Virus record (IMG/VR): IMGVR_UViG_3300042376_001060
Coordinates: 1-43,297 of that record
Length of the DNA: 43,297 nucleotides
Strand: one strand, 5' to 3'
DNA from: a virus
Shown: piece after piece, positions 1 to 43,297 of the stretch
How the letters are laid out: every line of letters begins with the position of its first letter
How positions within the stretch are numbered: position 1 is the first letter of the stretch
The notes under the pieces: generated by a model
What the model was told of the DNA's origin: nothing
What the model saw: only the letters and a program-made list of their open reading frames with translations
Databases searched by the model: none
Translations under genes and position numbers: made by a program

Positions 1-224
1 CGCTAATGACCCACAAGCACCCACCGAGACGCCTACGGACCCGCCCAAGGCTGACGAACCCGGCTATCTCGACCGCGTGATTCAATGGGCCGAAACTAAG
101 TCCCGCGAAGGACGAAAGCCCCGCCCCGCCGACAAGAAAGGCCAGCGGTTCGGCGGTACCGATGTCAACGTGTACGACGTGGTGGCCGTGGCCGCGAAGT
201 CAATCCGGGCCGGTGTTCGCACGG
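1..224. repeat. Left copy of the window-end repeat (circular overlap)
   Basis: These 224 bases recur at 43074-43297 with four differences, at window positions 16, 23, 85 and 97 (220 of 224 identical). All four are transitions; only position 23 changes an amino acid (Thr here, Ala in the right copy). Both copies lie in the same reading frame of one giant gene, so the repeat is best read as a circular or permuted genome assembled past its own start. A true direct terminal repeat would normally be identical, so the mismatches suggest strain mixture. Confidence 0.9.
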
Positions 225-3200
225 TGCAGGCAATCAAGAAGATCGTCCGCGAGCACTTGGGAACCGATAACCAAGAGGTTATGCGTCGGGCCTACCGGCT
301 CATCCGCGATTCCCAGACCAAAGACGGCAAGCACGACGACGCTCGTTTTGAGTTGGCCGTAGCCGAATTGCAGGACAAGGCCGCCGAAACGCCCGCCCCC
401 GCCAAGGCAACCATCCGCGAGAACACGGGGCAGACGCCGAACGAATCCGACACCATCACCCAGCGAGAGGCACTTGCCGGGCAGTTGAAAGCCGAGGCCA
501 AGGGTGCTGGTCGCATGGAGAAGATCCGGGCGGCACAAGAGAAACGCGACGCTAAGCGGCTTGGTCAGGCGGTGGCAATCGAGCGGGGTGCCGCCGAACA
601 GTCTGCCGCGATCCAAGCGGGGCTCGCCAAGATCGACACCGAACGCAAGGTTTCCGCCGTTGCCGAGAAGGCCAAGGCGGACATGAAAGCCATGCGCGAG
701 GACTTCGCCGACAAAGCGGCGGAACTCAAAGCAAAGGGCGAACTCGGGCAGGACATCCGCCGTGACATCGTGCGGCTCGCCAAGGAATACCTCGACCCCG
801 CCGACCGTGGCAAGGTGCTGTCCGTTATCGCCAACGCACGGGCGAAGGACCCGACCGGCAAGAACCCGAGCATGACGCGGGATTGGTTCGCGGCGATGAA
901 CAAGATCCTTGGCATCTCCGAGGATGCGGCGACTCGCAAAGCCCTGAAGGAACTCCGCAAGACCGTCGGCAAGGCATCCGCCCCCAAGAACGAGGACGCC
1001 ACCATCGCCAAGGAGATGCTGAAGGAACTGAACGAATCGCTTGGCGTGACCAAGCCCGTCGATCCGTTCCGATCCGGCACCGTTCGCGCGTCGGACGTGA
1101 AGAAGCTCCGCACCGAGTACCGCGACGCACTGACGCCCATTGTGGACGCTACCCGAAACGGATTCTCCAAGGGTGCCAACGGGCTTGCCGATTTCATCCA
1201 AGCCAAGATTGACGACGGGCGTTCTAACGCTTTCGACGCCGACGGCCTGAACCTGCTTCGCTCAACCGAAGGCAAGCAACTCGACGAACTGAACGCCGAG
1301 CAATTGAGAGTCCTCAACGACGCAATCAAGCACGTCGCTTTCCTGTCCGATAACGACAACAAGATGCAGTATCTCGGTGAACGCCGGGAACTGGAACAGG
1401 TCCGTGCCGAGGTTTACGACGACGTAAATACGCGATGGGGTGACAAGACCGCCACCGACATCGGCGAGGGAAGCGGCGTCGGCCAGTCCATCAAGGACCT
1501 GATCGTTACCGACCAAGACACCCTTTCGACCATGATCGGCACCGTGGCAGGGCGCGACAGCATCGCCCACAAAGCCATGTACGAGGCTATCGCAAAGGGC
1601 GATTCGGACAAGGTGCGATTCCGCCGCGAACTGGTGAAGGATGCCCAACTCGACAAGTGGACGCCCGCCGACATTGCCAACGCCAAAAAGAAGCGGGACA
1701 TCAAACTGTCCGGCGGACAGGCCAAGTTGACCGGCGCGGAGATGATCGACATTGTGGGTCTGTGGAACGATCCGAACACCCGGCCCGAGATTGAGAAGGC
1801 GGGTCTGGTTCTGGAAGCCGACCGGGGCACCAACGATCGGATCTTTTCCCTGAACGATGCCGACGTGTCAGCAATCGAGGTTGCCATGACGCCCAAGGAA
1901 CGGGCGGCGGTTGACCAGTTGCAGAAGGCGTTGAAGAAGGGTTACGACGCGGCCAACGACGCACACGAACAGATGAACGGGTTCCGGCTCCCTGACTCGG
2001 ACAAGCACTGGTCCCGTCGCCGCGACATTTCTGCCACCGAGCGGGAGGTCAGCGGCGAACTCGGCAAAAACGGGCAGGCCGCACGATGGATTGAGGACTC
2101 GGGCATCTTCAAGGACCGGAGCACCAGCAAGGCCGCAATCGTCGTCCGCGACGCTCTGGACTGGATTCCCGACCAACTGGACACGCTTGCGGGCATGGCC
2201 CACCTTGCGATTCCGATTCGTGAGGCCCGCCGCATCATGGCGGACCCCAACGTCAAGACCCAATTTAAACGCAAGGGCGGCGCGAACTGGGTCAAGACGT
2301 TTGAGAACCGGCTGTCCGAAGTGTCCGGCGGCATGATCCGCGATCGGTCCAGCGTCAACAGCATCGGGCAGCGGTTCCTTGGATTCACGGCCCGAAACAA
2401 ACTGGCGTGGCGAATCTCCACTATCGTCAAACAGTCGCTTGGTTTCTTGCAGGCTGCGGCAGCGGCCAAGGACAAGGCCCACGGCGCTCGGATCATCAAG
2501 CAGGTGGCAAACGCCAAGAACTACGCCCCGTCCGTCCGAAAGACGCTCCGGGAAGAAATCGACGCACGCAGCGGGTATCTGGCCGAGCGTGCGGATCCGG
2601 CTATGTCCGCGATGCTGGCGAGCGCCGCGAATCCCCGTCTGCGGGTTGCCATGACCAAGATTGGTCGGGCGTGGCAAGCCGTGGAACGGGTCGGCATGGG
2701 CGGGATGCAGTGGGCGGACGCAAACGTGGTGTTCGGTACCTACGTCGCCACGAAGCAGCACCTTGCCAAAACCAAGGGTTTGTCCGGGGATGCCTTGAAG
2801 GATGCGGCGGTCTGGGAAACGGAGAAGATCATCCGCGATTCTCAGAACCCGACGAGCACGCTGGATATGTCCGGCCTGAATCTGATCGGTCGGCAAAACT
2901 CGCTGGTTGGGTTCTTTACGCTGTTCACGTCGTCGTCCAACAAGGTCCGCAACCAGCTTCGGCAGGTGGCGAGCGACTACGCGGCCGACCCGAGCAAAGA
3001 GAATGCGGCGCGGCTGGCAACGACCACGATGCTGTCGGTGGGCAACACGGTTGGCGGACGTGCAATCGGCATGGCATTGAGCGGGGCGACTATCTCGGCA
3101 ATCGTGGCGTCCCTGACCGGGGCGGACCTTGACGAGCGGGAAATCAGCCTGTTCGGTGAGGCTGTCGAATCGGGTGCCGAATTGCTTGATACGTTCGTGC

Positions 3201-3442
3201 CGGGCGGCGTGGCCGGTGACGTTGTTCGGTACGTGGGCGGGCGTCCGACCTACTCGATTCCCGGCGGCATCCCCAACTTCCTGACCAAGACCCAGCGGGC
3301 GGCGGAAGCGGTTCGGGATGACGGCATGGACGCCCAGACCGTCCGCAAGATCCTGAAGGCGGCTCGGGCGTCTCAGGCTCTCCCGGACGCCCCGATCGAC
3401 TACACCGAGAAGATCATTCGCGGGGTGGTTGGCGACGAGTAG
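2..3442 (+). CDS. Giant ejection/polyvalent-type virion protein, C-terminal part (5' end continues from 43297)
   Basis: The frame is open from base 2, so the GTG at 77 is internal and not the start. Joined across the repeat to the ORF at 41245, the protein has 1,756 residues, of which this piece is about the last 1,146. The first 500 residues here are charged, Ala/Lys/Glu-rich and likely coiled coil. The last 400 contain alternating helices, glycine-rich hydrophobic stretches and a segment around GFFTLFTSSSNKVRNQ, resembling the C-terminal regions of large polyvalent phage proteins (LPD38-like, recognised by eye only). Position after the structural genes fits an internal virion protein delivered with the DNA. 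Specific activity is unknown. Confidence 0.8.
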   Translation, partial: ANDPQAPTETPTDPPKADEPGYLDRVIQWAETKSREGRKPRPADKKGQRFGGTDVNVYDVVAVAAKSIRAGVRTVQAIKKIVREHLGTDNQEVMRRAYRLIRDSQTKDGKHDDARFELAVAELQDKAAETPAPAKATIRENTGQTPNESDTITQREALAGQLKAEAKGAGRMEKIRAAQEKRDAKRLGQAVAIERGAAEQSAAIQAGLAKIDTERKVSAVAEKAKADMKAMREDFADKAAELKAKGELGQDIRRDIVRLAKEYLDPADRGKVLSVIANARAKDPTGKNPSMTRDWFAAMNKILGISEDAATRKALKELRKTVGKASAPKNEDATIAKEMLKELNESLGVTKPVDPFRSGTVRASDVKKLRTEYRDALTPIVDATRNGFSKGANGLADFIQAKIDDGRSNAFDADGLNLLRSTEGKQLDELNAEQLRVLNDAIKHVAFLSDNDNKMQYLGERRELEQVRAEVYDDVNTRWGDKTATDIGEGSGVGQSIKDLIVTDQDTLSTMIGTVAGRDSIAHKAMYEAIAKGDSDKVRFRRELVKDAQLDKWTPADIANAKKKRDIKLSGGQAKLTGAEMIDIVGLWNDPNTRPEIEKAGLVLEADRGTNDRIFSLNDADVSAIEVAMTPKERAAVDQLQKALKKGYDAANDAHEQMNGFRLPDSDKHWSRRRDISATEREVSGELGKNGQAARWIEDSGIFKDRSTSKAAIVVRDALDWIPDQLDTLAGMAHLAIPIREARRIMADPNVKTQFKRKGGANWVKTFENRLSEVSGGMIRDRSSVNSIGQRFLGFTARNKLAWRISTIVKQSLGFLQAAAAAKDKAHGARIIKQVANAKNYAPSVRKTLREEIDARSGYLAERADPAMSAMLASAANPRLRVAMTKIGRAWQAVERVGMGGMQWADANVVFGTYVATKQHLAKTKGLSGDALKDAAVWETEKIIRDSQNPTSTLDMSGLNLIGRQNSLVGFFTLFTSSSNKVRNQLRQVASDYAADPSKENAARLATTTMLSVGNTVGGRAIGMALSGATISAIVASLTGADLDEREISLFGEAVESGAELLDTFVPGGVAGDVVRYVGGRPTYSIPGGIPNFLTKTQRAAEAVRDDGMDAQTVRKILKAARASQALPDAPIDYTEKIIRGVVGDE

Positions 3443-3447
3443 GTGGC

Positions 3448-3453
3448 TATAGT
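3448..3453 (+). promoter_or_regulatory. Weak -10-like element (TATAGT)
   Basis: TATAGT lies just past the stop of the giant gene and 40 bases before the next start. No convincing -35 is visible at 16-18 bp, so this is only a possible promoter for the 3494 gene. Confidence 0.2.
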
Positions 3454-3473
3454 TCTCGCGTGCCCCGGCCCGG

Positions 3474-3489
3474 GACTCCTTCAGGAGTC
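3474..3489 (+). promoter_or_regulatory. Hairpin covering the ribosome binding site of the next gene
   Basis: GACTCC (3474-3479) pairs with GGAGTC (3484-3489) over the loop TTCA. The 3' arm contains the AGGAG (3483-3487) serving the ATG at 3494, so folding would hide the ribosome binding site. The stem is only 6 bp, so the effect may be modest. Confidence 0.45.
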
Positions 3490-3493
3490 TCGC

Positions 3494-4075
3494 ATGTCGC
3501 GCGGCAACCTTGCAACCGAATCTTTCAAGCGGCTGATCGCGCCGACGGCATCGACCGCGTTCCTGTTGACCGCCGGTGCGGGTATCTATACCCGTTCCGA
3601 ACTGGACGCTCTGGCCGTCACAAAGCTCTGGAACGCCGACGGGGACGTGAACTCGTCTTCGATGCGTGCTGTCAAAGGGCTGTTCTACGGAACCGCCGCC
3701 GACAACAGCACCGGCCATGCGTTTCGCATCTACGTAATGCTGAAACTCGGTGGCGAACAGGATTCGGACAAGCAGTACGACGTGAAGTTGTTGTACTCCG
3801 GCACGTTCACGATGGGCTCGATGGTCGGCAAGGACGATCAGGGCGCGGTGAAGACGACCGAACGGTGTGCGGACACGATCGACACTTGGGTCACGGAGCC
3901 GTTCGGCACGTTTATCAATGCCTACATGGGGGCGTCTGCGGTGACGCCGTTCTCTCCGGCCGACAACACGGCCGCGTACTTCGGGATTCAGGACGGCGGC
4001 AACTGTGCCGGTTATCTGGTGGACCTTGACGCGGCTTCCGGCACCATCGGATGCCTCCTTTCGCGCGACATCTAA
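3494..4075 (+). CDS. Structural protein of unknown function
   Basis: 193 residues. The start is chosen at 3494 because AGGAG sits 6 bases upstream; an upstream in-frame GTG at 3443 lacks one. The sequence is rich in Gly, Thr, Ser and Ala with alternating polar/hydrophobic strands, typical of small beta-rich virion proteins. No catalytic motif is seen. It lies between the giant ejection-type gene and the SGNH tail protein, 9 bases before the latter, so a role in the tail tip or as fibre adaptor is plausible by position only. Confidence 0.75.
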   Translation: MSRGNLATESFKRLIAPTASTAFLLTAGAGIYTRSELDALAVTKLWNADGDVNSSSMRAVKGLFYGTAADNSTGHAFRIYVMLKLGGEQDSDKQYDVKLLYSGTFTMGSMVGKDDQGAVKTTERCADTIDTWVTEPFGTFINAYMGASAVTPFSPADNTAAYFGIQDGGNCAGYLVDLDAASGTIGCLLSRDI

Positions 4076-4084
4076 GGAAGCTAC

Positions 4085-6058
4085 ATGGCACGCAACACGC
4101 TTCAATCGGTGCTGAACTTCGCCGGTACGACCGAGGGCGGTCGGCTGGTTCTGGAAACCTTTGGGGATTCAACCGCCGAGCGGAACGGCAACGGCTGGTC
4201 CTACGGGTTTCAGGCTGGATTCTCGCACTTTGTCCCGTGCGCTGGCATCCTTTGTCCTCCGAACCACAACAGCGGTTCGTCCGAGACTCACGGGTACTGG
4301 CAGATGCGGCGGTTGAGTAACGGTGCGAACACCTCGACTCAGGCCGGTTGCGTCAACCCCGTTGACATCGACACGCAGGGCGGGTACCCGACGACGTACA
4401 AACAGTACGGGTATCAGGTCCCGCTCCGTGCGGGCTGGCAGGGTCCTCAGTGTGCGTTCTTCGCTCACACCACGCTTTCGGGCGGGATCAATACGTCCGT
4501 CACGACGATTCCGGTGACGGACGGCACGATCTTCACCAACGGGGCCGGTGCCTCCAAGCGTGCGGTCATCTTCGACGGCACCAACTACGAGTGCATCCTC
4601 TACACAAACACGGCTTCCTCGACACAAATCACGTCGGTAACGCGGGCCAACTTCACGGGCCTGACAACTGGCGGCGTTGCCCAAACGTTCTCGGCTGGTG
4701 CCGTCATTGCTCAGGTTGACAACAGCAACGGCAGCGGCTTCCGGTTCTGGCCGACGCACCCGCTCGCGCCGGACCTTGCCCTGACTTCCGCCGTGTGGTC
4801 GATGAGTACCTACGCCAGTTCGACGACGAGCCCGATCGGGACGTTCTCGCTGGAAATGAACTCGACGGCCACGCCCCCGGTGACGGATACGACATGGACG
4901 AGCCTTGTCGGCCCGACGACCGTATCTCCGAAGACCGGTACGGCGCTCGGAACGCTGTCCAAAGACACGCAAAGCCTGAGCCGGGCGACGCTTGCAACCC
5001 GAGACGCGGTGTCGATTACGGTGCCGTACAACAACGACAACGCGGCTGGCCCGATCGGGCCGAACTGCATTCTGTATAACGGCATCTTCGCCACGGAACG
5101 GCCCTACGGGTTCATCCCCGCGATGGGCATTTCGCAGGGCTCGCACCGCCTGAACGAAATGATCTTTGACCTTCGGCAGTACCACACGCCGACGGGCATC
5201 GTTCACTTTGATACGGGCATGATTGCTCGGTTCAAGGTCTACATCGACGCGGCTTCGGCTGGTGTTGGCGGCAACGGTCGGGCTGGTGTGGCGCTGGTGT
5301 ACGCGGGCGGGCACAACGACGCTTCCGCTGGCGACTTCAACGCCCTTGTGATGCCCGAGATTCCGTGGACAATCTACCAGACCATCAATGGTCTTTACAT
5401 CGACGACAACGACACTTCGATTTCGGTCAGCAACACAACCGGTCTCAACCCTTCCGGCGGCACAATCCGGTGGGACGACGAGTACATGACGTACACGGGC
5501 TTCACGACCAACACCTCAATCAACGGTCTGACTCGCGGGTGCTTTGGAACGCAAGCGGTTGAACACCAAGACGGCGACCTGTACCTTGGCTATCCGCTCT
5601 ACCACCCGCGCGGCATGTTGACCGACATGCTTTGGTACTACCTCCACCTCAAATCCCTGTGGGTCACGGCTGGCGGCGATCCCGATTACTTCTGGTTCAT
5701 CTGGCCGCGTCCGATTCCGACCAGCGCGAGCCCCGAAGTCATCAGCGACCTTACGGGCACAACCAACAACAACCAGAAAGAATACAAACTTCAACGGTAC
5801 TGGCAAGAGTTTCAGAACCTGCTCCAGAACCGCTATGACGGGCTCATTGGCATCAACACGGCGGATACGGGGATCTGGGGCGGGTCCGAAGCGGAGACGC
5901 TGGATTTCTCCGACGACGGCGATCCGGTCCACCACAAGCGAGCGGCCTATGCCCTGACGGTCGGCAAAGCGATTCGGCGCGAGGCGGGCACGGTCGGGTT
6001 CAACGGTGATGCGGGCGGCGTGACACTTGTTCGCAACCCGCGCGGGAGGGGTCGATGA
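4085..6058 (+). CDS. Tail fibre/spike with interrupted SGNH (GDSL) hydrolase
   Basis: 657 residues. An SGNH esterase signature is visible: block I as FGDS (G27-D28-S29), block III as GGHND (409-412, Asn411), and block V as DPVHH (613-617). Ser29, Asn411 and His616 or His617 with Asp613 would form the active site. Between blocks I and III, and again between III and V, lie two beta-rich modules with related sequence (about 138-200 and 432-500), the second ending in a TRG...EHQDGD motif common in fibre proteins. SGNH enzymes on tail proteins typically de-acetylate or de-esterify surface glycans, so this likely modifies the host capsule or O-antigen at adsorption. The next gene overlaps by ATGA. 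Confidence 0.8.
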   Translation: MARNTLQSVLNFAGTTEGGRLVLETFGDSTAERNGNGWSYGFQAGFSHFVPCAGILCPPNHNSGSSETHGYWQMRRLSNGANTSTQAGCVNPVDIDTQGGYPTTYKQYGYQVPLRAGWQGPQCAFFAHTTLSGGINTSVTTIPVTDGTIFTNGAGASKRAVIFDGTNYECILYTNTASSTQITSVTRANFTGLTTGGVAQTFSAGAVIAQVDNSNGSGFRFWPTHPLAPDLALTSAVWSMSTYASSTTSPIGTFSLEMNSTATPPVTDTTWTSLVGPTTVSPKTGTALGTLSKDTQSLSRATLATRDAVSITVPYNNDNAAGPIGPNCILYNGIFATERPYGFIPAMGISQGSHRLNEMIFDLRQYHTPTGIVHFDTGMIARFKVYIDAASAGVGGNGRAGVALVYAGGHNDASAGDFNALVMPEIPWTIYQTINGLYIDDNDTSISVSNTTGLNPSGGTIRWDDEYMTYTGFTTNTSINGLTRGCFGTQAVEHQDGDLYLGYPLYHPRGMLTDMLWYYLHLKSLWVTAGGDPDYFWFIWPRPIPTSASPEVISDLTGTTNNNQKEYKLQRYWQEFQNLLQNRYDGLIGINTADTGIWGGSEAETLDFSDDGDPVHHKRAAYALTVGKAIRREAGTVGFNGDAGGVTLVRNPRGRGR

Positions 6059-6360
6059 TCTACACACTGGCGGCGGAAGATTCGCTTCTCAATCCCGCCC
6101 TGTTCCGCGATTGGGGAACGGCGGGAATCCTCCTGTTTGCCCTTGTGCTCGGGGGTGTCGGAATCTGGTGGGCGCTGCCGAAGATCGTGGTTATTGCGAT
6201 CAACCTCAACGGTGCGGTTGAGGGTGCGAAGGAGCTGAAGAAGGACATGGAGGGGCATCTTGCCCGCGTAGATGCTCAGGCCACCCGGCTTGAAGTTGTC
6301 GTAGCCAAGCTCAAATCGCGTTCGTACACCCAGAACGGCTCACTCCACGACACGGACTGA
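6055..6360 (+). CDS. Small membrane protein with coiled-coil tail (lysis candidate)
   Basis: 101 residues, start overlapping the previous stop as ATGA. One hydrophobic segment (about residues 22-48, rich in Leu, Val, Gly, Ile, Trp) is followed by a charged helical stretch (55-90). This is the shape of phage spanins or holin-like proteins, and the gene sits between the tail protein and other membrane genes. Function is inferred from topology and position only. Confidence 0.7.
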   Translation: MIYTLAAEDSLLNPALFRDWGTAGILLFALVLGGVGIWWALPKIVVIAINLNGAVEGAKELKKDMEGHLARVDAQATRLEVVVAKLKSRSYTQNGSLHDTD

Positions 6361-6368
6361 GGCAACCC

Positions 6369-7277
6369 ATGACCGGACCATTGAAGCAGAAGGCGGTGCC
6401 CCTGACCTCGCCCAAGCCGCGAACCGACCCGTTCGCACCGATGTCTGCACCCCGCCAAACGCAGGACCACAGTTTCGGCGGACGACTGATGGTCTGCTAC
6501 ACCTATCCGATCTATGCCCCGGCGCTGATCCTCCCGCCCGGCGTGCTTGCGTTGTCTCACCACAACTACGGCGAGGGCGTCGTGCCGGTTGGAACCCCGA
6601 GCGTTTCGGCTCAGGCTTGGAACACCGAGGGGACCGTCGATGGTGCCGTGGTCAACTACGAGCCCGTCACGCGGAAGCGTGGTGACGCCGTGGAGGTTTT
6701 GAAGCGGTGGTCGTCCTTGTTCCGCAGGCCGAACGCTTGGCCGTCGGGGGTGTGCGTCGCGTACGGGGCGGACACTGGGATCAACAACCCCGATTGGAAC
6801 ACAACGCCGCACACGATCGCTATGGCGTTGCGGAAACCCAAGACGGTTGGGGACGCGGGGCCGACCGTGTTTGCGAGTCTGGGGCTGGACGGGTACCGGC
6901 GTCGCGGCGATGTCGATTTGAAGGCGTTCGCGGCGAGGCTGTCGTGGAAGGCCGAGCGGCTTACCCGAAACTTCGAGTGGACCAAGACGCCGGGGACGTG
7001 GTTTATCGACGTGCAGGACCAGTTCACCTACCCCGGCAAGGCGTACGCGGTTCCGATCATTCATCGCAAGGAATGGATCATCGCACAGATTGAGGCTTGC
7101 CCGAAGGGGGCCGATCTGTGCATCTTCGCCGGTGCGTCGAACGCGGACGCCCGAGCGGTTGTGGACGAAGCGATTCTCAAAGCCCTTGGGTGGGCGAAAG
7201 AAAGGCGGGACACATGGCAAGGTACTGGATCGTCGAAACCCGGAACGTCGTCAACGAACGGGGCTTCGGCTGGCTGA
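6369..7277 (+). CDS. Conserved-looking late protein, possibly a TIM-barrel-type hydrolase
   Basis: 302 residues. The N-terminal 35 residues are Pro/Lys-rich and likely flexible; the tail (285-302) is Gly/Ser/Thr-rich. The core shows alternating strands and helices ending in acidic residues, such as VVNYEP, VCVAYGAD, WFIDVQDQ and LCIFAGAS, which suggests an alpha/beta barrel like those of glycoside hydrolases. I do not recognise a specific family. Its place next to two membrane proteins makes a cell-wall hydrolase (endolysin) role possible, and no other endolysin candidate is visible. The 3' end overlaps the next gene by 64 bases. Confidence 0.6.
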   Translation: MTGPLKQKAVPLTSPKPRTDPFAPMSAPRQTQDHSFGGRLMVCYTYPIYAPALILPPGVLALSHHNYGEGVVPVGTPSVSAQAWNTEGTVDGAVVNYEPVTRKRGDAVEVLKRWSSLFRRPNAWPSGVCVAYGADTGINNPDWNTTPHTIAMALRKPKTVGDAGPTVFASLGLDGYRRRGDVDLKAFAARLSWKAERLTRNFEWTKTPGTWFIDVQDQFTYPGKAYAVPIIHRKEWIIAQIEACPKGADLCIFAGASNADARAVVDEAILKALGWAKERRDTWQGTGSSKPGTSSTNGASAG

Positions 7278-7873
7278 CGGGGTTCGTGCTGGGGCTGTTC
7301 GCCGTCATCGTGGTTCTGGCCGCGTGGGGGTGCGAGGCTCCCGCCGACCTTGGGCCGGTGCGGGAACAGGCCGCCGAAACGCAAAGCCGTCTGGACGGGC
7401 TGGAGGCGAAGCAGCGGGCGGCTCTGGACGCTGCCAAGGCCAGCGGCGACGCTGAGGGTGCCGCCAAGGCTGAGAAGGCTCTGGCGACCATCGCGGAGGC
7501 CAAGAAGGCCACGGCGACCGCTGAGGGCATCCTGACGCAAGCGACGAACCCGGACGGGACGTTGAACCCCGAGGGGGCGGCTACGGCGGCTGGGGCGGCG
7601 GTCATGGCGATCAATCCGGTTGCGGGCGTGGCGATCACGGTCATCGGCGGGGCGCTGGGTGCCCTGTGGCGTCAGCGCCAGACAGGCCGGGCTAGGGATG
7701 AGGCCGAGGCGAATCTCCGGGCGGCGTCCGAGATTGTCCGTTCGATTGAAGCGGCCAAGGCGGACCCGGCATTCAAGGAAGCCTTTGACCGTAACGCGAC
7801 GACCATCGCCAGCGTGCAGGGCGAGTTGACCAAAGACCTCGTTGACAAGGTGCAGGGTTTCAAGACCGCGTAA
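7214..7873 (+). CDS. Two-span membrane protein with long helical region
   Basis: 219 residues; ATG at 7214 follows AGGCGGGA. A hydrophobic segment at about 19-39 ends in WGCEA, which may be a lipobox-like site or simply the membrane exit. Residues 45-110 are Ala/Glu/Lys-rich coiled coil. A second hydrophobic stretch (about 117-147, Ala/Gly-rich) is followed by another charged helix. It overlaps the preceding gene by 64 bases, an unusually long overlap here. Candidate holin or envelope protein; function not recognised. Confidence 0.7.
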   Translation: MARYWIVETRNVVNERGFGWLTGFVLGLFAVIVVLAAWGCEAPADLGPVREQAAETQSRLDGLEAKQRAALDAAKASGDAEGAAKAEKALATIAEAKKATATAEGILTQATNPDGTLNPEGAATAAGAAVMAINPVAGVAITVIGGALGALWRQRQTGRARDEAEANLRAASEIVRSIEAAKADPAFKEAFDRNATTIASVQGELTKDLVDKVQGFKTA

Positions 7874-7890
7874 CCGACGGGGGGTGCTCC

Positions 7891-8004
7891 GTGTGGGACG
7901 ACGACGACTCGGACGCCAAGGAAGCGATGCGACAGGAAGTCATTCCGGGGGTATGGATACCCCGCGATTCCAGCGACGACGAACCAGAGGAAGGGCCGCC
8001 ATGA
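7891..8004 (+). CDS. Small acidic protein (37 aa)
   Basis: A GTG-started ORF preceded by a GGGGGGTG stretch. It is very acidic (DDDD near the start, DDEPEE near the end), with a central hydrophobic patch around VIPGVWIP. Its TGA overlaps the ATG of the phosphoesterase gene (ATGA at 8001-8004), the same coupling used throughout this genome, which supports that it is translated. No function recognised. Confidence 0.6.
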   Translation: MWDDDDSDAKEAMRQEVIPGVWIPRDSSDDEPEEGPP

Positions 8005-8864
8005 CGGTACCGTTCACGATCGAGCACACCGACCCGCAGGTGGTTACGGTGAGGTGCAAGGCGAAGGGGGAAGATTGGGCTCAGTGGTTCCTGCTTCGGA
8101 CTGACGCCCACCACGACAACCCGCATTGCGATCAGGCAATGGAGCGGCGGCACCTTGACGAAGCGGTGAGGCGGGGTGCGGGTGTCATCGACGCGGGGGA
8201 CCTGTTCTGTGCGATGCAGGGGAAGTACGACAAGAGGTCCGATAAGTCATGTCTGAGGCCGGAACATCAATGCGGGGACTACCTCGACGCGCTCGTTCGA
8301 ACCGCGTCGGAGTTCTACGCTCCCTATGCGCCCTACTGGATCGTCATGGGGCGTGGGAACCACGAGAGCAGCATCAAGAACCGCCACGAGACGGACCTGA
8401 CCGAGCGGACAATCGAGCGGATTCACATGAAGACCGGGACTCGGATCCCGAGCGGGGGGTACACGGGGTGGGTGCGGATCCTGCTTGAACGGTCTACCAA
8501 GCGGTCGTCAATCCGGTTGTGGTACTGCCACGGCTGGGGCGGGGGTGGTGCGGTGACGGTGAACATGATTCAGGCTGGCAACCGAATGCCCGCGATGGTT
8601 GACGGTGCGGACGTGATCTTTACCGGCCACGTTCACGAAGCATGGGTGAACGAGCGGGTTCGGGCGGGGCTGTCTGACATGGGCGTGCCGGTGCAACGGT
8701 CGCTGCACATCTGCCAAGGACCGTCGTACAAAGACGAGTACGCGGACGGGCGGGGCGGGTGGCACATTGAGACGGGCAAGCCGCCGAAGCCGGTGGGTGC
8801 GTGGTGGATGAAGTTGACGTATTCGGACGGGGTTCCGGGCGTTTCGTTTGAGCGGGCGACGTGA
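8001..8864 (+). CDS. Calcineurin-like metallophosphoesterase
   Basis: 287 residues. The metal-binding motif set of the calcineurin-like phosphoesterase family is complete: D-x-H (Asp35, His37), GD (66-67), GRGNHE (117-122), CHGW (His177) and GHVH (209-212). Such enzymes hydrolyse phosphomono- or diesters with two divalent metals; in phages they may act as nucleases, 2',3'-cyclic phosphodiesterases or signalling-nucleotide hydrolases, and the substrate cannot be told here. It is the last gene of the rightward late block, and a -10-like TATAAT follows its stop by 4 bases. Confidence 0.88.
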   Translation: MTVPFTIEHTDPQVVTVRCKAKGEDWAQWFLLRTDAHHDNPHCDQAMERRHLDEAVRRGAGVIDAGDLFCAMQGKYDKRSDKSCLRPEHQCGDYLDALVRTASEFYAPYAPYWIVMGRGNHESSIKNRHETDLTERTIERIHMKTGTRIPSGGYTGWVRILLERSTKRSSIRLWYCHGWGGGGAVTVNMIQAGNRMPAMVDGADVIFTGHVHEAWVNERVRAGLSDMGVPVQRSLHICQGPSYKDEYADGRGGWHIETGKPPKPVGAWWMKLTYSDGVPGVSFERAT

Positions 8865-8867
8865 GGG

Positions 8868-8873
8868 TATAAT
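8868..8873 (+). promoter_or_regulatory. Consensus -10 element after the phosphoesterase gene
   Basis: A perfect TATAAT. The hexamer 17 bp upstream is CGTTTG, a poor -35. Predicted start is near 8880, which would give a transcript of about 170 nt ending at the hairpin at 9019-9040. Confidence 0.45.
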
Positions 8874-8879
8874 TCACCA

Positions 8880-9053
8880 GCGGACGACCCTTCACCCCAG
8901 TGGTGAACGGAAGGAAGCCTTCGGCTCGTGACGAAGTAAATCCCACGAGTGGCACCCCTTCTCCCCCTCCGGTTTCCCCGGCGGTGGAGGATTCTGGAAC
9001 CTGCCTTTCGAGCGGCATCGCCCACCCTCACCGGTGGGCGTTGCTGTTTCTAG
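8880..9053 (+). ncRNA. Candidate small RNA or untranslated leader
   Basis: No convincing ORF. Hairpins follow one another: TTCACC/GGTGAA (8891-8907), CTCGTG/CACGAG (8925-8949), CCTCC/GGAGG around an inner CCG/CGG (about 8966-8990), and CGCCCACC/GGTGGGCG (9019-9040) followed by a T-rich run. With TATAAT just upstream, this looks like an independent RNA unit. It matches no family I know. It could instead be the structured 3' end of the late mRNA. Confidence 0.4.
9019..9053 (+). terminator. Intrinsic terminator-like hairpin
   Basis: CGCCCACC (9019-9026) pairs with GGTGGGCG (9033-9040), loop CTCACC, then TTGCTGTTTCTAG. It would separate late transcription from the early promoter that follows. 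The T tract is interrupted, so efficiency is uncertain. Confidence 0.6.
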
Positions 9054-9091
9054 GGTTTCCCCCGGTTCGTCACTTTGTTTCCGCAAAACCC

Positions 9092-9120
9092 TTGACGACC
9101 GGGCGGAAGCGTGCCATACT
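9092..9120 (+). promoter_or_regulatory. Sigma70-type promoter for the early block
   Basis: TTGACG (9092-9097), a 17-bp spacer, then CATACT (9115-9120). This is the best promoter in the window. Predicted +1 is about 9127, exactly where the first arm of the leader structure begins. Confidence 0.75.
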
Positions 9121-9126
9121 TCTGAC

Positions 9127-9227
9127 GCGAGTCGGAAAACACACAAATTGACCCAGCCCCGTTGTTCGGCTACCGACTCGCAAGCCGTTGCCGTTAGATC
9201 CCTGCGGGGGTCCGACGGGGCTGGGTC
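9127..9227 (+). promoter_or_regulatory. Structured leader RNA with interlocking helices (pseudoknot order)
   Basis: Helix A: GCGAGTCGG (9127-9135) with CCGACTCGC (9173-9181), 9 bp. Helix B: GACCCAGCCCCGT (9150-9162) with ACGGGGCTGGGTC (9215-9227), 13 bp perfect. A smaller hairpin (9197-9202 with 9207-9212, loop TGCG) lies between. The arms come in the order A-B-A'-B', so both can form only as a pseudoknot. The ribosome binding site GGAGG and the ATG at 9246 follow 18 bases later. A second leader with the same order is at 14861-14956. Confidence 0.6.
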
Positions 9228-9245
9228 GGTTTGTGGAGGTTGAAT

Positions 9246-9596
9246 ATGAGCGAACAGACGAAGGCGATTGAGGACGGGGGACCGGCGTTTCCAGTCAGCA
9301 CACGGCACGAGGACGGCAAGTGGGGCCACCAAGACGGCCCGACGACGTGGCAGTGCCCCGGCATGACCCTCCGCGACTACTTCGCGGCGAAGGCGCTGAC
9401 CGGGTTTATGTCGTCGTTTCAGGCGATCAATCGAGAGCGTCCGGAGTGGAAGAGTGACGAACCCGCCAACGACTGGATTACGCCTGACGTTGAAGCGGCC
9501 GAAACCGACGACACGGCTTCGCCAGCAAATGTCGCGGCAGCTTGCTACACGCTTGCCGACGCCATGCTCGCCGCCCGCAAAGGCGGTGTCGCGTGA
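9246..9596 (+). CDS. Phage protein with GGPAFP...GMTLRDYFAAKA signature
   Basis: 116 residues; GGAGG sits upstream of ATG 9246. It contains a GGPAFPV segment (about 11-17) and GMTLRDYFAAKAL (about 39-51), a pairing I recognise from many small phage and prophage hypothetical proteins, with no known role. The C-terminal part (about 90-116) is Ala-rich helix. First gene after the early promoter and structured leader, so probably expressed early. Confidence 0.75.
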   Translation: MSEQTKAIEDGGPAFPVSTRHEDGKWGHQDGPTTWQCPGMTLRDYFAAKALTGFMSSFQAINRERPEWKSDEPANDWITPDVEAAETDDTASPANVAAACYTLADAMLAARKGGVA

Positions 9597-9805
9597 ACAA
9601 CCACGTACACCCCGTCTTCGCCCAGATCCTGAACGACCACGGCCCTTCCCGCGCCCTGCTCGCCCGCTTGCGGGACGCTGAGGCGTACGTCGAATCTCAC
9701 CCGCTGGACAAGTGCCAGAACGAGGAGGAGCGTGAGCGGTTGTTCTGGAACGTCAAGGCGGCGTTGGAGTTGTCGAAGCGCGTGGAGGCTGCCCGGAAGG
9801 GCTGA
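9593..9805 (+). CDS. Small helical protein of unknown function
   Basis: 70 residues from a GTG that overlaps the previous stop (GTGA at 9593). Mostly amphipathic helix with balanced Arg/Lys and Glu. No motif recognised. Confidence 0.65.
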   Translation: MNNHVHPVFAQILNDHGPSRALLARLRDAEAYVESHPLDKCQNEEERERLFWNVKAALELSKRVEAARKG

Positions 9806-9813
9806 AAGGACAC

Positions 9814-10110
9814 ATGGAACACGTGACGAGGGAAGAGTTTACGGAACTTCGGCGCGACCTTGCTCGGTTGTCCGAATTGTCACAGGCCTGTACGAAGTTG
9901 ACTGACGACGTTATGGGCATTTTGGATGCCCGCCTTTCCCGCGCCGAGCGCCTGCTGGACGGGGTGAAGGATGCGGTGTTGTTTGTGGCGGACAACACGG
10001 CTGACATCGTGGCGTTTGACGGCGAGACAATCCGCGTCCACTCCGCCGCCTGCGACATCATCGCCAAGTCTCAGCAGCCCCCCGCGTCGGCTGAGGGGGT
10101 GGAGGCATGA
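9814..10110 (+). CDS. Small coiled-coil-like protein
   Basis: 98 residues, preceded by GAAAGGA. Residues 5-60 form a likely amphipathic helix with Leu heptad spacing; the C-terminus is Pro/Ala-rich. The next gene overlaps by ATGA. Not recognised. Confidence 0.7.
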   Translation: MEHVTREEFTELRRDLARLSELSQACTKLTDDVMGILDARLSRAERLLDGVKDAVLFVADNTADIVAFDGETIRVHSAACDIIAKSQQPPASAEGVEA

Positions 10111-10382
10111 GAATCGCACTTGCGACACTGACGATGGTTGCGTTGGGCGGCTGTGAAATGCCCGACGACAACCCCAAGACCAACCCCGCCGTCGCCAACC
10201 AAACCATCGGCGGTTACACGTTTGTCTACGTTGGCACGCTGACTGAAAACACGCAATTCGAGCGTCTTGTCTGGGAAATCACCGGCCCCGATGGGCAGAA
10301 GTTCATCGCCATTCGGGGATACGGCGTGTCTGAGGTTGGTACCGAGTCGCGGGGAAAGTCCCGCGTCACGGTCGAACGGTAA
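10107..10382 (+). CDS. Putative lipoprotein
   Basis: 91 residues. A short signal sequence ends in LGGC (Cys16), a typical lipobox, so the mature protein would be lipid-anchored. The remainder is a small beta-rich domain (about 30-91). Early lipoproteins in phages can act in superinfection exclusion by altering the envelope, but that role is inference. Overlaps the previous gene by ATGA. Confidence 0.7.
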   Translation: MRIALATLTMVALGGCEMPDDNPKTNPAVANQTIGGYTFVYVGTLTENTQFERLVWEITGPDGQKFIAIRGYGVSEVGTESRGKSRVTVER

Positions 10383-10388
10383 CTCTCT

Positions 10389-10423
10389 CTCCCGCTTCCC
10401 GTCGCGAGCGATCGCGGCGGGAG
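10389..10423 (+). promoter_or_regulatory. Two-part hairpin with GCGA tetraloop
   Basis: Outer stem CTCCCGC (10389-10395) with GCGGGAG (10417-10423); inner stem CGCGA/TCGCG (10403-10416) closing the GNRA-type loop GCGA. No clean T tract follows, so an mRNA stability or translation element is as likely as a terminator. It precedes the gene at 10446. Confidence 0.5.
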
Positions 10424-10445
10424 GTTTCACACGAAAGGAACGAAC

Positions 10446-10841
10446 ATGCAGATTGAACTTTCGGCCGACACACAGACCCGTTTGAACGCCCTGCTCGACT
10501 ACATCGGAACGACCGCGAAGGACGCCGACGGGTTTGTGCGGGAACAGGCCCCGCTCGTAGCGCAGGAGATTGTGGCTTGGGAGTTCTGGATGGGCCTTAC
10601 GCAGGCCGTCGTGGGCGGCATCAGTCTTGTTGTTGTCTTCGGTCTTGTGTTGCGAGCAATTCGCAACCTTCACAAGCACGGATCTTCAATCTCCCCCGAG
10701 CAATGTCTTCCCCACTTTTTTGTGGCGTTTGTGCTTCTCATGGTGGCGCTCCCGCTCGCTTTGTGCGGAACACCGAGGGTCATCAAGTCAACCATCTCGC
10801 CCCGTCTGGTGGTGATCGACTACATCAAGGCGGCGAAGTGA
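10446..10841 (+). CDS. Two-span membrane protein
   Basis: 131 residues. An amphipathic N-terminal 45 residues precede two hydrophobic segments (about 51-72 and 90-108) joined by a basic loop; the C-terminus is short and basic. Preceded by AAAGGAACGAAC. Its stop overlaps the next ATG as TGATG. Topology is holin-like, but placement in the early block argues for an envelope role instead. Not recognised. Confidence 0.65.
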   Translation: MQIELSADTQTRLNALLDYIGTTAKDADGFVREQAPLVAQEIVAWEFWMGLTQAVVGGISLVVVFGLVLRAIRNLHKHGSSISPEQCLPHFFVAFVLLMVALPLALCGTPRVIKSTISPRLVVIDYIKAAK

Positions 10842-10996
10842 TGCCCCTCGACCCCATCGAATACGAGATTCAAGCGATTGCCGACCGGCTGCTTGACGCC
10901 CACTTGGACGACGACGAACCCGACGAATACGACCCCTGCCACGACTCCGCGATCGGGGAAGGGCTGGGGGAGGAGGAAGATGATGCCAAGCCCTAA
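10841..10996 (+). CDS. Small acidic protein (51 aa)
   Basis: ATG overlaps the previous stop (TGATG). The second half is dominated by Asp and Glu (DDDEPDEYD, then EEEDD). Strongly acidic small early proteins can mimic DNA or bind host enzymes, but nothing specific supports that here. Confidence 0.6.
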   Translation: MPLDPIEYEIQAIADRLLDAHLDDDEPDEYDPCHDSAIGEGLGEEEDDAKP

Positions 10997-11321
10997 CCGC
11001 CCGACCGGCCCGTACCAAGTTGTCCCCGACAGCGACTACCTGAACCGCTCGATTATGAAGGTTGTCGGCCCCGGCGCGGTGTGCGAGAGCATCGAATCCG
11101 CGATCGAGGCGCGGCGGCTGGCGAACATCGCCAACACGGCCTACGCGGCGGGGAAGCGGGCGGTGGAGGGGGATTTGTACTGTGCGGCTTACCGCGTTGT
11201 CAGAGCCATCGCGTACCTGTCGGACAAGACGCTGCGATCAGACAGCCCCGAGATTGAGGACCTGCGCGCCATCGTGGATGCCGCCGCCCTCGCGTCAGCC
11301 GGGCAGGAGGTGAAGCCGTGA
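10980..11321 (+). CDS. Small helical protein of unknown function
   Basis: 113 residues if the first of two adjacent ATGs (10980, 10983) is used; AGGAGG lies just upstream, inside the end of the previous gene. A Pro-rich N-terminus is followed by three likely Ala-rich helices. No family recognised. Confidence 0.65.
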   Translation: MMPSPNRPTGPYQVVPDSDYLNRSIMKVVGPGAVCESIESAIEARRLANIANTAYAAGKRAVEGDLYCAAYRVVRAIAYLSDKTLRSDSPEIEDLRAIVDAAALASAGQEVKP

Positions 11322-11363
11322 ACGCGACGAAGATGGAAGTACACACCAAGTAACACGCGCTGA

Positions 11364-11384
11364 GTGCCGGACCCGCGACGGCAC
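11364..11384 (+). promoter_or_regulatory. Hairpin in the gap before the ATPase gene
   Basis: GTGCCG (11364-11369) pairs with CGGCAC (11379-11384) over a 9-base loop. The 95-base gap otherwise shows only the ribosome binding site AAGGAA before ATG 11417. No promoter visible. Confidence 0.35.
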
Positions 11385-11416
11385 AGGCGACATCACCAGC
11401 GGGAAGGAATTTCACG

Positions 11417-12262
11417 ATGGCACTGCGAGGAAAGACCCCGACAATCGGAGACAAGCGGCTCAAATGCTTGTTCTTTGGCGAAGCGGGCAGCGGTAAGACA
11501 ACCGCCGCGATTCAGTTCCCCCGGCCCTACCTCATCGACACCGAGAAGGGCGCTGTGAACGACCAGTACGTCAAACTCATCAAGGACCGGGGCGGCGTGT
11601 CGTACCAGACCAGCGACTTTGACGAGATGGTCAAAGAGGTGCGGGCGCTTCTCAGTGAGAAGCACGACTACGCCACGCTGGTCATCGACCCGATCACCAC
11701 CGTCTATGACGACCTTATCGCCAAGGCGGAACAGCGGGTCGGGTCCGAGTTCGGACGGCACTATGGCGAAGCCAAGAAGGAATGGAAGCGGCTGGGCAAT
11801 CTGCTCACCCGGCTTGACATGAACGTCATCATCACCTGCCACGCCAAGAACCTGTACGGCGACAACCTGAAGGTTCTCGGCCAGACGTTCGACGGCCCGA
11901 AGGGTCTGGACTACCTGTTCGACCTGTCCTTCCTCATCAGCAAACGCGGTCCCGATCGCGTCGGCACGGTGAAGAAGACTCGCGTTGCGGCGTTCCCTGA
12001 TGGTGACGTGTTCCCGTTCTCCTACGACCAGATCGCGGAGCGGTACGGGCGTGCGGTTCTGGAACGTGACGCGGTGGTGGTGTCTCTGGCGACGGCGGAA
12101 CAGGTGCGGCAGTTGACCGACCTGCTCGAAGCCCGCAAGGACGGAGCGGACCTCCGCGACAAGTGGCTCAAAGCGGCTGATGCCGACGAACTGGCTGACC
12201 TGACCGCCGATCAGATCACCAAGTGCATCGAGAAACTCGGCGGAAAGGCGGTGTCTGAATGA
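11417..12262 (+). CDS. Sak4-like RecA-fold ATPase (recombination/annealing)
   Basis: 281 residues. Walker A is GEAGSGKT (21-28), an acidic DTE follows (41-43), Walker B is TLVID (87-91), and a strand ending ITCHAK (139-144) is a likely sensor. This is the organisation of the phage AAA_24/Sak4 family, short RecA-like ATPases that promote single-strand annealing with a partner SSB. Residues 210-281 are helical and less conserved-looking. The following gene, coupled by ATGA, encodes an SSB-like protein, the usual neighbour of Sak4. Confidence 0.8.
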   Translation: MALRGKTPTIGDKRLKCLFFGEAGSGKTTAAIQFPRPYLIDTEKGAVNDQYVKLIKDRGGVSYQTSDFDEMVKEVRALLSEKHDYATLVIDPITTVYDDLIAKAEQRVGSEFGRHYGEAKKEWKRLGNLLTRLDMNVIITCHAKNLYGDNLKVLGQTFDGPKGLDYLFDLSFLISKRGPDRVGTVKKTRVAAFPDGDVFPFSYDQIAERYGRAVLERDAVVVSLATAEQVRQLTDLLEARKDGADLRDKWLKAADADELADLTADQITKCIEKLGGKAVSE

Positions 12263-12750
12263 GTTGGTACAACCCCAAAGATGCGGAAATGCCCCTGATC
12301 CTCGATGGGATCTACGAGGCGACGGTGACGAGCGCCGAACACAAGGCGAGCAAGGCCGGGAACCCGATGGTGGAGTTGGGGCTCACGCTCTACACGCCGG
12401 AACGCGAGTCCAAACTCCGCGACTATCTGGTGAGCGGGTCTGGTACGTGGAAGATCAAGGCGTTCGCGGAAGCGTTCAACGCTCGGGCTGAGTTTGACAG
12501 CCAGCAGTTCGACCCGGCAAACTACGTGAACAAGAACCTTCGCGTGGAGGTTGCCACCCGTCCGAGCAAGGACCCTCAGTACGGGCCGCAGAACACGGTC
12601 AAGGACTACTTGCCGACCGAGATGGCTGCCCCCAAGCCCGCCACCCGTGCGGCGGCTCCCTCCCCGCGTCCGAAGGCCGGGATGATTAACACTGGACACG
12701 CTCCGATGACGGAGGAAGACATCCCTTTTAGCGGTGCCCGTAGGACCTGA
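12259..12750 (+). CDS. SSB-like protein (DUF669-type) with acidic IPF tail
   Basis: 163 residues. The N-terminal 115 residues look like an OB-fold domain of the DUF669 kind that accompanies Sak4 ATPases. A Pro/Ala-rich linker (125-148) leads to TEEDIPF (151-157), close to the acidic tip by which bacterial SSB recruits partners, though here seven residues follow it. Likely binds single-stranded DNA during recombination or replication. Start overlaps the ATPase stop (ATGA). Confidence 0.72.
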   Translation: MSWYNPKDAEMPLILDGIYEATVTSAEHKASKAGNPMVELGLTLYTPERESKLRDYLVSGSGTWKIKAFAEAFNARAEFDSQQFDPANYVNKNLRVEVATRPSKDPQYGPQNTVKDYLPTEMAAPKPATRAAAPSPRPKAGMINTGHAPMTEEDIPFSGARRT

Positions 12751-12761
12751 GTTCTACGGGC
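12736..12761 (+). promoter_or_regulatory. Hairpin spanning the SSB-like gene stop codon
   Basis: GCCCGTAG (12736-12743) pairs with CTACGGGC (12754-12761); the stop TGA lies in the loop. No T run follows. The 131-base gap to 12882 also holds GC hairpins such as GCGTCA/TGACGC just before AAGGAG. Confidence 0.45.
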
Positions 12762-12881
12762 GATGGGAATAAACCCAACGCCTCACCGGGGTCCCAGACC
12801 CCTCTTCTCCGCTCGTCGCGTCGCTCACCCGGCGCGGCGGGTTTCAGGCCGCGTCAGCCTTGATGACGCAAGGAGTTCACG

Positions 12882-13094
12882 ATGGAAACGTCCCCCGAAA
12901 CAACGCCCGAGATTGACACCACAAACGACTACCTGCTCAGAGTGTCCGGCGGCGGAATCCGTCCGTTCATGCCGATCGGACAAATGTCCAAGGAAAAGGC
13001 CCTGCGATTGGCCGCGTGGATCGTGGCCCTCATGGACGAGTCCGACGGGCACGCCGATTTCAACAAGGTCCTTCAAGCCGTTGAATCCACCTGA
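12882..13094 (+). CDS. Small protein of unknown function
   Basis: 70 residues; AAGGAG precedes the ATG. A Thr/Glu/Pro-rich start is followed by one beta segment and an amphipathic helix (45-65). Not recognised. It stands alone, with structured gaps on both sides. Confidence 0.65.
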   Translation: METSPETTPEIDTTNDYLLRVSGGGIRPFMPIGQMSKEKALRLAAWIVALMDESDGHADFNKVLQAVEST

Positions 13095-13101
13095 CACACC
13101 C

Positions 13102-13160
13102 GGGGCTTGTTGCCCCAAACACCCACGCACCCCCCACTTGGCTGACGCTGCGAGGGGGGG
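13102..13160 (+). promoter_or_regulatory. Tandem hairpins; second sequesters the ribosome binding site at 13163
   Basis: GGGGC/GCCCC (13102-13116, loop TTGTT) is followed by ACCCCCC (13129-13135) pairing with GGGGGGT (13154-13160). The only Shine-Dalgarno-like sequence for ATG 13163 is this G run, so the second stem would block translation unless opened. Confidence 0.5.
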
Positions 13161-13162
13161 TT

Positions 13163-13357
13163 ATGGAAGACCCGACGTGCCACCACTGCCACCGCCCCGC
13201 CGGATCGTTGCTGAACCGGTACGGCGAGCCTGACGGGATCAGCCCGACGACGCCGCTGGGTCCGCTGGCAACGTGCGAGTGCGGGCGGGTGGTGTGCCCG
13301 GAGTGCCGGGACGAGTGTTGCGACCTCGCCGCGTGCGGGGGGAAGGAGAAGAAGTGA
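13163..13357 (+). CDS. Small double-CxxC zinc-ribbon protein
   Basis: 64 residues. CHHC (about 6-9) and a later CECGRVVCPEC cluster give two potential metal-binding sites, with more Cys near the end (ECC, AAC). Likely a zinc-stabilised fold for nucleic-acid or protein contact. The GTG of the next gene overlaps its stop. Confidence 0.7.
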   Translation: MEDPTCHHCHRPAGSLLNRYGEPDGISPTTPLGPLATCECGRVVCPECRDECCDLAACGGKEKK

Positions 13358-13527
13358 AGCATTTCGTTGGCATCGTCCCGCCGTGCGGCCTCAAAGATTA
13401 CATGATCGTTGTCTTTGACGGCAGAGGGAAGTGGAACGGCACAGCGTTCAGCGCCACCCGAGACGGTGCGAAACGCGAGGCGAGGCGTCTTCGCCGCGTG
13501 TTCAACAAGAAGAAGTCCACCCCATGA
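13354..13527 (+). CDS. Small basic protein
   Basis: 57 residues from GTG (GTGA overlap), with AAGGAG upstream. The first 33 residues form strands with a FDGRGKWNG turn; the end is Arg/Lys-rich. Not recognised. Confidence 0.65.
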   Translation: MKHFVGIVPPCGLKDYMIVVFDGRGKWNGTAFSATRDGAKREARRLRRVFNKKKSTP

Positions 13528-13577
13528 CCACCCCCACCCAACGCACGCTCGCACACGCGAGGGAGGAAGCACGATGA
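13524..13577 (+). CDS. Candidate 17-aa coupling peptide
   Basis: A tiny ORF whose ATG overlaps the previous stop (ATGA 13524) and whose TGA overlaps the ATG of the resolvase (ATGA 13574). The AGGGAGG serving the resolvase lies in its last codons. It may simply carry ribosomes to the resolvase gene. Confidence 0.4.
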   Translation: MTTPTQRTLAHAREEAR

Positions 13578-13951
13578 CGACGAGCTACACGATCACGCTG
13601 CCGCTGCCGCACAAGCACCTGTCACCGAATGCACGCCCACACTGGCGGGCGAAGGCGAAGGCGACGAAGACCGCACGAACGTCCGTCGCGGTTGAGGTTG
13701 CCGCCGTGATGTCGTTCTACGAGTCGGTTGCGCCCCGCTGGAAGACCGCCACCGTCCTGATCCGGGCCTACTTCAAGGACGCCCGCAAGCGGGACAAGGA
13801 CAACATCATGGCCTCGTGCAAGGCGTATTTCGACGGGCTGGCCGACGCCGGGCTGATCGACAACGACTCGGGGCTGACGCACCTTCCGATGGTGGTGGCG
13901 ATCGACAAGAAGAACCCGAGGATTGAGATGGTGGTGACGAAACAGGACTGA
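13574..13951 (+). CDS. rusA: RusA-like Holliday junction resolvase
   Basis: 125 residues, a normal RusA length. The N-terminal strand has the substrate-side PHKHLSPNARPHWR segment, and the acidic core reads KRDKDN (Asp74, Asp76) followed by KAYFDGLADAG and IDNDSG (Asp96, Asp98). These match the D-x-D-N...D-G-L...D-D pattern of RusA, which cuts Holliday junctions symmetrically with a divalent metal. It would resolve branched intermediates made during recombination or before packaging, in line with the Sak4/SSB pair upstream. GGGAGG precedes ATG 13574. Confidence 0.88.
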   Translation: MTTSYTITLPLPHKHLSPNARPHWRAKAKATKTARTSVAVEVAAVMSFYESVAPRWKTATVLIRAYFKDARKRDKDNIMASCKAYFDGLADAGLIDNDSGLTHLPMVVAIDKKNPRIEMVVTKQD

Positions 13952-13980
13952 GGCGGCGGGTGGGAAGAAAGGACGTACTG

Positions 13981-14280
13981 ATGCCTTGCACTGATGGCGG
14001 ACCAACTCGTGACCAGATGGATGCCGAAAGGATCAACCAACTGACAGAGGACTTGTGCTACGTCCTCTCTCGGGTGGAACGTGGCGACAAGCTCGCCCTG
14101 ATCCTGAAAGAGAAGCCGACGTTGGCGAAGTGGTGGGCCAACCACAAGGCCGAGGACGCCAAACGCGAGGCTCGGGAGCGTGCGGCGGCAAAGAACAAGC
14201 GGGAACGCGATGCGGCGCGTGAGTCGGCCTTGTCGAAGCTGACCGATGCGGAACGTGCCGCCCTTGGTCTGAACAGGTAG
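13981..14280 (+). CDS. Small charged helical protein
   Basis: 99 residues; an AAAGGA precedes the ATG. After about 20 residues it is almost entirely helical, with a highly charged Arg/Lys/Glu stretch (60-85). Such single long helices often bind nucleic acid. Not recognised. Confidence 0.7.
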   Translation: MPCTDGGPTRDQMDAERINQLTEDLCYVLSRVERGDKLALILKEKPTLAKWWANHKAEDAKREARERAAAKNKRERDAARESALSKLTDAERAALGLNR

Positions 14281-14294
14281 TAGGTCGCAAAGCA

Positions 14295-14345
14295 CCCCCC
14301 GCCGCGCCGAGAGGTGGGACGGGGGGATTCCGGGCGCGTGGCCCG
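14295..14345 (+). promoter_or_regulatory. GC-rich structured leader before 14367
   Basis: CCCCCC (14295-14300) can pair with GGGGGG (14321-14326), CGCGCC (14303-14308) with GGCGCG (14333-14338), and CGGGC (14331-14335) with GCCCG (14341-14345). The first two interlock, the third competes with the second. Stems are short and GC-only, so chance pairing is possible. AAGGAG and ATG 14367 follow. Confidence 0.35.
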
Positions 14346-14366
14346 ACGGTGGGGGAAGGAGTTTCT

Positions 14367-14735
14367 ATGAGCATTCATCACGTTCCGGGGAAGGGGCAGC
14401 ACACGATCGTTCGCATCGAACACACGTCTTGGCCGGGTGATGCGGTTCGGGTCGCCCAGTTTGAGGACAGCGACACCAACGAGAACGACTACTTCGCCGG
14501 GGTTGGATGGTGCATTCGATGGGCATTAGACGGCTTGCTGTCCGGAAGTCACGAATGCGCAGCCAGAGAATTGGTCGATGCTCTGGGCGAGATTGAGGAG
14601 TGCGACCCCGAGTGGTTCAGAGACGAGACCGAACGTCGTCTTATGAAGACGATAATGGATGCCGCCGTGGAGCTGTCTAGCTACAAAGCGTCCAAGAGGC
14701 AAGAGTCCAAGCGGACAAAGAAGAAGCCAAGGTGA
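14367..14735 (+). CDS. Protein of unknown function with basic tail
   Basis: 122 residues; AAGGAG precedes the ATG. Residues 10-55 are beta-rich, 60-100 helical, and the C-terminus (105-122) is Lys/Arg-rich, suggesting nucleic-acid contact. Not recognised. Last gene before the regulatory gap that drives the replication genes. Confidence 0.7.
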   Translation: MSIHHVPGKGQHTIVRIEHTSWPGDAVRVAQFEDSDTNENDYFAGVGWCIRWALDGLLSGSHECAARELVDALGEIEECDPEWFRDETERRLMKTIMDAAVELSSYKASKRQESKRTKKKPR

Positions 14736-14789
14736 CCTCCCCCCGCGTCGCCTACCGGTGTCGCGGGCGCTTGAACAACCGACAGGCTT

Positions 14790-14842
14790 ATCACACACCA
14801 TCCACACCTAAACCCCCGCTTGCAACAAGCGAGCGGTGTGAT
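14790..14842 (+). promoter_or_regulatory. Inverted repeats and DnaA-box-like motifs upstream of the replication promoter
   Basis: ATCACAC (14790-14796) and GTGTGAT (14836-14842) are inverted; between them lie ATCCACA and the hairpin CGCTTG-CAA-CAAGCG. TTATCACACA, ATCCACA and TGTGGTAT each resemble the DnaA box TTATCCACA imperfectly. A binding region for a regulator or DnaA-like protein is plausible; no exact box is present. Confidence 0.35.
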
Positions 14843-14845
14843 TTG

Positions 14846-14854
14846 TGGTATGAT
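14846..14854 (+). promoter_or_regulatory. Extended -10 promoter for the replication genes
   Basis: TGG directly precedes TATGAT (14849-14854), the TGn extended -10 pattern that can work without a -35. Predicted +1 is about 14861, where the first arm of the structured leader begins. Confidence 0.6.
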
Positions 14855-14860
14855 TAGGCA

Positions 14861-14956
14861 ACTCACCCATGTTCACCATTTGCGCCATTCCGGAAGCCCC
14901 CGTCACCGTCGCCATGTCTCTGAACATGGGTGAGTCTTCGGTGTTCGGGGGCTTTC
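14861..14956 (+). promoter_or_regulatory. Second structured leader RNA with interlocking helices
   Basis: Helix A: ACTCACCCATGTTCA (14861-14875) with TGAACATGGGTGAGT (14921-14935), 15 bp perfect. Helix B: 14892-14902 with 14946-14956, built on AAGCCCCCG/CGGGGGCTT and extended by a G-T and a G-C pair. Order A-B-A'-B' gives a pseudoknot, as at 9127-9227, and again the first arm begins at the predicted +1. The initiator ATG follows 24 bases after helix B. Confidence 0.65.
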
Positions 14957-14991
14957 GCTTTGGCGGGACTGGGGGCACGGATGCCGACTGA
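14869..14991 (+). CDS. Candidate 40-aa leader peptide
   Basis: An ATG inside helix A opens a 40-codon frame ending 8 bases past the initiator ATG (14981). The end is Gly-rich. If translated, ribosomes would melt the leader helices and couple to the initiator gene. There is no Shine-Dalgarno site and only about 8 nt of 5' leader, so this is tentative. Confidence 0.3.
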   Translation: MFTICAIPEAPVTVAMSLNMGESSVFGGFRFGGTGGTDAD

Positions 14992-15889
14992 CGTTTACAC
15001 GATCAAAGACTGGAACGAGACGTTCGAGAACTTCCGGACGCGGGCGCTGACCACAAGCCTCCGCTGGGTCCAGTTGCCGACCAAGCAGGACGCGCTCGGA
15101 TTCAGGATGCTTATGCGTTCCCCGGAAGGGGTGGCGGCATACGGCGTGTTTGTGGCCCTTGTGCAGATCGCGGCCAAGGTTCCGGTTCGTGGGGTGCTCG
15201 CGGACGAGAAGGGCCCTATGTCCGATAACGTGCTGGCCGCGAGGATCGGTTGCCCGTTGGAAGTGCTCACGAAAGCGCTGCAAGTACTTACTGGGCCTGA
15301 CGTTGGGTGGATCATCGTTCAAGCATCGACCGACCATCGATCGACCATCGTTCCTGCATCGATCGAGCATCGATCGTCTATCGTGGGTCCCTTCCCTTCC
15401 CTTCCTTCCTTTCCTTCCATTCCTGAAGAAACGAAAACTCCGAAACCGGGGATCAAATACCAGCCCGGACAGGTCGATCAAGCGTTCTCCGCGTTCTGGA
15501 ACGCATACCCCGCAAACAGGCAGCGAGCCCGAACAACCGTCCGGAAGTTCTGGATCGATAACGACCTCACCGCCCACGCCCCGAAGATCATGGCGGCGCT
15601 CGCCAAGGACAAGGCATCCGCCGAATGGACCAAGGACGGTGGGAAGTTCGTCGGCAACATGGCCGAGTGGTTGGACCGCGACTGGACCTCTATTACCCCG
15701 CCCGTTGCGTCAGGACGCCACCCAAGGGCTCCGGACATCCGGACGTGGTACGACAGCCTCCCGCCCGAGCGACAGCAGGAAGAGGCATCCAAGGCGAATC
15801 TGCCGCTCACCGCCGTCCGCGAACTGATGAACCACCACACGATCCCCGAACAGATCATCAAGTCATGGGAGGCCAACCATGTTGCATGA
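14981..15889 (+). CDS. Replication initiator / replisome organizer (origin-containing gene)
   Basis: 302 residues. ATG 14981 is preferred over the upstream GTG at 14930, which lies in the leader helix. The N-terminal 120 residues read as a winged-helix-type DNA-binding domain (YGVFVALVQIA, then LAARIGCPLEVLTKALQVL). Residues 110-150 are low-complexity because the DNA beneath consists of iterons and a pyrimidine tract. The C-terminal part has the FWNAYP...RKFW...WLDRDW pattern of phage replisome organizers that load helicase. It overlaps the DnaB gene by 11 bases, matching an initiator-helicase module. Confidence 0.78.
   Translation: MPTDVYTIKDWNETFENFRTRALTTSLRWVQLPTKQDALGFRMLMRSPEGVAAYGVFVALVQIAAKVPVRGVLADEKGPMSDNVLAARIGCPLEVLTKALQVLTGPDVGWIIVQASTDHRSTIVPASIEHRSSIVGPFPSLPSFPSIPEETKTPKPGIKYQPGQVDQAFSAFWNAYPANRQRARTTVRKFWIDNDLTAHAPKIMAALAKDKASAEWTKDGGKFVGNMAEWLDRDWTSITPPVASGRHPRAPDIRTWYDSLPPERQQEEASKANLPLTAVRELMNHHTIPEQIIKSWEANHVA
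15313..15389 (+). repeat. Seven tandem 11-bp iterons (candidate replication origin)
   Basis: Units start at 15313, 15324, 15335, 15346, 15357, 15368 and 15379, exactly 11 bp apart. Each begins CATCG (the last TATCG); units 2, 3, 5 and 6 continue as A-C/T-CG. Examples: CATCGATCGAC, CATCGATCGAG, CATCGTTCAAG. The period is about one helical turn and is not a multiple of three, so it is kept as DNA rather than as a protein repeat. Confidence 0.85.
15388..15426 (+). other. Pyrimidine tract next to the iterons (possible unwinding element)
   Basis: Almost pure C/T on the + strand, built from CCCTT and CCTT units, followed by an A-rich stretch (GAAGAAACGAAAACTCC). It sits where the AT-rich unwinding region lies beside lambda ori iterons. 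Homopyrimidine DNA can also form triplexes. Confidence 0.6.
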
Positions 15890-17207
15890 AGACCCGCACG
15901 ACATGACCGCCGAGTTTTGCTTGATCGGGTGCTGCTTGCTCGAACCCGGCGTTATTGACGACGTGGTGGAAGCCGTCGGTGGAGTCTCCGCGTTCCACAA
16001 CCAGCGGCACCGAACCGTGTTCTCCGCGATCCAGTCCGTTCACGAATCCTCCGGCACCTTGGATCTTGTGATGCTTCGGCGGCACATGGAGGACGAGGGC
16101 ACGCTCGCCACGATTGGCGGGGATGACGCTCTGGCCGAGTTTGCAAACGGCGTCCCGGTGGCGACGAACTGGCCGCACTACGCCAAGAGCGTTGCAAGAA
16201 AGGCCCAGCAGCGGCTTGTGCTTCAGGCGTGCGAGGCTGCGGCATTCAGCATCCGAAGCGCCAGCACTGGGGAAACCGAGGAAGTCATCGCGTCGTCAGC
16301 CGAGGCGGTGATCGCTGCCGCCATGCAGTCCGACCGGACGCCGGACGTGAGCCTGAACGTTCTGCTTGAACAGTCCATCGAAGAACTCGGAAAGACAACC
16401 CTGAGCGGGCTGAGGCTTCCGCTTCGGGAACTGGCCGATCGGGTCGGCGATCTTGTGCTCGGTGAGTACACCGTGGTTGGCGCTCGCCCGTCGATGGGAA
16501 AGACCGCGTTTGGTATGCAGTGCGCCCTGTCGCTTGGACGGGTTGCCCCCGGTGCGTTCTACTCGATTGAGATGCCCGCCGCAACCATCGCCCACCGCAT
16601 CCTTGCCGGGCTGGTCAACACAACGGTTACGAACATCCGGCAGAACCGGGTGGACCACATGGCCCTTGCCCGCGAGGTGATCCGGCTGGGGGACATTCCC
16701 GTGACGATCGACGCGACGAACCCGCTCACGCTGCAATCGCTCACGTCCAAAGTGCGCCGGATGGTCGCTCGCAAGGGTATTCAGTGGGTGGTAATCGACT
16801 ACCTGCAATACATGAACTCGCCCCCGCACGCGAAAGAGGGTCGGCGTGCGGAGATTGAGGCGATCAGCCGTGGCCTGAAGACTCTGGCGAAGAATCAGGG
16901 CATTCACGTTATCTGTCTCGCGCAGCTCAACCGTGGCGTTGAGGGCCGATCGGAGAACCGTCCGCGAATGTCCGACCTTCGGGAATCGGGCGCGATTGAG
17001 CAGGACGGCGACAACATCCTCCTGCTTCACCGCGAGGCGTATTACCACAAGGGCGACGTTGCGTGGATGCAGGACAATCCCACCAAGATCGACGAGGCGG
17101 AAGTGATCGTGGACAAGTGCCGCAATGGGGAAACGTGTTCGGTGACGTGCAAATGGAATGGGCCGAGCACGCGGTTCGAGGAACGTGATGCGGGGTGGCA
17201 GGGATGA
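15879..17207 (+). CDS. dnaB: DnaB-type replicative helicase
   Basis: 442 residues, full length for the family. The N-terminal helical domain (1-110) carries the LLEP and VFSAI segments of DnaB. The RecA-like motor has Walker A GARPSMGKT (201-209), a YSIEM strand (228-232), Walker B VVIDY (304-308), the sensor AQLNR (348-352) and the LRESGAIEQD arginine-finger region (367-376). It would form a hexamer that unwinds DNA 5' to 3' ahead of the host replicase. GGGAGG lies 10 bases before ATG 15879. Confidence 0.95.
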   Translation: MLHEDPHDMTAEFCLIGCCLLEPGVIDDVVEAVGGVSAFHNQRHRTVFSAIQSVHESSGTLDLVMLRRHMEDEGTLATIGGDDALAEFANGVPVATNWPHYAKSVARKAQQRLVLQACEAAAFSIRSASTGETEEVIASSAEAVIAAAMQSDRTPDVSLNVLLEQSIEELGKTTLSGLRLPLRELADRVGDLVLGEYTVVGARPSMGKTAFGMQCALSLGRVAPGAFYSIEMPAATIAHRILAGLVNTTVTNIRQNRVDHMALAREVIRLGDIPVTIDATNPLTLQSLTSKVRRMVARKGIQWVVIDYLQYMNSPPHAKEGRRAEIEAISRGLKTLAKNQGIHVICLAQLNRGVEGRSENRPRMSDLRESGAIEQDGDNILLLHREAYYHKGDVAWMQDNPTKIDEAEVIVDKCRNGETCSVTCKWNGPSTRFEERDAGWQG

Positions 17208-17701
17208 TGGACCCCCGCGCAAAGTTTGACAAGGCCGTGTCCGACTACCGGGCGTGTCCGAACGCCGGTCCCGCGATGAGCGCCCTGCTTCGCGTCCGCG
17301 AGGCCGCTCTTGAACTCTACGAAATTGCCCGGCGTGAACAGAAGGCGATGCGGGTTCGTGGAAGGCTGTCTTTCCCGCGATTCGCCACGGTCGAGATGCA
17401 GCAGAACTACGAGAAGGCCCTTGGGCTTGCGGGCGTGTTTGATTCCGAGGTTGTTCACGGGGCGAAGGACCGGCACTCCGTGGTGTTTCGGTGGGCGTGG
17501 ACGTACTTCTGCCGAACGTGTGGCTATTCGTTTCCTGAGATTGCGCGTTCGATGCGGAAGCAGAGTCACACGACGTTGATGGAATCGGTGGACAAGATGG
17601 ACAACGGGTCGGGTGTGACAGAGGACAACGCGCGTGCGTTGTTGGCGAGGTTTCGTAACGAGTTGACAATGCCCGCGAGCGGGCGGAAGGAGGCGGTGTG
17701 A
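17204..17701 (+). CDS. DnaA domain-IV-like DNA-binding protein
   Basis: 165 residues, ATGA overlap with the helicase gene. Residues 88-150 follow the pattern of DnaA domain IV: an Arg-initiated helix, an aromatic helix, G-x-S-x-x-EIAR, then a recognition-helix motif KQSHTT (119-124) in place of the usual RDHTT. There is no AAA+ ATPase domain. The N-terminal 80 residues are helical with basic patches. It may bind DnaA-box-like sites on phage or host DNA, either helping initiation or blocking host initiation. Identified by eye only. Confidence 0.65.
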   Translation: MMDPRAKFDKAVSDYRACPNAGPAMSALLRVREAALELYEIARREQKAMRVRGRLSFPRFATVEMQQNYEKALGLAGVFDSEVVHGAKDRHSVVFRWAWTYFCRTCGYSFPEIARSMRKQSHTTLMESVDKMDNGSGVTEDNARALLARFRNELTMPASGRKEAV

Positions 17702-17997
17702 AGCCACGTCGTGTCAGGCAATGCCCCAAGTGCGGCAAGTGCAAAACCCGGATCAGTGAAACGCGAGACTGTGATTCGGGGGCCGCCCGCAGGCGTCGGC
17801 ACATTTGCGTGGCGTGCGGAACAAGGTGGAGCACAGAGGAGAGAGTGGTCGGTGAGGACATCGTTTTCAAAGACCCGGAAGTACTGACAAGGTCGATGTG
17901 TTCGGTTTTGTTCAGCATCGCTGAAGCGGAAGCTGTGCTAAAGGCGTGCATCGCGTCGCTTTCTCCAATCACAACCACCCAAGGAAACCCCCAATGA
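17698..17997 (+). CDS. NrdR-like zinc ribbon protein without ATP-cone
   Basis: 99 residues from GTG (GTGA overlap). CPKC (9-12) and CVAC (37-40) frame an RRRR stretch (31-34) and are followed by GTRWSTEER, closely like the N-terminal zinc ribbon of NrdR, the repressor of ribonucleotide reductase genes. The ATP-cone that senses nucleotides in NrdR is absent; the rest is a short helix. It may bind NrdR boxes and alter host nucleotide supply, but that is inference. Confidence 0.65.
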   Translation: MKPRRVRQCPKCGKCKTRISETRDCDSGAARRRRHICVACGTRWSTEERVVGEDIVFKDPEVLTRSMCSVLFSIAEAEAVLKACIASLSPITTTQGNPQ

Positions 17998-18287
17998 CCC
18001 CCATCTCCCCCGAAGTCCTCGCCGAAGCGCAGGACGCCAAACGACCCGCCATCTGCGTGATTCTTACCGATTGTGCCGGTAAAAACCCGCGACAGTTTGA
18101 CTTCGTAGCCTCACGCGACGAACAATCGTCGTTCCTCGATTTCGTGAGGAGGCTGCTTGCGAGGCGTGGCCAACAACGTCGAATCAGTCCGCGTCAATTC
18201 GGGTCGCGTGCGGACGTGTCGCGTGACGGTTCGAGCGGGCGAAGGTGCAACAACTGGACGCCGGGATGTGAAAGGAGGGGGGAATGA
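17994..18287 (+). CDS. Small protein of unknown function
   Basis: 97 residues, ATGA overlap. Residues 1-55 look folded (helix, strand, helix); the rest is Arg/Ser-rich and probably disordered, which could hint at an old frameshift near 18150. Not recognised. Confidence 0.55.
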   Translation: MTPISPEVLAEAQDAKRPAICVILTDCAGKNPRQFDFVASRDEQSSFLDFVRRLLARRGQQRRISPRQFGSRADVSRDGSSGRRCNNWTPGCERRGE

Positions 18288-18595
18288 CGATTGAGGAGTT
18301 GAGGAAGAAACAGGTGGAAGCCGTGCAGTACCTTGTGGGCTCTGGACCGATGCACGAAGACGACTGCCCGTGCGACGACACTTGTTCGTGCGAATGGAAA
18401 CAGCATAACGACGCGATCAATTCGCTTGTGGTGCTGTACCTCCCTCTTCTCGCGGTCGCGGAGGCGGCGGAGAGTGTCGCCAAGGCTGAGCGGGACTTCG
18501 CTTGTGGACGCTTGCCGCCGCCGGGTCGAAACGAACGACTTGTGAACCTCGAATCCGCCCTCGCGGACTTCGCCAAGGCAAGGGAGGCAATGTGA
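18284..18595 (+). CDS. Small Cys-containing helical protein
   Basis: 103 residues; GGAGG upstream. A CPCDDTCSCEW cluster (about 28-38) may bind metal; the remainder is Ala/Glu-rich helix. Not recognised. Confidence 0.65.
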   Translation: MTIEELRKKQVEAVQYLVGSGPMHEDDCPCDDTCSCEWKQHNDAINSLVVLYLPLLAVAEAAESVAKAERDFACGRLPPPGRNERLVNLESALADFAKAREAM

Positions 18596-18852
18596 GCATG
18601 AAACCGATGACGACTGAGCAAATGGCGACGTACTTGGAGAACTGCGTGGCAGTCTGCCCGTCGCACGGGCAGCAAGCAATCACCGCCATCGCCCGCCGCC
18701 TGCGTTTGCTGGCGGAGGTGGCGAGTTGTGAGCGGGCGTGTTTTGACCCGGAGACGGGCCGACAAGTTGGCGGTGGTGGAGACTGCCGCGATTTGTCCGC
18801 CGCCCGCGCCGCCCTCGAATCCGACGAGCGGGAAGGAGGACACAATGGCTGA
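18592..18852 (+). CDS. Small protein of unknown function
   Basis: 86 residues if the GTG overlapping the previous stop is used; ATG 18598 is an alternative start. Helical, with four spaced Cys. Overlaps the next start by 8 bases. Not recognised. Confidence 0.6.
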   Translation: MSMKPMTTEQMATYLENCVAVCPSHGQQAITAIARRLRLLAEVASCERACFDPETGRQVGGGGDCRDLSAARAALESDEREGGHNG

Positions 18853-19270
18853 CACGAACGCCGAACTCGACAGTCTGTATGCGACCCTCGCCTCCAAGGA
18901 CGCGGAAATCGAGCGGTTGAAGTCGAACCGTGACGCATGGATGGCCCGCGTCAAGCAGGAAACTGACACCATCGCAATCCGTGACGCCCGCATCGCCCAA
19001 CTCGAATCCGACAACAAGGCGCTCGCGGCGGAGGCGGATGGGTTGGAGGGGGCGTGCAAGGTGCTGGGCAGGTCGCTTCACGACCAACTCCGTTCCGCCG
19101 ACCTTCGTACAGAGATTGACGTAGCTGAGATCACCGGCAGCAAGGCCCACCCCGAGGTTGTTGAGTCTTCCGTGACGGTTGCGGCCAAGGCGATCGAGTC
19201 GCTGAAAGCCGTCCACACCCACCCCCTCGCCCCGAAGTACGTCCAGCCGCGAAAGGAGACGCAGGAATGA
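18845..19270 (+). CDS. Coiled-coil protein
   Basis: 141 residues; GGAAGGAGG precedes the ATG. Residues 5-75 form a continuous heptad-like coiled coil (LYATLASKDAEIERL and onward); the C-terminal third is a short helix and a Pro-rich tail. Not recognised. Confidence 0.65.
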   Translation: MADTNAELDSLYATLASKDAEIERLKSNRDAWMARVKQETDTIAIRDARIAQLESDNKALAAEADGLEGACKVLGRSLHDQLRSADLRTEIDVAEITGSKAHPEVVESSVTVAAKAIESLKAVHTHPLAPKYVQPRKETQE

Positions 19271-19566
19271 CCATCCCCCTTTTGACCGCAGCCGAGTTGT
19301 TTGACGTTGTGAAAGAGCACAAGGAGGTGTGGGAGAAGCACCTTCGATATACGGCGGCTGGGTTCTATTGGTCGGAACCCGTTCCGTGTAAGCACGCCGA
19401 ACTGATCCTCCTCGCCCTCTTCACCCTCGCGGCTGAGTGCGGGGTGAGGCAGAACGAATCGGGCGGATGGATCACACACGGATGGCGGGTGCCGATGGAA
19501 GCGTCCGACCACCCTCTCCGCGCCGCCGTCGCCGCGTACAAGAAAGGACGAGCGAATGGACTTTGA
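19267..19566 (+). CDS. Small protein of unknown function
   Basis: 99 residues, ATGA overlap. Mixed helix and strand with conserved-looking Trp residues (WEKHLRY, FYW, GGWITHGW). Overlaps the next gene by 11 bases. Confidence 0.65.
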   Translation: MTIPLLTAAELFDVVKEHKEVWEKHLRYTAAGFYWSEPVPCKHAELILLALFTLAAECGVRQNESGGWITHGWRVPMEASDHPLRAAVAAYKKGRANGL

Positions 19567-19972
19567 GAAGACTGCTTCAACGTTGGTCGAAAACTGGGTC
19601 AATAGCCAAGAGAGCACGGGGATGCTTCACCAAGAAGCCCAACAGGCTTTGTGGACGGCGTTCGCCACCGCCCTCCGCGCCGCCGCCACCGTGCCGCAGC
19701 ATCCCGTAGTTGTGCCCAAGGCGGGAACCGTGAGCATCCCGGGCGACATCGCGGCAATGATCGACGGCATGGTGGAGTTCAATCCGTCAAAGTGGAGAGA
19801 TGGAGATGCCGACACATGGATTCACCCGCCCGTGAAGTCGGCTGGGGAGTACGTTGCACTTCGCGGTAACACCGATCTTGGTGCCTCACAGATCCGGTTC
19901 CACATTCGCCAGATCGTCGCAATGGGCATCGCCGCAGCCCAAGCCGCACGCGAGAGGGGAGGGGAGGGATGA
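19556..19972 (+). CDS. Protein of unknown function
   Basis: 138 residues; AAAGGA upstream. Helical N-terminus (1-48), a central segment with IPGDIAAMIDGMVEFNPSKW, and a helical C-terminus. No family recognised. Confidence 0.65.
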   Translation: MDFEKTASTLVENWVNSQESTGMLHQEAQQALWTAFATALRAAATVPQHPVVVPKAGTVSIPGDIAAMIDGMVEFNPSKWRDGDADTWIHPPVKSAGEYVALRGNTDLGASQIRFHIRQIVAMGIAAAQAARERGGEG

Positions 19973-20142
19973 GCGACGATTACGCATCTGCCTTGCCTCG
20001 CGGTTGTGGCTGTGTTGCCGCAGTTCTTGTTCTGATCCTCATCGCGTGCGTGTTCTTGTTGGGCCGGTGCTCGGCAACCAACGGCGTCAAGTTCCAAAGC
20101 CCGATCAAGGTCGAATCGAAAGGAACCCCCGATGGGAAGTGA
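19969..20142 (+). CDS. Single-span membrane protein (57 aa)
   Basis: ATGA overlap with the previous stop and GGGAGGGGAGGG upstream. A strongly hydrophobic segment (about 15-33, VAAVLVLILIACVFLLG) with four Cys around it; the C-terminus is short and polar. Its end overlaps the next ATG by 11 bases. Confidence 0.6.
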   Translation: MSDDYASALPRGCGCVAAVLVLILIACVFLLGRCSATNGVKFQSPIKVESKGTPDGK

Positions 20143-20914
20143 GAAGAACCCCACCTCCGCCAGCGTCGTCGAGACGCACAGGCCGGAGCGTGAAGACTTC
20201 ATCGCGTGGGTTTGTGCCCAAATCAAATTGTGCGACGAAAGCGAGTACGAGTGCGTTGGACTTCCGGCCACGATCGAAGTGATTCAGCGCCGCCGCATGA
20301 TGTTCAAAGAGTGCTTGCGTCTCGCCGAAGACCATCCCGCAATCCTCCCCGGAGAACCCCCATGCTCAAAAGAATCGGTCGGAAACTTGTCGAGTGCTAC
20401 CTCTGGTTCTGTGTCCTCGCAACCACAGGGACCATCATCGGAATCGTCTCCGGCCTCATCCGCATCTCCCGCCTCTAACCCCCCGCCTTGGGCCACCCCC
20501 GCGATCCTCGCCGCTTGCAAGCCGGGGGAGGTGCTGTACTACGACGGATTCGACTGGGTTGGCGCGTTTCCTTCTGGTCTGTGGTGGTGGTATGGTGAAT
20601 TGCAGGGCAAGAAAACCGTGTACATCGAAGCTCGCTGCAAGGCGAAGCGATACGAGTCCTACACCGTCCCCTCCCCCACGCAGGCGTGCGATGGGAGCGG
20701 GAGGACCGTTTCGGACGGGAAGTACATCCGAGCGAACGTGCCCTGCCCCGGCTGCGACAGGTGCAGGCTCGATGTTGTGTTGAGCGAGAAGATTCGGGAG
20801 TTGTGCCGCCTCGCCGTGAAGGCCCAGAACTACTTCGTGGAGAAGCCCGGCGATCTCTCCACCCTAGCCCGCGAAGTCCTCGCGATGATGGAGAATCCAT
20901 GCCCCACGAAATGA
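20132..20914 (+). CDS. Two-part protein with Ser/Pro linker and zinc-finger-like C-terminus
   Basis: 260 residues; GAAAGGA precedes ATG 20132. Residues 1-75 are helical. Residues 77-118 are a Ser/Pro/Ala linker that overlies another ORF in a different frame. Residues 125-215 form a beta-rich domain with CPGCDRC, which may bind metal, then a helical end. The linker composition may be a by-product of the embedded membrane ORF. Function not recognised. Confidence 0.6.
   Translation: MGSEKNPTSASVVETHRPEREDFIAWVCAQIKLCDESEYECVGLPATIEVIQRRRMMFKECLRLAEDHPAILPGEPPCSKESVGNLSSATSGSVSSQPQGPSSESSPASSASPASNPPPWATPAILAACKPGEVLYYDGFDWVGAFPSGLWWWYGELQGKKTVYIEARCKAKRYESYTVPSPTQACDGSGRTVSDGKYIRANVPCPGCDRCRLDVVLSEKIRELCRLAVKAQNYFVEKPGDLSTLAREVLAMMENPCPTK
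20362..20478 (+). CDS. Embedded 38-aa single-span membrane protein
   Basis: ATG 20362 lies 9 bases after GGAGAA and opens a frame wholly inside the Ser/Pro linker of the 20132 gene. The product has a basic start (MLKRIGRK), one hydrophobic span (about 12-33) and a basic end (RISRL). This is a plausible small membrane protein and could be a holin or toxin-like peptide. Confidence 0.5.
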   Translation: MLKRIGRKLVECYLWFCVLATTGTIIGIVSGLIRISRL

Positions 20915-21225
20915 CCATCGACGAAGCGATCAGGGATTGCATCGCGCAGGTGCCGGAAATCATTCGGGTCGGAGAACTCGTCGGCCCCGAGAACTGGCAC
21001 CAGCACGACGACACTGCGGCGGTCGAGGCGTTCTTCTTTCACGCCGGGTACCTCATGCTGCCCAATACCTTCGAGTTCGTCATCCGTCGCGGCGGGACAC
21101 ACCCCGAGACGTGGTGCGTCTGGGGCCAAGATGCCGACGAAATCTGGGAACTGAAGTACCAAGGCCCCACCGAGTTCCACGCCATGCGAGCGGCGGTCTT
21201 GCTTGCGAAGGGGTTGAAGCCGTGA
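20899..21225 (+). CDS. Small acidic protein of unknown function
   Basis: 108 residues; GGAG precedes ATG 20899, with a second ATG at 20911. Compact alpha/beta composition with many Trp and His, acidic overall. Not recognised. Confidence 0.65.
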   Translation: MPHEMTIDEAIRDCIAQVPEIIRVGELVGPENWHQHDDTAAVEAFFFHAGYLMLPNTFEFVIRRGGTHPETWCVWGQDADEIWELKYQGPTEFHAMRAAVLLAKGLKP

Positions 21226-21422
21226 ACTACTACGTCCTCGCGTGGATGATCGGAGCCGTCCTCACGTTCGCCTACGCCATGTGGCGGTGCCGCGACTCGG
21301 TGGAGCGCGACGCACTACTGGACACGCTGGGGCTGGGGTTTGTGTGGTGGCTGGCGTTCTGGCCGCTGGTCCTCGCGTGGCTGGTTGTCACCCACTGGCG
21401 GCGCAGAAAGGCGGCGGAATGA
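21222..21422 (+). CDS. Two-span membrane protein (66 aa)
   Basis: GTG start overlapping the previous stop (GTGA). Two hydrophobic segments (about 4-20 and 37-57) joined by a charged loop (RCRDSVERD), ending in WRRRKAAE. Length and topology match small holins, but it lies in the early block away from the late lysis candidates. Confidence 0.6.
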   Translation: MNYYVLAWMIGAVLTFAYAMWRCRDSVERDALLDTLGLGFVWWLAFWPLVLAWLVVTHWRRRKAAE

Positions 21423-21646
21423 CCCCCGACCAAGCCACCTACCCCATGCTCGTCCGCATCCTTCGCATGTCGCACTCTCAGCACGCGGGCCGGGGCTGGC
21501 TCGTCTCCGGTGCCAGAACCTACGGGCTAGTCCAGCCGTTCGGCCACAAGCACCCCGAGCGGATACCGTGGAACTATCTCAAGCCGTGGGCGTCTGCAAA
21601 CGCCCGTCACTCAACCATCGCCAACCGGCGAAAGGAGTCCCCATGA
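21419..21646 (+). CDS. Small basic protein
   Basis: 75 residues, ATGA overlap. Rich in His, Arg and aromatic residues, possibly a small DNA- or RNA-binding fold. Not recognised. Confidence 0.6.
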   Translation: MTPDQATYPMLVRILRMSHSQHAGRGWLVSGARTYGLVQPFGHKHPERIPWNYLKPWASANARHSTIANRRKESP

Positions 21647-21963
21647 TTGTTGGTCTGATCCTGTCCATCGCGTCCCTCGTCGCACCCGTCGCCCAACCCG
21701 TCCCCAGCGGCCCGCCCGTGCAAGGCCCCTGCGCGTTCCCGAGGCCGGAGGACCACTACACGCCCCTGCAAGGCGTGGGCAAGTGCTGGACGCTGTACTA
21801 CATGCGTCTGGAGACGAACAAGATCGCGTACTGGATCCGCGTGACCGAGCAGTGCGGTGGTGGTGACTGTCACTGCTACGCCAAGGCCATCGAGAACTTC
21901 CTCGAACAAATGGCAATCGCCGAGCAGGAACTTGCCGAGTGCCTCGTCACTGGCGGGAACTGA
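21643..21963 (+). CDS. Putative exported Cys-rich protein
   Basis: 106 residues, ATGA overlap. The N-terminus (about 1-18) is a likely signal peptide; after it come six Cys, including CGGGDCHC, suggesting disulfides or a metal site outside the cytoplasm. Last gene of the rightward block; it converges with and overlaps the XRE gene by 17 bases. Confidence 0.6.
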   Translation: MIVGLILSIASLVAPVAQPVPSGPPVQGPCAFPRPEDHYTPLQGVGKCWTLYYMRLETNKIAYWIRVTEQCGGGDCHCYAKAIENFLEQMAIAEQELAECLVTGGN

Positions 21964-22150
21964 TTTCGCAGGACAAGCCAAGCCCCCGGACGAGCCGTGC
22001 ATACGTGCTAATCCGGGGGTCTTTCTTTCCGGCCAAGATGTCGCTGATACGGGGCTGGGTGACGCCCGACAGCCGGGCAAGTTCGTCTTGCGTGATGCCC
22101 TTGGCGTCCATCGCGGCGCGGATCTGTTCGATGAGGTGTGAGGGTTGCAT
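21947..22150 (-). CDS. XRE-family helix-turn-helix regulator
   Basis: 67 residues from ATG 22150 (an in-frame GTG at 22156 is possible). Residues 6-58 form a compact Cro/CI-type HTH: ITQDELARLSGVTQPRISDI is the turn and recognition helix, then LAGKKDPRISTYARL. There is no dimerisation or cleavage domain, so it is Cro-like rather than CI-like. The last gene of the leftward operon; it may act on the palindromes at the divergent promoters (24290-24305, 24778-24801). Confidence 0.85.
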   Translation of the reverse strand: MQPSHLIEQIRAAMDAKGITQDELARLSGVTQPRISDILAGKKDPRISTYARLVRGLGLSCEISSRQ

Positions 22151-22188
22151 AATCACCCCGCGCGACGTTGGCCGGGCGGGGTGGGGGT

Positions 22189-22404
22189 TCAGGTGTCACG
22201 AACCATTTTCGCTTCTGCGATCTTTTCACGGATGCATTCGCGGGTGTGCTGGTTGTGGCGTCTCGGCCACCACTCACGAATCCAAAGCAGCGGGGCAATC
22301 TTTGGGTTGGCCCACGGCGAAGGCCAGTGACCAGATCCGGTATTGAACGTGTGGCCGATGTTCAACCTGTGCGGACGGTGTTTGACGGCTTTCGCATAAC
22401 TCAT
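22189..22404 (-). CDS. Small basic protein of unknown function
   Basis: 71 residues; AAAGGA upstream. Contains PHRLNIGHTFNTGSGH and a Trp/Arg-rich middle (LLWIREWWPRRHNQH). The stop is followed by a C-rich motif like those after other genes in this operon. Not recognised. Confidence 0.6.
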   Translation of the reverse strand: MSYAKAVKHRPHRLNIGHTFNTGSGHWPSPWANPKIAPLLWIREWWPRRHNQHTRECIREKIAEAKMVRDT

Positions 22405-22415
22405 CGTTTGTCCTT

Positions 22416-22466
22416 TCAGCAGAGAGCGACGTAGCACGCGAGGATGAGGCGGAAGGTGAGGGTCAC
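22416..22466 (-). CDS. Candidate 16-aa hydrophobic peptide
   Basis: A GTG overlapping the upstream stop (GTGA) opens a 16-codon frame, VTLTFRLILACYVALC, ending just before the next ribosome binding site. Hydrophobic throughout; may be a coupling peptide or chance. Confidence 0.25.
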   Translation of the reverse strand: MTLTFRLILACYVALC

Positions 22467-22732
22467 GCTTCGCCCTTGGCTTTGATTCCCGCTCGTTCGG
22501 CAAGTCCACGAACAGACCCGCCACAGACCGTAACGCCCTCGTTGAATGCGTAGATTTGAGCTTCGGGGCATGACGCGAGAAGCCACTTCAGACAAGCCTT
22601 GCGATTGCGAAACTTCAGCGCGTCGCCCGTGTTTGACCAAGTGAGCACCATGCACTTGCCCGGGCCGGGCATACCGATGGTGATTCTGTGCTCGCCATTG
22701 AGAAGGTACTCGGTGTAAACAGACTGGTTCAT
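22463..22732 (-). CDS. Small protein of unknown function
   Basis: 89 residues, ATGA overlap with the upstream gene. Begins with strands (YTEYLLNGEHRITIG) and has three Cys. A GPGK segment (about 23-26) is not a full P-loop. Not recognised. Confidence 0.65.
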   Translation of the reverse strand: MNQSVYTEYLLNGEHRITIGMPGPGKCMVLTWSNTGDALKFRNRKACLKWLLASCPEAQIYAFNEGVTVCGGSVRGLAERAGIKAKGEA

Positions 22733-22977
22733 GCCGCCCTCCCTTCGATCCGAGCAAGTTCAGCCTTCGCCACCCGCAGAGCCCCGATGAGGTCCTGTGC
22801 ACATGCGGCCCCGTGCCGTGAGTAGTCCTCAAAGCACGCGACCAACTGGCCTAGAGCCCCGTAGCAGGTCAATGCCCGAGACTGCACACGGGCAATCTGA
22901 GCCGCTTCAATGGCTTCCATATCGGCCACAAGCCCCGAAAGGCCCTGCCCACGACTACGATCGTTCACGTTCCGCAT
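22729..22977 (-). CDS. Small helical protein
   Basis: 82 residues; AGGAGA upstream on the minus strand. Almost entirely Ala/Glu/Arg helix with three Cys. Not recognised. Confidence 0.65.
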   Translation of the reverse strand: MRNVNDRSRGQGLSGLVADMEAIEAAQIARVQSRALTCYGALGQLVACFEDYSRHGAACAQDLIGALRVAKAELARIEGRAA

Positions 22978-23094
22978 AGATGTCTCCTGTTGCGGTTCGG
23001 GGGCCGACCTTGCCGGGTCGGTCCCCACTTGAATCCCCCCGACGTTCGGGAGGTGAATCCCAACCGTCCGGTTGCCCGAAGGGTTGAGGGTGGG
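22978..23094 (-). promoter_or_regulatory. Intercistronic hairpin cassette 1
   Basis: After a stop-plus-ACCCACCCTC motif come three hairpins on the minus strand: CAACC-GGAC-GGTTG, CCCGA-ACG-TCGGG and CCGACC-CGGCAA-GGTCGG, then AGGAGA and the next ATG. The CCGnCC-CGGCAA-GG hairpin also occurs in cassette 3. Confidence 0.55.
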
Positions 23095-23310
23095 TCAGGC
23101 GATCGTGTCGGGGCCAAAGCGAACGCTGTGAACACGCCAGCCGCTTGCAAGGCGTTCGATTTTGGCAAGCAGCGATACCATTGACACGCTTTCCAAATCG
23201 TGCTGAACCGGCTCGCAACCCAACCCGCGAGACGCGCGAACCGAAGCGCGGTAAACGGGCCCCTTGTGTGCAGAAATCTCGTCGGCGGTCATTTGTGAGA
23301 AATCAACCAT
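23095..23310 (-). CDS. Small protein of unknown function
   Basis: 71 residues from ATG 23310; AGGAG upstream. Contains FSQMTADEISAHKGPVYRASVRASRG. Its stop lies in the repeated motif TGACCCACCCTC. Not recognised. Confidence 0.6.
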   Translation of the reverse strand: MVDFSQMTADEISAHKGPVYRASVRASRGLGCEPVQHDLESVSMVSLLAKIERLASGWRVHSVRFGPDTIA

Positions 23311-23372
23311 AGTTCCTACTCCTGAAAGGTGAATCGACGCGCGGCCCGTTGGGGTCGGGCGTCGGGGGTGGG
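23311..23372 (-). promoter_or_regulatory. Intercistronic hairpin cassette 2
   Basis: Minus strand: stop-plus-ACCCACCCCC, then CGACGC...GCGTCG with an inner CCC/GGG, then GATTCACCT and AGGAG. The G-rich + strand is GGGGGTGGGTCA. Confidence 0.5.
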
Positions 23373-23630
23373 TCAAACTGTGACGGCGGACGGATTCGGA
23401 ACCCACACGCGAGCGCCGGGTTTGACGATCAAATGTCCACTTGCGTAATTCGCAATGCTTTCCAGCGACCAATATCCGGGACACACACCCAAGCACCGGA
23501 AGCAAGATTCGGCGGGCGCGCCAAACTCTCCCGACGATCCGTCTGGATTCTCAAACTTGGCGAGAATCGTGCTTGTGGGCTTGAGCCCGTAAAGGGAGAG
23601 GGTCGAAACCTTGTGAGCGTGAATGTCCAT
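23373..23630 (-). CDS. Small beta-rich protein
   Basis: 85 residues; AGGAGA upstream. Beta-rich with CFRCLGVC (possible metal site) and a PGARVWVPNP segment. Stop within TGACCCACCCCC. Not recognised. Confidence 0.6.
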   Translation of the reverse strand: MDIHAHKVSTLSLYGLKPTSTILAKFENPDGSSGEFGAPAESCFRCLGVCPGYWSLESIANYASGHLIVKPGARVWVPNPSAVTV

Positions 23631-23717
23631 GCGTGTTCTCCTGATTCCGCCTTGCCGGGCGGGTCGAGCGGAATGCCCGACAATACCGGCCCCGTCCGCT
23701 AAGACGGGGAGGGTGGG
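23631..23717 (-). promoter_or_regulatory. Intercistronic hairpin cassette 3
   Basis: Minus strand: TAACCCACCCTC, CCCCGTC-TTAGCG-GACGGGG, then CCGCC-CGGCAA-GGCGG with the same CGGCAA loop as cassette 1, then AGGAGA. Confidence 0.55.
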
Positions 23718-23762
23718 TTAGTTGGTCTGACGAGTCCAAGTCAGGTCTTTGACGGTCAGCAT
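23718..23762 (-). CDS. Candidate 14-aa peptide
   Basis: ATG overlaps the stop of the upstream gene (TAATG) and its own TAA falls exactly in the motif that ends neighbouring genes (TAACCCACCCTC). That alignment supports it as a real, tiny cistron. Confidence 0.4.
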   Translation of the reverse strand: MLTVKDLTWTRQTN

Positions 23763-24097
23763 TAGGGCCTGCCTTCCGCCTCTTTGATTGCGATAAGAAG
23801 ACGTTTCCGAAACACATCGGTATACCACGCGGGCAGAGCGTCGCCGCTCTCGTTGCCCATGGCGAACGTCTTGCACAATTCAAGAAGACTGGAATCGGCA
23901 GCGCGATTTGGTGCGATTCGCAAATCGGCGAGCATGCCGTCAACTCTCCGATTCCCTTGCTCCCGAATAACCCGATTGATTCGGCGTGCGATGACGCGAT
24001 GCTGAGCGGCCGTCATGTCGATGAGTTCAAATTCCCGCATCCACCACACCAGCCGGTTCCCGGGCGTGTTCTCTCGCTTTTTCAATACAGGAATCAT
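23762..24097 (-). CDS. Helical protein of unknown function
   Basis: 111 residues from ATG 24097 (TAATG overlap, AAGGAGG upstream). Charged, helical, with LIDMTAAQHRVIARRINRVI and ALPAWYTDVFRKRLL. Not recognised. Confidence 0.65.
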   Translation of the reverse strand: MIPVLKKRENTPGNRLVWWMREFELIDMTAAQHRVIARRINRVIREQGNRRVDGMLADLRIAPNRAADSSLLELCKTFAMGNESGDALPAWYTDVFRKRLLIAIKEAEGRP

Positions 24098-24255
24098 TAC
24101 TTGCACCTCCTTTGGTTCCGGATGATTCGTGCGGCTTCCGCATACTCGGCGGCAAGCGGGCCGTTAGACATGGCGATGCGGTCGGCGTACTTCAAGGCGT
24201 CGTCCTCGCCGAGTTCATTAAACAGCACTTTAGCAACTTGGGCAGCGTTATTCAT
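24097..24255 (-). CDS. Small helical protein (52 aa), first leftward gene
   Basis: ATG 24255 follows AGGAGA on the minus strand, 37 bases after the leftward -10. Contains KVLFNELGEDDALKYADRIA, a two-helix pattern. First gene of the leftward operon. Not recognised. Confidence 0.6.
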   Translation of the reverse strand: MNNAAQVAKVLFNELGEDDALKYADRIAMSNGPLAAEYAEAARIIRNQRRCK

Positions 24256-24289
24256 CGTTCGTCTCCTGTGCCGGGTGACTCCCGACCCC

Positions 24290-24305
24290 ATGAGTATACC
24301 TCATC
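24290..24305. promoter_or_regulatory. Palindromic operator candidate on the leftward -10
   Basis: ATGAG-TATAC-CTCAT is an inverted repeat overlapping the leftward -10. A bound HTH dimer would block that promoter. Confidence 0.5.
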
Positions 24306-24320
24306 GGGAATAGAACGCAA
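24293..24320 (-). promoter_or_regulatory. Leftward promoter
   Basis: On the minus strand TTGCGT (24320-24315), 16-bp spacer, TATACT (24298-24293). The -10 context GGTATACT is shared with the rightward promoter at 24797. Confidence 0.55.
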
Positions 24321-24777
24321 GCGTCTTGACCAGAATTATGCTCAATCGACGATAAACCCAAGGTTCTACTGGGTGACAAGTACCGAACCATCACCACCAC
24401 CACCGTCCGATAACCAACACCACCACCACCAACGCCCTTGGGACCACGCGCGAAAGTGACTTTTCGAACGCTGTGGAATTCGATTTCGCACGACAGGCGT
24501 CCCCGAAGGGATCGGAGCTGTTTTCCTTGTCACCACTCGTCCAGACTGGCATGATCGGACGGACGGCTCACGTCAATGGGCTCAAACGTGTCCGCTCACC
24601 CCTCGCGGGGGCGTTCTCGATCCTCGATACCTTCCCGGTGAATCACCGAAAGGCGGTCGGATCGTTGCCCCCCGTTTGCGCCCACCCGTGTTCATCACCC
24701 GGGACAAGCGGCCTGCCTATGTTCGCGCGGGCACCGGACGGGAGAGCGTGACGCCCCAACGCTGCACGGGTGGATAG
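24306..24777. other. Gene-poor control region
   Basis: No convincing gene. It holds two CAC-triplet runs (24390-24402, 24417-24430) enclosed by inverted CCCAAGG (24358-24364) and CCTTGGG (24436-24442), a CCCC-TCGC-GGGG hairpin near 24600, and three copies of CGGACGG near 24550, 24735 and 24790. Sitting directly before the terminase genes, it is a candidate packaging (pac/cos) site. ORFs here (for example 24473-24751) look like chance. Confidence 0.4.
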
Positions 24778-24805
24778 TACCACCGAATCGGACGGGTGGT
24801 ATACT
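24778..24805 (+). promoter_or_regulatory. Rightward late promoter with inverted repeat
   Basis: Extended -10 TGG-TATACT (24797-24805). TACCACC (24778-24784) and GGTGGTA (24795-24801) form an inverted repeat reaching into the -10, a likely operator. Predicted +1 is about 24812, the A of the first gene's ATG. Confidence 0.6.
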
Positions 24806-24811
24806 AACCGC

Positions 24812-25234
24812 ATGGTTACTGATGGGAAGGGCGAAATCCCGCCGGGAGGGGCAGGGTCCGTACTCGGGGACCACTGGGACCCCACCAACCCCAGAGACGT
24901 TGCCATGATTACCCGGCACGCCCGGGAGAGGCCCAAGGCGTTCGCCACGGCAGGCCCCGAGGCTGAGGCCGTGGCGGTCGAGATGATGCGTCTGAGTGCC
25001 AAGCACGCCAAGGAGGCGAGCGGGGCGGCCGTGACCATCGAGGACCATTTGGACGTGGGCAAGCTCGCCGCCGCGTCTGGGAAGCTGGCAATCGACGTGC
25101 GAAGGGTGAAGCAGGCGGATGACCACCACGAGGACGATCTGAAGGTGGCACAGGACAACGCCAAGTCCAACGCCCTTTCCGCGCTTGCAGCGGTCGGAAA
25201 AACGTATCTGGGGCTCAACCCGGGGAAGGTGTGA
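24812..25234 (+). CDS. Terminase small subunit candidate
   Basis: 140 residues from ATG 24812, which coincides with the predicted +1 (possible leaderless message). It has a DHWDPTNPRDVAMI start and long Ala/Lys-rich helices with KLAIDVRRVKQADDHHEDD, a charged pattern I associate with small proteins next to TerL. Location two genes before the large terminase supports a DNA-recognition subunit, but no HTH is obvious. Confidence 0.5.
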   Translation: MVTDGKGEIPPGGAGSVLGDHWDPTNPRDVAMITRHARERPKAFATAGPEAEAVAVEMMRLSAKHAKEASGAAVTIEDHLDVGKLAAASGKLAIDVRRVKQADDHHEDDLKVAQDNAKSNALSALAAVGKTYLGLNPGKV

Positions 25235-25440
25235 ACGTGAACGACTCCCACGAACTACCGCCCCGGTGCCGTTGCGGGGCCAAGATCCCGCCCCGGTTCG
25301 TCATGTGCGACGACTGTTTCCGCAAGGGTGGGCCGCCCCTCCCGCCCGACCGCTACAACAGTCGGCCCGACAAGGACACGCGCACACTGTTGCCCGGCGA
25401 AGGCAAGCACCGTTACGGGGTGACGCCGCCCAATGACTGA
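25231..25440 (+). CDS. Small zinc-ribbon protein
   Basis: 69 residues from GTG (GTGA overlap). CRCG (about 13-16) and CDDC (26-29) form a ribbon; the rest is Pro/Arg-rich and unstructured. Could contact DNA near the packaging site. Not recognised. Confidence 0.6.
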   Translation: MNVNDSHELPPRCRCGAKIPPRFVMCDDCFRKGGPPLPPDRYNSRPDKDTRTLLPGEGKHRYGVTPPND

Positions 25441-25456
25441 CCCGAAAGGACCGACT

Positions 25457-25711
25457 ATGGATCGTTGGAGAGGATGCGTGGCCGACTATATCGACCTGCG
25501 GTACGTTGCCGCTAACCCGACCGAAAGGCTGGTGGCGCGTGAAGCGTCCTACCAGCTTCGTTTCGGCAGGGTGATGGACCTTCCGCCCAAGGTTCGTGCC
25601 TGCCTGCGCCGGATGGACAAAAAGAAAGCGACGCGCCGCATGTTCGCCCGGGCTGCTGAGGCGATGATCGTGTCGGCGGCCAAGGCGGTAGCGAAGTACG
25701 AATATGCCTGA
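25457..25711 (+). CDS. Small basic helical protein upstream of TerL
   Basis: 84 residues from ATG 25457, preferred because GAAAGGA lies 8 bases upstream; ATG 25433 is in frame but has no ribosome binding site. Strongly basic and helical (RLVAREASYQLRFGR, ACLRRMDKKKATRR). It overlaps the TerL start by 8 bases and is an alternative candidate for a terminase small subunit. Confidence 0.6.
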   Translation: MDRWRGCVADYIDLRYVAANPTERLVAREASYQLRFGRVMDLPPKVRACLRRMDKKKATRRMFARAAEAMIVSAAKAVAKYEYA

Positions 25712-27146
25712 CCCCCTCGCACCCGAGTCCCGCCCCTTCACCGTCACGCCCGGTAGTCCCGCCGAACGGCTCATGTACTGCCGGGATCTTGTCATCATGG
25801 CCGACGGGCCGACCGGCTCAGGTAAGACACGTCCGGCGCTTGAGAAGGCGTATTTCTGTGCGTCACACTGGCCCGGTACCCGCGTCCTGCTTCTCCGCAA
25901 GGCCAAGGCACACGCCGCCACCACGATTATGACGACGTGGGAAACGCAGGTGTGTCCCGAAGGCGACCCCGCCGCCAAACTCCAAGCCCGCAACTACAAG
26001 AGCCCGGCGTACTGCTTCCCGAACGGATCTGTCGTGGCCGTGGACGGCATGTACGACGGCTCGGGGTATAACCAAGCGGTGATGGGCACCGAGTGGGACA
26101 TCATCATTCCGGACGAGGGGACGCAGTACAGCGAAGACGACGCCATGCGGCTGATCGGGCGATTGAACCGCATCGCACCCACGCCGGAGCGGATCCCGTT
26201 CAACCAGATCATTTTCCCGTGCAACCCGGACGCCCCGCGTCACTGGCTCTGGCAATGGCACCTGACCGGCAAGCTCACCCGCATCCCCTCGCGGCTGGAA
26301 GACAACCCGGTGTTCTACGACGGCACCGACTGGACCCCGCAGGGCCTGAAATACCTCGCCACGGTAGACAAGTACACCGGCGTCATGCGGGAGCGGAACC
26401 GCTTCGGGCGGTGGGTTGGTGCGGAGGGCATGGTATTTGAGGACTGGCGGGAAGACATCCACGTTATCGACGAGATGCCCCCGGGCTCCCATCGGTGGTG
26501 GCGAGTGCGGGGGATTGACTTCGGGTACACGAATCAGGCCGTATGCCACTGGTGGGCGGTGGATGAGAAGCGGCGGATCTACCTCGAACGCCAGTTGATC
26601 CGTTGCAAGACCGACGCGGTGGAGTTCGCTCGGGAAATCATCGCCAACACGCCTGAGCCCGGCCTGATCTACCGCACGGTCGCCGACTACGCGGACGCCG
26701 GGGCACGGGCGATTATGACGCGGTGCGGGGTGCCAACGGTGGGCTGTGAGAAGCCTACGAGCCTGATGGACTGGCCCCTGCATCTTGGCTGCATGATGCG
26801 GCGACTAGCCCCGGGTCCGGACGGGCCAAGCCTGTTCGTGCTGCGTAACTCGGTGCTTGACAGGGACCCAAGGATACCGGCGGGGCACCCGGTAGGGCTG
26901 GTTGAGGAGATGCCGGGCTACGTGTGGGATCCGCCCAAGGAGGGCCGGGCACCCAAGGAGAAGCCGGTAGACATTCACAACCACTCGATCGACGCGGCAC
27001 TCTATTCCATCCGGTTCATTGACGCGAACCTCCCGGCCGGTTCCTTGCCCCCGGAAGCGAAGGTGGTGAACCCGCACGCCTACGACGATTCGAGGGAGCG
27101 GAAGGCGACGACGTGGGTTTCGAAGCGATTTGGGGGGCGGCGATAA
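25704..27146 (+). CDS. terL: Terminase large subunit
   Basis: 480 residues. ATPase: Walker A GPTGSGKT (35-42), Walker B DIIIPDE (132-138) with catalytic Glu138, and coupling motif FPCNP (171-175). The RNase-H-like nuclease follows: GIDFG (Asp272), VADYAD (Asp328) and HSIDAALY (Asp430), the three metal-binding acids. It translocates DNA into procapsids through the portal and cuts concatemers. Portal gene next downstream, as usual. Confidence 0.93.
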   Translation: MPDPLAPESRPFTVTPGSPAERLMYCRDLVIMADGPTGSGKTRPALEKAYFCASHWPGTRVLLLRKAKAHAATTIMTTWETQVCPEGDPAAKLQARNYKSPAYCFPNGSVVAVDGMYDGSGYNQAVMGTEWDIIIPDEGTQYSEDDAMRLIGRLNRIAPTPERIPFNQIIFPCNPDAPRHWLWQWHLTGKLTRIPSRLEDNPVFYDGTDWTPQGLKYLATVDKYTGVMRERNRFGRWVGAEGMVFEDWREDIHVIDEMPPGSHRWWRVRGIDFGYTNQAVCHWWAVDEKRRIYLERQLIRCKTDAVEFAREIIANTPEPGLIYRTVADYADAGARAIMTRCGVPTVGCEKPTSLMDWPLHLGCMMRRLAPGPDGPSLFVLRNSVLDRDPRIPAGHPVGLVEEMPGYVWDPPKEGRAPKEKPVDIHNHSIDAALYSIRFIDANLPAGSLPPEAKVVNPHAYDDSRERKATTWVSKRFGGRR

Positions 27147-27152
27147 TTGATA

Positions 27153-27182
27153 TTGACTTCTCATTCTCAATAGGGGTACAAT
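27153..27182 (+). promoter_or_regulatory. Promoter overlapping the portal start
   Basis: TTGACT (27153-27158), 18-bp spacer, TACAAT (27177-27182). It lies in an AT-rich patch in otherwise GC-rich DNA. The -10 includes the portal ATG at 27181, so its own transcript would start near the in-frame GTG at 27190. Confidence 0.5.
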
Positions 27183-29019
27183 GGGCATCGTGATCGACAC
27201 CGGCATACCCGTCGAGCGCATGGAACCGCCCGCAATGGTGGAGGCGGTCGATCCGAACGAATGGACCGAGGATCGTTGGGGTTCTGAGTCCCGCGCTGGT
27301 GCCGAAGTCACCCGGCAGATCATGGAGAAGTCTCGGCCCCGTATCGAGTTGTTCGGCAACGGGCACCGATCGGGCTGGCCCGAGCACCCCGACGACCTCA
27401 ACAACTACCCGCTGAAGTTTATGAATATGTGGCTGGCCCGGCACGCATCGGGTACGCCGCGTGTTCGTACGCAGTCGTTCCGGGGTCCGGCCCTTGGGCC
27501 TATTGCCGAGGCGATCAAGGATTTCAGCAACGCATGGGCGGTGGAAGCGAAGTTTGGGGACACGAACCGGAAACTGTGCTGGGATGGGGCGATGGACTTC
27601 GGGGTGTGTTGCTACACGCTGGAGCCGTATGAGGACCCGCAGGGTGCCCAGTACCTTCGGCAACTTGGGTTTGAGGCCGACGACGTGGCCGACCGGCTGA
27701 AGTGCTATCAGGTCATCCCGAACCGCTACGTGCAGGATTCCCGCACGCTGGACCCGGACCTGTGCGAGTGGGCGGGTCACTTTGAGGTCTACACGGTCGA
27801 GGACGCGAAGGCGATGCTTGCCGAGTACGGCGCGACGCCCGAAGAGGTCGAGGCTGTGGGCCAACTGGCGGGCGGTGCGGCGGACGAGCTTCGGCAGGAC
27901 ATCAACGCCTATATCGGCGAGCGGGTGGACAGTGACGAGGTGGTAATCCTGCACGCTTGGCGTCGGCGGACGAAGAAGATGTATTTCCTTGGGGTTCGCT
28001 CCACCACGGACGCAGCCCCGAAGCTCCTGACCAATCCGATTGACTACCACGGGCCGGAGAACGGCCCCTACGTCGTGATGGGTGTTCGGTGGGTCCGGGG
28101 CTCGGGCTTGCCCGTGTCGCCCCTTGCGGCCACGGATAAGACGCTGGAAGAGAGCAACGCCCACCGGGGCCAGATGCGGGACGACGCTCGGTCGGCGAAA
28201 CAGCTTGTCCGGGTCAACAACCAGTCCGACGCGGACACGATCAACAACTCCCCGAACGCTTCGGCGGTGGTCATTGGCGACGATTCGCCGAACTCTGGCG
28301 ACGTTATCAAGGTTGGCGGGGTAAACGAAGAGAACGTGGTCGCATCCCAGATGTGCGACCGCGAACTGGACGCGATCACGGGCATCTCGGCAGCGGCACA
28401 GGGCGAGCTTGGCAAGTCGAGCAACGCCACGGAGGTAGCCGAGTCTTCGTCCCGCCAGAACATGCGGGAGGAGACCGAAAAGCAGATGTGGCGGTCGCGT
28501 CTGGCCGAGTGTTTCCGCCGCGTCACGTGGTATTTCATCAACACCCCGACGATGCGGCAGCACATTACCTCGATTGACCCGAAGACGGGCGAGAAGCGGA
28601 ACCGGCTGGCGATTGGTGGCGAGCAGGGCAACGGCATCGAGGTTGAAGACCTTGGCATCGACATCATTCCGTACTCGCACGAGTTCGTGAATGAACAACA
28701 GATGCGGGACAACTTCCAGCGGATGGGCGAATCGCTGGTGATGAAGCTCCAGCTTGCCCAACAGTTCCCGGTCGGGATCAACTACGCCGAATGGTGGAGG
28801 CGTGAGAACGACATGATGAACTACGGGGACGGCGTTGGCGATATTGTGGACTGGGCGGCGATCACGCAGCAGGCGATGGTGGCACAGCAGGTCATGGCGA
28901 TGGCGGCGGCTACCCCCGAGGGTGGCGGCGAGCCGAAGCAGAAGCCCGCCGCCGACGTGACGCAGCAGACCCGTAGCGGCGCGGCCCAGCTTGGGGCGCA
29001 AAACCGGAGGGCCGGATGA
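27181..29019 (+). CDS. Portal protein
   Basis: 612 residues, the size of short-tailed-phage portals. Position right after TerL and the region ATDKTLEESNAHRGQMRDDARSAK followed by helical SRQNMREETEKQMWRSRLAECFRR fit the portal wing and stem; the C-terminus is Gln/Ala-rich and probably disordered. Twelve copies would form the DNA channel at one capsid vertex. AGGGG lies 4 bases before ATG 27181, a short spacing. Confidence 0.8.
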   Translation: MGIVIDTGIPVERMEPPAMVEAVDPNEWTEDRWGSESRAGAEVTRQIMEKSRPRIELFGNGHRSGWPEHPDDLNNYPLKFMNMWLARHASGTPRVRTQSFRGPALGPIAEAIKDFSNAWAVEAKFGDTNRKLCWDGAMDFGVCCYTLEPYEDPQGAQYLRQLGFEADDVADRLKCYQVIPNRYVQDSRTLDPDLCEWAGHFEVYTVEDAKAMLAEYGATPEEVEAVGQLAGGAADELRQDINAYIGERVDSDEVVILHAWRRRTKKMYFLGVRSTTDAAPKLLTNPIDYHGPENGPYVVMGVRWVRGSGLPVSPLAATDKTLEESNAHRGQMRDDARSAKQLVRVNNQSDADTINNSPNASAVVIGDDSPNSGDVIKVGGVNEENVVASQMCDRELDAITGISAAAQGELGKSSNATEVAESSSRQNMREETEKQMWRSRLAECFRRVTWYFINTPTMRQHITSIDPKTGEKRNRLAIGGEQGNGIEVEDLGIDIIPYSHEFVNEQQMRDNFQRMGESLVMKLQLAQQFPVGINYAEWWRRENDMMNYGDGVGDIVDWAAITQQAMVAQQVMAMAAATPEGGGEPKQKPAADVTQQTRSGAAQLGAQNRRAG

Positions 29020-29360
29020 AAAAGGACTGCCCCGAATGCGGTTTTGCGAAAGACAGCCCGGGTTGCCGCGCGATGCACTCGAAAGAGTCCGGCGCAATCA
29101 TGGGCGTGGTCTACGGCAAGGCACACGAAAAGATCGACGAACGGCAGGCGGTTCGGCACACCGGCGTCGGCCCGCTCCCCGTTTCCGCCCAGCTTGGGGC
29201 GATCCACGACAAAGAGAAGTACGGATTTACGACGTTCAAGGGCCACAAAGTACGGGATCTTGGGAACGGCTACTATGCAACGCCGAAGGGTCTTCCCGTG
29301 ATTCACGATGAGCGGTCCCGCAAGCACTTTGGAGAAATGTTCAATGCCCACACTGACTGA
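29016..29360 (+). CDS. Small protein with zinc-binding N-terminus
   Basis: 114 residues, ATGA overlap. CPECG...CR near the start suggests one metal site; the rest is beta-rich with a GFTTFKGHKVRDLGNGYYAT hairpin. Located between portal and scaffold-like genes, so probably a head-assembly or minor virion protein. Not recognised. Confidence 0.65.
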   Translation: MKKDCPECGFAKDSPGCRAMHSKESGAIMGVVYGKAHEKIDERQAVRHTGVGPLPVSAQLGAIHDKEKYGFTTFKGHKVRDLGNGYYATPKGLPVIHDERSRKHFGEMFNAHTD

Positions 29361-29676
29361 GGAGCCCGTGACCACGAAGGCAACGCCCGCGCCGAAGCTG
29401 GCCGGCCCCGAGTGGGTCAAGGTCTACAGCAAGGACACCAAGCCCGATCCGCTGGTGCCGGTGGATGGGATCGTCGTGGGGCGTGGTACGTCGCTGGTGA
29501 TGAACAAGATGGTTCCGGTGTTGCATGTCAGCACGTTCTCCAGCTACGAGCAGCAGAACACTGGCAAACAGCCCGTGGTTCTGGTTCGTGACCTCCCGGT
29601 GGTGGACAAGTGGACCCCTGTGAAGCCGACGGAAGTGGCGTGGCCCTTTGCTCAGTTTGCTATGATTGTCAAGTGA
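29344..29676 (+). CDS. Small head-region protein of unknown function
   Basis: 110 residues; ATG 29344 has GGAGAA upstream and overlaps the previous gene by 17 bases. Beta-rich with VPVDGIVVGRG and a Pro-rich N-terminus. Its last codons contain the candidate promoter for the scaffold/capsid pair. Confidence 0.65.
   Translation: MPTLTEEPVTTKATPAPKLAGPEWVKVYSKDTKPDPLVPVDGIVVGRGTSLVMNKMVPVLHVSTFSSYEQQNTGKQPVVLVRDLPVVDKWTPVKPTEVAWPFAQFAMIVK
29658..29666 (+). promoter_or_regulatory. Extended -10 promoter before scaffold and capsid
   Basis: TGC followed by TATGAT, the same form as the replication promoter at 14846. Predicted +1 near 29673, in front of GAGGA and ATG 29685. No clear -35. Confidence 0.4.
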
Positions 29677-29684
29677 GGACCTGA

Positions 29685-30788
29685 ATGGCCGAAGACACGA
29701 CGAATCCCGGGGCAGACGTTTCCGCCGCAGATAGCGCGGTGGAAGATGCTTTCATCGCTCAGATGATGGGCAAGGAAGCGCCGAAGGCCGAGCCCGTGAA
29801 GGTGGAAGAGAAGCCCGCCCCGGTCGAGCCGACCGCCGATGCCGAGCCCGCCACCGAGGACGAGCAGGACGCTGGCGACGAAACCCCCGAGGAAGCCGAG
29901 GAGCCCGCGAACGACGCGGCCCCGACGATCACGCCCCGCATGGCGCGTCTTGCCGAGCGGTTCCTCACGGGCGGATTCCGCTACAGCACGGCCCGCGTGG
30001 ACAAGTTCGATGACGCCGGGCTTGTGCAGGAAGCCGAAGCACGCGCCACCGAAACCCTCAAACTTGCCAAGTACCCCGAGCGTGTCATCAAGGCGATGAC
30101 CCCGGACGAACGCTTTCAGGCCGCACTCGAATGGCGTCCGCGCCTCGTTGCCGCCCAACAGGAATACTCCCGGTCGAAGGCCAACGGCCTCCCGGCGAAA
30201 CAGACCATCGGGGAAGGCCGCACGTCGGCCCGTACCCAGCCTTTGCCCGGAGCGGTGAAGGACTCCGACCCTACGGGGTTGGACGATGAACTCGATTTGG
30301 CTGATCCCGCCGTGAAGACGGCGTATCAGAAACTTCGAGCCGAGAAAGAAGCCTTGGAACAGCGGACCGCCGCGCTTACGCGCCGCGTCACCGTTGAGAA
30401 CTTGGCTTCCGCAATCGGGACCGTGGATGACGATCGGCCCGGTGTGGCCGACGACCACGAAGCAGTGTTGGCCGCAGCGAAAGACATCGCTCATTCGTCC
30501 AACCTCGATTTCGATGAAATCGCGGCCACGGGCGGGGATGAGCTTGTCCGTCTCGTGGAGCGGGCTGCTGATGAACTTCGGTTCACCAGAAAGCCCCGCG
30601 AGCGAGCGGCGAGCACTCTGCAAGTGAATCGGACACCGAAGACTCCCCCGCGTCCTTCCGGGCGTGGTGGCAGCGTGCGAGCGATGACCGACGACGCCAA
30701 AGATCAGGCGGCGGTTGAAGCGATCATGTCTGCCAAGGGGGATCTGAACCGGGCGTCCGCGATTTACGGGCAGCGTGTGAGTCAGTAG
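29685..30788 (+). CDS. Scaffold-like protein
   Basis: 367 residues. The first 80 are very acidic and Pro/Ala/Glu-rich; the middle (140-200) is charged helix; the C-terminus is basic with PPRPSGRGG. This acidic-to-basic, helix-rich build and position directly before the capsid gene match scaffolding proteins, which guide capsid assembly and leave the head. No protease motif seen. Assignment by composition and order only. Confidence 0.65.
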   Translation: MAEDTTNPGADVSAADSAVEDAFIAQMMGKEAPKAEPVKVEEKPAPVEPTADAEPATEDEQDAGDETPEEAEEPANDAAPTITPRMARLAERFLTGGFRYSTARVDKFDDAGLVQEAEARATETLKLAKYPERVIKAMTPDERFQAALEWRPRLVAAQQEYSRSKANGLPAKQTIGEGRTSARTQPLPGAVKDSDPTGLDDELDLADPAVKTAYQKLRAEKEALEQRTAALTRRVTVENLASAIGTVDDDRPGVADDHEAVLAAAKDIAHSSNLDFDEIAATGGDELVRLVERAADELRFTRKPRERAASTLQVNRTPKTPPRPSGRGGSVRAMTDDAKDQAAVEAIMSAKGDLNRASAIYGQRVSQ

Positions 30789-30815
30789 CGGCGGGGCCTG
30801 TAAAGGGCCTCCCAA

Positions 30816-31961
30816 ATGTCAGCTTTCTCCACGTCCGCAGCCTCCGCAGTCGCCGCCTTTATCAACTTGCGGCGCGAGCACGTCGTTCGTCCCGACAAGA
30901 TCCTTCGTTCCGATCAGCCTCAGACTTGGATTCTGACGGAACTGATGAAGTCGGGTTTCCGCCAGACCCTCGACTATGGCGATCCCATCGTCGGCTTCTG
31001 GTACCCCCAGACCGCCAGCAACTTCACGCAGATCATCCCCGGCCAGACCCGCGCCCCCGTGGACGTGGCGGCCCCGGTGCGGTTTGCGATCGGTCGCACG
31101 TACAGCGAGAACTCCCGCAAGTGGACGGACGCTGAAATCAAGATCACCGGCGGAACCGCGTCGGAACTGAAAGCGTGCTACCAGAAGTACAAGCTCCTGA
31201 TCGACTCCGATCTGGAGGGTGAGCACAAGCGGCGCACCGAGGGCCTGTTTACCGCCGCGCCGTCCGCCGCGATGGAACAGACCGGCGTTCCCCTGTCGCC
31301 GCCCCAGTCGATTTCCCAGATCATCTGTGAAGAGTCTTCGGGCATCCCGACCGGTTCGGGCCTGACGACCATTCAGGGCATCAACCCGACGACCTACTCG
31401 GGCTGGAAGCCGCAGCGCGAGACCTACGACCCCAACAACATCACCGACGATGCCTTGGGCCTGTGGAACGCCTTCACCCGCATCACGAAAAAGTGCATGT
31501 GGGAACCGGTGCCGGGCGGCATGGGCGAGATGTACAAGGAAACCGGCAAGGCAAAGAAGTTCTTCGCTACGAACCTTGACGGCGACACGGTCTACGCCCG
31601 CATTATGAAGGGCGCGAACGACTACACCCGTGCGGGCGCGAACGACCCGTCTTACATGGGCAACAACTACTTCGGCATCCCGATCAAGTACATCAAGGGT
31701 TACGACGACGCCTTCCTCGACTCGACTTCGGCGACGGCGTACAGCCGTGCGTGGCAGAACGGTCAGCCGCGTTTCCAGTTGATCGACACCGAGTACCTCT
31801 ACTTCAAGGCCGACCCCGAGAAGTGGATGTGGAAGTCTCCGGCCCGCGAGATTTCGACGCTCTCGTACGATGCGTACGCGCAGTTCATGCGTACGGACGG
31901 CAACCTCCTGACGCACGCCCGCGAGCGTCTGGGCATCATCGTCCCGAACACCGTGGCCTGA
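30816..31961 (+). CDS. Major capsid protein
   Basis: 381 residues, no Cys-rich or catalytic motifs, mixed alpha/beta. It follows the scaffold-like gene, precedes a decoration-like gene, and is bounded by its own terminator, all fitting the major capsid protein. Segments such as TLDYGDPIVGFWYP and FGIPIKYIKGYDDAFLD are typical of head proteins, but I do not match it to a named family. Confidence 0.75.
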   Translation: MSAFSTSAASAVAAFINLRREHVVRPDKILRSDQPQTWILTELMKSGFRQTLDYGDPIVGFWYPQTASNFTQIIPGQTRAPVDVAAPVRFAIGRTYSENSRKWTDAEIKITGGTASELKACYQKYKLLIDSDLEGEHKRRTEGLFTAAPSAAMEQTGVPLSPPQSISQIICEESSGIPTGSGLTTIQGINPTTYSGWKPQRETYDPNNITDDALGLWNAFTRITKKCMWEPVPGGMGEMYKETGKAKKFFATNLDGDTVYARIMKGANDYTRAGANDPSYMGNNYFGIPIKYIKGYDDAFLDSTSATAYSRAWQNGQPRFQLIDTEYLYFKADPEKWMWKSPAREISTLSYDAYAQFMRTDGNLLTHARERLGIIVPNTVA

Positions 31962-31973
31962 TTCACAACACCC

Positions 31974-32001
31974 GGCGAAGCCCCTACGGGGGCTCGCCTT
32001 T
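31974..32001 (+). terminator. Terminator after the capsid gene (TACG loop)
   Basis: GGCG-A-AGCCCC (31974-31984) pairs with GGGGCT-CGCC (31989-31998) around TACG, one bulge, then TTT. A UNCG-type tetraloop makes the hairpin very stable. The T run is short. Confidence 0.65.
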
Positions 32002-32019
32002 GCACAAGGAAACACTCTC

Positions 32020-32595
32020 ATGCTTCTCGATCAGTCCTCAAACAAGCCCGGGTCCACGATGGCTCTGGTCGTGCGAAAGCTCGTCAATCGCACGGGCACG
32101 ACCCTCGCCCCCGGTTCGCTTGTGTCGTTCAACCTCGACTTCGCCGCGACCTCTGGTCAGGCGATGACCGGCATCAATCCGTCCGACTCCACAGACGGGG
32201 CGGCCGGGTACGTGTTCGGCGCTGCCATTGCTCCGACCACGGCCAACATCCGCAAGATGATGGCGATTGTCGATCCCAGCCGCACATCCAGCGTGGCCGA
32301 CAACGACACCTTTGACGCGATCTTTCAGGGCACGGGCGTCCAGTGTCTCATTGAGCCCTCGTCCGGCGCGGGCGTGGGCGAGTGGCTGGTGGGCACGAAC
32401 GGTCAGTACTACGCGACGGGTCAGACCGACACGGAACTTGGCGGTACGGCGGCGGCCAACGCCACCAACATCGTGAAGGTGGTTGGTCAGCTTCTCGAAG
32501 CTGGTCCCACCGGCGCATCGGCGGCCCTCAAGTCCGTCAACTTCTGGGGCGGGATCCCGTTTGCGGGTCTCGTCTGCAAGGCTGGCGCTTCCTAA
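32020..32595 (+). CDS. Capsid decoration-like protein
   Basis: 191 residues, beta-rich, Gly/Thr/Ala-rich, no charged catalytic cluster. AAGGAA precedes the ATG. The segment LVNRTGTTLAPGSLVSF and the position after the capsid gene resemble small head-decorating proteins. Assigned by context. Confidence 0.6.
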   Translation: MLLDQSSNKPGSTMALVVRKLVNRTGTTLAPGSLVSFNLDFAATSGQAMTGINPSDSTDGAAGYVFGAAIAPTTANIRKMMAIVDPSRTSSVADNDTFDAIFQGTGVQCLIEPSSGAGVGEWLVGTNGQYYATGQTDTELGGTAAANATNIVKVVGQLLEAGPTGASAALKSVNFWGGIPFAGLVCKAGAS

Positions 32596-32604
32596 CCCCC
32601 TCCG

Positions 32605-32636
32605 GCTCGCGTGCCCTTGCGGGTGCGCGGGCTTTT
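32605..32636 (+). terminator. Terminator/attenuator touching the next start codon
   Basis: Arms 32605-32616 and 32621-32632 give a 12-bp stem (three G-T pairs) with loop TTGC, followed by TTTT; the ATG of the adaptor gene is the next base (32637). Strong intrinsic-terminator geometry. Confidence 0.7.
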
Positions 32637-33350
32637 ATGCTGACCAAGGGTGAATATCTCGACCTCATGCGGCACGCGATCGGCGGAGCGAATCCGGCGA
32701 CGGGTCATTCGCTGGACGCGACGTTTCAGCGGGCGGGTCGGGCACTCTTTGGGGCGTATTCGTGGCCGTGGCGGTTCCGTGGGCCGGTGACGCTGAACGC
32801 GGTGGCGAACGAGTACGACATCGACCTCCCCGAGAACTTCGGCTCGGTGGTGTCGCTGGTGGTGCCCAACAACATCACGATTCAGATCCACTGGACAACG
32901 CCCGAGCAGGTCATCGAAAGGCGGCGTTTCCCGTGGGGCGGCTTGTGCTACTTCGTGTCTACGCACGGGTGGACGGGACAGGTGACGCCGGGCGTGGCCC
33001 CGACCAAAAAGCTGATGATCGACCGGCTTCCGACGACGGACGGGACGCCCACGTTTGAACTGACGTACTTGAAAGACTGGGTGGATTTGGCTGGGGACAA
33101 CGACGTGCCCGACATGCCGCCCGAGATGGAGGAATCGCTGATTCGTCTGTGTCGGGCGCGGGCGTGGAGTCTGGAGAACGACGGCGAGCATCCGGACGAG
33201 GCACGGGCAAAGGCGGAGATGAAGGATCAGTGGCAGGAGTACGGGCGTTCTCAGCGCGTGCTGGGACGTGTTCGTGGCGGTGCGGGTGACAGGCCAAGGC
33301 GGACGGTGAGCGGTGGTCACGGGGCTTACCCCCCGGGCTTCATCATTTGA
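32637..33350 (+). CDS. Head-tail adaptor / tail tubular A-like protein
   Basis: 237 residues. Helical N-terminus (GEYLDLMRHAIGGANP), central beta region and C-terminal helices match the build of podovirus adaptors that dock beneath the portal (T7 gp11 or P22 gp4 class). It lies downstream of the capsid, before propeller-like nozzle proteins. No Shine-Dalgarno site: the start abuts the terminator-like stem. Confidence 0.6.
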   Translation: MLTKGEYLDLMRHAIGGANPATGHSLDATFQRAGRALFGAYSWPWRFRGPVTLNAVANEYDIDLPENFGSVVSLVVPNNITIQIHWTTPEQVIERRRFPWGGLCYFVSTHGWTGQVTPGVAPTKKLMIDRLPTTDGTPTFELTYLKDWVDLAGDNDVPDMPPEMEESLIRLCRARAWSLENDGEHPDEARAKAEMKDQWQEYGRSQRVLGRVRGGAGDRPRRTVSGGHGAYPPGFII

Positions 33351-33358
33351 CATTTCAT

Positions 33359-33450
33359 CCCGGGAAACCGGGGCACATCTCGGGCGGGTTTGTTCCCGTT
33401 CGAGGTTTTCCGGGGCTTACGCCCCAACCGCGCCGGGGTCGGTGAACACC
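33359..33450 (+). other. Untranslated leader with stable hairpins
   Basis: CCCGG-GAAA-CCGGG (GNRA loop, near 33359-33372), GGGG-CTTACG-CCCC (near 33412-33425) and GGGGT...ACCCC (33434-33451) lie in the 116-base gap before ATG 33467, whose binding site is AAGGAG. No promoter evident. Confidence 0.45.
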
Positions 33451-33466
33451 CCAAGGAGTCTGAGTC

Positions 33467-34246
33467 ATGCCCAGTCCTGTTGAAACGAAGCGTTTGGCAA
33501 AGGAGCAGATTGCATTCAAGTCGGGGATCGGCCCGCTCGGGATTGGACCCGACGAATGGACGTGCAGCCTGTACGACCCGTTCGAGCGGCTTCCCGCTAC
33601 GTCGGTGGCTGCGGGCACCAACCCGAACTTCATTCTCGGCGGTGCGGGTACCGAGACCATCGCCCACTCAACCACGGGCGGCGGCCTGTTGCTCGGCACG
33701 GGCGGCACGGACGACAACTCGGTTTCGCTTCTCCCGTCCACGACCTCGCAGTGGGGCGTGACGCGGCTGGCGAACCTGACCCGCGAGCACTGGCTTTCGT
33801 CGATCGTCGAAGTGGGTGCGTCCATCGCTTCCACGGCGATCATCTGGGGGCTCAAACTCACGGACACGAACGCCACGGCCTCTCCGTACAAGACCGACGC
33901 CGATCAGTTGCTTGTCGTGTTCGACACCGACGGGATTGATATTGACCCCGCGACCGGTCAGGCCGACATTGCGGCCAGCCAGCCCAACTTCTACTTCGTC
34001 TACTCCATCGGTGGGTCGGACTACGCAATCGACACGGGCGTCAAGGTGGTTGCCAGCACCGATTACAAGTTCGACATTCGCATCGGTCGGGACGGCAAGG
34101 CGTCTCTCTACATCAATGACGCATGGATTCACACGACTCCGATCCTGACGGCGGCGGCGGCGTTCCTCCCCTACTACGCGGGCTACACGCGCACGGGCGG
34201 GGCCAAGACCAATTCGCTCCGCTTCTTCAAGTACCTTGGTCGCTAA
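33467..34246 (+). CDS. Jelly-roll-like structural protein
   Basis: 259 residues. Beta-rich; the segment from about 100 to 259 (IVEVGASIASTAIIWGLKLT ... YKFDIRIGRDGKASLYIND) has the pattern of concanavalin/laminin-G-like domains found in virion proteins. Could bind glycans or other tail proteins. Next gene follows after GGAGG. Confidence 0.6.
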   Translation: MPSPVETKRLAKEQIAFKSGIGPLGIGPDEWTCSLYDPFERLPATSVAAGTNPNFILGGAGTETIAHSTTGGGLLLGTGGTDDNSVSLLPSTTSQWGVTRLANLTREHWLSSIVEVGASIASTAIIWGLKLTDTNATASPYKTDADQLLVVFDTDGIDIDPATGQADIAASQPNFYFVYSIGGSDYAIDTGVKVVASTDYKFDIRIGRDGKASLYINDAWIHTTPILTAAAAFLPYYAGYTRTGGAKTNSLRFFKYLGR

Positions 34247-34255
34247 GGAGGCTAC

Positions 34256-35872
34256 GTGGCCGACGGCGTGATTGACCTCAAACCTCCCGTCAAGGGCGTC
34301 GATGAAAGCCTTCCCGCAAGGGCTCAGGCTGATTTGACGTGCCCGGACGCGCAGAACGTGCGAGGCACGCCGTCACTGTCCGACGACCTCACGGTGGGCA
34401 AGCGGGACGGGTACGCGAAGGCGTTCACCAATGCGGCGGGGGGCGGTGCTGGGGCTCCGGGGTCGGGCCTTATTGCCGCCCTCCGCGCTTCTTCTACTTC
34501 ACCGAGCACGGCGGGAAACTACGTGCCGGTGGTTGAGCGGTGGTCGGGCTACCAGATCGACACGGATTACAGCGGGTTCAAGATCGGGACCGATCTGCGG
34601 GGCGAGTACGTGCGGTTCTCGCGGAAGGTTGGGGCGGAGTACGGGGCGAACGGTTGGCAGGGATCGACCGTCCCCCCGAACACGTCAATTGTCTTAGTGA
34701 GAACCGGTTCTCAGTTTACGGTGACGCACGCGGCGGCCTTGTCGAACTTTGCCGATTCCTACGGGCTGGGGTTCGCGTCCACGTTCAACACGTCGAACGA
34801 CATGCAGATCCAGTTGTACTGCTACCCCCGGGCGCGGGCGGCAAACGACTTTATCGAGTGTCACAACGTTGGCCCGTTCGTGCGTGGGCATCCGAATCTC
34901 GGCTACTACGTGTGGGCGTATCTGGAACGCACGGCCGAGAACGAGGTGCGGCTTGTCATCGAATCTGTGGAGGGTGCGGCGGTCACGAACATCGCCACGG
35001 GTTCGTCAATTTCTCTCGGTGGTGGGGCGACACTCAGCAACAACTGTCAGATCCGGCTCGTGGCGACGCAGACGGGTATCGAGGCGAGGCTGAACTGGCC
35101 GGACGTGCTGGGCACCGAGGAAGTCAAGGTGTCGGCGGCGAGCACGCGGGGCGCGAACACGGCGTATGTAGCCTATTCGACGCTGGCAGTTTCCACGTTC
35201 CGCGCGGGCGAGGTGGTGACTCAGGCGACGAGCGGGGCCACCGGGATCGTTCTGGAGGACGTGACGGACAGCACCACGGGCTATCTGGTCCTGTGGGTGA
35301 CGAGCGGGACGTTCAACGGGACCAACAACCTGACCGGCGGAACGAGCGGGACCACGGCCACGGCTACGGGCGTTGTCACTACCCCCAACGCCCGAGCGGG
35401 CTGGTTCTTCAAGTCCCCGGCGTCGTCTTTCCCCGGCAGCGAACCCGGTTACTTCCGTCGCGTCACGGGCATGGACTTTGCCAAACTGGTCCCGCCCGAG
35501 CCGGAAGTTATCGCGGAGATTCTGGGGACGAACACGCAGGTGGGCGCGGCCCGGTACTACATGCCGCCCAACTGGGAAGGCATCGACATCGACGTGACGC
35601 AGACGGGTACCGAGCTTACCCGCGTCATCGGCGGTACCGAAGGGTTTTCGACCAACACGGCGCAGCGGGTTCCGATGGTTGACGATCAGGCCGACGTGGT
35701 GCTTGGTCCGAACACGAATCCGGCGAACCGATCGGGTCTGCTTTCAATCGAGCTTTGGGCAACTACCCCGCCCGACGAGTTCTATGAGGTAGAGGTACGT
35801 CTCCGCGACGTGAACGCAACCGAGGATGATCGGGTCGGCGCGTTCTTCTTTGGGGAGAACCTTCACGAATGA
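34256..35872 (+). CDS. Nozzle/tail tubular protein, N-terminal strap type
   Basis: 538 residues from GTG with AAGGAGG upstream. The first 60 residues (DLKPPVKGVDESLPARAQAD...CPDAQNVR...GKRDGY) are a strap pattern I recognise at the start of propeller-type tail nozzle proteins. A jelly-roll-like region (about 90-290) and Thr/Gly-rich beta region follow, but no propeller. The propeller-like part is in the next gene (ATGA overlap), suggesting a split nozzle. Confidence 0.55.
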   Translation: MADGVIDLKPPVKGVDESLPARAQADLTCPDAQNVRGTPSLSDDLTVGKRDGYAKAFTNAAGGGAGAPGSGLIAALRASSTSPSTAGNYVPVVERWSGYQIDTDYSGFKIGTDLRGEYVRFSRKVGAEYGANGWQGSTVPPNTSIVLVRTGSQFTVTHAAALSNFADSYGLGFASTFNTSNDMQIQLYCYPRARAANDFIECHNVGPFVRGHPNLGYYVWAYLERTAENEVRLVIESVEGAAVTNIATGSSISLGGGATLSNNCQIRLVATQTGIEARLNWPDVLGTEEVKVSAASTRGANTAYVAYSTLAVSTFRAGEVVTQATSGATGIVLEDVTDSTTGYLVLWVTSGTFNGTNNLTGGTSGTTATATGVVTTPNARAGWFFKSPASSFPGSEPGYFRRVTGMDFAKLVPPEPEVIAEILGTNTQVGAARYYMPPNWEGIDIDVTQTGTELTRVIGGTEGFSTNTAQRVPMVDDQADVVLGPNTNPANRSGLLSIELWATTPPDEFYEVEVRLRDVNATEDDRVGAFFFGENLHE

Positions 35873-37830
35873 GCAGCACTGGCATCGTCAGTCCGAGCAC
35901 GGGTCCGGGCGGAACGTTCAGCGGAACGCCGCATTCTGGCGGTGGCGGCATGACCACGCGGGCTCTGAAAGTGGTGCCGTCGTGGGTCAAGAGCGCGGTT
36001 ACGCAGGGGATCAATCAGACGTACATGCTGAATATCCGGCTGATCGAGGTGAACGGCACGGACGCCGATTACCACATCATGCTTGACGAAGTTCAGCTTG
36101 ACATCGACGACACGACGCTGAACAACACCGACCGGCACCTCCCGATTTGGTGTACCGAGAATCGGGTCAAGTTCAAGGTTGTCCCCTACGACTCGACAAG
36201 CTCCACGACGATCGCACAGACCGGCTGGGTGGAAGTGTCGATCAATGGCTATCTGGTCGCACGGTTGAGCCCGAAGCACAGCATCCACCCCAACAGCACG
36301 GGGCTGGACTTCGGCGGCACGATTACGTCGGCGGGATCCAAGTGGTGTGGAGTGTCGGTCGATGGCGGGTCCTTTACGACTCCGACCGGGACAAGCACGG
36401 GCCTCCCGGCCAAGGCGTTCGGCGCTCGCATCATCCGCCCGCAGGCGGCGGTGACGCCCCCGACCAATCCCGGCATCCCCGACATTGTGGCGTTCACGCC
36501 CGGTCAGGTGGACGTGGGCACGCTGGACGTGGAATCGACGCTGACGACCTGTACCAACACGGCAACGGCGCTGACGGGCCGCGAGGTCGAAGCGGCAACG
36601 ATGCTCACCACCATTACGGCAATCAACGCTTCTCCGAGGACGTATGTGTTTGCGGTGGACGGGACGACGTGCCGGATCATCGACCCCATCGGCCGGACGG
36701 TCAACAACTGGACGAACACAACCGGCGTCACTCCGCTTGAACTGTGCCGCGTGATCGGCGTTTGGCGTGGTCGGTTCTTCCTCGCCAACTACGACGCAAA
36801 TCCGACGTACTGGGCGCTGTCCAAGATCGTTCGGGCGTCCAACGACGCGGTGACGGCGGACCTTTGGACGACCGGCGGAAGCGACCCGACTCGGGCGTTT
36901 GCGGGTACCGCGAGCGACTCGCCCGGCGTGCCCGGTTCGGCGGTGACGGCGTTTACGGAGTTGGACAACGGACGGGCGTTCATGGGCTGTGCGGGCGAAT
37001 GCTTCGTGTTCGACGGCGATCCGGGGTACGGCGGTCGGCTCCTGAAGGTGTCAAGCGAAACGGGCGTACTTGGTCCCCGTGCTTTGGCGTTTGACGAGGA
37101 AGACAACCTCTACTTCATGGGGCCGTCCGGCCTGTTCATTATGCCCAAGGGCACGACCGACGTGCAGAACCTTTCGGGCAACCGACTTACGTCGATCCTG
37201 AACCGCGTGAACACCAACACGACGCTGATCGAGTTGGTGTACGACTCAGGCCGCCGGACCATGATGGTGTTCCTGACGCCCCGAAGCGGCCAGAGCGCTG
37301 GCACCCATGCGGCGATTGAACCCGCACAGAAAGCATTCTGGAAGGACGTTCTTCCGCTCCGGTTCGGCCCGCTTGGGGTGTGCAAGATTGACGGCGAATC
37401 GCCGGACTCGCGCCGGTTCCTCATTATCGGCCGCGACGGGTTCATCCGCCGCCCGATCGTGGATCGACGGGACGACGACGGGGACGCGATTGACGCATGG
37501 GTGCGGTTTCCGGTCATTGAGACCGCGAGCGGAACCCGAAAGATCATGGCGGTTGAGATTCAGGCGGTCGGCTCGGTCGGAACCGGCTCGGTCGATTGGA
37601 CGGTCAGGGCGGATCAGTCGGCGTCTCAGGTGCTCGCTCAGGGTGTTGACGACGATGGGCGGGCAGAGGGCGAGTGGTTTACGGTCAAGGCGGGATTCCA
37701 AGTCCCGCAGCGGCTTCGAATCAATGATGGGGCGATTCAGGTTCAGATCAGGCAGACGAGCGGCGGCGAATCGTTCTCGCTGGAGCGGGTGGTTCTCAAG
37801 ACGAAAGACGGCGGACCCCGGCGGGTCTAG
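35869..37830 (+). CDS. Propeller-like tail nozzle protein
   Basis: 653 residues, ATGA overlap. Gly-rich start (10-28), then beta domains. From about 290 repeated strands end in short turns such as RVIGVWRGRFFLANYD, NGRAFMGCAGECFVFDGDPG, EDNLYFMGPSGLFIM, and RRFLIIGRDGFIRRP, the pattern of a beta-propeller in podovirus tail nozzles (T7 gp12 class). It would form the distal tail tube. Confidence 0.55.
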   Translation: MSSTGIVSPSTGPGGTFSGTPHSGGGGMTTRALKVVPSWVKSAVTQGINQTYMLNIRLIEVNGTDADYHIMLDEVQLDIDDTTLNNTDRHLPIWCTENRVKFKVVPYDSTSSTTIAQTGWVEVSINGYLVARLSPKHSIHPNSTGLDFGGTITSAGSKWCGVSVDGGSFTTPTGTSTGLPAKAFGARIIRPQAAVTPPTNPGIPDIVAFTPGQVDVGTLDVESTLTTCTNTATALTGREVEAATMLTTITAINASPRTYVFAVDGTTCRIIDPIGRTVNNWTNTTGVTPLELCRVIGVWRGRFFLANYDANPTYWALSKIVRASNDAVTADLWTTGGSDPTRAFAGTASDSPGVPGSAVTAFTELDNGRAFMGCAGECFVFDGDPGYGGRLLKVSSETGVLGPRALAFDEEDNLYFMGPSGLFIMPKGTTDVQNLSGNRLTSILNRVNTNTTLIELVYDSGRRTMMVFLTPRSGQSAGTHAAIEPAQKAFWKDVLPLRFGPLGVCKIDGESPDSRRFLIIGRDGFIRRPIVDRRDDDGDAIDAWVRFPVIETASGTRKIMAVEIQAVGSVGTGSVDWTVRADQSASQVLAQGVDDDGRAEGEWFTVKAGFQVPQRLRINDGAIQVQIRQTSGGESFSLERVVLKTKDGGPRRV

Positions 37831-37840
37831 GAGGTGCATT

Positions 37841-38521
37841 GTGGCAGAAGACGGATTCTTCTCAGACTTCAAATCGACGGACGCTCTGGGGCTTGGGCTT
37901 GCGGGCGCAGGGACTATTGCATCGGCCTTGTCGGACAAGAAGCGAAAGAAGCGGCTCGCCCAACTCCGAACCTCCATGCTGGAGGCGGCGGACGCTGGCG
38001 GGTCCAATGCCCGTGGTCGCGTGGCTCAGGCTGCAAGGCTCTCATCCGGGAACGCCGCCCAGACCTCGATCAATCGCGGGTTCAACAACTCCACCGTCGC
38101 CACCGACGCCGCCACGGGCGTTACGATGAACGCGGCGGACCAGATGGCGGGGATCGACACCGAGGTTGGCAACCAGAAGGCGGGGATCTTGGCCAACACG
38201 TTTGACAGCGGGCAGGAGGCGGATCAGTCCGGGCTCGGTCAGGCGGTCGGGATGATCTTGGCCCGGCGCATGGGTCGTGGTGGCGGTGACGAGTCGGGCG
38301 ACAAGGGCGGGTCCGGTGTGACGCAGGACGCTCAGGACGCTTCCCCGGTCATGCAGCCCAACGGTGATCCGGGCACCAACTCCAACACATTCAGCGAGTA
38401 CGGGCCGCCCCCTCTGGAAACGGCGACGCAGCCGACACTTGTGGCCGATGCGGTGGGTGCCCAGTTGCGGGCGCGGCGGGCAAGGCGTGGCGGATACGGT
38501 CAACTCAGCGGGATTGCCTGA
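37841..38521 (+). CDS. Small ejection-type internal virion protein
   Basis: 226 residues from GTG with GGAGG 6 bases upstream. A Gly/Ala-rich hydrophobic helix (17-31, LGLGLAGAGTIASAL) precedes a basic/helical region, then a Gly/Asp/Ser/Pro-rich tail. This matches small podovirus ejection proteins that help form a conduit across the envelope. Position before the larger ones supports it. Confidence 0.6.
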   Translation: MAEDGFFSDFKSTDALGLGLAGAGTIASALSDKKRKKRLAQLRTSMLEAADAGGSNARGRVAQAARLSSGNAAQTSINRGFNNSTVATDAATGVTMNAADQMAGIDTEVGNQKAGILANTFDSGQEADQSGLGQAVGMILARRMGRGGGDESGDKGGSGVTQDAQDASPVMQPNGDPGTNSNTFSEYGPPPLETATQPTLVADAVGAQLRARRARRGGYGQLSGIA

Positions 38522-38531
38522 AAGGGTCAAC

Positions 38532-39455
38532 ATGCCTCGGCAGCCGATGATTTTGGACATTCCCAGCAAGCCCGGCGGTGTGTCAAGTCTGATCCAAGGA
38601 CTGACACAGGGCTTTATGCAGGGCACGATGGAACAGGAACGCGAGGACCGCAACGCCCGGTTGCGGCGCGAGCTTTATCGTCAGCAGTTGGACCGCGAGA
38701 ACGCGAACTACCAGCGGTCCCGTGCCGACAAGGTGGCGGACACGGAGGAGGCTCGTAAGTACGAGCAGGGCCAGTATGCGACGCGGCGGGCCGACACGCT
38801 GGCGGAACAGTTGCGGAAGCAGCAGCAGGACGCGGAACAAGCTCGGGCGCTGGCTCAGGCTGGCGGGTTGCCCGTGGAACAGGCGATGCCCGAGGGCGTG
38901 CAGGGTCCGGGTCCGATGATGGACTATGGCAAGGTTGGCCCGCAGGGTGTCGGGCAGTTGATCGGCGACCGCCGGATGCGGGACCAGAACGCGGCGATGA
39001 TGCAGGACCGCATGGCGGACAACGAGCGGCAAGATCGTGGTCTTGAACTTCGCCAACGGGCCGGTGAAAGCGCCGAAGACTACCGCAACCGAATGTTCGA
39101 CCTCCGGGAGCAGGGCCAGACGTTCAATCAGGACATTGCCCAACGCAGGCTGCAAGAAGAGATGCGGACCAACCGCGTCCGCGAGCAGCGTGGCTACCAA
39201 GGGCTTTCCCCGGCCGACAAGGCGCGTGCGGAGAACTGGGGCCGCGAGCTTGGGTATTTGTACGAACTCCGAAGGGACGTAAAGAAGCGTCGGGCGTCGG
39301 GTCTGTCGATGGACGAAGTGATGCAGCAGATCCTTGCGGCGGAAGAAGAACAACAGAAGGTGTTTGGAAACGCCCCCGCTCAGGCACCGACCACGACACC
39401 CAACGACCTCAGCGGCATGAGCGAAGAGGAACTCAGGAAGATCATCGACTCGTAA
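38532..39455 (+). CDS. Coiled-coil ejection-type protein
   Basis: 307 residues; very high Arg/Gln/Glu content and long coiled coil from about 30 to 245, with glycine breaks near 110-135. Composition resembles internal virion proteins of short-tailed phages. No enzyme motif. Confidence 0.6.
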   Translation: MPRQPMILDIPSKPGGVSSLIQGLTQGFMQGTMEQEREDRNARLRRELYRQQLDRENANYQRSRADKVADTEEARKYEQGQYATRRADTLAEQLRKQQQDAEQARALAQAGGLPVEQAMPEGVQGPGPMMDYGKVGPQGVGQLIGDRRMRDQNAAMMQDRMADNERQDRGLELRQRAGESAEDYRNRMFDLREQGQTFNQDIAQRRLQEEMRTNRVREQRGYQGLSPADKARAENWGRELGYLYELRRDVKKRRASGLSMDEVMQQILAAEEEQQKVFGNAPAQAPTTTPNDLSGMSEEELRKIIDS

Positions 39456-39464
39456 GGAACACAC

Positions 39465-39938
39465 ATGGCAACCATTGACATCGGCAACAGCATCAAGGCA
39501 ACCGGAACGGGGGCTAACGATGGTTATTCTGATCCTTCACAGGTGCGAACGCTCACGCTCACGAACGGGGCCAAGCCGTTTGACGCGGTGGTTTCATGCA
39601 CGGCAAACGCAACGACGACTTTGTGGCAGGCGTCTACGCACGGGGTCAGCGGGACGACGGCAGCCGCCGACATCGTGTTTGTCAGTGTGGATCCTTCGGA
39701 AGACGAGGCGACGAGTCTTTCCGTTGACCTGATCCCGACGTATACCACGGTCAGCAGCACCAGCACCAACGCCCAAGCCACGTACCCCGTCGCCAAACGA
39801 GAACACGGCGTTATTCCGCTTGGTGGCGAGGGGCGTGATTCGTCGGGCGTGCAGCGGTTTCTGACGAAAGTTGAGGCCAAGAACCGAAACACCGGCACGG
39901 ACGACGCGGTGAAGGTTCGCATTCAGGTGTGGAACTAA
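39465..39938 (+). CDS. Beta-rich virion protein
   Basis: 157 residues; AAGGAA upstream. Thr/Ser/Ala/Val-rich strands throughout, no motif. The next ATG overlaps its stop (TAATG). Confidence 0.65.
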   Translation: MATIDIGNSIKATGTGANDGYSDPSQVRTLTLTNGAKPFDAVVSCTANATTTLWQASTHGVSGTTAAADIVFVSVDPSEDEATSLSVDLIPTYTTVSSTSTNAQATYPVAKREHGVIPLGGEGRDSSGVQRFLTKVEAKNRNTGTDDAVKVRIQVWN

Positions 39939-40525
39939 TGACTACCGCTGTACTCAATCTCCAGACCACCGGCGGGCGAGTTGGCACCGACGGGTCCTCT
40001 GTTGGGCTTCGGGCAACGGGCTTGTTTGGCGTCATTGACGGCGGCGTGACGATGGGGATGCTGGCCCAATCCGGGGCAACGTCTGGGCAGGTCATCGCGT
40101 GGAACGGAACGGCGTGGGCCCCGGCGACGGCGGGCGGCGCTTCGGCGACAACCGTGGAAGTTGATCTTGGGTCAACCGCCAAGACGAGCGGCCGGTTTAC
40201 GATCACGAACGCATCCATCTCCGCATCAAGCAAGGTGATCGTGTGGCAGGCTTCGGGTCCTTATACTGGCAAGGGCACGCTCGCGGACGAAGCCGCGATG
40301 CAGCCTGTCAACATCGTCGCGGTGCAGTCTGGGTCTGGATCGTGCATCGTGTGGTGGGAGACTCCGCCAATGACGGCAACGGTTCCGATTGTTGCCAACG
40401 GGCGAAGAGACGCACCGTCAACGGCGGCGGGATCGGACCCGCGATACCCAAACGTCGCGTACACGACACAGCGGATTGGACGGATTCGCGGCAACGTCAA
40501 GTTCTCGTACATGATTCTCTCGTGA
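39938..40525 (+). CDS. Fibre-like virion protein
   Basis: 195 residues. LNLQTTGGRVGTDGSSVGLRATG and SGATSGQVIAWNGTAWAP are short beta repeats typical of tail-fibre shafts or tips; the rest is beta sandwich-like. TAATG overlap. Role inferred from composition. Confidence 0.6.
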   Translation: MTTAVLNLQTTGGRVGTDGSSVGLRATGLFGVIDGGVTMGMLAQSGATSGQVIAWNGTAWAPATAGGASATTVEVDLGSTAKTSGRFTITNASISASSKVIVWQASGPYTGKGTLADEAAMQPVNIVAVQSGSGSCIVWWETPPMTATVPIVANGRRDAPSTAAGSDPRYPNVAYTTQRIGRIRGNVKFSYMILS

Positions 40526-40535
40526 AGGAGTTGGC

Positions 40536-41222
40536 ATGGCAGTTATTGAAGGCGGTTCGTCTGGAACGCTGATGGAGGTTGGGGCTGTTTCGGCTGCGGC
40601 CGGTCACGTCACAACCAAGCCGATTCCGCATGGGACGCTGGGGCACTACCGCATTGCGGCAACCACCGGCACACTTGCGGCGGCACTTGCGGCCAGCGCC
40701 CAACTGTTCTACCTGCGGTGGACCGATACGACGCGGTTCTGCGTTATCACGGGGTTCAAGGCTCAGTTTCAGGCACTCACAGCGTTTACCGGCGCGACAC
40801 TGACCGATTTCGGCTTTGATCTTTTCAAGGCGACGGCGGTGTCTGCGGGCGGCGGCGGTACGGATCTTGGAGCCTTGGTCAAGACGAAGATGCGGACAAG
40901 CATGGGCGCGAGTCTGCTTGACGCTTCTGGCTTGATGCGAATTGGTACGACCGCCGGACTTACTGCAATCACGACGCTGGACGCGACCGCGATCGCTCAG
41001 AGCCTTGGCGACCCCCAGCGCGTCAACCCTGCGGCGGGCACCGAAGAACAACGGGTGAACGACCCGACTCTCACGTTCTACCCCGACATGGCACGCGGCG
41101 AGTATCCGCTTGTCCTCGCGCAGAACGAAGGGCTGGTTCTCAGAAACCGAACGGTGTGGCCTGCGGCGGGTACGGGCATTGTGCAGATCGAAATGACGTG
41201 GGCGGAAGTGACGGCGTTCTGA
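40536..41222 (+). CDS. Beta-rich virion protein
   Basis: 228 residues; AAGGAG upstream. Gly/Ala/Thr-rich with regular strands and few charges; HTTKPI- and VWPAAGTGIVQIEMTWAEV-like strands suggest a jelly roll. Not recognised. Precedes the giant gene by 22 bases. Confidence 0.65.
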   Translation: MAVIEGGSSGTLMEVGAVSAAAGHVTTKPIPHGTLGHYRIAATTGTLAAALAASAQLFYLRWTDTTRFCVITGFKAQFQALTAFTGATLTDFGFDLFKATAVSAGGGGTDLGALVKTKMRTSMGASLLDASGLMRIGTTAGLTAITTLDATAIAQSLGDPQRVNPAAGTEEQRVNDPTLTFYPDMARGEYPLVLAQNEGLVLRNRTVWPAAGTGIVQIEMTWAEVTAF

Positions 41223-41244
41223 CCTACTGTTTGGCGGAGGCTCA

Positions 41245-43297
41245 ATGACGACGATGAACACCGGGCCAACTCGGGACGACCTTGAACGTGCGGCACGGAC
41301 GAAACTCCGGCTCCGCGCGGGCGAGGCGGTTGACCGTGCGGAGTTGGAGCACGCGGCCCGTGTGAAGTTGACGCTTCGGGGGAGTAGCCCGGCACCCGTC
41401 ACCAACTGGGGCGACGCCAAGAACGCCGAACGGCAGAACGCCGTGGCCGATCTTCAGCGCCGTGCGTTCCCGAACGGGCCGACCCAAGGAAACCCCCTGT
41501 TTGGCATCTCGCCCAATCTGGGGACGCCGGTTGAGCCCCCGCCCGAGGGGACCGTCGTGGAACGGTTCGCACGCGGCATCGTGAACGCACCCCTGAACAC
41601 GGCCAAGGGCGTGGCGGGTCTGGTCGGCGATCCCATCGCACGAGCGGGTATCGCCACGGGGATCCTCCCCGCCGAGGTTGGCACCCAGATCGACCGCAAC
41701 CAGCAGCGATTTAGCGCCGAGTATGCCCCGCAGGGCGTGGCCGGTGCGTTCGGCTCGGGCATCGGGCAGGTGGCGACCGGCGGCATCATCGCCAAGGGGC
41801 TCGGTTTGGCGGCCGGTGCGGGCACGCTGGCGGCTCAGGGGGCCGAGGCGGGGTATCAGGACTATCGGCAGTCGGTCGGCCCGGAGGAGGCATCCACGCT
41901 CAAAGGATTGGCCGTGGGCGGCGGGTACGGCTTGGCCGAGTATGTGGGCGAGCGGTTCGGCTTGGGGGCGTTGCTCAAAGCCGGTGACGCTCAGGGGTTC
42001 AAGAACGGCGTCAAAGCCTTGTTGCAGGCGGCTGGCGTGAATGCGTCCGAGGAGTTTGTGACGCAGGTTGCACAGAACGCGGTGAGTAAGACCTACGACC
42101 CGAATCGTCAGTTGTTGCAGGGCGCTGGGATGGCGGCGGGCGTGGGTGCCGTCGCTGGCGGCGTTGGTGCGGCAGCGATGCGGGGCCTGAATCGCGGCGA
42201 TGCGGGACAAGCCGGGGTTTCCCCCCCGCCGGTCGTTCCGGATCAGGGTTCACAGCCCGGAGCCGCCGTTACACCCACGTCCATTTCCCCTTCGTCCGTC
42301 GCCACCATTTCTGAATCGGGGGCAGCCCAGCCGCCTTCCGAAGACGCGATTCCGCCCGTCGCTGAACAGCGTTTTCCGGCGGCTTCCGAGGTGGCAAACA
42401 TTTCACCAAGCGATGCCCGGCCTTCTCCCGATTCCATCGCGACAAGTACCGAATCTCGCCCGGACGTGCAGGTCGTGGAGTCATCCCCGAATCCTATCCA
42501 GCCGACGCCGGAGGGGGAGGGGGCACAATCCGACCCCAATCGTGCGCCCGCATCAGCGCCGCCGCGTGATACTGAAACTCTTCGTGATGAAACCACTTTG
42601 CCGGATGGCCCGTTGCTTGCGAACGAAGCTGGCACCGCCTTGCCACAATCGCGTGGTCCCGATCAGTCCACGGAATCAGTTTCCCCGGCAAGCGTTCCAT
42701 TCCCCAATCCTACCCCCGAATCCGGCCGCGTGGGTCCGCCCCCCGGCGACGTGGCGGAGCCGAAGCCGAAGGGTGGCATTTCGGGGCCGGTGGTGGTCAA
42801 GCGCCAAGGCAAGTACGTCATCATGCGTCGCACCCCGGATGGGATGCAGCACTTTTGGACGCGGGACCGAGCCCGGAATCCGGACGGCACCCCCGTACGC
42901 GCCGAGGGCGGTGCGTGGTCTGACCTCAACACGTCGGACAAGTACGCCACTGCGGAAGAAGCGTTGCGTGAGGTGCGTGAGGCGGTGAAGCGCGACGAGT
43001 TTGAAACGGTGTCGCCCGACCGAACGTCCGGCGGCAAGCGTGACGACGCCACACAGACGCCCCCTAAAAGCCCCGCTAATGACCCACAGGCACCCGCCGA
43101 GACGCCTACGGACCCGCCCAAGGCTGACGAACCCGGCTATCTCGACCGCGTGATTCAGTGGGCCGAAACCAAGTCCCGCGAAGGACGAAAGCCCCGCCCC
43201 GCCGACAAGAAAGGCCAGCGGTTCGGCGGTACCGATGTCAACGTGTACGACGTGGTGGCCGTGGCCGCGAAGTCAATCCGGGCCGGTGTTCGCACGG
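41245..43297 (+). CDS. Giant ejection/polyvalent-type virion protein, N-terminal part (continues at base 2)
   Basis: Open to the window end; joined to the segment at 2-3442 it makes 1,756 residues. GGAGG precedes ATG 41245. Near the start, LERAARTKLRLR and LEHAARVKLTLR are a two-copy repeat. Residues 100-315 hold Gly/Ala-rich hydrophobic stretches (VATGGIIAKGLGLAAGAG, AGMAAGVGAVAGGVGAAAMRG) that could insert in membranes; 315-510 is a Pro/Ser/Glu linker; about 510-600 is a small domain with FWTRDRARNPDGTPVR. This matches a very large internal virion protein ejected with DNA. Confidence 0.8.
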   Translation, partial: MTTMNTGPTRDDLERAARTKLRLRAGEAVDRAELEHAARVKLTLRGSSPAPVTNWGDAKNAERQNAVADLQRRAFPNGPTQGNPLFGISPNLGTPVEPPPEGTVVERFARGIVNAPLNTAKGVAGLVGDPIARAGIATGILPAEVGTQIDRNQQRFSAEYAPQGVAGAFGSGIGQVATGGIIAKGLGLAAGAGTLAAQGAEAGYQDYRQSVGPEEASTLKGLAVGGGYGLAEYVGERFGLGALLKAGDAQGFKNGVKALLQAAGVNASEEFVTQVAQNAVSKTYDPNRQLLQGAGMAAGVGAVAGGVGAAAMRGLNRGDAGQAGVSPPPVVPDQGSQPGAAVTPTSISPSSVATISESGAAQPPSEDAIPPVAEQRFPAASEVANISPSDARPSPDSIATSTESRPDVQVVESSPNPIQPTPEGEGAQSDPNRAPASAPPRDTETLRDETTLPDGPLLANEAGTALPQSRGPDQSTESVSPASVPFPNPTPESGRVGPPPGDVAEPKPKGGISGPVVVKRQGKYVIMRRTPDGMQHFWTRDRARNPDGTPVRAEGGAWSDLNTSDKYATAEEALREVREAVKRDEFETVSPDRTSGGKRDDATQTPPKSPANDPQAPAETPTDPPKADEPGYLDRVIQWAETKSREGRKPRPADKKGQRFGGTDVNVYDVVAVAAKSIRAGVRT
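43074..43297. repeat. Right copy of the window-end repeat
   Basis: Matches bases 1-224 with differences at 43089, 43096, 43158 and 43170. The reading frame continues seamlessly into base 225 of the window. Confidence 0.9.

Follow-up and report, generated by a model that had tools for sequence, protein, structure and literature searches.

A probable family of leader RNAs with crossing helices in six phage contigs

Control of early phage operons by RNA alone is known from few systems, and the put elements of HK022 and the gene 32 pseudoknot of T4 are the cases compared here. putL and putR of HK022 are described as cis-acting structured RNAs that lie behind early phage promoters, two per genome, with putL almost at +1 (PMC9378689), and a pseudoknot has been placed in the 5' leader of the DNA-metabolism gene 32 of phages T4, T2 and RB69 (PMC3014915). 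The locus described here lies in a stretch of viral DNA of 43,297 nt, hereafter the window, which carries two candidate leaders, W1 in front of the early block and W2 in front of a replication gene. The best explanation as a whole, to which we give a probability of about 0.5, is that W1 and W2 belong to an undescribed family of phage leader RNAs that act on early operons in cis. The components of this reading differ in strength: the family is very probably real, its two-state or pseudoknot folding is quite probable, and control of early transcription in cis falls slightly short of even odds. Family and structure are well supported.

The novelty of the family is stated against Rfam 15 and a title-level literature search. 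Among the titles listed in that search none describes a leader of this kind, and Rfam 15 gave no match at gathering score, either for the window, searched at the gathering threshold, or for the leaders other than R2, searched alone in E-value mode. The preliminary description of 8868-9053, which had been made by inspection, matched the region to no family. Four weak matches to 8840-9300 (E 0.25-2.6) lie far below their gathering scores. The best of the weak matches to the leaders, mir-30 at R1 (22.6-23.1 bits against a gathering score of 50.2), was taken as a long-hairpin artefact.

The late/early junction

The last gene of the late block is DNA-repair-exonuclease-like (Table 1); the true start probably lies further into the open frame, and we read the product as being of metallophosphoesterase type. 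Its TGA stop occupies 8862-8864, and an exact TATAAT, the only one in the window, starts three bases later rather than four as first described. The hexamer had been taken as the promoter of a free-standing RNA, but as a promoter it carries little weight, being at chance level: dinucleotide shuffles of the window contain a mean of 0.94 copies, and 60 of 100 shuffles contain at least one. A consensus scan for sigma-70-type sites called none at this position and no -35. Nor did the string of hairpins noted in the roughly 170 nt that follow hold up on folding, for 8880-9011 taken alone gives a z of -0.17, a stability equalled or bettered by 74 of 200 shuffles. The z of -2.6 obtained for the whole of 8875-9053 is consequently attributed to the hairpin at its end.

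That hairpin, noted earlier as a terminator-like stem with a T-rich tail, is present and strong. The scan called the stem at 9019-9040, and folding of 9008-9053 (-28.4 kcal/mol, z -6.1, none of 200 shuffles as good) extends it to about 9010-9049; with a stable, G+C-rich stem and T-rich sequence behind it, it has the form of an intrinsic terminator, here with an interrupted T-tract (TTGCTGTTTC). It is the probable terminator of the late transcript, a role that had been suggested from the outset and that agrees with the hairpin found at a corresponding place in the nearest relative.

The closest relative found is locus L002 (contig L163/L164), in which a neighbour protein is 82% identical. Between the end of its late gene and the downstream gene, blastn found nothing alike, and no TATAAT follows the late gene; directly after that gene comes a hairpin and then a T-rich stretch, the 74-nt stretch as a whole giving z -1.8. 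This relative carries two leaders, R1 and R2. Between its late-gene hairpin and its early leader lies an integrase gene (L164 9218-10723), which the window does not have at this junction; our reading is that a lysogeny module was gained or lost here. In the planctomycete phylum, the sole phylum compared, 157 of 294 genomes contain a match to this integrase.

An independent small RNA starting near 8880 would account for the exact TATAAT and the terminator downstream of it, but the chance-level hexamer, the absence of a -35, the body folding like shuffled sequence and the lack of conservation in the one close relative make it highly improbable, and the candidate was dropped. On the same results, the preferred reading of 8868-9053 is a 3' untranslated region that closes the late operon and carries its terminator. 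The wider expectation of an unfamiliar structured RNA at the late/early junction survives with a change of place, since such an RNA is predicted at 9127-9235, as the 5' leader of the early transcript.

Table 1. Positions of the features discussed, in the window unless another contig is named
Feature	Contig	Position	Strand	Basis or remark
Last late-block gene, DNA-repair-exonuclease-like		7842-8864	+	phrog_7339, E 7e-9
Exact TATAAT		8868-8873	+	chance-level; no -35 found; absent in closest relative
Body of the earlier candidate ncRNA		8880-9011	+	folds as shuffled sequence
Terminator hairpin		9010-9049	+	scan and folding
Promoter TTGACG-17-CATACT, TG before -10		9092-9120	+	consensus scan; predicted start 9126-9127
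W1 helix A, 5' strand		9127-9135	+	at predicted transcript start
W1 helix B, 5' strand		9142-9164	+	23 bp with 9213-9235
W1 helix A, 3' strand		9173-9181	+	9 bp with 9127-9135
W1 helix B, 3' strand		9213-9235	+	ends at Shine-Dalgarno GGAGG (9235-9239)
First early gene, phrog_2201, function unknown		9246-9596	+	behind W1
W2 extended -10, TG-G-TATGAT		14849-14854	+	predicted start 14860-14861
W2 helix A, 5' strand		14861-14875	+	15 bp with 14921-14935
W2 helix B, 5' strand		14891-14902	+	12 bp with 14946-14957
W2 hairpin C		14912-14917/14924-14929	+	alternative to A, whose 3' strand it also uses
W2 helix A, 3' strand		14921-14935	+	
W2 helix B, 3' strand		14946-14957	+	
Replication initiation protein gene behind W2, then DnaB-like helicase		14981-15889	+	phrog_9474, E 2e-9, scanned from upstream GTG at 14930
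R1	L164	10394-10500		end of integrase open frame, before phrog_2201 homologue
R2	L164	15743-15839		before HNH gene
X1	L187	15516-15618		contig of a MAG labelled actinobacterium; before exonuclease VIII-like gene
X2, X3, X4	L295, L296, L297			reached via exonuclease VIII-like gene of X1

Members, covariation and folding order of the leaders

W1 begins about 75 nt past the segment discussed above. It is preceded by the sole sigma-70-type site called in 8000-10000, whose -10 ends at 9120, so that the predicted first nucleotide of the transcript is that of A5' or the base before it. The inverted repeats are ordered A5' B5' A3' B3', so that helices A and B cross, and 9127-9235 folds with a z of -5.7. 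The early block behind W1 encodes the phrog_2201 protein, a Sak4-like annealing protein, SSB, RusA, a replication initiation protein and a DnaB-like helicase; five Burkholderia phage records match 8400-9600 among GenBank phages, inside the first early gene only. W2 (14861-14957) has no significant sequence in common with W1. Just 5' of its promoter, at 14816-14836, lies a terminator-like hairpin that parallels the one upstream of the W1 promoter, and the two may insulate both leaders from upstream transcription.

In a scan of the window for crossing helices W1 scored best (79.5) and W2 was the next independent site (68.5); the highest scores in ten Markov-1 sequences as long as the window were 53.5-66. 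The set assembled comprises eight leaders in six phage contigs (W1, W2, R1, R2 and X1-X4). The exonuclease VIII-like gene behind X1 led to 28 loci, of which the three closest relatives, at 56-71% identity, carry X2-X4; the late-block protein is also encoded in all three of these contigs. Two leader copies are present in two of the six contigs, and the X contigs yielded none beyond their first, that of X1 being searched as pieces L234, L254 and L294; parts of the contigs may be missing.

A high crossing score does not by itself decide membership, since three G+C-rich sites (L181, L201 and L211) reach 67-71.5 without a promoter, and these were left out of the member count. A promoter-anchored search for crossing helices covered 3.15 Mb on both strands, with six duplicate loci left out, and gave 10 hits, namely W1, W2, X1-X4, a duplicate of X1, L015 twice and L058; its promoter cut-off excludes R2 (promoter score 8) and R1 (no promoter). 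The six members recovered score 60-79.5, and L015 and L058 score 44-49.5. One set of shuffles gave no hit and four further sets gave 2 in all, the best at 49. L058, at 44, lies inside the shuffle range and was left out, as were L234, L236, L193 and L175, which are reverse-strand images or same-contig duplicates.

L015, whose score of 49.5 adjoins the shuffle maximum, is kept as a tentative leader only. It occupies 7213-7326 of contig IMGVR_UViG_3300048580_000411, between a divergent CI-type repressor gene (phrog_4) and a rightward open frame. The whole leader folds with z -0.6, and the probability of helix B is 0.16 at the point of its completion. A strong terminator hairpin (z -4.0) follows at about 7332-7360, and after A3' the candidate has CCTTCGATGG in common with X2.

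The W2/R2 motif occurs in 15 stretches of viral contigs, one of which is R2 and the other 14 of which lack a comparable crossing structure, and W2, R2 and X2 matched GenBank phages only at E 0.6-7. Nothing was found with the W2/R2 model in 392 genomes of the planctomycete phylum or, at E up to 0.1, with the R1 model in 392 genomes, and a search of prokaryote genomes with the tail protein found no homologue. The A helix of X1-X4 (GCCACC/GGTGGC, then TCC) resembles the acceptor end of a tRNA. An acceptor-like pattern occurs in 30 of 396 and 44 of 392 genomes; among the sequences listed, several matches are tRNA genes by eye, and the leader is recognised only in the known X1 record. Cleavage by RNase P of pseudoknots with an RCCA end, to which this resemblance led, is described in PMC12710915. 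ARAGORN predicts no tRNA or tmRNA in the window, L163, L164, L187 or L295-L297.

The structure of the leaders is borne out by covariation. W2 and R2 align without gaps over 121 columns, and the pairs of A, B and an extension of B are standard in both at 28 of 28 positions, with 9 pairs changed on both sides. Sliding the register by 1-3 columns lowers the paired fraction to 36-52%, and when the 18 W2/R2 substitutions are placed at random (20,000 trials) a mean of 16.2 and a maximum of 24 of the 28 pairs are kept. Across the eight members all 129 positions of helix B are paired (117 Watson-Crick, with G-T pairs present), a count that holds partly by construction as B was found through its pairing; compared two by two, X1-X4 show 3-6 double changes in B. 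Helix A has alternative pairs at positions 2-5 across the seven alignable members, in a segment alignment of our own making that leaves out W1 and includes one unpaired outer position in the X4 row. W1 is without the A-helix consensus of the other seven and gives no significant alignment with R1, so the kinship of these two rests on position and topology.

Helix A measures 8-15 bp and helix B 12-23 bp, and the loop from A to B (L1) spans 6-33 nt. Judged by loop length, coexistence of A and B as a pseudoknot would be plausible in W2 and R2 and doubtful in W1, where a 6-nt loop would have to cross 23 bp. In W2 and R2, one strand is common to A and hairpin C, and at its one variable position, column 64, covariation is seen with the partner in each helix. 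L1 and L3 may form a third, weaker crossing helix, D, in X1-X3, where it is equalled by 1.0-2.6% of shuffles each; nothing beyond chance was seen for it in the other five members, and prefix folding favours A over D (P(D) 0.01-0.18). Pairing between the leaders of one phage, or between 8868-9053 and the leaders, is no better than in shuffles.

In W2 and R2, an ATG at +9 of the predicted transcript begins a gapless frame through the leader (window 14869-14990; L164 from 15751), which ends at the next gene in W2 and runs into it in R2, and X1 has a GTG at +9. A leader peptide in W2 and R2 was nevertheless dropped, with differences spread evenly over the codon positions (13/15/12) and 13 of 33 residues matching.

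A promoter score of at least 8 is found within 0-2 nt of A5' in seven of the eight leaders, a level reached at 0.14-0.86% of positions in these sequences. A perfect TTGACA is present in each of X1-X4, and in R1 no promoter was recognised. A promoter-anchored 5' helix without B is not enriched (4.2% against 4.3% in shuffles). In prefix folding, from which pseudoknots were excluded, all eight leaders behave alike: A has a probability of 0.92-1.00 once A3' is made, and B reaches 0.95-0.99 at completion with A gone, the lowest value 15 nt later being 0.93. Helix B has a high G+C content, and the short T-rich stretch that follows or overlaps it is weaker than that of a normal terminator. The low T content after B (1-5 T in 12 nt) means that B is not a textbook terminator.

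Two arrangements of another make were noticed in passing. On the minus strand of L050, at about 5822-5690, crossing inverted repeats lie upstream of a gene start; one of their strands, TCTCAACTCC, is perfectly complementary to the Shine-Dalgarno region of that gene, GGAGTTGAGA. Another copy of GGAGTTGAGA precedes a second start close by, and by eye the repeats look like a translational switch. In L084, at about 6811-6943, a perfect consensus promoter (score 14, TG-TATAAT) precedes a predicted 5' end that could take part in a G+C-rich hairpin ahead of T6, which may be read, on this predicted folding, as an attenuator-like leader in another phage.

Proposed role and alternatives

The layout of sigma-70-type promoter, A5' at the first nucleotides of the transcript (0-2 nt), B5', A3', B3' and early gene lends itself to a mechanism in which the order of folding matters. 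As the polymerase leaves the promoter, A would close when A3' emerges; once B3' emerges, the stronger helix B would displace A, or lock onto it as a knot, just before the operon. The order of folding would then time a decision in cis, most likely whether to elongate or stop (attenuation or antitermination) and possibly one of ribosome access. Transcription of the leaders, their folding order in vivo and their regulatory output are predictions from the DNA. Prefix folding, the weak T-rich stretch after B and the L015 copy beside a repressor gene with its terminator are the grounds on which control of early elongation in cis is favoured.

In a more far-reaching form of this mechanism, which we consider rather unlikely, the family would be a protein-free RNA timer: successive 5' segments would pair in order (A D B / A' D' B' in X1-X3), each fold being passed on, and the state reached when the polymerase arrives would decide the transcription of early and replication genes without any protein.

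Improbable, though with a phage precedent, is a put-like element, in which the folded leader would stay on RNA polymerase so that pauses and terminators in long early operons are ignored. The place directly behind predicted early promoters and the two copies in one genome recall putL and putR (PMC9378689), and W1 heads the early operon and W2 the replication operon. Put RNAs, however, are two consecutive stem-loops with a common sequence, whereas W1 and W2 have crossing helices and lack significant shared sequence; moreover, terminator-like sites in 8800-26000 are not commoner than in shuffles (12 against 16.5), which would leave little to antiterminate.

Of equally low probability is a stability element, whose paired extreme 5' end would shield the early mRNA from 5'-end-dependent decay. 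The position of A5' within 0-2 nt of the predicted start in seven of eight leaders would suit such a shield, as would a structure kept more than its sequence, which is expected where pairing alone matters. A simple 5' hairpin would be enough for this purpose, however, leaving the crossing partner B and the conserved surroundings of A3' unexplained, and A is lost once B is complete in nested-only folding.

Still less probable is a protein operator of the kind formed by the pseudoknot of T4 gene 32, at which a phage protein would bind the knot and repress translation of the next gene. PMC3014915 supplies a phage precedent, and the first gene begins soon after B; but the genes behind the leaders are unlike one another (phrog_2201, replication initiation, HNH and exonuclease VIII) and the leader sequences differ strongly, which does not suggest one common binding protein. 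Next in order comes the small RNA from about 8880 set aside above, and least credible of all is a DNA element (attachment site or origin), for which the places of R1, where an integrase open frame ends, and of W2, ahead of a replication gene, might speak, but against which stand the G-T pairs in the helices, the fixed place behind a promoter with gene-facing orientation in seven of eight, and the lack of an integrase at the other sites seen.

A family of this kind, with crossing helices beginning at +1, a structure retained through changes in most of its sequence and two copies in one genome, would offer a compact, testable model of a growing RNA chain that decides by its order of folding. It would also supply a landmark for early promoters in uncultured phages.

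Comparison with known systems

Crossing helices and competing helices both have counterparts among described RNAs. HDV-like ribozymes have a P1 of about 7 bp that starts at the cleavage site and forms the 5' end, P1 and P2 that cross, and a short J1/2. The leaders resemble them in having crossing helices in the same order with the first at the 5' end; they differ in an A of 8-15 bp, an L1 of 6-33 nt and the absence of an Rfam match, and the promoter accounts for the 5' position. Classical attenuators consist of mutually exclusive helices that share a strand. The leaders would resemble these in that a helix formed early at the 5' end gives way to a later G+C-rich hairpin directly ahead of the operon; they differ in that A crosses B and shares a strand only with C, and in their weak T-tract.

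Nearest in kind are HK022 put and the T4 gene 32 pseudoknot, neither of which fits fully. Put RNAs lie directly behind early promoters, two per genome; seven of the eight leaders start at a predicted promoter, and two of the six contigs carry two copies. In put, two stem-loops of about 70 nt with a common sequence follow one another without crossing, whereas the leaders have crossing helices in the order A5' B5' A3' B3' and their copies differ. Put acts on RNA polymerase through the beta' zinc-binding domain. With the H-type pseudoknot leader of T4 gene 32 they have in common two crossing helices with covariation. That leader is the autoregulatory operator of one gene, in contrast to the leaders described here, in which B extends over 12-23 bp and unrelated genes lie downstream in several phages.

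Follow-up and report, generated by a model that had tools for sequence, protein, structure and literature searches.

Leaders of two phage operons are probably a swappable, sequence-unrelated version of the P1/P4 antisense immunity switch

Results

Two operons open with leaders of crossing helices

We found that two early operons of the window (the whole stretch of 43,297 nucleotides analysed, taken from an IMG/VR virus record) open with leaders that are probably a new, swappable version of the antisense immunity switch of phages P1 and P4, unrelated to it in sequence and fast-changing. A promoter-like site, a first helix arm (A) placed at +1, two helices, compensatory conservation of their pairing, a swap of the cassette between related phages and a layout equal to that of c4 and CI are all directly evident. 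We consider that the leaders are c4/CI-like antisense control cassettes rather than a riboswitch, with a probability of about 0.6; a free hairpin RNA, its action in trans, repression and immunity are what we infer from these features.

The elements of leader 1 and the start of its operon are as follows.

9092-9120, + strand: promoter 1 (TTGACG 9092-9097, 17-nt spacer, CATACT 9115-9120)
9127-9135, + strand: arm A, GCGAGTCGG, pairing with 9173-9181
9142-9164, + strand: arm B, C-rich, in the loop of the A-A′ hairpin; the proposed antisense segment
9173-9181, + strand: arm A′, partner of arm A
9197-9212, + strand: small hairpin between A′ and B′ (9197-9202/9207-9212, GAUCCC-UGCG-GGGGUC)
9213-9235, + strand: arm B′, the proposed target, adjoining the ribosome-binding site
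9235-9239, + strand: Shine-Dalgarno-like GGAGG, into which B′ runs
9246-9596, + strand: first gene (116 aa, phrog_2201, function unknown), its ATG at leader position 120

An earlier, sequence-only reading had proposed this promoter, the arms and the third hairpin, and all of their coordinates were confirmed. Promoter 1 scores 9/12 and is the sole sigma-70-like site within 8800-9400, where shuffled sequences yield 0.1; the predicted +1, the seventh base past the -10 element, is 9127 and thus the first base of arm A, which supports the earlier proposal of a structured regulatory leader starting at that position. The second helix had been described as a 13-bp stem, and its perfect core is indeed of that length (9150-9162/9215-9227), but the helix was understated, as it extends to 23 bp when G-U pairs are included (9142-9164/9213-9235). 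A terminator-like hairpin (9019-9040) lies upstream of promoter 1. Directly 3′ of the phosphoesterase gene stands a TATAAT-like site, followed by approximately 170 nt of structured sequence up to this hairpin, and the region 8864-9060 possibly gives a short non-coding transcript.

The leader at 14861, to which leader 1 had been likened, shows the same design, with the arms again in the order A-B-A′-B′.

14846-14854, + strand: promoter 2, extended -10 TGGTATGAT with the hexamer TATGAT at 14849-14854
14861-14875, + strand: arm A, 15 nt, beginning 7 nt after the -10 element and pairing with 14921-14935
14883-14887, + strand: extension of arm B, pairing with 14961-14965
14891-14902, + strand: arm B, pairing with 14946-14957
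14921-14935, + strand: arm A′, partner of 14861-14875
14946-14965, + strand: arm B′ with its extension; the proposed target
14981-15889, + strand: replication initiator-like gene (phrog_9474), its ATG at leader position 121
15879-17207: DnaB helicase gene, next after the initiator-like gene

A terminator-like hairpin (14816-14836) overlaps the upstream edge of promoter 2.

The crossing helices stand out from chance

Among perfect inverted repeats with a loop of at most 120 nt, the two longest in the window are those of 15 bp at 14861 and 13 bp at 9150, the next best being 10 bp. When pairs of crossing helices were ranked, leader 1 (-67.8) and leader 2 (-57.5) took the first two places in the window, as compared with -48.3 for the best other pair on the + strand; the top two pairs on the - strand are the reverse complements of the leaders themselves, and a looser filter admits pairs on the complement of the coding strand at -54.9 and -53.6. 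None of 400 dinucleotide shuffles matched the observed strength from the first base, for each of five leaders (the two above and the three described below), so the earlier judgement that such crossing stems are unlikely by chance holds. The strength of leader 1 was unmatched in approximately 1.1 Mb of other phage loci. A scan of 2.0 Mb (211 loci), filtered for a promoter-like -10 element six to eight bases before arm A, returned only the two leaders of the window and one weak case; this filter is strict, and both leaders of the related phage G004 fall below its threshold.

Related phages carry the same design and exchange it as a unit

Three further leaders of the same design were found in two related phages, G002 (IMGVR_UViG_3300042539_000954) and G004 (IMGVR_UViG_3300042288_001356). 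The A-B-A′-B′ order is thus present in five leaders (1, 2, 4, 5 and that of G002) across three phages, and the distance from the -10 element to the start of arm A is exactly 7 nt in four of them. In all five, the 5′ arm B is C-rich and the 3′ arm B′ is G-rich; leaders 1, 4 and 5 also have UGUUCG or a near match close to where arm B ends.

G002 is approximately 97-99% identical to the window across long stretches, including the sequence just before 14855 and that from 17190 onward. Promoter 2 is retained up to 14855, and from there to 17190 the leader, initiator and helicase region is unrelated to that of the window. The mosaic exchange (14856-17190 of the window against locus L087 of G002) begins sharply just past the -10 element and stops where the helicase gene ends. 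The replacement leader again has the order A-B-A′-B′, and its arm A likewise starts on the seventh base past the -10 element. Leader, initiator and helicase are swapped as one unit between near-identical phages, which fits a specificity module. Helix A of the G002 leader has 19 bp in two parts, and only 2 nt separate A from B; on geometric grounds its A and B pairs should not all be able to form together, which would suit a switch that refolds or, alternatively, an element designed to pair in trans.

In G004, leader 4 precedes a homologue of the gene at 9246, and leader 5 occupies the position of leader 2. Leader 4 has a weak promoter and lies within an open frame that continues the integrase (PF00589; L126 6132-7637) with no stop through the leader; this may be a composition-driven open frame or a real overlap. 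The integrase of G004 suggests that some phages of this group are temperate. In the place taken by the replication initiator in the window, an HNH endonuclease gene (L208 15561-16112 of G004) follows leader 5 directly, and the frame from an AUG at +9 of leader 5 stays open into it.

Searches for additional members returned little. The promoter-2 pattern gave 30 matches in viral contigs, G002 alone being relevant and the rest mostly resembling coding sequence, and the pattern of leaders 2 and 5 gave five, with the known G004 alone relevant. Portal, initiator and helicase searches found few relatives. The sequence-only reading had suggested a covariance model built from both leaders of the window; a model of the family of the 14861 leader misses leader 1, the design being common and the sequence not. 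Covariance models R1 and R2 found no further clear family member, the weak matches of R2 (E 0.02-0.07) including one that overlaps leader 4. A candidate in G003 proved to be a repetitive stretch without a promoter. Another, L125, is a strong hairpin at a contig end. A host search with the phosphoesterase gave distant matches only, and the two genomes examined were without terminase.

Pairing is conserved between two homologous leaders

Leader 5 is homologous to leader 2 over 108 gap-free columns (0 of 500 shuffles). Compensatory changes, which had been proposed as a check, are present in this pair as nine double changes, four in helix A and five in helix B, as compared with 0-2 in slid-partner controls. 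Under the named structure 93% of cells in the alignment are paired; as the structure was read from these same two sequences, the count of paired cells is biased towards the unslid version. Although the basis is two sequences, it is difficult to explain in another way how both helices came to have double changes that keep them paired. The differences between the two leaders fall evenly over the codon positions (13/15/12), indicating that they are not coding; a coding reading from the AUG at +9 was rejected as there is no codon periodicity. Read on the + strand, the named helices comprise 157 Watson-Crick, 18 G-U and 0 mismatched pairs, as expected of an RNA with the sequence of that strand.

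The A-loop-A′ hairpins of the five leaders measure 55, 75, 90, 72 and 75 nt. The gene starts at leader position 120, 121, 120 and 134 in four of them, leader 4 being the exception with its gene approximately 180 nt further on. When folded in isolation, the A-B-A′ segment gives a hairpin whose loop contains most of B, and the strongest partner of each loop is the region downstream in the same leader (5/5 leaders); complementarity of the loop to sequence further down, ahead of the first gene, is a feature of the c4/CI type and is present in all five. In full-leader energies, nested folds with a B rod are much more stable than the hairpin with a free target, and B is no more accessible than in shuffled loops.

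Discussion

The earlier suggestions of a riboswitch or an attenuator were not supported. Apart from the leader 2/5 pair the leaders are unrelated in sequence, with no conserved core and no Rfam match at gathering, and no U-tract terminator lies within leader 1 or 2. An HDV-like ribozyme (P1-P2-P3-P1′-P4-P2′, with a catalytic C and cleavage 5′ of P1) would fit the arm order of leader 1, but no Rfam HDV match was found at E<=10, and +1 coincides with the start of helix P1, so that cleavage is unneeded; leader 2 has no A′-B′ hairpin comparable in strength to that of leader 1. A local hairpin competing for A′, as in a toehold switch, was not significant overall.

We propose instead that A-loop-A′, which makes up the initial 55-90 nt of the transcript, would fold as a hairpin displaying the C-rich B. 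B is complementary over 17-27 nt to B′, downstream on the same transcript by the ribosome-binding site of the first gene. The hairpins may be released by processing or early termination, and a free hairpin could then act in trans, pairing with the B′ of transcripts made later and blocking ribosome loading. With translation of the first gene blocked the operon would be shut down, perhaps with loss of the distal operon, and the role may be negative feedback or immunity against phages with the same cassette.

The main rival is a pseudoknot that acts only in cis. A-A′ would form first and B′ would then invade the loop, and the final fold would pair the 5′ end and set mRNA stability or first-gene translation, with no free small RNA. 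The arm order, which the sequence-only reading correctly named as that of a pseudoknot, fits this explanation, as do the ATG positions of three leaders (120, 121 and 120); the same order is also seen when an antisense RNA of the c4/CI type precedes its own target, a possibility that had been overlooked. B-B′ is very stable, and pairing in cis could dominate. Stem-loops at the 5′ terminus counter RppH, RNase E and RNase J. As arm A begins exactly at +1, the 5′ nucleotide would be paired, which should protect the mRNA (decay pathways are reviewed in PMC3997798), and a pseudoknot accounts for this alignment better than the antisense reading does. However, a plain hairpin would suffice for 5′ protection, two interlocking helices being unneeded, and in G002 the closeness of A and B, judged geometrically, argues against the full fold. 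Hypervariable sequence together with cassette exchange points to specificity over shape, and the exchange of complementary pairs is left unexplained. H-type mRNA pseudoknots (the T4 gene 32 leader and the IncB/ColIb repZ leader) likewise have crossing helices near a translation start; they are much shorter than the helices of the leaders (9-19 and 17-27 bp). We regard a purely cis-acting role as rather unlikely.

RNase III processing of leaders is known from the lambda N and T7 leaders, and the B rod might be such a site, at which the leader is trimmed and the ribosome-binding site freed. A B helix of 17-27 bp adjoining the Shine-Dalgarno sequence would suit this, but the conserved A-A′ helix and the start at +1 are left unexplained, and B of leader 2 has only 12 + 5 bp. 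As the explanation of the leaders this is improbable, while processing of this kind could coexist with the antisense reading.

A further possibility is antitermination in cis as in HK022, where nascent put RNA binds RNA polymerase and terminators of two early operons are read through. Like our leaders, HK022 putL and putR are structured and head early transcripts; there are two of them in the phage, each opening an early operon (PMC9378689). The put RNAs share sequence and two non-crossing stem-loops, whereas our leaders share neither and have crossing topology; contact with polymerase would require conserved bases, and we think this explanation quite improbable. A feature acting at the DNA level (an operator, a replication origin or a cruciform) is the least probable of all, since the G-U pairs of the + strand, the alignment with +1 and the lack of a common binding sequence speak against it, even though one copy precedes a replication initiator gene.

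To our knowledge, immunity based on antisense RNA has been described in few phages (P1, P7, P4 and their kin), and a single covariance model has served to catalogue it. A cassette that shares this layout but has no recognisable sequence suggests repeated origin or divergence of such systems, and that there are more of them than have been counted. We tentatively suggest that, in a group of uncultured temperate phages, hypervariable self-targeting antisense leaders confer specificity on early and replication operons and are exchanged with replication genes as an immunity cassette. Such a class, again tentatively, may escape searches by sequence or covariance and be recognisable by topology only, as a hairpin at +1 with a loop complementary to the start-site region. 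If action in trans is true, near-identical phages that differ only in the cassette would be natural tests of RNA-specified immunity groups.

Comparison with known antisense systems

The crossing scan was run unchanged on stretches of HK022, P1 and P4, and later of N15; P1 was scanned in parts only, and the N15 stretch has no annotated antisense locus. P1 c4 (-58.7) ranked first in the P1 immI stretch and P4 CI (-52.6) first in the P4 genome; as P1 and P4 were chosen because c4 and CI were already suspected, these ranks test the topology and are no discovery. Rfam labels both spots C4 (68.8 bits in P1 and 74.9 bits in P4). The A stem of P1 (locus 393-410/451-468) closes the mature 77-nt c4 (394-470), and its B-B′ (425-438/502-515) links the c4 loop to the b2 target before icd; the P1 record annotates b2 (48452-48459) as the C4 target before icd, inside the B′ found by the scan. 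The order A-B-A′-B′ therefore has a known meaning: the antisense hairpin comes first, and the site that it targets lies after it, next to the start of the first gene. Since c4 and CI were ranked first without use of their sequence, the topology test offers a practical search route for others.

In P1, c4 silences icd-ant (PMC8198154). The leaders differ from C4 of P1 and P7 (RF01695) in sequence, the Rfam C4 model giving no match in leaders 1, 2, 4, 5 or G002 even at E<=10, and no repressor or antirepressor gene was present among the ORFs scanned. C4 has two inner hairpins, which are absent or weak in isolated leader folds, and is processed from within a longer leader, whereas the leaders start at +1; because arm A starts there, they lack the upstream a1/b1 targets of C4. 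B-B′ of the leaders is longer and stronger than that of c4, the genes downstream differ, and each phage has two unrelated cassettes, unlike P1 or P4. The leaders nevertheless share with C4 the order stem-loop(b′)-stem-target(b2), in which b2 immediately precedes the transcript's first gene. The closing stem is present (9-19 bp), and the hairpins are similar in size (55-90 nt, as compared with 77 nt for mature c4); counted from the same reference point, the P1 gene starts at 129 and those of the leaders at 120, 121, 120 and 134. CI of the satellite phage P4 (RF01695) acts by premature transcription termination via two targets (seqA and seqC) and otherwise differs from the leaders as C4 does. 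It has the same topology and a target 5′ of a gene start, and it keeps replication genes off in the lysogen (PMC4825925), replication genes being likewise what leader 2 precedes.
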